Shown piece after piece: positions 1 through 27,927 of a stretch of DNA of 27,927 nucleotides. The DNA lies in NCBI GenBank assembly GCA_947372405.1, contig CANBTO010000008.1:1-27927 (forward strand). The letters run 5' to 3'. The notes below the pieces were generated by a model. That model worked only from the letters and a program-made list of their open reading frames with translations, had not been told where the DNA came from and searched no databases. A program made the position numbers and the translations under genes. How positions within the stretch are numbered: position 1 is the first letter of the stretch; each line of letters begins with the position of its first letter. The DNA is from Verrucomicrobiaceae bacterium. Lineage in GTDB: Bacteria; Verrucomicrobiota; Verrucomicrobiae; Verrucomicrobiales; Akkermansiaceae.

Positions 1-1113
1 CATGACAGCCACGGCCAGTTCCTGTGGGGCATCCGCGAGGTCTATCGCGAGGGATGCGACCGGAAATTCATGGTGGAAATGCTACCCCACGTCCGCAAAG
101 CCGCCGCCTTCCTGATATCATTGAGGGCGGAACGCATGACCGCTGACTATCAATCCGGCGAACACGCCGCGTGTTTCGGCCTGTTGCCGGAATCCGCCAG
201 CCACGAAGGTTACCTCGCCCACCACGTGCATTCCTACTGGGATGATTTCTGGGGCGTGCGCGGTCTCGAAGCCGCGGCAGACCTGGCGGAAATGATGGGG
301 CTCGGCGATGAATCGTCCTGGTGGAAATCCGAAGCCGCGCGTTTCCAGGATGACCTGCTGCGCTCACTCAACCGGGTCATCGCCGAAAAAAACCTCGCCT
401 ACATCCCCGGCTCCGTCGAATGGGCGGACTTCGATCCCACCGCGACCTCCAATGCCATCGGCATGCTCGACTTCGCTGACGTTCTTCCCCAAGGGCCGCT
501 CGATGCGATGCTCGCCACCTATATCCATGACTTCCGTCGCAAGCACGGCGGCCAAATGCCATGGAACAACTACACCGCCTATGAAATCCGCATCATCGGT
601 GCCTATGTCCGCCTCGGCAAACGTGACATCGCCAACGAACTGCTCACCTTCTTTCTATCAGACCGCCGCCCCGTCGCATGGAACCAGTGGCCCGAGATCA
701 CCTGGCGCGATCCCCGCTCTCCCGGCCACCTCGGCGATGTGCCGCACACCTGGATCGCCGCGGAGTATCTGTTAGCCGTCGCATCGATGGTCGCCAGCGA
801 ACGCGACGCCACCGACTCGATGGTCCTCGCCTGCGGCATGCCGTGGTCGTGGATTTCCGAAGAGGAAGGATTCTCGGTCAAAGGACTTTCCACCCGCCAT
901 GGCAAGCTGGACTTCCGCATCAAGGCCAGCGGAAATGAAACCATCGAGATCCATATCGGCGGCAATCTCACCCTGCCACCCGGCGGACTCAGCCTCGATC
1001 CGCCGTTGCCTGCAGGCTTCGCCATCGAACCCGAAGACAGTGACCTCGCCGTTCGCAGCCTGCCTTACAGCAAGACACTGCGCCTTCTTCAATTGCGGGC
1101 GGCAAGCATCTGA
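1..1113 (+). CDS. Six-hairpin glycosidase-like protein, 5' end missing
   Basis: The reading frame is open from the first base of the window (HDSHGQFLWG...), so this is the last 370 residues of a longer protein; an ATG at 70 is internal and not the start. The sequence is rich in aromatic and acidic residues in the pattern of (alpha/alpha)6 'six-hairpin' glycosidases: GLLPESASHEGY, HSYWDDFWGVRGL and a later helix with PWNNYTAYEI. The last ~70 residues (from about 930) look like a small beta domain, as often follows this barrel. The likely role is hydrolysis or recognition of a plant or algal polysaccharide, which fits the downstream Gfo/Idh/MocA and GH127 genes on the same strand. The family number cannot be assigned because the N-terminal part is outside the window. 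Gap to the next gene is 79 bases with no clear hairpin. Confidence 0.7.
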   Translation, partial: HDSHGQFLWGIREVYREGCDRKFMVEMLPHVRKAAAFLISLRAERMTADYQSGEHAACFGLLPESASHEGYLAHHVHSYWDDFWGVRGLEAAADLAEMMGLGDESSWWKSEAARFQDDLLRSLNRVIAEKNLAYIPGSVEWADFDPTATSNAIGMLDFADVLPQGPLDAMLATYIHDFRRKHGGQMPWNNYTAYEIRIIGAYVRLGKRDIANELLTFFLSDRRPVAWNQWPEITWRDPRSPGHLGDVPHTWIAAEYLLAVASMVASERDATDSMVLACGMPWSWISEEEGFSVKGLSTRHGKLDFRIKASGNETIEIHIGGNLTLPPGGLSLDPPLPAGFAIEPEDSDLAVRSLPYSKTLRLLQLRAASI

Positions 1114-1192
1114 GGCCGCCTTGTTCCAAATCCTGAAAAAACCGGAAAGCAGATCATCCGCCACTCGTATCCGCTAGAACACGATCACTCCC

Positions 1193-2545
1193 ATGACGAC
1201 CACACGCAGACGATTCCTTACATCCTCCACCACCCTCGTCGCCGGAACCTGGATTGCTCCGAGTTTCTCGATCGGCCAGTCCGGGCCTTCGGCCAACAGG
1301 AAAATCAACCTCGCCTTCATCGGATGCGGTGGCCGGGGCGCGCTCAACCTGCAAGGGCTGGTCGGTGAGAATGTCGTCGCGTTGTGCGACGTGGATGACA
1401 CCAACGCCGCGGACTCGTTCAAGGCCCATCCGGATGCCAAACGTTTCCGCGATTACCGCCAAATGCTCGACAAGATGGGCAAGGAGATCGACGCGGTGGT
1501 CGTCAGCACGCCGGACCACAACCACTTTCCCGCGAGCATGGCGGCGATGGAACTGGGCAAGCACGTGTTCTGCGAGAAACCACTGACCCACACGGTGTGG
1601 GAGGCGCGCACGATGAAAAAGGCGGCTCAGCATTACAAGGTCGTGAGCATCATGGGCAACCAAGGCCATGCGACCGAAGGTATCCGCTACGTCAAGGAGT
1701 GGTATGACGCCGGGGTGCTCGGCAAGGTGGCCAAGGTGGACGCCTGGCTGAAGGGGGTGAACTTCAAGGGCCGTTTCTTCAAATTGCCCGATGCGTTTCC
1801 GCCGACCGCGATGCCGGTGCCGGATTCCCTCGATTGGGATTTGTGGCTTGGGCCGCGCATGGAGAAAATCCCCTACAATCCGGTTTACAACCCGCGGTCA
1901 TGGCGGGGATTCTATGGCTTCGGCTCCGGCCTGTTAGGCGACTGGGCCTGCCACACGATCGACGCCCCATACTGGTCGCTCGGGCTCGGCCTGCCAACCG
2001 TGGTGGAACGCGAAGCCCGCACCGACGGCACCGAGGATTTCGTCGGCACCGCCTGCACCATGCGCTTCGAGTTTCCGGCGCGTGGCGACAAGCCGCCCGT
2101 CATCCTCCACTGGCATGAAGGGAATCCGAAACCCGAGATCCAGGAGAAGTGGGGAGTCAAGGCAATCGGTGAAGCCGGGATGATCATGACGGGCGACAAG
2201 GAATGCCTGATGACCGGAGAACGCCCCGACAGCCCGCGCCTGACAAACGAGGAAAAGTGGATCGAGTTCCGCAAGAACCTGCCACTTAAAACTATTCCGC
2301 GCATCAAGGGTGGCCACTACCGCGAGTGGATCGACGCCATCCGCGGCGACGGCCCGGCACCGGGATCGAACTTCGATTACGCCGCCGAACTCACGGAAAC
2401 GATCCTGCTGGGAGTCATCGCGCAGCGCTTCGGCGGACGCATCGAATATGACGCCGAACAAATGAAGATCACCAACCGTCCCGAGCTCAACGCATGGCTC
2501 CGTCTTCCCGCCCGTGATGGATGGAAATTCGGCGAGTCGCTTTAA
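1193..2545 (+). CDS. Tat-exported Gfo/Idh/MocA family oxidoreductase
   Basis: A 450-residue NAD(P)-dependent oxidoreductase. The N-terminus has a twin-arginine signal (TTRRRFLTS, residues 3-11) followed by a hydrophobic stretch to about residue 28, so export in folded form is likely. The Rossmann nucleotide-binding loop is IGCGGRG at residues 43-49; the family EKP motif is at 128-130 (CEKPLTH), with STPDHNH before it and NQGH after. The C-terminal half has the family's beta-sheet domain (GSGLLGDWACHTIDAPYW). Secreted members of this family are abundant in Verrucomicrobiota and Planctomycetota and generally act on sugars or sugar derivatives; the substrate cannot be read from the sequence. It lies between two glycosidase-type genes on the same strand, which supports a role in carbohydrate catabolism. 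The start is the ATG that begins the Tat signal. Confidence 0.92.
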   Translation: MTTTRRRFLTSSTTLVAGTWIAPSFSIGQSGPSANRKINLAFIGCGGRGALNLQGLVGENVVALCDVDDTNAADSFKAHPDAKRFRDYRQMLDKMGKEIDAVVVSTPDHNHFPASMAAMELGKHVFCEKPLTHTVWEARTMKKAAQHYKVVSIMGNQGHATEGIRYVKEWYDAGVLGKVAKVDAWLKGVNFKGRFFKLPDAFPPTAMPVPDSLDWDLWLGPRMEKIPYNPVYNPRSWRGFYGFGSGLLGDWACHTIDAPYWSLGLGLPTVVEREARTDGTEDFVGTACTMRFEFPARGDKPPVILHWHEGNPKPEIQEKWGVKAIGEAGMIMTGDKECLMTGERPDSPRLTNEEKWIEFRKNLPLKTIPRIKGGHYREWIDAIRGDGPAPGSNFDYAAELTETILLGVIAQRFGGRIEYDAEQMKITNRPELNAWLRLPARDGWKFGESL

Positions 2546-2567
2546 GAGACATTCTTGAAAATGGCTG

Positions 2568-2589
2568 GGACCGTTCTCCGCAACGGTCC
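2568..2589 (+). terminator. Hairpin after the Gfo/Idh/MocA gene
   Basis: A perfect 8-bp inverted repeat, GGACCGTT and AACGGTCC, separated by the 6-base loop CTCCGC, begins 22 bases after the stop codon of the oxidoreductase gene. No T-run follows on the plus strand, so it is not a classical intrinsic terminator. It could be a terminator without a U-tail, an mRNA 3' stabiliser or a protein-binding palindrome. Confidence 0.4.
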
Positions 2590-2669
2590 GGCGAATGGTG
2601 AGAGAATGATTTAGCCCATGAAAAGCCAGGAAATCCGTCCATGGAAACACAATCACGATTCATTCACAC

Positions 2670-2690
2670 GGACCGCCGGGACGTCGGTCC
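2670..2690. promoter_or_regulatory. Second GGACCG/CGGTCC palindrome upstream of GH127
   Basis: A 6-bp inverted repeat (GGACCG, 9-base spacer, CGGTCC) lies 45 bases upstream of the GH127 start codon. Its arms repeat the outer arms of the hairpin at 2568-2589. A TACAAT at 2711-2716 is a possible -10 element but has no convincing -35 partner. The role as an operator is inference only. Confidence 0.25.
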
Positions 2691-2735
2691 CTGCCTTCAT
2701 CTGTTATTCATACAATCTCCAAACAATAATTCCTG

Positions 2736-4811
2736 ATGAAACCTCATCGACCGATGAAGCGCTTATCTAACACAACAACGGCATGGTGGACCGGCCGCGT
2801 GACCGTGGCAATGATGATGGTCGCGACTGCGCAAGCCGCGCCGGAACCAAAGCGTGGCTGGACGGAGGTGGACGAATCCAAGGTGGAAGTCCGCGACGGT
2901 TTCTGGGGCCCGCGGCTCAAGACCGCAAGTCAGGTCACTTTGCCGCACGCCCTTGATTGCCTGGAAAAAGACGGTCATGTCACCAATTTCGACAAAGCCG
3001 CCGGAAAATTCGACGGGCCTCTCAAAGGTCACCATGCGTTTGACTCCGATCTCCACAAGGCTCTCGAAGGCTCGATGTATTCCCTCGAGCACATCAATGA
3101 CCCGGCGCTGCGCCGCCGTGTGGACGACATCGTCTCACGCATCCTCGCCGCCCAGCAGAAGGATGGTTTCCTGATCTCATGGTTCATTGTCAACGGGCTC
3201 GACAAACGCTGGGACGAACTCCGTCTGGAGCACCAGATGTACAACGCCGGCCACTTCTTCGAGATGGCCGTCGCACAGCAGAGACTCACCGGCGAGCCCG
3301 TCGTGCTCGACGCGGCAAAGCGCTTCGCCGATCACATCGACAGCGTATTCGGTCCTGACAAAAGATACGACGTGGACGGCCACGAGGAAGTCGAACTCGC
3401 ACTGGTCAAGCTCTATCGCGCCACCGGTGAGCGCCGCTATCTGGAGCTGGCGAGGTTCTTCCTCGACGAACGAGGACACGCCCATGGCATGGCTCGCCTG
3501 CCCTTCGATCCCAAGACAGCGGTCATGCCGGTGAAGCCGGAGGGCAAGTTGACCGAGGAGCAGGAACGTGAATACCGGATGGCGAAACTCAAGGTGCGCA
3601 ACGGCCGGATGCAGGACCACAAACCGCTGGTCGAGCAGTTCGATGCCGTGGGCCATGCGGTGAGGGCCGGTTACGTTTACTCGGCGATGGCCGATGTCGT
3701 CCGCTTCATGGAGGCCCCCGGCTATGAGAACGCGCTGGACCACCTGTGGAGCGACGTGGTGGGCCGCAAGATCTACCTCACCGGCGCGATCGGTACCGCC
3801 CAGTATGGCGACGAAGGTTTCGGAGATCCCTATCTGCTGCCCAATGAGTCGGCCTACAGCGAATCCTGCGCGTCCATCGCCAACGTGCTCTGGCAACACC
3901 GGATGAACCTGCTCAAGGGCGAGGCCAAATATGCCGATGTCATGGAACTCTCGCTCTACAACGCGGTGCTCGCCGGAATCTCGATCCAGGGCGACGGTTT
4001 TTTCTATCAGAATCCGCTTGCCAGCAGGCAAGGCGCGAACCGTTCCTCATGGATCGGCCTCTCCTGCTGTCCCACCAATCTTGCGCGGATCATTCCACAA
4101 GTGGGGGGCTTGGCATACGCGCACGGGCCGGGACGACTCGCCGTCAACTTGTATGTCGCCGGTCAGGCGTCGGTTCCAATGGACCAGGAAGTGAAAATCA
4201 CACAGGAAACGGACTATCCTTGGGATGGCAGGATCAAGCTGACGGTGTCTCCAGTAAAGCCCTCGACATTTGATCTCTGCCTGCGGATTCCCGGTTGGGC
4301 GACGGGTCACCCGGTTCCAAGTGACCTCTATCAGTTCACGGACACGGAGGTGCCGAAAACCGGGCTGATGCTCAATGGAACGGAAATCGAGGCAAAGCCG
4401 GAAGCAGACGGTTATGTGCATCTTTCGCGCGAATGGCACACCGGAGATATGGTGGAACTGAACTTGCCAATGCCGGTTCGTTTGGTCCGCGCCCACGCAA
4501 AAGTGGCGGCTGATCAAGACAAGCTGGCCTTGATGCGCGGACCCATCATCTACTGCGTCGAGGCGGCCGATCATCCGCAAACGGACATGTCCCGTCTGAC
4601 GCTGCCCTTGAAAACAAGTTTCGAGACACATTATAGGTCTGATATGTTGGGAGGAGTGACGTTGATCGAGGGTCAGGGGAACATCGGTGGGGAATCATCC
4701 GTCAAGTTGACGGCGATTCCCTATTACGCCTGGGCAAACCGGGCGAAAGGAGCGATGAAGGTGTGGATCGACAAGGCACCGTTCCAAATGTCTCCAGCCG
4801 GGAAAAAATAG
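2736..4811 (+). CDS. Secreted glycoside hydrolase family 127 (beta-L-arabinofuranosidase-type)
   Basis: A 691-residue protein of the DUF1680/GH127 family, whose characterised member HypBA1 removes beta-L-arabinofuranose and uses a cysteine nucleophile bound to zinc. The catalytic set is visible: Glu360 in GDEGFGD (acid/base), Glu376 and Cys378 in SESCAS, and Cys444-Cys445 in SCCPTN. The 16-residue spacing from Glu360 to Glu376 equals that between Glu322 and Glu338 of HypBA1. The first ~34 residues form a signal peptide (basic start, VAMMMVATAQA, then Ala-Pro), so the enzyme acts in the periplasm or outside. A second ATG at residue 7 (2754) also keeps the signal peptide. The N-terminal part is the helical barrel and the last ~200 residues the beta domain. 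The exact sugar specificity is not determined by sequence alone. Confidence 0.93.
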   Translation: MKPHRPMKRLSNTTTAWWTGRVTVAMMMVATAQAAPEPKRGWTEVDESKVEVRDGFWGPRLKTASQVTLPHALDCLEKDGHVTNFDKAAGKFDGPLKGHHAFDSDLHKALEGSMYSLEHINDPALRRRVDDIVSRILAAQQKDGFLISWFIVNGLDKRWDELRLEHQMYNAGHFFEMAVAQQRLTGEPVVLDAAKRFADHIDSVFGPDKRYDVDGHEEVELALVKLYRATGERRYLELARFFLDERGHAHGMARLPFDPKTAVMPVKPEGKLTEEQEREYRMAKLKVRNGRMQDHKPLVEQFDAVGHAVRAGYVYSAMADVVRFMEAPGYENALDHLWSDVVGRKIYLTGAIGTAQYGDEGFGDPYLLPNESAYSESCASIANVLWQHRMNLLKGEAKYADVMELSLYNAVLAGISIQGDGFFYQNPLASRQGANRSSWIGLSCCPTNLARIIPQVGGLAYAHGPGRLAVNLYVAGQASVPMDQEVKITQETDYPWDGRIKLTVSPVKPSTFDLCLRIPGWATGHPVPSDLYQFTDTEVPKTGLMLNGTEIEAKPEADGYVHLSREWHTGDMVELNLPMPVRLVRAHAKVAADQDKLALMRGPIIYCVEAADHPQTDMSRLTLPLKTSFETHYRSDMLGGVTLIEGQGNIGGESSVKLTAIPYYAWANRAKGAMKVWIDKAPFQMSPAGKK

Positions 4812-4913
4812 TCAGTCAGGTTTTCGACGAAGGAAATCCGGCTGCCTTGCGCGATTTCATCATCGACACAAGCCCTGTGACACCATAGGCACCGTAATGA
4901 AACCATTCATATC

Positions 4914-5168
4914 ATGAAACTCACATCCACCACCTTGGGAATGATGCGCCATTCCGCCGGTGCCCTTCTCGCTGCCGCGGCAATTTCCGGAGAAACCCGG
5001 GCAGAGGACGCGCTTCCCTCCACAACTGCCGCTGAAGCGATACTATCGGCCCAAGCGGAAGCCCAGTCCGGCATGCGCACGGGCAATGCCGACGAGTCGA
5101 AGAAGAACGACGACGAGAAGAAGAAGGAAGAACAACGTGATCCCTGCCCCGCCTGCGGAAGAGGTTGA
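4914..5168 (+). CDS. Small secreted Cys-tail peptide A, candidate MNIO substrate
   Basis: An 84-residue peptide. Residues 1-30 are a signal peptide (MMRHSAGALLAAAAIS..., ending TRA). The middle is Ala/Thr/Glu-rich, then comes a charged linker (about residues 59-74, with DDEKKKEEQ) and the tail RDPCPACGRG that ends the protein. Its only cysteines are Cys78 and Cys81. A second peptide of identical length and the same design lies at 5642-5896, and a DUF692/MNIO oxidase at 5904-6773. By analogy with bufferins and other MNIO-modified peptides, which are short, often exported and carry the modified cysteines in defined motifs, I infer that the CPxC tail is modified before or during export and may bind a metal such as copper. 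That function is inference; the peptide family itself I do not recognise by name. No Shine-Dalgarno site is visible. Confidence 0.7.
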   Translation: MKLTSTTLGMMRHSAGALLAAAAISGETRAEDALPSTTAAEAILSAQAEAQSGMRTGNADESKKNDDEKKKEEQRDPCPACGRG

Positions 5169-5237
5169 TCCGTTCCACCTTACACGAAAGTCCGAAATCC
5201 CTTCACTCATCTCCTGAGTTTATCCATCAAGAACCCC

Positions 5238-5537
5238 ATGAACCTCACGGCATTATCCCGCTCGCTGTTCATAGGTGCTGGAATTTATGCCCTCGCCTGC
5301 GCTCCTGCCGCCCTCATTGCGGAACGTTTTGGTTGGCCGCAGAAATTGTTTCACCTGTCACAAATGATTGCGGTCATTCTCTGCCTGCCGACCAGCTTGA
5401 TCTACCTCTGGTGCACCCGGGGGACATCCTTCGGCACGCAGCGGTGGTGGGCGCTCATCGCGGCATTCCTTTGCGCCCTGTGGCTGGGGTTCGTCGCATA
5501 TGTGATCACCACGTTTGAAGGCGGCGGCATGGGTTGA
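5238..5537 (+). CDS. Small three-helix membrane protein
   Basis: A 99-residue protein with three hydrophobic segments, at about residues 9-28, 38-60 and 69-91, separated by short loops that hold FGWPQK and CTRGTSFGTQRW. I do not recognise a family. It sits between the two Cys-tail peptides on the same strand, 69 bases after the first and 104 before the second, so it is probably co-transcribed with them. MNIO clusters often contain a small membrane protein (for example DoxX type), but this one lacks the four-helix DoxX pattern. Possible jobs are metal sensing, transport of the modified peptide, or none connected with the peptides. Its reality as a gene is supported by the coherent membrane pattern and the codon use. 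Confidence 0.6.
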   Translation: MNLTALSRSLFIGAGIYALACAPAALIAERFGWPQKLFHLSQMIAVILCLPTSLIYLWCTRGTSFGTQRWWALIAAFLCALWLGFVAYVITTFEGGGMG

Positions 5538-5577
5538 CTCGTCCGGACCTCGTGAACCGCGACCGGGAGACCTAAGG

Positions 5578-5595
5578 GTCGATTTCCACATCGAC
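5578..5595 (+). other. Short hairpin upstream of peptide B
   Basis: A perfect 6-bp inverted repeat, GTCGAT and ATCGAC, with a 6-base loop lies in the 104-base gap between the membrane protein and peptide B. It has no T-run. It could set the relative expression of peptide B, but a stem this short can occur by chance. Confidence 0.2.
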
Positions 5596-5641
5596 AGACA
5601 TCCCGGAACTTCGTATTCCGTCCGATCAAACCACCATCACC

Positions 5642-5896
5642 ATGAAACCGACGTCCCATACACTCACATTGATGCGCCACTCTGCTGGCGCAGTGATCGC
5701 CGCTGCCGCGCTCTCAGGCGGCACACGTGCCGCTAATGCGTTCGAACCGATGCTCCCGAATGACGCGACCTGCACCGTCACGCCGCAGGCCGTCAACGAC
5801 AAGCGCACGAGTGACAACGTGGAACCGAAAAAGGAAGACGAGGAAAAGAAAAAGGAAGAACACCGTGATCCCTGCCCAGGCTGCGGAATGGGCTGA
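5642..5896 (+). CDS. Small secreted Cys-tail peptide B, candidate MNIO substrate
   Basis: An 84-residue paralogue of peptide A, alignable end to end without gaps. The shared blocks are LMRHSAGA in the signal peptide (residues 10-17; MMRHSAGA in A), TRA at the cleavage region (28-30), EKKKEE at 68-73 and the tail RDPCPGCGMG. Cys78 and Cys81 are at the same residue numbers as in A. An extra cysteine, Cys44, is found only here, just after the predicted cleavage site. The middle part is strongly diverged, whereas the linker and tail are held constant, as expected if the tail is the part read by a modifying enzyme. The stop codon is 7 bases before the start of the DUF692/MNIO gene, the closest spacing in the cluster, so B and the oxidase are very likely translated from one message. 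Confidence 0.72.
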   Translation: MKPTSHTLTLMRHSAGAVIAAAALSGGTRAANAFEPMLPNDATCTVTPQAVNDKRTSDNVEPKKEDEEKKKEEHRDPCPGCGMG

Positions 5897-5903
5897 TCGA
5901 CCG

Positions 5904-6773
5904 ATGGTTGGAACCCGGTCAGGATTGTCGCTGATGCTTGAGAACGAGTTTCTGCAAGCGTCACTGCCATTGTTCGAAAGCGGGGCCGTCGATGTCATTG
6001 AGTGGTCATTTGACGTCGGTTGGAGCCGCCCGTCGCTGCCAGAATGGGCGGAGGCCCTTTTGGATGAATACAGCCGGACGGGGAACCTGGTGGGACATGG
6101 CGTGACCTTCTCCGCCCTTTCAGGTGGATGGACGGAGCGTTCCGACTGGTGGCTCGACCAATTGCGGAAGGAAGTGAAGTTGCGGAACTATCTTCATCTT
6201 TCCGAACACTTCGGCTTCATGTCCGCGGGGGACTTCCATCAGGGCGCACCGCTGCCCGTTCCTCTGACGGCTCACACCCTGCATCTGGGCAAGGCGCGCA
6301 TGCGGACCCTCGCGGAAGTGGCCGGATGTCCGGTGGGCATGGAGAATCTGGCACTGGCGCTCGGCATGCGGGACGTGTCGGACCAGGGTGTTTTTCTCCG
6401 GGAGATGTTGGAAGCCGTCGATGGGTTTCTGGTTTTGGATCTCCACAACGTCTATTGCCAGATGAAGAACTTCGGTTGCAGCGCGGGGGAAATCCTTGCA
6501 AGTTATCCTTTGCAACGTGTGCGAGAGATGCACGTCAGCGGCGGATCGTGGATGGAAGCGTTAAGCGCTCGCGGCACCCCGATCCGCAGGGACACCCACG
6601 ATGACGACGTGCCGGAGGAGGTTTTCAAAATGCTGGAAGAGGCGCTGCCGCAATGTCCGCGGACCGAAGTGGTCGTCTTCGAACGCCTCGGCAACTCCCT
6701 GTCCGATCCAGCGGCGCGTGAAGGCATGAGAAGGGATTTTCTCAGAATGAAATCCATCGTTTCCGGAACATGA
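5904..6773 (+). CDS. DUF692 / MNIO family multinuclear non-heme iron oxidase
   Basis: A 289-residue member of the DUF692 (MNIO) family, TIM-barrel enzymes such as MbnB, TglH and the bufferin maturases that use two or three iron ions to modify cysteine or other residues in peptides. Family signatures in order: EWSFD (33-37), GHGV (64-67), HLSEHFGF (98-105), GMENLA (145-150), LDLHNVY (178-184), EMHVSGG (208-214), DTHDDDVP (230-237) and FERLG (259-263). Likely metal ligands among these are His65, Glu101/His102, Glu147, Asp179/His181, His210, Asp230/His232 and Glu260; this is by family analogy. The frame is open upstream to 5727, but that part overlaps peptide B and is a basic, low-complexity shadow; the ATG at 5904 is preferred. 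The gene overlaps the next by ATGA. The obvious substrates are the two upstream Cys-tail peptides. Confidence 0.9.
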   Translation: MVGTRSGLSLMLENEFLQASLPLFESGAVDVIEWSFDVGWSRPSLPEWAEALLDEYSRTGNLVGHGVTFSALSGGWTERSDWWLDQLRKEVKLRNYLHLSEHFGFMSAGDFHQGAPLPVPLTAHTLHLGKARMRTLAEVAGCPVGMENLALALGMRDVSDQGVFLREMLEAVDGFLVLDLHNVYCQMKNFGCSAGEILASYPLQRVREMHVSGGSWMEALSARGTPIRRDTHDDDVPEEVFKMLEEALPQCPRTEVVVFERLGNSLSDPAAREGMRRDFLRMKSIVSGT

Positions 6774-7012
6774 ATGAAAGCGACAAGGAACTGGCGGATT
6801 TCCAGGCGTGCCTGCTGGACGCCCTGCACCGGCATGAATCGGCGGCCGATATTCTAACAGACTTGACTGCAAGCGAGGTCACCCTGCCGTTCAGGGATTA
6901 CATATCCGGCTTCGAACCGGAAATGCTCGAAGTCGCCGCGCAGCTTGTGAAAAAATGGGGAGTGAAAAAGAAGCTTTCCGACAGCGTAGGCCTGCAGGAA
7001 ATGCCACATTGA
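6770..7012 (+). CDS. Small helical protein, putative MNIO partner
   Basis: An 80-residue, largely alpha-helical, charged protein whose ATG overlaps the oxidase stop codon (ATGA), which implies translational coupling. The N-terminal stretch LADFQACLLDALHRHES resembles the start of proteins of the DUF2063 type, which accompany MNIO enzymes and help bind the precursor peptide. The middle has FRDYISGFEPEMLEVAAQLVKKWG. It is far shorter than full DUF2063 proteins, so it may be a minimal recognition subunit. The role as partner is inferred from position and size. It has no signal peptide, so it should act in the cytoplasm with the oxidase. It is followed after 41 bases by the convergent sulfatase gene. 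Confidence 0.65.
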   Translation: MNESDKELADFQACLLDALHRHESAADILTDLTASEVTLPFRDYISGFEPEMLEVAAQLVKKWGVKKKLSDSVGLQEMPH

Positions 7013-7053
7013 TCCTATGGCTTGCGAATAGCCGATAACAGGCTGTAAATTCC

Positions 7054-8352
7054 TCAATTCATCGGCCAGTCGGGATCTTCGGTTCTTGCAGTCTTCATCA
7101 GATCCAAAGCCTTTTCCACCAGTTCCGGACGGCTTGCGGAGAGATCGGCTTTTTCCGAGGGATCTTTGGCCAGATCGTAAAGCTCCACCTTCGCTTTGGG
7201 GCCGTTTTTCACGGCTTTCCAATCACCGAATCGGATCGCCTGGATGGGTTTCCCCTCGTGAAGTTCCCAGTAAAAATATTCGCGCTTGGGAGCTTCGCCA
7301 CCCTTGAGGAACGAAACCAGCGAGTGTCCGTCGGTTTTGATTCCGTCCGGCAGCCTGCCTCCAGCCAGATCCACTGCGGTAGGCAGAAAATCCCAGAACG
7401 CCCATGGTTCTTCGGTTTCGCGCCCGGCAGAGACATGGCCAGGCCACCATGAGATCGCCGCTTGTCTGAGCGCGCCTTCATACATGCCACGTTTGTAACC
7501 GCGCAGCTTGCCGCCCATCGTCTGGTCGAATCGTTTGCCCAGCTCCGAGTCCGGAGCGAATGACGATCCGTTGTCGCCTGCTGTGATCACCAGCGTGTTG
7601 TCGGCGATTTTCAATTCCTTGAGCAGATCCAGCAACTCGCCCAGATCATGATCGAGGCGTGTGACCATCGCGGCATAGGTCTTCTCCTGCTTCGACCATT
7701 GCTTGTCCTTGTAGATCCCGAGGTCGTCGATCTCGTAGTTCCCGTGCGGCAGTGTGGCGGCGTAGTATAAAAAGAAGGGGCCGTCCTTGTGCTGGCGGAT
7801 GAAATCCAGAGCCGCCTTCTGGATGAGGTTCTGCGCATAGGTCTTGCCGTCCAGTTCGATGCGCTTGTCATTGTCATAAAGATAGCCTGGAAAATATGAG
7901 TGCGCGTGCCGCTGGCAGTTGTAGCCAAAGAAGCGATCGAAGCCTTTCTTGAGAGGGCTGCCGGTTGTATCGAACATGCCCATGCCCCACTTGCCGGTGC
8001 AAGCCGTCGCGTAGCCTTCCTTCTTCAGGAGCTGGGCGACGGTCACCGTATCCGCGGGCAGAGGCTTCTGGCCCTCCGGTTTCACCTCGCGGTTGGCACG
8101 GATCGGACAATGCCCCGTATGAAGTCCGGTCATCAAGGAGCTGCGCGAGGGAGCGCACACGCTCGTGCCCGCATACGCCTGTTGGTAGAGCGTCCCCTCC
8201 TTCGCCATCCGGTCGAAGTTCGGCGTCTGGATCAGCTTCTGCCCGTAGGCTCCGATGTCACCCTGGGCGAGGTCGTCGGAAAGCAGAAAAATCAGGTTTG
8301 GCTTGGCCGAGGCCAGCAAGGGGAGCAGGAAGATCAGGACCGTGGCACGCAT
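7054..8352 (-). CDS. Secreted sulfatase (arylsulfatase family)
   Basis: A 432-residue formylglycine-dependent sulfatase. The signal peptide is [16 protein letters not shown], and [10 protein letters not shown] with the metal-binding Asp26-Asp27 follows immediately. The formylglycine motif is CAPSR at residues 66-70, within [13 protein letters not shown]; Cys66 must be converted by a maturase not present here. Further family marks are [15 protein letters not shown] and the second metal site GDNGSS. The frame is open 44 residues further upstream, into the start of the neighbouring gene, but the ATG at 8352 gives the signal peptide and is preferred. The gene ends 41 bases from the MNIO cluster (convergent) and is divergent from the cyclodeaminase gene with a 118-base gap. 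Sulfatases are commonly expanded in Verrucomicrobiota that degrade sulfated polysaccharides; the substrate here is unknown. Confidence 0.92.
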
Positions 8353-8470
8353 GGTTCGGGCTATACACCCGTATCTCATGGAAATTTTCAAATTCCGCAG
8401 CAAATCCCGCCGATCTCTGCTTGGCATCGGCAGTTCGTCGGGCAAGCTGCGCGGGTAAACTTCCTCGACT

Positions 8471-9412
8471 ATGAAAGTAATCACCGCCGAACAGGTTCAC
8501 GCCGCACTAAGCTATCCGGACTTCATCGACTCCCTGTCCGATGCCTTCGCAGGACCCTACACCATGCCGCCAAGACAGGTGATGCTGCTGAACGAGGCGT
8601 CCGGCAGTCATGACGCCTTCGCGATGCTGCCATCGTGGAACGAGCAAGTGATCGCACTCAAGGCCTTCACGTATTTCCCGGAAAACCAGGCCCCGCACCG
8701 CACCTTGTATTCGCAGATCCTGTTGTTCGACCGGAGCTGCGGCGAACCGCTGGCGCTGGTGGATGGCGTCAGCGTGACATGCTGGCGGACGGCCGGAGTT
8801 TCGGCTCTGGCCTCGCGTTTCCTGTCCCGCACGGATTCGGAGACGCTTCTTCTGTTAGGAACAGGGAAACTCGCGCCGTTCCTCATCCGCGCCCATGCCA
8901 GCGTGAGGCCGCTGGAAAAAGTGATCGTCTGGGGTCGCTCGCCGGACAAGGCCGCGGCTCTGACCGAAACGATGGCGAAGGAACTGCCCGGACTGGTATT
9001 CGAGGTGGCGGCCGATCTGCCCGCCGCCTGCGGGCTGGCTGACATCGTCGTCTGTGCCACTGGCAGCACCGAAATCCTGGTGCGCGGCGAGTGGATCAAA
9101 CCGGGCACCCACACGGACTTCCTCGGCAACCATCACGCCACCAAACGCGAGTGCGACACCGCCATGGTGACGAAGTCCCGGGTCTTCGTGGACACGCGGG
9201 TCAATTGTTTCAAGGAAGCCGGCGAGATCCTCGTGCCGGTGAGCGAAGGTGTTTACTCGACGGATCAGGTGGCGGGGGAATTGTCAGACCTCTGCAGCGG
9301 AAGCGTTTCAGCAAGGCTAAACAAAGAGGAAATCACGCTCTTCAAATCCGTCGGCTGCGCGCTCGGGGATCTGTGCGGAGCGTTGATCGCCTGGCGGGAG
9401 TCCAACCGTTGA
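8471..9412 (+). CDS. Ornithine cyclodeaminase / mu-crystallin family protein
   Basis: A 313-residue member of the ornithine cyclodeaminase/mu-crystallin family, whose members include ornithine cyclodeaminase, alanine dehydrogenase, ketimine reductase and opine-type enzymes. Visible features are Lys64 in ALKAFTYFP and Arg106 in [10 protein letters not shown], the family's substrate-contact positions, the nucleotide-binding loop [11 protein letters not shown] (127-137), and the stretch [17 protein letters not shown], matching the family's 'D-R-x-x-x-KEAGE' region. The dinucleotide loop has Lys-Leu where many members have Gln-Ala. Which reaction it performs cannot be decided from the sequence. 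It starts a plus-strand run and is divergent from the sulfatase. No signal peptide; cytoplasmic. Confidence 0.88.
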
Positions 9413-9471
9413 TCCGGGAAACCCGCGTCCCTGGGTGATTCTCTAACAAATGAAAACTTCCGGTGCATGTC

Positions 9472-10362
9472 ATGCGTTTCCACCGGGTCATGATCTGTCA
9501 CAAGTTTTCATCCGCCGCCATTTCCCTCGTGCTGTGCGCCACCACTCACGCACAGGAAGGTTGGAAATCGCTATGGAACGGCAAGGATCTCAGCGAATGG
9601 ACCACCTGGATGCAGCGGCCGGACAAGAGTTCCGAGGTTCCCGGCATGACGCGCGGCACCGATGGAAAATATACCGAGATTATCGGATTCAAGCGCGATC
9701 CGCTCAAGGTCTTCACCGTGACCGAGGTGGACGGCAAATCCTCGATCCGCATCTCGGGCGAGGTGTTCGGCGAGCTGCGATCCCATGGATCGTTCCAGAA
9801 CTACCGCCTGCGGCTGCAGTTCAAGTGGGGCAGTCTGAAGTGGCCGCCACGCAACGAGCCCGAGACACCTCGCGACAGCGGACTGCTCTATCACGTCCAC
9901 GCGGAGCCCGGCGCGGAAGGCCGCCAGTGGGCGCGCTCGATCGAACTGCAGATCCAGGAACACGACGTCGGTGACCTCTACGCGGTGGGAAGCGAGATCT
10001 CCGTGCGTTCGACTCCGCGGGTGGTGGGTGAGCACACGGTTTTCGATTACGATCCACACGGTGAATGGCACGTCTTCTCACAAGTTCCGGGAAAAGACGG
10101 GCGCTGCGTCAAACATCCCGATAACGAGAAACCAACCGGTGAATGGAACACGGTGGAACTCGTCTGCTTCGGCGAGGACAGCATCCACATCGTGAACGGC
10201 AAGGTTGTCATGCGCCTGCATGCTCCGCGTCGCATCGATGGATCAAACCCGGTGCCAGTCACCACGGGCCCTATCATCCTGCAGTCGGAGGGCGCGGAGG
10301 TTTTCTATCGGGACATCGAATGGCAACCGATCACCGCCGCGCCATCCGAATACGCCGAATGA
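9472..10362 (+). CDS. Secreted DUF1080 (3-keto-disaccharide hydrolase-type) protein
   Basis: About 296 residues. After a signal peptide (ISLVLCATTHAQ) the mature protein starts EGWKSLWNGKDLSEW, the classic opening of the DUF1080 concanavalin-like domain, and includes DSGLLYHVH, SIELQIQEHDVGDLY, HGEWHVF and a final beta strand GAEVFYRDIEW. DUF1080 proteins are very common in Verrucomicrobiota and Planctomycetota; some hydrolyse 3-keto-glycosides, working with Gfo/Idh/MocA dehydrogenases such as the one at 1193, though a link between these two genes is only inferred. The start is uncertain: a GTG at 9463, the ATG at 9472 chosen here, or an ATG at 9490, all of which keep the signal peptide. It lies 59 bases after the cyclodeaminase gene on the same strand. 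Confidence 0.87.
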   Translation: MRFHRVMICHKFSSAAISLVLCATTHAQEGWKSLWNGKDLSEWTTWMQRPDKSSEVPGMTRGTDGKYTEIIGFKRDPLKVFTVTEVDGKSSIRISGEVFGELRSHGSFQNYRLRLQFKWGSLKWPPRNEPETPRDSGLLYHVHAEPGAEGRQWARSIELQIQEHDVGDLYAVGSEISVRSTPRVVGEHTVFDYDPHGEWHVFSQVPGKDGRCVKHPDNEKPTGEWNTVELVCFGEDSIHIVNGKVVMRLHAPRRIDGSNPVPVTTGPIILQSEGAEVFYRDIEWQPITAAPSEYAE

Positions 10363-10414
10363 ACGCGCCGACTTGGTTTTTGACCCGGACTCCGCTGTCA
10401 GGCAGACTCGCAGC

Positions 10415-10636
10415 ATGCAATCCCATCCGAACGATCCGCTACACGGCGTGACGTTGGAAACCGTCCTGCGCACGCTGGTGGAGCGCCATGGCTGGCCCGC
10501 TCTCGCGGACCGGATTCCGGTGCGTTGTTTCATGTTCGATCCCTCGGTTAAATCGAGCCTCACCTTCCTGCGCAAGACGCCATGGGCCCGCAAACGCCTG
10601 GAGGACTGGTATGTTTATGAGGCGCGGCGTGACTGA
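10415..10636 (+). CDS. DUF2132 / VF530-type small protein
   Basis: A 73-residue protein, recognised from the family pattern DPLHGVTLETVL, HGWPALADRIPVRCF, DPSVKSSLTFLRKTPWAR. This is the DUF2132 (VF530) family, small proteins with a fold suggested to bind DNA; the function is not established. The frame is open further upstream, overlapping the DUF1080 gene, but homologous sequence begins at the ATG at 10415, and the stretch before it is unlike protein. It sits between the DUF1080 gene (52-base gap) and the threonine ammonia-lyase (60-base gap) on the same strand. No membrane or signal segment is visible. Confidence 0.85.
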   Translation: MQSHPNDPLHGVTLETVLRTLVERHGWPALADRIPVRCFMFDPSVKSSLTFLRKTPWARKRLEDWYVYEARRD

Positions 10637-10696
10637 GTCCCGCATCAATGCCTGTGCGGCCTTGCACGACCAAGCCGCTCCGATCAATGATCCGTC

Positions 10697-12241
10697 ATGG
10701 AACGCGAGGAAATGCCGCTCGACCGCCGACTGCGCCAGGAAATCCTGTTCGCTCGCGAGCGGGTCTATCGATTCGGCGCGCCCACACCACTGGAACGCCT
10801 GAACATGCCGGAACCCGGCCCTGAAATCTGGGTGAAACGCGAGGATCTTTCCGCAGTGAAATCCTACAAGTGGCGGGGTGCCTGCAACCGCATGGCCATG
10901 CTCACTCCCGGCGAGGCACGGCGCGGAGTCGTCACCGCATCGGCGGGAAACCATGCCCAGGGCGTGGCTCTCGCCGCCCGCACGCTCGGCATGCGCGCGA
11001 GGATCCATATGCCGCGCTCGACGCCGCAGGTGAAACAATCCGCCGTCCTCCACCACGGCGGTGAATTCGTCGAGATCCATCTATCAGGCGACAGCTACGA
11101 CGAGGCCGTGAAGTCGGCGCGCAGAGACGAGGCGGAAACCGGAGCGGTTTACATCCACGCCTACGACGACCTCGAGGTGATGGCCGGGCAGGGCACGCTG
11201 GCGGACGAGATTGTTCTATCAGGTCACGGACCGTTCGACGCCGCCTTCCTCCAGATCGGCGGCGGCGGCATGGCGGCCGGAGTCTCCACCTGGCTGAAGA
11301 CCTACTGGCCGGATATCGAGATCACCGGCGTGGAGGGCGTAGGACAGGCGTCAATGAAAGCCGCGCTCGCTGCGGGCGAGCCGGTGGCGCTGGACCAGGT
11401 GGACCTGTTCTGCGACGGCACGGCTGTTAGAATGGCGGGCGATCTTCCGTTCCAGATCTGCCGCCACACGCTCGGACGCATCGAGACGGTGACCAACACG
11501 GAGGTGAGCCACGCGATGCGGACGCTGTGGGACGGGCTGCGCTGCATATCCGAACCCTCAGGCGCGATGGGTCTCGCGGCGGTCTTGAAGAACCACCACA
11601 AACTCATTGGGAAAAAAGTGCTGGTGATCCTTTGCGGAGCGAACATCGACTTCCTTCAACTCGGACTCATCGCCCAGTCCGTCGGGCTTGCGGACCAGGC
11701 AAGCCGCACCCTGCGCGTGCGCATCCCAGAGCGGCCGGGTGCCATGCTGGAGCTTCTCGACTCGTGCTTCGCGGGCATCAATATCGCGGATTTCCAGTAT
11801 GGCATGACCGGAGAAACCGATGCGTGGCCGGTCTTTACCATAAGCGCCGCGGACCCGGCGGTGCTGGACGCGGTGCAGGACAAACTCGATGCGGGCCGCT
11901 TCGCATGGCATGATCTAACAGGAGCAGTGGACGTGGCGTTCCGGGCGATTCCGCTGCGCGAGGATCTGTTGAAGAACCCGGCCTTCCTGCGCTTGGATTT
12001 CTACGAACGGCCCGGAGCGCTTCACGACTTCCTTTCCCAGCGGATCCGCGGCAACGCGAACCTCTGTTATTTCAACTACCGCCAGTCCGGCGAACGCATC
12101 GGCCGCGCGCTGATCGGCCTGGATTTTCCCTCACCCTATGAGCGCGACGCGTTGATGATGACCATCCCCGGCCATGGCGAGGGATACCGCCGTTGCGAGG
12201 TGGTGGATGAGGCCACTTGCCGGCGGTTGTCCGGTCACTGA
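10697..12241 (+). CDS. ilvA: Threonine ammonia-lyase, biosynthetic long form
   Basis: A 514-residue PLP enzyme that deaminates threonine to 2-oxobutanoate, the first step of isoleucine synthesis. The PLP lysine is Lys58 in VKSYKWRGA, the cofactor-contact loop is SAGNHAQG (82-89) and the phosphate-binding glycine loop is GGGG at 188-191. The C-terminal third (from about residue 335) has two ACT-like regulatory subdomains, the first starting TLRVRIPERPGAML and the second FLRLDFYERPGALHDF, as in the isoleucine-inhibited enzyme of Escherichia coli, which has the same length. This points to feedback control by isoleucine and valine. No other branched-chain gene is in the window. The start could also be the Met at residue 6. 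The stop codon overlaps the end of the convergent VKOR-DsbA gene by 7 bases. Confidence 0.93.
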   Translation: MEREEMPLDRRLRQEILFARERVYRFGAPTPLERLNMPEPGPEIWVKREDLSAVKSYKWRGACNRMAMLTPGEARRGVVTASAGNHAQGVALAARTLGMRARIHMPRSTPQVKQSAVLHHGGEFVEIHLSGDSYDEAVKSARRDEAETGAVYIHAYDDLEVMAGQGTLADEIVLSGHGPFDAAFLQIGGGGMAAGVSTWLKTYWPDIEITGVEGVGQASMKAALAAGEPVALDQVDLFCDGTAVRMAGDLPFQICRHTLGRIETVTNTEVSHAMRTLWDGLRCISEPSGAMGLAAVLKNHHKLIGKKVLVILCGANIDFLQLGLIAQSVGLADQASRTLRVRIPERPGAMLELLDSCFAGINIADFQYGMTGETDAWPVFTISAADPAVLDAVQDKLDAGRFAWHDLTGAVDVAFRAIPLREDLLKNPAFLRLDFYERPGALHDFLSQRIRGNANLCYFNYRQSGERIGRALIGLDFPSPYERDALMMTIPGHGEGYRRCEVVDEATCRRLSGH

Positions 12242-13380
12242 AGACCGAGTTCCCCCGCGATCACACGGATGAAGTCTTCCTCGCCGGAAGGCAGGCCGTG
12301 CAGGATGCGTTTGTCCCGGACCAGCAGTTTAGGGAGCTTGTCCGTGGTCTTTGAGAAGACGTGCCAGTCCTCGACGTCCGCGTGAATCATTTCGTCGATC
12401 CACGAATCTGTTAGAGTCGCAGTCAAGTCTTGCGGCGGAATGATTTGCAATGCCAGCCTGCGCGCGGAATCCACGGACGAATCCGCGATGAGCGCATGGT
12501 GGAAAGCACGAAACGCGCCGGGATCGCGCTTCCACACTGCGAGCGCGATGCGGGCGATCTCGCAGCTGCCGGGGTGCTCGTTGCGTGCGGAAACGTGGCG
12601 GTTGCAACCGGTTTCAAGCGGCATCGGCAAGAGCAGCACCACGATATCCGCCGGATATTTCGCAACCAGGGCTTCCAGATAACCGGACATGATCCGGCAG
12701 GCGGGGCATTGATAGTCGAAATACTCGACCAGCACATGCTTCGCGTCCTCCGGGCCGCAGTGCGGCAGAGAGCGGACGTTGTAGGATTTCAGTCCACCAT
12801 CGAAGGTCACCACCCTGCCCTCGCCGCGGGCATGCACGGGCGCGTCGGGCGTGACCGTGACCACATCCTCCATGCGATGGCCCGCAGGCAGCGGACCATA
12901 GATCTGCACGAGACCAATGCCGAAAAAGGCAGCAATGCTCCAGACCAACACCTGTCTGAACGCGACACCCGATCCCAGGCGAATCATCGACAACACCAGC
13001 ACTGCGATCCCCGCAGCATGAGCCGCCAGGCACCATGGACAGAACTTTTCCAGCAGGACGGCCTGCGTGAATACGAACCAGCAGACGGCACCTGAGACCG
13101 CGCCCAACAGCGGTTTGTGGAGCCGCTCCCAACGTGCTGTTAGGGAGACCATCAGTCCGCCATACACCAGCATTCCAAAGACCGTCACCGGCAGGCCGAA
13201 AAGCACCGACCAGCGTGAGGCGAGAACCTCCTCGCATGATCCGCCGCCACATCCGGCGATTCCAGCGGCAGTGTCCGAGTATCTATGAAACAGCAGCAGA
13301 AGATTGATCGAAAATCCAGCCAACGAAGATGCCAGGATCGCGAATTCCAGCCACAGGGAGTTTCCGCCTTCACGTTTCAT
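12235..13380 (-). CDS. VKOR-DsbA fusion, disulfide-bond formation protein
   Basis: A 381-residue fusion of a vitamin K epoxide reductase (VKOR) membrane domain with a periplasmic thioredoxin-fold domain. The VKOR part (residues 10-160) has several membrane helices, the loop cysteines Cys44 and Cys49 in GCGGGSCEE, the conserved Ser/Trp region SRWSVLFGLPV and the quinone-site pair Cys114/Cys117 in FCPWC. The thioredoxin part (about 185-381) has the active site QCPACR, Cys225/Cys228. Such fusions pass electrons from folding proteins through the thioredoxin domain to quinone. Two more cysteines (CNRH and GSCE) may form a structural bond. It starts 25 bases after the calcium-loop secreted protein on the same strand, at the end of the probable giant-protein operon, so it may fold that operon's secreted products. 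It converges on ilvA with a 7-base overlap. Confidence 0.92.
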   Translation of the reverse strand: MKREGGNSLWLEFAILASSLAGFSINLLLLFHRYSDTAAGIAGCGGGSCEEVLASRWSVLFGLPVTVFGMLVYGGLMVSLTARWERLHKPLLGAVSGAVCWFVFTQAVLLEKFCPWCLAAHAAGIAVLVLSMIRLGSGVAFRQVLVWSIAAFFGIGLVQIYGPLPAGHRMEDVVTVTPDAPVHARGEGRVVTFDGGLKSYNVRSLPHCGPEDAKHVLVEYFDYQCPACRIMSGYLEALVAKYPADIVVLLLPMPLETGCNRHVSARNEHPGSCEIARIALAVWKRDPGAFRAFHHALIADSSVDSARRLALQIIPPQDLTATLTDSWIDEMIHADVEDWHVFSKTTDKLPKLLVRDKRILHGLPSGEEDFIRVIAGELGLQ

Positions 13381-13405
13381 TCGCTGTCATATCACGGGGG
13401 AAATT

Positions 13406-14320
13406 TCATGGAATCACCGCGCGCAGCCTCATGAACCGCTTGGGATGAGTGGCATCAAACGCCGTCAGATCACCGACCACCAGCGCGGTCAACCCGTTGC
13501 TCACCACTTGGGTGTACGACGAACCGGAGTTCCAGTTCTTCAGGTCGCTGGAAACCTCCACCGTCAATGTAGCCGTCCGGTCAATGCGGCGTGGCACGGT
13601 GATCTGGAGGTGGCCGCTCACCAATGAGACCGGCGTGGCAGCCGGCGCATTGGCCGTTTTTGGCAATGTGCCCATGACAAATTCCAGCATGTTTGTCATG
13701 CCGTCCTTATCCGGATCATCGTTGGGGCCGTTCAATGGTTCTCCGGTCAAATAGTCCGCCTGCCATTGCGAAAACGATGTCGCCGGAGGAACCGCGTTGG
13801 TAACCGCGGATGATTTCATGAGGAAAGGATTCCCACTGGAATTAATACCGCCGAGCACCGGAGTCGCGGCGCTGGCAAGCCAAGTGGGGTTTGAGGGAGG
13901 AAACGCGTTCACATCCGGCCATGACCAACTGGCGGCACGGAACAATATCCACTCTCCAGTGGACGCGTCTCCCTTGAAGCCCCAGACATACGCCGCCTTT
14001 CCCGCCGTGAAGGGCGAGGTGTTAGAGGAGGTTGTGAATGACGAGGCGAATTTCTTACTGGATGCGTCATAAGAAGTCCGCTGCGCCGGGTTCCAATTCG
14101 CCGCCCAGCTCGACATGTTGAGATTCGTTGGAACGAAAGAACCGGTGAAAACCCCGATCTCGAACCTGAACCCGCCGTCCATCAATGAACCCGAGCTGGT
14201 TTGGTTCACCGCATTGGTGGTGCTGCTCCAGCTGATAGTAGAAGTCTGAGCGGAAAGTTCCGTCGCCGCGCAAATTGCCAGGATCATCGGAAGCCAGCCT
14301 GCCGGACGGATCATGGCCAC
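13406..14320 (-). CDS. Secreted protein with calcium-loop stretch, paralogue of neighbours
   Basis: A 304-residue exported protein with a signal peptide ending ATELSAQ. Residues ~25-160 form a domain also seen at 14324-14992 and 27172-27927: it has FEIGVFTGSFVP, SSWAANW, GKAAYVWGFKGD and EWILFRAASWSWP. Next comes a thrombospondin type-3-like calcium loop, NDDPDKDGMTNMLEF, then a C-terminal beta domain (LTVEVSSDLKNWNSG) ending KRFMRLRA. The last two parts are typical of secreted proteins in Verrucomicrobiota, often following enzymatic or adhesive domains. I do not know its function; a cell-surface or matrix protein is likely. The first codon is GTG at 14320, with AGGA about nine bases before it; an ATG two codons on (14314) is the alternative. 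It starts 3 bases after the PEP-CTERM gene, so the two are coupled. Confidence 0.78.
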   Translation of the reverse strand: MAMIRPAGWLPMILAICAATELSAQTSTISWSSTTNAVNQTSSGSLMDGGFRFEIGVFTGSFVPTNLNMSSWAANWNPAQRTSYDASSKKFASSFTTSSNTSPFTAGKAAYVWGFKGDASTGEWILFRAASWSWPDVNAFPPSNPTWLASAATPVLGGINSSGNPFLMKSSAVTNAVPPATSFSQWQADYLTGEPLNGPNDDPDKDGMTNMLEFVMGTLPKTANAPAATPVSLVSGHLQITVPRRIDRTATLTVEVSSDLKNWNSGSSYTQVVSNGLTALVVGDLTAFDATHPKRFMRLRAVIP

Positions 14321-14323
14321 GTT

Positions 14324-14992
14324 TCAGTTTCCTGTGCGTCGGCGTCTCAACACGGTGAAGGCCCCGGCCATCCCAACCAGCAGAACGGACGAAGGCTCAG
14401 GAACAAAAGTGAATGTCTGCAAGGTGTGGGTGCCAAAGTCGGTGTGGACGCCCGATCCATCGATGCCTCCCTGCCCTCCCCACAACGGCACGTTTCCGTT
14501 GCCAAGATCACTGACCGACCATTGGGTCGGCGGCTGGTTATCGCAGCAACCTGGAGTCGCCGTCGGAAAAGTCCACGTGTTGGCACGCGTGAGCAACCAC
14601 TCGCTGCCTTCCACCGGATTGTCGCCCTTGCGTACCCATATATAGGCGCCAAGTCCTTCGAAGCTCATCGTCCCCGGAGTCTGATAAGTGCTGTCACTCC
14701 GCCCGTTGTCGAGCATCTGCACGGTGGAGGAAAAATAGCCGTTGTCCTGACTGTAGGAGGCCCGGTCAAAGACCCGCCAATTCTTCAACCAAGAACTCGT
14801 GTTGGTTTGATCCGGAACGAAACCATCGGCAAACGCGCCAAGTTCGAACACGAAGGCTGTGTCGAGCGTGTTTCCATGGCTGTCCACGAGATCGCTGAAA
14901 ACCTCGCTGCCCCACTCCAGTGTCTGCGCTTCCGTACGGAATGCGGAGATCAGGAAAATAGTGACGGCGAGAAGCGCTAAATTGGTTTTCAT
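14324..14992 (-). CDS. PEP-CTERM sorted extracellular protein
   Basis: A 222-residue protein with a signal peptide (LALLAVTIFLISAF) and a C-terminal PEP-CTERM sorting signal: VPEPSS, a hydrophobic helix (VLLVGMAGAFTVL) and the basic end RRRRTGN. Such proteins are processed by an exosortase, not in this window, and usually end in the extracellular polymer or the cell surface. The mature part has the same domain as the two calcium-loop secreted proteins of this window (FELGAFADGFVP, SSWLKNW, EGLGAYIWVRKGD, EWLLTRANTWTFP) but no calcium loop. The reading frame is open to an ATG at 15079; the ATG at 14992 is preferred because it directly starts the signal peptide. It lies 105 bases downstream of the giant gene and 3 bases upstream of the next gene. 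Confidence 0.85.
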   Translation of the reverse strand: MKTNLALLAVTIFLISAFRTEAQTLEWGSEVFSDLVDSHGNTLDTAFVFELGAFADGFVPDQTNTSSWLKNWRVFDRASYSQDNGYFSSTVQMLDNGRSDSTYQTPGTMSFEGLGAYIWVRKGDNPVEGSEWLLTRANTWTFPTATPGCCDNQPPTQWSVSDLGNGNVPLWGGQGGIDGSGVHTDFGTHTLQTFTFVPEPSSVLLVGMAGAFTVLRRRRTGN

Positions 14993-15097
14993 GCGGTAGG
15001 GAGGAATCATTTCCAGCGTCTCAGGCATGTTCTTATCGACCATTTCGCTGGAAATAAAGATTTTTTTGATATTCAGCATTACTTAAATAAATTTCGT

Positions 15098-18000
15098 TCA
15101 AGGCGACCAAGGGAGAGGCGTGGTGTAGCCGGGAAGCCCGGTTTTGGATCTCAGGAAGGCGCTGCGGTTGCCCAGAAGCAGCGTTTCCGCATCCCGCGCG
15201 AGGATCGAGGTGTCCCCCACCTTCACCCAGCGGAGGATCGACGACTGGGTCGGCGCTCCGTTGAGCAGGTAGTAGCTGTCGTAGCCGGTGGCTCCGTTTG
15301 TCGAGTCCGCCCTCCAGATGCTGAACAGGTCCGCTGTCTTGAAGTCACGACTGCCGAAGAAACCGGTGGCCAGACTCATCGCGCGGCTGCCGTTTCCGGT
15401 GGCGCTTTGATCGAGCGGATAGCCGCCTCCGACGAGGTTGGCTCCTGCCGCCAGCGGACGGATGAAGGCGTTGGCGCGCACTTCGCCGTAGGCGAGGATG
15501 GAGGTGACGGCGTTGCGGTTGTTGAAGAACATGCCCTGGCCGGGCTGGATGATAACGGCTCCCTGGTCGGCCATGCCGGCATCGGCGGCGTCCACCCAGC
15601 GGGCGGTGGCCGGGTTGCCGTCGTTTTCGTCGTAGAGCCAGTAGATGGTCCAGGCTCCGCCTGCGAAGACCTGCACTTCGTCGGCGGTCGACTGGTCGCC
15701 GGAGGCACCGAAGCCGCTTGGCGGGAAGACTTCGTTGAGTGTCCAGTGCCTGCGAACAACCACCTGGTCCCCGGCGAGGTTGGCGGGCGGCGCGCCGGTG
15801 AGGGTGTTGAAGGGCGGTGCCGCGTCGTTCAGGCTGGTGTCGTTGGCGAGCGTGATCGTGTTGCCGGTGGCGGAGGCGATGTCGAAGCGGTGGCCCACGT
15901 TGTCGCCGGAGGTCACTTCGAGGTAGTAGGTGCCGCCTGTCAGAAGGGTGGAGAGGTCGGCGCCGCCGCCGCTGATGGTGAAGGCGAGGTCCTGGCCGCT
16001 GACGGTGCCGACAGTGCCGGTGAAGACGGCTTCGCGCAGGAACGGGTTGTTGTAGGTGGCGCAGTTGGCGACCAGCGGGGTTTCCTTCCAGCCTTCGACT
16101 TCGGTGTAGGAGGTGTGGTCGGTGCCGGTGGGCGGGTCTTCGTCCAGATCGGCCTTGATGCGCACGACGCCGCTGCCTCCGGTGAGTCCTGTCAGGGTTT
16201 CCAGGTCATGGATGGTGACGGTTTCGGTGCAGTCACCGTTGTCCACGGTGCTGATCATCAACGGGGTGATGACGAGGGTCTGCCAGACGGTCGGGTTGGT
16301 GGCGGTGGCGGCGTATTGCAGGCTGCAGGTGACGTTTTGCAGCGCGCCTTTGGGACGGATGAAGGCACCTTCGAGCGTGCCGGGGGCGAGCGCGGAGGGA
16401 CGGATGATCCACGCGGTGTTGCCGAGCCAGGGGCTGCCGGTGCCGTTGTCATAGGGCATGGCGAAGGCGAACTCGGCGAAGTTGTCGTAGGCGTCCGCAT
16501 CGGGGTTGCCGGCGGCCGTTTCACCGGGATGCTGGAACTTCCACTCGGCCCAGGTGTCCGGGCAGGTGTCTAACGATTCGATGAAGTTGTTGGCCGCGTT
16601 GGTCTGGCCGGGCAGCACGGTGATCGGCGAGACGTCGCCAATGACGTCGAGGTCGCCGCCGTCCTTGTCGCCGAAGCTGTTGTATCCGAAGGGCTGGGTC
16701 TGGGCGACTTTGTAGGAACCGGGCGTCACGTTGCTGAAGGTGTAGGAGCCATCCGAGGCGGTGGTGGTTGTTAGAGGCTGCACGCCGGGGGTGTTGGGAT
16801 CGCCGTCCACCGGATTACCGGAGGAGTCCAACAAGGTGAGCGTCACCCCGGCGAGCGGACTGGAGCCGACGAACACGAAACCGGTGATGGAGCCGAGCTG
16901 GATGTCGACGAAGTCACGGCCGGTGACGGCTTGTCCGGGCGCCACGGTGATGGGGGTCGTGTTGCCGATGAGGTCGGGGTTGCCACCATCGACGTCCGAG
17001 ACGCTGCCGTAGCCGGAGGGCTGGGTTTCGGCAACCTGATAGCTGCCGGGCAGGACGTTGTTGAAGGTGTAGGTGCCGTCCGGGGCGGTGGTGGTGGTGA
17101 CGGGCTGCACGCCGGGAGTGTTCGGGTCGCCGTCCACGGGATTGCCGGAGGAGTCCAACAAGTTGAGCGTCACTCCGCCAAGCGGGGCGTCGCCGCTGCC
17201 GTTGTTGTCGCTGTCCTTATGGACGCTGCCGGCGATGGAGCCGTATTGGATCTCGACGAAGTCGCGGCCGCCGACGGTCAGGCCGGGGGTGACGACGATA
17301 GGTGTCTGGTCACCGATGAGGTTGTTGTTGGCTCCGTCCACGTCGCTCACGCTGGCGTAGCCTGAGGGCTGGGTTTCGGAGACGCGGTAGCTGCCGGGGG
17401 CTACGCCGGTGAAGCTGTATGCGCCCGAGCCGTTGGTGGTGGTGGTGCGGGGCTGGACGCCGGGGGTGTTCGGATCGCCGTCCACCGGATTGCCGGAGGA
17501 GTCTAACAAGGTGAGAAGAACTCCGGAGAGCGGAGCGTCGCCGCTGCCATTGTTGTCGGAGTCGGCATAGACGTGGCCGCTGATGACGCCAAGTTGCACT
17601 TCGACGAAGGTGTTGCCGCTGTTGGAAGCGCCGGCGCTGACCGCGATGAGGGTGACGTCGCCGATAACGTCGAGGTTGCCGCCGTCCTTGTCGGACACGC
17701 TGTTGTAGTTGGACGGCTGGGTTTCCGCGACTCGGTAGTTGCCGGGCGGCAGTCCGCCGAAACTGTAGCTGCCGTCCGGGGCGGTCGTCGTGGTGATGGG
17801 TGAGCCGCCTCCGTCAAGAACCGGAGACCCGCCGCTGTTGAGCAGGCGGACGAGCACTCCCGTGAGCGGTGCGTCGCCGCTGCCGTTGCCATCGGTGTCG
17901 GCGAGCACGGAGCCAGAGATCGATCCGGGTTGCTCCTCGACAAAGTTGTTGCCGCTGTTGGTCGCACCGGCGGTGACGACAACCGGCGTGATGTCGCCGA

Positions 18001-21000
18001 TAATGTCGAGGTTGCCGCCGTCCTTGTCGGACACGCTGTTGTAGCCGGAGGGTTGGGTTTCGACGATCTTGTAGCTGCCGGGAGCAACGTTGCCGAAGCT
18101 GTAGGCTCCGGAACCGTTGGTCGTGGTGCTCGCGATGAGCGCGTTGGTCGTCGCGTCGCGGAGTTCAAGGTTCACTCCGACCAGCGCGGAGTCACCGGTA
18201 TTGTTGTTGTCGGTGTCGGCCAGCACCGAGCCGGTGATGGTGCCGAGTTGCTGTATTCCGAAGTTCGCGTTGCCAACGCTGGCGGTGGTCACTGTAACCG
18301 CTAGAATGCCGTTTGGAGTTCCATCGCTGCCAGCACCCGCGCCAAAATGCTCACCTGTGTTTCTATATCCTGAAGGAAGTGCAGCCGCTGGTGCCGCCGC
18401 GCCCACTGAACCCTGGGTGGTGGACAGGACAATCGTATAACTTGCATTCGGAGCAACTGTGCCGAAGGAATAGGTTCCGTCGGCCGCCACCGCCACGGCC
18501 TGCACCACTTGATTTCCGCCGTCGATCAAGTTCACGTAGAGAGTGCCACCCACATTGGTGCCAGTGCCATCCACGGTATCCAGAGGAGTTCCGAGAAGGC
18601 CGTTAACGTCATCATAAACATTGCCCGAAATGTTCACAGCTGTAAACGGCATGCTCACTGAGACCGGTCCCGACTCCTTGCCAGCTGCATCCACCGCCGC
18701 GTAGGTGAAGCTCACCGTGACCGATCCGTCATTCGGATCGACCTTGAGAAGTGAGGGATCGTAACCTGAAATTTTCTGGCCTGAGGTGACCGCGGTCCCG
18801 TTGTAGTAAAGCGTTCCGTTAGACGGCAGCGTTTTGATGACAAAAACGGTGACCGATGCATCTTCGGGATCAGTGCCATTAAGCGCGGGCACCACGACCT
18901 TCGCCGTGCCGCCGGGGTTGGCCTGAGTTGCTGCCGTGACCACGTTGGCCGATGGCGTCCGTTCGATGCCGAAGTTCGCATTGGCTAAGTTGTTGGTCGC
19001 CACGACCACCGCAAGGACACCGTCGGGAGTTCCGTCGCTGCCCGCCCCCGAACCAATATTCTCGCCGGTGCTTACAAAGCCGGAGGGTGTGGCAGCGGGA
19101 GAGGCAAGGGCACCCAGGATGCCAAGTTCCGTACCGAGCACGACGGAGTATGACGTGTTGGGCGCCACCTTCGTAAACGTATAGGTTCCGTCGGCAGATA
19201 CCAGAACCGACTGGACCACCTTGTTAGTGCCATCGACCAGGCTGGCATAAACGGTGCCTCCGGCATTGGTGCCGGCACCGTCAACCGTGTTTGCTGGAGA
19301 TCCCAGAAGTCCGTTGGCGTCGTTGAACACCGTGCCGGTGATGACGATGTCCGTAAACGGCATGGTCACGGTGGCGGCGGCGGATTCCACTCCCGCAGCA
19401 TCCTGCACGGAGTATGTGAAGGACACCGTGATGGCACCGTCATTGGGATCCACGGCGAGCAGAAGCGGGTTGTATGAAGTAATGACCTGACCAGCCGTGA
19501 CTGCGACACCATTATAATAGAGCGTACCATTGGAAGGTAGCGTCTTGATCACCACGGCCCCGGTCGTGGTGTCCTCGGGGTCTGTTCCGCTCAAGGCAGG
19601 CACCTGGACCTTGGTGTTGCTTCCCGGATTGAACTGGGCGGGTGCGGTGACGGTGGCGGCTGTGGGTTTCCGATCGACGCCAAAGTTCACATTCGCCACG
19701 CTGGTGGTCGTAACGCTGACCGGCAGGATGCCGTTTACCGTGCCGTCACTACCAGCTCCGCTACCGAAAAACTCCCCGGTGTTCACCCAACCGGAAGGAA
19801 GCACTGCGGCTGGAGCAGCCGAGCCCACAGTCACTGACGTAGTGCTCAGGACGACGGTGTAGCTCGTGTTCGCCGTGACGGCGTTCGAGAAAATATAACT
19901 TCCGTCGGCAGCTACCGTGGCGACCTGGAGCACGTTGTTGCTGCCATTGACGAGATAGGCGTAAAGCGTGGAACCCGTATTCGTGCCAGAGCCGTTTACG
20001 ATTCCGTCAGTGAGGCCGTTAGCGTCATCAAACACTTTTCCACTTACGCTGATACCGGTGAACGGCATGGTGACGGTGGCGGACGCCGCAGACTCCTTGC
20101 CCGCAGCATCCACAACTGAGTATGTGAAGGTTACCGTAGGCGTGCCGGTGGCCGGTTGCACCGTGAGAAGGGACGGATTATAACTGGAAATCGTCTGGTT
20201 GGCGGTTACGGCCACGCCGTTATAGAACAGGGTGCCGGTGCCGGATGGCAGAGTCTTGATAATGATCGTACCGATCGTGGCGTCTTCCGGATCAGTGCCG
20301 CCCAGAGAGGGGATCGTGACCTTCGCCGTTCCAGATACGAGATTCGGATTAGGTTGGGCCGGGACGGATAGCGCGGTGGCACTCGGCAGCCGGTCGATGC
20401 CGAAATTCGCGTTGTTCACATTGGTGTTGCTGATGGATACGGCGAGCGTGCCGTTCACGGTACCGTCACTTCCCGCACCAGAACCAAGAAACTCTCCGGT
20501 GTTCACCCAGCCGGATGGCAGGGATGCGGCAGGCTTCGCAGCCCCCACGGTTCCCGCAATGGTGCTGAGGACTACCGAGTAGTTGCTTGTGGATCCACTC
20601 GATGCGACAGAGCCAAAGCTATAACTTCCATCAGATGCGACCAACACCACCTCGGAGACATTGTTCGAGCTGTTGATAAGGTTGGCATACAGCAGCCCGC
20701 CTGCGCTGGTACCCGTTCCGTCAACTGTGTTGACGGGTGTGCCGAGCAAGCCGTTTGCGTCGTCATAGACATTGCCCGCAATGCTTACCTTTCCTGCTCC
20801 AGGTGTGAAAGAGAGCGTGACAAGAGCGGTGGTGGAAGATTCCACGTTGGCCGCATCAACCACCGAGTAGTTGAAGATCACCGTGGTGGCACCATTCCCG
20901 ACTGGATCGACGGTGAGCAGCGAGGAGTTATAATTCGTGATCGTCTGACCGGCTGCCACAGCGACGCCGTTATAATAGAGCGTGGCGTTCGCGGGCAGGG

Positions 21001-24000
21001 TCTTGATGATCATGGTGGTCACCGGACTGCCTTCCGGATCCGTGCCGCTGAGCGTGGGAACAACGACTTGTGTCGTTCCGCCGGGATTAACCGGAGAAGC
21101 GGTCACCGTGTTGGGCACAGGCCGTTGGTCGATGCCGAAGTTCGCGTTGGTCACGTCCGAGGCGGCAACTGTCACGGCGAGGCTACCATTTACGGTGCCA
21201 TCGTCGCCAGCTCCCGAACCGAGGAATTCACCGGTATTCACCCAGCTCAAGGGCAATGCAACCGCCGACGCCGCGGCCCCCACCGTCCCGGATGTGGTGC
21301 TGATCACAACTGTGTAACCGTTCGGAGTAACATTCGGGAACGAATAAGTTCCGCCCGAACCAACGGCCACGGATTTCACGACAAGGTTCGAGCTGTTGAT
21401 CAGATTGGCATAGAGCGTGCCCCCGGCATTTGTGCCAGTGCCGTTGACAATTCCGTCGCTTAAGCCATTGGCGTCATCATAGACGTTGCCACTCAGCGAG
21501 GGATACTGGTAACCGAAGTTGGTCGACGTGTTTGAGAGAGATGCCGCGGTCAGCGTAACGCTGGTTTTCCCGTCCTTCACTCCGTCGGGATCCGCCACCA
21601 ACTTGGTGAGCGCCGTCGGAAGTGTGGTTGTATCCACCATGACCTTGTAGGTGTCCAACGCCAGATTGTAGAGCTGATAGGTGCCGGTGGAGTCGGTTAC
21701 CGAGAAAGGTTCACCGGAGTCCCGCACGCCGTTGTTGTTCAAGTCCGCGAAAACCGTCACGTCGGCGATACCTTCGCCCGAGTCCGGCAGCCCGTTGTTG
21801 TTCTTGTCCTGGAAGATCGTGCTGCCGATGGAACCCGCCAGCGTGGTGATGGAGGCGGTGCTGCTGACCGGAGGGAGCGGGTTGCCGCCCGCATCCACGG
21901 CATAGGATATGTCCGCGGTATTGTCCGCAGGTGCCGCCGCGCCGTTGACCAGCATCGTGACGTCGATTGTCTTGGACGCGTTCACCGCGAGCGGGCCGAG
22001 ATTGTTCCACAGCAATGAGCCGCTGCCGCTGGAATCCGGCGGAATGGTCGCTGAAACAAACTGGAACGAGCGGCCGCTGAAGTTATCCGAAAGCGGCAGT
22101 GTGGTGATCGAGGTGGTGCCGGTGTTCTGGACCACGATGCGGAACGTGACATTGTCCCCCTTGTATGAGGGGCCCGTAACCGGATTGAGCAAGGTCTTGG
22201 TGACGGTGACTTTCGGCTTGTCGATCGTCACGTTGACAGTGGATGGACCGGAAGAGGCCGTGCCACCAGCCGATGCCGAGTTGGCAGCGGTACCCACGGC
22301 GAGAGCGGTGAAATTCACCTGGATGTTGACGATTTGTCCGGCTGCCAGCGGACCGACGTTTGTCCAGTTCAAGGTTCCCGTGCCGGTCGAACTGGGTGCA
22401 ATGCTCGCTCCCACATATTGGAGCCTCGCATTGTCAAAACTATCAGACACCGAGACCGTGGGCAGGGAATTGCTCCCGGTATTGGCAATCTGGATGTTGT
22501 AACTGATGGCATCGTTGAGTAGTGCCTTGCCTGACGAAGGACTGATGAGGCTTTTGTAGATGCTGACACTGGTCGTGGACGCCGTGACAATGACAGCGTT
22601 GGCGGATGATGTGTCCGAGGAATCGACGGCATCCACATAAGTAACGAGCAGGCTGGCTCCCGGAACAATGTTGAGCGCGTTGTTTCCCTGTGTCACCGAT
22701 CCGGTGTTCACGGTGATGGAACTGCTGCGGAAGATACCGGTGTTAGGTCCGGTCTCGGTCAACGTGACCGTCTCTCTGTCCCCAGTGCTGGTCGTGATGA
22801 CGGCGATGATCGTCTGAACGGTGAGCGGGTCGGTATTCTTGTCCTGATCGATCACCTGAACATACGCTGGGCCGCTGGTGGTGTAGCTTGTGACCGGATT
22901 GCCTGATGAATCGGTAAAGGTTGTGGTACTGGGTGTGCCAAGGTCCTGCTGCGTTACTTGAAGAGGCGTGGTAGAGGTGGCGTTAATGCCCTCGGTGCCC
23001 TCGTTCGCCTTTACGGTGATCGAATATCCTCCGGTGGCGGGTCCGGATGTCCACGCATATTCGTAGGTCTTTGAGCTAGCTGTGGTCGCGACAGTCGACG
23101 TGAGGTTTGTCGACGAAGTGCCTCCGGATGGGTTGGTGAGGGTGACGTCGAGGCTTGTGATGTCGTAAGCACCAAACGGATCACTCGTGGTCACGCGGAC
23201 GTAGGCTTTCTGCCCGTTGTTCACGCCGCTGATCAAGGTGCCGCCTGGATAGGGCGCGTCGTAGATTCCGAGGGAATCCACCGTGATGACCGTGTTGGCA
23301 GGCAGACTGATGGCGGACGGCTTTGTGGAGCTGTCGTAATCGACGGCGAAACTGACGCCACTCTGCTTGTTGATGATGTCCAGATAGATGAATTCTCCCA
23401 CTGCCACGGTGGTATCCGCGACGGGTGAACCGCTCCACACCAAGTTGCCGGTCGCACCGGTGCCCGCCGTGAAAGCAGGACTGGTGAAAGTAGCAAACGT
23501 GGAGGCCCCCGCATAGGTTGTTCCCTTCTTGAGCACTGCGGTCACCGCGGGATTGGCGGGCATCGAACCGGTGATTCCGGAAACATAGGTTGTCAGGCCG
23601 ATGGTACCGATCGCTGGAGTGGTGAACGGCTTCGCCATCGCCGGGGCTTGCGTGAACGTGGTGCTGCCGCCTGAGGAACCCGGGGCCGGTTTGATAGCAA
23701 CCACACCGATGGTCCAGTTGCGATTGGCAGAGGCAGTGTAGGTGGGTGAAACGGAAGCCGCACCTGGAATGGTGCTGGTTGCGGTATCAATGTATTTGTT
23801 GTTGCTGGTGTTGGAAAGCTCAGCCTGGCCCGAGGCAGTGGTGATGGTGCGGTTGGTATTCCCCTGTTCGATACCACCTACCGAGTAAACCAGCTCACCT
23901 GCGGCCGATGCATAAGCCGAGGTCAAGCTTACGGTGGCACCTGCAACAGAAGAATTGGCGGATGCGAATGTTCCAAGCGGTGTCGTCTGGTTGACTCCGG

Positions 24001-26740
24001 TAAATGTAGTGGCGGAAGCGAGAACGGTTGAGTTGGTTGCCGTGATCACCACGTTTGCCGCAGCGGTGGTCCCGAGACTCGCATCCTTCATCATGTATAT
24101 ATAACTGTTCGCATTGGTGCCCACACCATCAATGGCACTGCCCACCAAAGTCATCGCATTTCCGTTGAAAGTAACATTACTGACAGTGCCCTGGGTGGCC
24201 ACATTGTCAGGACTTCCGGTTGACACGGCCACTATCAGCAGACGATTGCTACCGCTACCGGGTGTGTGAGAAAAGGTTAGCGAGGTAACGGCGACTCCAG
24301 AACCAGAACTGCCTTTGGTGGTTGTCCCACCGACCGCAATGGTGCTGCTGCTGGGAGCAGCCAAGGAAGCGGAGCTTGCAGTCGTAAGATCTCCACTCGC
24401 CACCGGATCGACCCGGTCCAAGGCCTGGCTCGGATCGCTCAGATAGAGCTTCTTCACCGGTATCGTCGCGAAGATCGATGCGTTGGCCGTGCAGCTCAGG
24501 CCAGTGACGGAATTGGTGTAGCTCGCAACCAGTCCGTTACCGGCCAAAGCATAGAGCGTTCCATCCTGAAGACCGGAACCGGAAGACGTGGATGACGGCA
24601 AGGGGGCGCTACTGGTGAAAATCCCCGTGTTGATCCCGGTTTCGGTCAAAGTTACCGACTCCATATCTCCGGTGGTGGGATTTTTCACCAGCACGGACAC
24701 CGTCTGGACAGTGGTGGCGCTGGTGTTCGCCGCAGAGTCGGTGAGTGTGAGATAAATTCCGCCATTGGCAGGATATGTCGACACCGTGGTGCCGCCGGAA
24801 TCGGTGAAAGTGACTGTGGGAGGTGTTACAGACGACGGGACGGTTGTGGTTGCGGAAGTCGTGAACGACTGCCCGCCAACCGAGGTGCCCACCACGTTTG
24901 TAATCGTCGTGGCACCCGGATTCACCGTAGCACGGAATATAACCTCGCTGTATGCTCCCGGTGGAATCGAATCGAGCGCGTAACCGGATTCATCAACCGG
25001 AAAAGCGGTGGCTGGAACCAAATTGTCGGTTACCGCCACGGCATTGACCTTGGTGGAGCCCGGCACGTAGGTCAGGCTGGAGGGCAGCGAGTCGATCACA
25101 ATCGTGTTGTCCAAATCCACCACACCTTCGTTGGAAACCCGGATCGTATATTGGATGGTGTCGCCCGTATCAACCTGGCCATTGCCATTTACATCCACCA
25201 CGAGCTTGGCTATTTTGAGCAGGGAAGGCTGGGGAAACGGGACGATCGTGGTACCAAGATCGAGATAGGGGCTTCCAGGTCCGGCTTTGGCGGGATCCTC
25301 ACCCCAAGCGGAAGCAAGTCGGGTTCCGTCGGTGGTGAAAATCCGGGCTCCGGTCATGTCCCTGTCCGTCGTGTCATAGATCTGGATCGACTGCCACTTC
25401 GAGACTGAATAGGCTATATTGTATTTTGCCCCGTTAGGCGCAGTGTTCGGACCACTGGCGAGGTTGCCCGAGTAATTGACATAAACCGTGGTATTGGCCG
25501 TCGGCGTGACCCAAACCGGACTTCCGTTCTGGTCGGGATTGGTATTGGTGCCTGTGGTGTCCGAGCCGGGTCCCCAAGGAACAATCACTCCCGTGGTGAG
25601 AAAATTCTCAGGCAGCAACGCATAGCCCCAGTCATGCGTCTGGTTCGATGTGGCGCCGGCACCACTGTCGTTGGCCCCCACCGCATAAAAAGTCTCGTTA
25701 CCCGCAGTGTAGAAACGAGCGCCTGAGTTCATCGGCATCGTATACTGATAGTTGCCGTTGGCCGGCACGATGAAAGTTCCGTTGCTACTCGTGGTCTCGT
25801 AGGTCACGGTGATCGCCGCGGCATTCGGATTGTACAGGAAAATGTTGTGGGTTTCCGAAGCCAGCGTGGTGCCGACCGGCGCGTAATAGCTGCTGCCCCA
25901 AAGACTGGTCGGACGGATCGCGAATGTGCGGCTTTCGTATGTGGAACCGATGTCACCGGTCAGTTCCTGGACCTGGACCGGGTAGTTGGAGGTAACCGCG
26001 GCACCGGCCTTGACCCCCCCGTTGACGAACATCGACTCACCCATGTTGAGGTTCTTGGTCGTATCAATCGTGCCGTTGCCATCGACATCAACCTGGACGG
26101 TCGTATTGTCTTGCGAGGCGATGATGTGCAGGCAGGAGTATTCGAACTGCTGTGAAGATCCGACGTTTGTTCCAACGGGTATTCTGAAAGCCTTGCCATA
26201 TTTCCTCGTGTCATACACTTCGGAGGCGCTGCAAAGCACCGTTCCAGGGCTCACTCCCCACGCGGCTCGAGTGACGGCGATCGCAGAAGTCGCGGTGAGG
26301 CGGTCCCGCCCGTCGTATGCGATGGTTCCGGCGCTTCGTGGAAGATTGACTACGTTCTGCAATTTAATCACCGCCCCGGCGGGCAGGATATTGCTGGGGT
26401 AGCCCGGCGGCTGGCCATGGGCCGGATTGCCATCACCCCAGATTTGAGTGGAGGATTGGGTAGGATTGCTCGGATCCGCCTCATACCCGTCTTCCCAGTG
26501 ATCGTAAACGATGATCGTGCCGGCTGTCGGAACCACGATCGAAATCGTGGACTTGATCTGGTTGCCCACTGCCGTTCCGGTGGTATCAATCGCTTTCAGC
26601 GATGTTTGGAAGTCAGCTTCCGGGAATGGCACGAAGAACGTCTGCCTGACGGCTGGTAAGGCAGCAGCTGTCGCGACACATGCCGCGAGCAGGAGGCTCA
26701 AGACACAGGCAGACTTCAATTCCTTCAGGGAAATGTTCAT
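15098..26740 (-). CDS. Giant exported repeat protein (DUF11, SdrD-B/Cna-B modules, TIGR02597-like end)
   Basis: A 3880-residue protein, the largest object here. Residues 1-27 are a signal peptide. About 28-500 resemble the IgGFc-binding-type N-terminal region of large surface proteins. Then follow a DUF11 domain (~508-625), a 'LTETGxNTGIF' domain (~634-714), a concanavalin-like segment (~795-1018), a second LTETG domain (~1266-1350), two more DUF11 domains (~1390-1490, ~1509-1620) and an SdrD-B-like domain with DKNNNGLPDSGEG (~1634-1744). Five long composite modules occupy ~1747-2830 and five shorter SdrD-B/Cna-B-like modules ~2831-3388. The end has DTCPDTWAEW with a NPDADAYDNFAEF loop (~3390) and, from ~3571, a TIGR02597-like domain. 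No LPXTG, PEP-CTERM or membrane anchor is seen. It is probably an extracellular or surface-associated adhesin or matrix protein; this is inferred from domain types. Confidence 0.9.
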   Translation of the reverse strand: MNISLKELKSACVLSLLLAACVATAAALPAVRQTFFVPFPEADFQTSLKAIDTTGTAVGNQIKSTISIVVPTAGTIIVYDHWEDGYEADPSNPTQSSTQIWGDGNPAHGQPPGYPSNILPAGAVIKLQNVVNLPRSAGTIAYDGRDRLTATSAIAVTRAAWGVSPGTVLCSASEVYDTRKYGKAFRIPVGTNVGSSQQFEYSCLHIIASQDNTTVQVDVDGNGTIDTTKNLNMGESMFVNGGVKAGAAVTSNYPVQVQELTGDIGSTYESRTFAIRPTSLWGSSYYAPVGTTLASETHNIFLYNPNAAAITVTYETTSSNGTFIVPANGNYQYTMPMNSGARFYTAGNETFYAVGANDSGAGATSNQTHDWGYALLPENFLTTGVIVPWGPGSDTTGTNTNPDQNGSPVWVTPTANTTVYVNYSGNLASGPNTAPNGAKYNIAYSVSKWQSIQIYDTTDRDMTGARIFTTDGTRLASAWGEDPAKAGPGSPYLDLGTTIVPFPQPSLLKIAKLVVDVNGNGQVDTGDTIQYTIRVSNEGVVDLDNTIVIDSLPSSLTYVPGSTKVNAVAVTDNLVPATAFPVDESGYALDSIPPGAYSEVIFRATVNPGATTITNVVGTSVGGQSFTTSATTTVPSSVTPPTVTFTDSGGTTVSTYPANGGIYLTLTDSAANTSATTVQTVSVLVKNPTTGDMESVTLTETGINTGIFTSSAPLPSSTSSGSGLQDGTLYALAGNGLVASYTNSVTGLSCTANASIFATIPVKKLYLSDPSQALDRVDPVASGDLTTASSASLAAPSSSTIAVGGTTTKGSSGSGVAVTSLTFSHTPGSGSNRLLIVAVSTGSPDNVATQGTVSNVTFNGNAMTLVGSAIDGVGTNANSYIYMMKDASLGTTAAANVVITATNSTVLASATTFTGVNQTTPLGTFASANSSVAGATVSLTSAYASAAGELVYSVGGIEQGNTNRTITTASGQAELSNTSNNKYIDTATSTIPGAASVSPTYTASANRNWTIGVVAIKPAPGSSGGSTTFTQAPAMAKPFTTPAIGTIGLTTYVSGITGSMPANPAVTAVLKKGTTYAGASTFATFTSPAFTAGTGATGNLVWSGSPVADTTVAVGEFIYLDIINKQSGVSFAVDYDSSTKPSAISLPANTVITVDSLGIYDAPYPGGTLISGVNNGQKAYVRVTTSDPFGAYDITSLDVTLTNPSGGTSSTNLTSTVATTASSKTYEYAWTSGPATGGYSITVKANEGTEGINATSTTPLQVTQQDLGTPSTTTFTDSSGNPVTSYTTSGPAYVQVIDQDKNTDPLTVQTIIAVITTSTGDRETVTLTETGPNTGIFRSSSITVNTGSVTQGNNALNIVPGASLLVTYVDAVDSSDTSSANAVIVTASTTSVSIYKSLISPSSGKALLNDAISYNIQIANTGSNSLPTVSVSDSFDNARLQYVGASIAPSSTGTGTLNWTNVGPLAAGQIVNIQVNFTALAVGTAANSASAGGTASSGPSTVNVTIDKPKVTVTKTLLNPVTGPSYKGDNVTFRIVVQNTGTTSITTLPLSDNFSGRSFQFVSATIPPDSSGSGSLLWNNLGPLAVNASKTIDVTMLVNGAAAPADNTADISYAVDAGGNPLPPVSSTASITTLAGSIGSTIFQDKNNNGLPDSGEGIADVTVFADLNNNGVRDSGEPFSVTDSTGTYQLYNLALDTYKVMVDTTTLPTALTKLVADPDGVKDGKTSVTLTAASLSNTSTNFGYQYPSLSGNVYDDANGLSDGIVNGTGTNAGGTLYANLINSSNLVVKSVAVGSGGTYSFPNVTPNGYTVVISTTSGTVGAAASAVALPLSWVNTGEFLGSGAGDDGTVNGSLAVTVAASDVTNANFGIDQRPVPNTVTASPVNPGGTTQVVVPTLSGTDPEGSPVTTMIIKTLPANATLYYNGVAVAAGQTITNYNSSLLTVDPVGNGATTVIFNYSVVDAANVESSTTALVTLSFTPGAGKVSIAGNVYDDANGLLGTPVNTVDGTGTSAGGLLYANLINSSNNVSEVVLVASDGSYSFGSVASSGSTSNYSVVLSTIAGTVGAAKPAASLPSGWVNTGEFLGSGAGSDGTVNGTLAVSISNTNVNNANFGIDRLPSATALSVPAQPNPNLVSGTAKVTIPSLGGTDPEDATIGTIIIKTLPSGTGTLFYNGVAVTANQTISSYNPSLLTVQPATGTPTVTFTYSVVDAAGKESAASATVTMPFTGISVSGKVFDDANGLTDGIVNGSGTNTGSTLYAYLVNGSNNVLQVATVAADGSYIFSNAVTANTSYTVVLSTTSVTVGSAAPAAVLPSGWVNTGEFFGSGAGSDGTVNGILPVSVTTTSVANVNFGVDRKPTAATVTAPAQFNPGSNTKVQVPALSGTDPEDTTTGAVVIKTLPSNGTLYYNGVAVTAGQVITSYNPLLLAVDPNDGAITVSFTYSVQDAAGVESAAATVTMPFTDIVITGTVFNDANGLLGSPANTVDGAGTNAGGTVYASLVDGTNKVVQSVLVSADGTYTFTKVAPNTSYSVVLGTELGILGALASPAATPSGFVSTGENIGSGAGSDGTPDGVLAVVVATNNLANANFGIERTPSANVVTAATQANPGGTAKVVVPALNGTDPEDASVTVFVIKTLPSNGTLYYNGTAVTSGQKISGYDPSLLKVDPNDGSVTVSFTYAAVDAAGKESGPVSVSMPFTAVNISGNVYDDVNGLLGTPLDTVDGTGTNVGGTLYVNLIDGGNQVVQAVAVAADGTYSFGTVAPNASYTIVLSTTQGSVGAAAPAAALPSGYRNTGEHFGAGAGSDGTPNGILAVTVTTASVGNANFGIQQLGTITGSVLADTDNNNTGDSALVGVNLELRDATTNALIASTTTNGSGAYSFGNVAPGSYKIVETQPSGYNSVSDKDGGNLDIIGDITPVVVTAGATNSGNNFVEEQPGSISGSVLADTDGNGSGDAPLTGVLVRLLNSGGSPVLDGGGSPITTTTAPDGSYSFGGLPPGNYRVAETQPSNYNSVSDKDGGNLDVIGDVTLIAVSAGASNSGNTFVEVQLGVISGHVYADSDNNGSGDAPLSGVLLTLLDSSGNPVDGDPNTPGVQPRTTTTNGSGAYSFTGVAPGSYRVSETQPSGYASVSDVDGANNNLIGDQTPIVVTPGLTVGGRDFVEIQYGSIAGSVHKDSDNNGSGDAPLGGVTLNLLDSSGNPVDGDPNTPGVQPVTTTTAPDGTYTFNNVLPGSYQVAETQPSGYGSVSDVDGGNPDLIGNTTPITVAPGQAVTGRDFVDIQLGSITGFVFVGSSPLAGVTLTLLDSSGNPVDGDPNTPGVQPLTTTTASDGSYTFSNVTPGSYKVAQTQPFGYNSFGDKDGGDLDVIGDVSPITVLPGQTNAANNFIESLDTCPDTWAEWKFQHPGETAAGNPDADAYDNFAEFAFAMPYDNGTGSPWLGNTAWIIRPSALAPGTLEGAFIRPKGALQNVTCSLQYAATATNPTVWQTLVITPLMISTVDNGDCTETVTIHDLETLTGLTGGSGVVRIKADLDEDPPTGTDHTSYTEVEGWKETPLVANCATYNNPFLREAVFTGTVGTVSGQDLAFTISGGGADLSTLLTGGTYYLEVTSGDNVGHRFDIASATGNTITLANDTSLNDAAPPFNTLTGAPPANLAGDQVVVRRHWTLNEVFPPSGFGASGDQSTADEVQVFAGGAWTIYWLYDENDGNPATARWVDAADAGMADQGAVIIQPGQGMFFNNRNAVTSILAYGEVRANAFIRPLAAGANLVGGGYPLDQSATGNGSRAMSLATGFFGSRDFKTADLFSIWRADSTNGATGYDSYYLLNGAPTQSSILRWVKVGDTSILARDAETLLLGNRSAFLRSKTGLPGYTTPLPWSP
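16776..16851 (-). repeat. Near-identical DNA repeat, copy 1 of 3
   Basis: About 70 bases encoding the LLDSSGNP...NTPGVQP stretch are nearly identical at the nucleotide level to segments near 17102-17176 and 17450-17521, with only a few third-position changes. The three copies are about 325-350 bases apart, in direct orientation, and could support recombination between modules. Confidence 0.75.
17102..17176 (-). repeat. Near-identical DNA repeat, copy 2 of 3
   Basis: This is the middle copy of the direct repeat described for 16776-16851. Within the coding sequence it differs from the others by synonymous changes such as CCC-GGA against CCG-GGG, and by AAGTTG in place of AAGGTG beside the leucine pair. 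Confidence 0.75.
17450..17521 (-). repeat. Near-identical DNA repeat, copy 3 of 3
   Basis: This is the third copy of the direct repeat described for 16776-16851. It is distinguished by the TTG-TTA leucine pair (TCTAACA on the plus strand) where the other two have TTG-TTG. Confidence 0.75.
18251..21503 (-). repeat. Five long composite modules in the giant gene
   Basis: Five tandem modules begin near 21503, 20795, 20060, 19350 and 18640, a period of about 708-735 bases (236-245 residues). The first half (~150 residues) opens with SGNVYDDANGL, followed by GTGTNAGGTLYANLI, a YSF strand, SYTVVLSTT, LPSGWVNTGEFLGSGAGSDGTVNG and NANFGI. The second half (~90 residues) opens with NPGGTxKVxVPxLxGTDPED and continues IIKTLPSNGTLYYNGVAVTAGQ, SYNPSLL, DP and FTYSVVDAAGxES. 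The fifth copy ends after the first half and leads straight into the SdrD-B-like modules. Confidence 0.85.
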
Positions 26741-26821
26741 AAGGAGGGGATGGTGTGAATGCTCTCAAAAAACAGACGATCCCTTCGGCAACATTCGACC
26801 GACGACAATCATCACAGCACT

Positions 26822-26851
26822 CTTATATTTAGGATTTCCGTAATAGTTCAA
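26822..26851 (-). promoter_or_regulatory. Candidate promoter of the giant-protein operon
   Basis: On the minus strand, TTGAAC (26851-26846) and TATAAG (26827-26822) are spaced by 18 bases and resemble -35 and -10 elements of a housekeeping sigma factor. Directly upstream lie long A and T runs (26853-26880) that look like an UP element. Transcription would begin near 26815, giving a leader of about 75 bases before the ATG at 26740. The bases just before the ATG read CCCTCCTT, so no Shine-Dalgarno site is present. The call is from consensus matching by eye. Confidence 0.45.
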
Positions 26852-26873
26852 GTTTTTTAAAAAAATTTTGAAC
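26846..26873. promoter_or_regulatory. A/T-rich imperfect palindrome
   Basis: GTTCAA and TTGAAC are the ends of a 28-base A/T-rich palindrome whose centre is T6-A7. It overlaps the candidate -35 element, so a regulator bound here would affect the giant-gene promoter. It could equally be a curved or UP-type promoter sequence with chance symmetry. A following T6 on the plus strand could act as a terminator, but no plus-strand gene precedes it. Confidence 0.3.
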
Positions 26874-27079
26874 GTTTTTTAATCCCCCCTCCTCCTGGCT
26901 AGATACTCGCACGCATACACACGAAACCGAAAAGATCCGATCGCAGTCGATTCGTTTTCAGTTACTTGCAAAATTCCAAGAATTCTCGGAACTTGGAAAC
27001 CCAAAGGATTTCCAGGCTACACTTCGGGCGGATTACCATAAATCCATGCCTTACCAGACACCATCCCGAGCCTAAACAC

Positions 27080-27108
27080 AGGCAAGGTCGGTGATGCCAA
27101 CCTTGCCT
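27080..27108 (-). terminator. Hairpin downstream of the right-edge secreted-protein gene
   Basis: A perfect 9-bp inverted repeat, AGGCAAGGT and ACCTTGCCT, with an 11-base loop lies about 64 bases beyond the stop codon of the minus-strand gene at 27172. Only a weak T-rich stretch (TGTGTTTAGG) follows on the minus strand. It probably ends that transcript or protects its 3' end and separates it from the giant-gene promoter. Confidence 0.45.
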
Positions 27109-27171
27109 AATCCTGACCAAAACACGTAGAGCCCCGCCGCAGCAAACCGGGGGAACCTATTCAAAAGAGGC

Positions 27172-27927
27172 TCACTGAGCCGCATCCGCTCTCAGGCGCA
27201 TGAACCGCCTAGGCACACCCGAACCGACCGCGGTCTTGTCCCGCACCACCAAAGCACTGTCAGTGCTTGAGACCACCTCCGTGGCGGCATCCCCGGAACT
27301 CCAGGTTTTCAGGTCGTCCGACACCTCCACAGTCGTGGTCAGCAACCGGTTGCGGACGCGCGGAACGGAAATTTCGAGATATTTACGCCCGGCAACCTCG
27401 GCAAGGGAGGTCGGGGTAACCGGAGGGCCACCCGCCTCGTTCGGTGAGGTCCCGAAGGCGAATTCCAGCAGATTGGGAACGCCGTCGTGGTCCGGATCGT
27501 CGTTCGGGCCGTTCTCGGCACCCAGGGCCTTCTGGCTGTTCTGCCACTGGCTGTAGGAAACGATGGAGTCGGATTTCAACAGGTATGGATTCCCGGCCGA
27601 ATTGATCGAACCCATGACGACTTCATTCGCGTCAGCCGTGTTCCAGATCAACGGAAACGGGTCCATTGCGTTCGGCGCGGGCCACGTCCAGTCTGTCTGG
27701 CGGAAAAGCATCCACTCGTCCTTGGTTGCGCTGCTGCTGATCTGCCAGATGTAGGCCTTCGCGCCTTTGGCAAACGAACCGGAATTGCTCGCGACCGTCA
27801 GAATGCCGTCGAAAACATTCGTATCCGGATTGTAGGACGCGGTTTGCGCGCACGACCAGTGCGAGGACCACTGAGAAATGTTATCGGCTGTCGGCACGAA
27901 GCCACCGGTGAAGACGCCAAGCTGGAA
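27172..27927 (-). CDS. Secreted protein with calcium-loop stretch, 5' end missing
   Basis: The frame is open through the right edge of the window (the first visible residues are FQLGVFTGGF), so the signal peptide and start are missing; a GTG at 27897 is internal. The visible 251 residues match the protein at 13406-14320 along their whole length: GVFTGGFVP, QWSSHW, GAKAYIWQI, EWMLFRQTDWTWP, the calcium loop NDDPDHDGVPNLLEF, VEVSDDLKTWSSG and the ending RRFMRLRA. It is a paralogue of that protein and shares its first domain with the PEP-CTERM protein. Function unknown; it is likely exported and extracellular. It lies upstream of the giant gene in the same direction, but a 431-base gap with a hairpin and a promoter candidate suggests a separate transcript. 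Confidence 0.8.
   Translation of the reverse strand, partial: FQLGVFTGGFVPTADNISQWSSHWSCAQTASYNPDTNVFDGILTVASNSGSFAKGAKAYIWQISSSATKDEWMLFRQTDWTWPAPNAMDPFPLIWNTADANEVVMGSINSAGNPYLLKSDSIVSYSQWQNSQKALGAENGPNDDPDHDGVPNLLEFAFGTSPNEAGGPPVTPTSLAEVAGRKYLEISVPRVRNRLLTTTVEVSDDLKTWSSGDAATEVVSSTDSALVVRDKTAVGSGVPRRFMRLRADAAQ

Follow-up and report, generated by a model that had tools for sequence, protein, structure and literature searches.

A probable ChrH-like RiPP cluster with a split enzyme and two precursors in Verrucomicrobiota

ChrH-family MNIO enzymes act on substrates that end in CPxCGxG tails and in several cases carry signal peptides (PMC10214503; PMC12636315, a preprint). ChrA is modified at CPACGMG (PMC10214503), and HymA, which carries CPGCGLG, is modified as well (PMC12636315). 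MelH requires MelHc and yields a −4 Da product, and the seven-residue tail alone is sufficient for DybH when placed on GFP (PMC12636315). Methylation, giving a +10 Da product, is described for ChrH and in part for ArlH, with ArlAH yielding a mixture (PMC12636315). The main texts of PMC12636315 and PMC12452194 make no mention of Verrucomicrobiota.

Gene content of the locus and identity of the oxidase

We analysed a 27,927-nucleotide stretch of DNA (the window) from a Verrucomicrobiaceae bacterium, in which an earlier note had proposed an MNIO-RiPP system of five plus-strand genes with two twin precursors, a membrane protein and a minimal partner. An ORF check found all five reading frames again, and we assign them and the two cores as follows.

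4914..5168, plus strand: precursor peptide A, 84 aa, with a putative Sec signal peptide and an Arg-type core; weak NF050125 match (E 0.02)
5145..5165, plus strand: core of A, CPACGRG, at the C-terminus, where ChrA has its modified CPACGMG (PMC10214503)
5238..5537, plus strand: membrane protein of 99 aa with three helices, probably a bystander; no match at 115 other loci
5642..5896, plus strand: precursor peptide B, 84 aa, with a putative Sec signal peptide and a Met-type core; NF050125 match (E 2.5e-6)
5873..5893, plus strand: core of B, CPGCGMG, at the C-terminus, read from the sequence
5904..6773, plus strand: ChrH-like MNIO (DUF692), a TIM barrel without a fused C-terminal domain; PF05114 and NF050165
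6770..7012, plus strand: 80-aa partner, by homology the C-terminal helical domain of ChrH encoded on its own (MelHc type); hhalign, invariant residues and structure model

The precursors are twins in length and layout, but their tails, RDPCPACGRG in A and RDPCPGCGMG in B, differ by Arg versus Met at core position 6 and Ala versus Gly at position 3. Only 7 nt separate the stop of B from the MNIO ATG and the MNIO and partner genes overlap by ATGA, with gaps of 69 nt after A and 104 nt after the membrane protein gene.

The MNIO, 289 aa counted from its ATG, matches the TIM-barrel family PF05114 (Pfam, E 7.1e-31). Scored against NCBIfam models, it reaches 335 bits with the ChrH-like model NF050165, compared with 88 for BufB, 77 for HvfB, 31 for ApyH and 18.5 for MbnB, and is closer to ChrH than to these four other MNIO families. 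The ChrH-like score covers profile positions 5–283 of 363 and lies below the equivalog cut-off of 600 bits; judged by these models, the enzyme is ChrH-like without being ChrH in the strict sense, and since the MNIO, A and B all fall under curated cut-offs, the scores argue against filing the locus as ChrH/ChrA proper. Eleven candidate active-site residues (H65, H102, E147, N148, D179, H181, N182, H210, D230, H232 and E260) are invariant in 22 aligned sequences including that of the window, and the later MNIO motifs can be aligned with TglH. Residues of this kind presumably bind iron. The ChrH model score and the tails found upstream of MNIO genes (below) bear out an MNIO-RiPP system.

The earlier note went on to suggest a new class, possibly for metal handling outside the cytoplasm, and counted the membrane protein among the system's components. 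In favour of such a reading, bufferins, another MNIO product, chelate copper (PMC12452194), and in Chryseobacterium the ChrH gene has as its neighbour that of ChrI, a DUF1772 membrane protein (PMC10214503). We consider it improbable: the ChrH model scores the oxidase far above the other MNIO models, ChrH functions without ChrI in a later report (PMC12636315), and the C-terminal CPxCGxG core, signal peptides and small separate helical partner that had seemed new are already described in the ChrH subfamily (PMC10214503; PMC12636315). Because the locus combines a ChrH-like MNIO with tails and putative signal peptides of the kind known for ChrH-family substrates, we read it as chryseobasin-type rather than a new class.

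The membrane protein has three hydrophobic segments (Kyte-Doolittle), no Pfam match above cut-off and no match at E <1 in 115 other loci. Of 189 Verrucomicrobiales genomes, 3 encode relatives with 48–55% identity, and none of these has the MNIO (G018 is listed without it, and G127 and G158 fall, by handle number, among the unlisted genomes without a match), and the 2.1–3.3 kb around these relatives hold no ORF of at least 60 codons with a C-terminal CxxCG. As it is unmatched at these other loci and its relatives sit in genomes without this MNIO, the protein is probably a bystander that does not travel with the system in our sample. Its EGGGMG ending was considered as a degenerate core and rejected, since the ending is not kept in relatives. 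Neither neighbour families nor neighbour clustering lent support to metal handling, and of the 107 Pfam families matched by 69 neighbour proteins at 17 split loci, the 25 listed include no metal-specific one.

The 80-residue partner and the proposed reaction

A genome-contig scan matched 367 relatives, of which 80 were kept; with L089, L113, L114 and the window these make 84 loci, 64 with a fused MNIO and 20 with an unfused one. A profile of 34 split partner copies (20 from the loci and 14 from profile set A2, the window's copy being in both) matched the 64 fused ChrH C-termini at 97.0% over 65 columns (hhalign, E 8.2e-11), compared with 1.1% for a reversed control and 0.1–0.2% for three column shuffles. 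Residues Q12 and W63 are invariant across 38 split and fused copies. A structure model predicts four helices (pLDDT 86.3), and fold comparison gave no informative match in either direction. The partner adjoins the MNIO in all 20 unfused loci of the sample. Of the 17 loci measured, 15 have the partner start between −21 and 0 nt relative to the end of the MNIO gene, and the other two at +11 and +59; for 5 of 13 partner matches besides that of the window, the longest contig is the same size as that of an MNIO match (9924, 1931, 6814, 4187 and 30478), which suggests linkage in those five.

Homology to the ChrH C-terminus and gene order support the 80-residue protein as a genuine partner, and by profile comparison it is the ChrH C-terminal helical domain encoded separately, so that the window possesses the domain that the ChrH-like subfamily carries in fused or separate form. 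The same split between MNIO and C-terminal domain has been published for Cyanobacteria (MelH/MelHc; PMC12636315). Short PME-type 2 partners also follow MNIO genes (PMC12452194), and the protein could on that ground be a shrunken DUF2063/RRE-type (PME) leader-binding partner, as in bufferin systems, instead of a ChrH C-terminal domain. This is very unlikely given the strong profile match to the fused ChrH C-terminus, and DUF2063, the Pfam domain by which we judged bufferin/PME membership, found no match at E up to 10 in 14 partner members.

We hold it highly probable that the locus is a split ChrH-like (chryseobasin-type) RiPP cluster, in which the MNIO and its partner would oxidise the tails of A and B before export by Sec. 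What the sequences themselves show is the identity of the genes, the homology of the split domain, the gene order and the conserved tails; the heterodimer, the chemistry, the absence of methylation and the export are predicted from characterised relatives. The TIM barrel and the separate helical domain would form a cytoplasmic heterodimer that recognises the last seven residues of each precursor, and a four-electron oxidation of CPxCGxG would turn the tail into a rare sulfur-bridged ring, giving a macrocycle and a hydantoin, −4 Da, unmethylated and with one thiol left. Sec export of modified A and B and a signal peptidase I cut would then leave, outside the cytoplasm, a Lys/Glu-rich linear peptide with a modified tip. 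The −4 Da macrocycle-hydantoin is expected from the precedents of MelH/MelHc and DybH (PMC12636315); because ChrH and in part ArlH methylate, a +10 Da product is conceivable here too. Arg at core position 6 occurs in none of the ChrH-type substrates described in the accessible text of these reports, and A may for that reason be modified poorly or not at all.

Precursor tails and their pairing

Both precursors begin with a basic N-terminus and a hydrophobic stretch ending in TRA, a pattern from which we infer Sec export; the stretch is only moderately hydrophobic, with no 19-residue segment reaching a mean of 1.6. B has a single internal cysteine, residue 44, which by inspection lies outside any lipobox, and A has no cysteine before its core, leaving neither with the lipobox cysteine of DAG-RiPPs of the DybA type. 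Their CPACGRG and CPGCGMG endings place A and B among CPxCGxG precursors, although NF050125, the model for ChrA-related precursors, excludes them in its strict sense, since A (15.6 bits) and B (28.1 bits) score below its cut-off of 40, with matches confined to the C-terminal part. As a genome probe NF050125 reached 13 of 336 genomes, none above cut-off, mostly through N-terminal alignments, as well as 1 of 14 control genomes, and was unusable on both counts. An N-terminal box, MK[ILVP][STP]xx(x)[LVMI], a pattern chosen after looking at the sequences and noted in the small precursors of the loci and of the window (starting at 4914 and 5642), is present in 53 of 64 non-Chryseobacterium small precursors and in none of the 116 remaining genes at these loci that start with MK and encode a hydrophobic N-terminus; it sits oddly with a freely variable N-terminus.

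In 80 of the 84 loci the MNIO is preceded by a CxxCGxG or CxxxCGxG tail, a count that, with loci fetched by their MNIO, speaks for MNIO-to-precursor linkage only. The nearest tail is within about 610 nt of the MNIO in 79 loci and 2.9 kb away in L071. Among the four misses, L113 has no sequence before the MNIO, in L025 the tail is confined to a 26-residue ORF, a CPPCGRG protein of the L017 genome is encoded on a different contig, and in L047 three tandem proteins have a tail widened to C-x16-CGMG. As A and B are 54% identical and tails recur upstream of the MNIO at this rate, the five-gene arrangement is not a chance one.

The reverse direction of the linkage search proposed in the earlier note was covered in part. 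A degenerate CPxCGxG-stop pattern, which requires the Pro, leaving cores without it outside its reach, and also admits TGG as stop, matched in 136 of 288 genomes, mostly by chance given its looseness. Of 30 loci covered, 17 have a true stop, and by eye only L138 among these is precursor-like, in a genome (G242) that carries the MNIO. Regular occurrence of the peptides without any DUF692 gene, which the note had named as evidence against the system, was not borne out among the 17 true-stop loci, a partial test.

Directly upstream of the split ChrH-like MNIO of L047 lie three tandem MelA-like proteins of about 330 aa (2290–3267, 3303–4307 and 4311–5294), which end in C-x16-CGMG, with WW soon after the first cysteine and 16 residues between the cysteines versus 2; the widened tail is a possible natural giant ring and hints that the rings such enzymes can take may go well beyond the size described in the accessible text of the reports. 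L032 (1778–5949, Melainabacteria) encodes four tandem large precursors with cores CYGCGRG, CPACGMG, CPGMCGLG and CNGRCGMG, two of them with three residues between the cysteines, and another contig of its genome, L155, encodes a protein ending in CHGCGMG. Three or four precursors in a row, with cores CGKCGKG, CEACGRG, CPGCGMG and CPPCGMG, occur in L006, L016, L027 and L012 (Bacteroidia), L012 being without the CPGCGMG member. L002 (2864–3208), L005 (3267–3677) and L011 (5641–5967), from Akkermansiaceae/Rubritalea, have a DxNxDGxLxxxEF stretch, which we take to be EF-hand-like, before a CPGCGLG tail. Planctomycetota precursors of about 265–290 aa (L021 5178–5981, L022 2664–3491, L031 192–986 and L152, encoded apart from the L017 MNIO on another contig) share a similar HPQ...W stretch before the CPxCGxG tail, the HPQ being conserved only in part.

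In a count of 77 of 83 tree loci (L017, L025 and L047 were dropped for want of a tail by regular expression, and L007, L013 and L076 for having one tail and <700 nt upstream), an Arg or Lys tail occurs in 11 of 13 multi-precursor loci (the exceptions being L024 and L070) and in 1 of 64 single-precursor loci (L089), the other 63 having none. All 11 combine an Arg tail with a Met tail, some with Lys or Leu tails besides, and sets of Arg with Met or Leu tails recur in Verrucomicrobiota, Bacteroidota and Melainabacteria. Speaking for the pairing are also 13 precursor matches, the window's two included, all of which end in CxxCG[MLR]G (6 R, 5 M and 2 L), and two further sets on contigs of equal size (P0138 M with P0143 R, 3779; P0146 R with P0147 L, 108838). 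Counting against it, Arg tails appear to be unaccompanied in Planctomycetota: in L089, in L007, on a contig that begins 390 nt upstream, and in the genome of L017, in which a pattern covering part of the codons of Met, Leu and Arg tails picked up CPPCGRG alone. The loci are related, and a phylogeny-corrected test, with only three independent pairs on supported branches (in most draws 2 agree, 0 oppose and 1 is uninformative), is too small to decide, since reaching 0.05 takes 6 or more informative independent pairs. Outside the core, A and B of the window score best against each other, as do the members of the L006 and L060 pairs compared. This does not hold for the L019 pair, and within the Prosthecobacter group the closest two are both R precursors, P0143 and P0146; this mixture indicates pairing that was re-made or homogenised in some lineages.

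One tentative reading, which we regard as possible but doubtful, is that multi-precursor ChrH-type clusters make a matched set of an Arg ring and a Met or Leu ring, a two-peptide system whose exported products act together; joint action would account for pairing kept or re-made in distant phyla. An unlikely alternative takes A as a degenerate or competing duplicate that is no substrate, with B alone modified: the first Pro is missing from several Arg tails (CEGCGRG, CEACGRG, CYGCGRG, CIACGRG and CLACGRG), and the MNIO starts 739 nt from the end of the A tail versus 11 nt for B. Yet all 6 Arg tails among the 13 precursor matches retain both cysteines, the last Gly and their place at the extreme C-terminus, Arg tails are found across four phyla (Verrucomicrobiota, Bacteroidota, Cyanobacteriota/Melainabacteria and Planctomycetota), and settling on Arg is not expected of a decaying copy. 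The word "arginine" is absent from the main text of PMC12636315, supplements aside, and the Arg/Met pairing is possibly new; if real, it offers a testable handle on function.

Distribution and comparison with known systems

The fused loci belong to Bacteroidota, with L071 (labelled Cyanobacteriota), and the unfused ones to Verrucomicrobiota, Planctomycetota, Omnitrophota, Cyanobacteriota and L047 (labelled Actinobacteria), making the split form that of 20 of the 21 sampled loci outside Bacteroidota. A quick tree of 83 loci needs two fused/split changes and groups the window with L001, from a Prosthecobacter metagenome-assembled genome (MAG), with support 98; holding ChrH-like loci only, it is no test between MNIO families. 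The ChrH-like MNIO was found in at least 4 of 336 genomes of the order of L001 (E 1e-30) and, at E 1e-60, in at least 2 of 392 genomes of a Planctomycetota sample, at least 2 of 292 of the phylum of the Melainabacteria genome and 10 of 87 of a Bacteroidia order, the first three counts being possibly low because scoring there was limited to the 6 to 8 best first-look candidates of each genome. The system is patchy across the sampled taxa, and close relatives come mostly from metagenomes. These loci bring Verrucomicrobiota into the ChrH-type RiPP family, with the split enzyme as the usual form outside Bacteroidota in our sample.

Neighbour clustering of 83 loci (L036, L055 and L079 without neighbours, the MNIO gene being uncalled there) recovered mainly Chryseobacterium synteny. 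Outside that genus the recurrent MNIO neighbour is the partner (8 loci, with proteins <70 aa left out), and the clustering also returned an eight-locus group of proteins of about 690 aa, some 1.2 kb off on either side, and local synteny among L006, L012, L016 and L027. Glycoside-dehydrogenase-like, aceric-acid-hydrolase-like and sulfatase-like genes, all below NCBIfam cut-offs, flank the cluster in the window and suggest a sugar-degradation neighbourhood, a weak parallel to the SusCD genes that the authors of PMC12636315 remarked near Bacteroidota clusters. Besides the window, L011 and L015 have a sulfatase-like gene close to the cluster. The phyla concerned are rich in sulfatases, so that three sulfatases among the 69 neighbour proteins scanned (of 89 listed, 17 split loci) are unremarkable. 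Elsewhere in the window, the minus strand encodes an apparently giant secreted repeat protein (15098–26740, a 3880-aa ORF with repeated segments) and a VKOR-like protein (12235–13380; 26 bits, cut-off 120) continuing into a CPAC-containing, thioredoxin-like part, possibly for periplasmic disulfide formation.

Among described systems, MelA/MelH/MelHc of Candidatus Melainabacteria shares the split cluster and a secreted precursor ending in a CPxCGxG-type motif; it differs in MelA1, a 34-kDa protein compared with precursors of 84 aa, in the CPACGRG and CPGCGMG tails of the window and probably in phylum (PMC12636315). ChrA/ChrH/ChrI of Chryseobacterium likewise has a ChrH-type MNIO and a short signal-peptide precursor ending in CPACGMG, but there the C-terminal domain is part of ChrH itself, unlike the split MNIO of the window, and ChrH methylates (+10 Da), the precursor is of the Met-tail type and ChrI (DUF1772) is encoded next door (PMC10214503). 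DybA/DybH of Dyadobacter has a ChrH-like MNIO, the same kind of tail and a minimal cluster, whereas DybA is lipidated at an internal lipobox cysteine, absent from A and B, and DybH is fused (PMC12636315). Also close to the window is L001, the Prosthecobacter debontii MAG locus, with a split MNIO 67% identical, a partner, and one Met-tail and one Arg-tail precursor. Its order is reversed, the Met tail being far from the MNIO and the Arg tail near, and no membrane protein is seen on its contig, which begins inside the far precursor.
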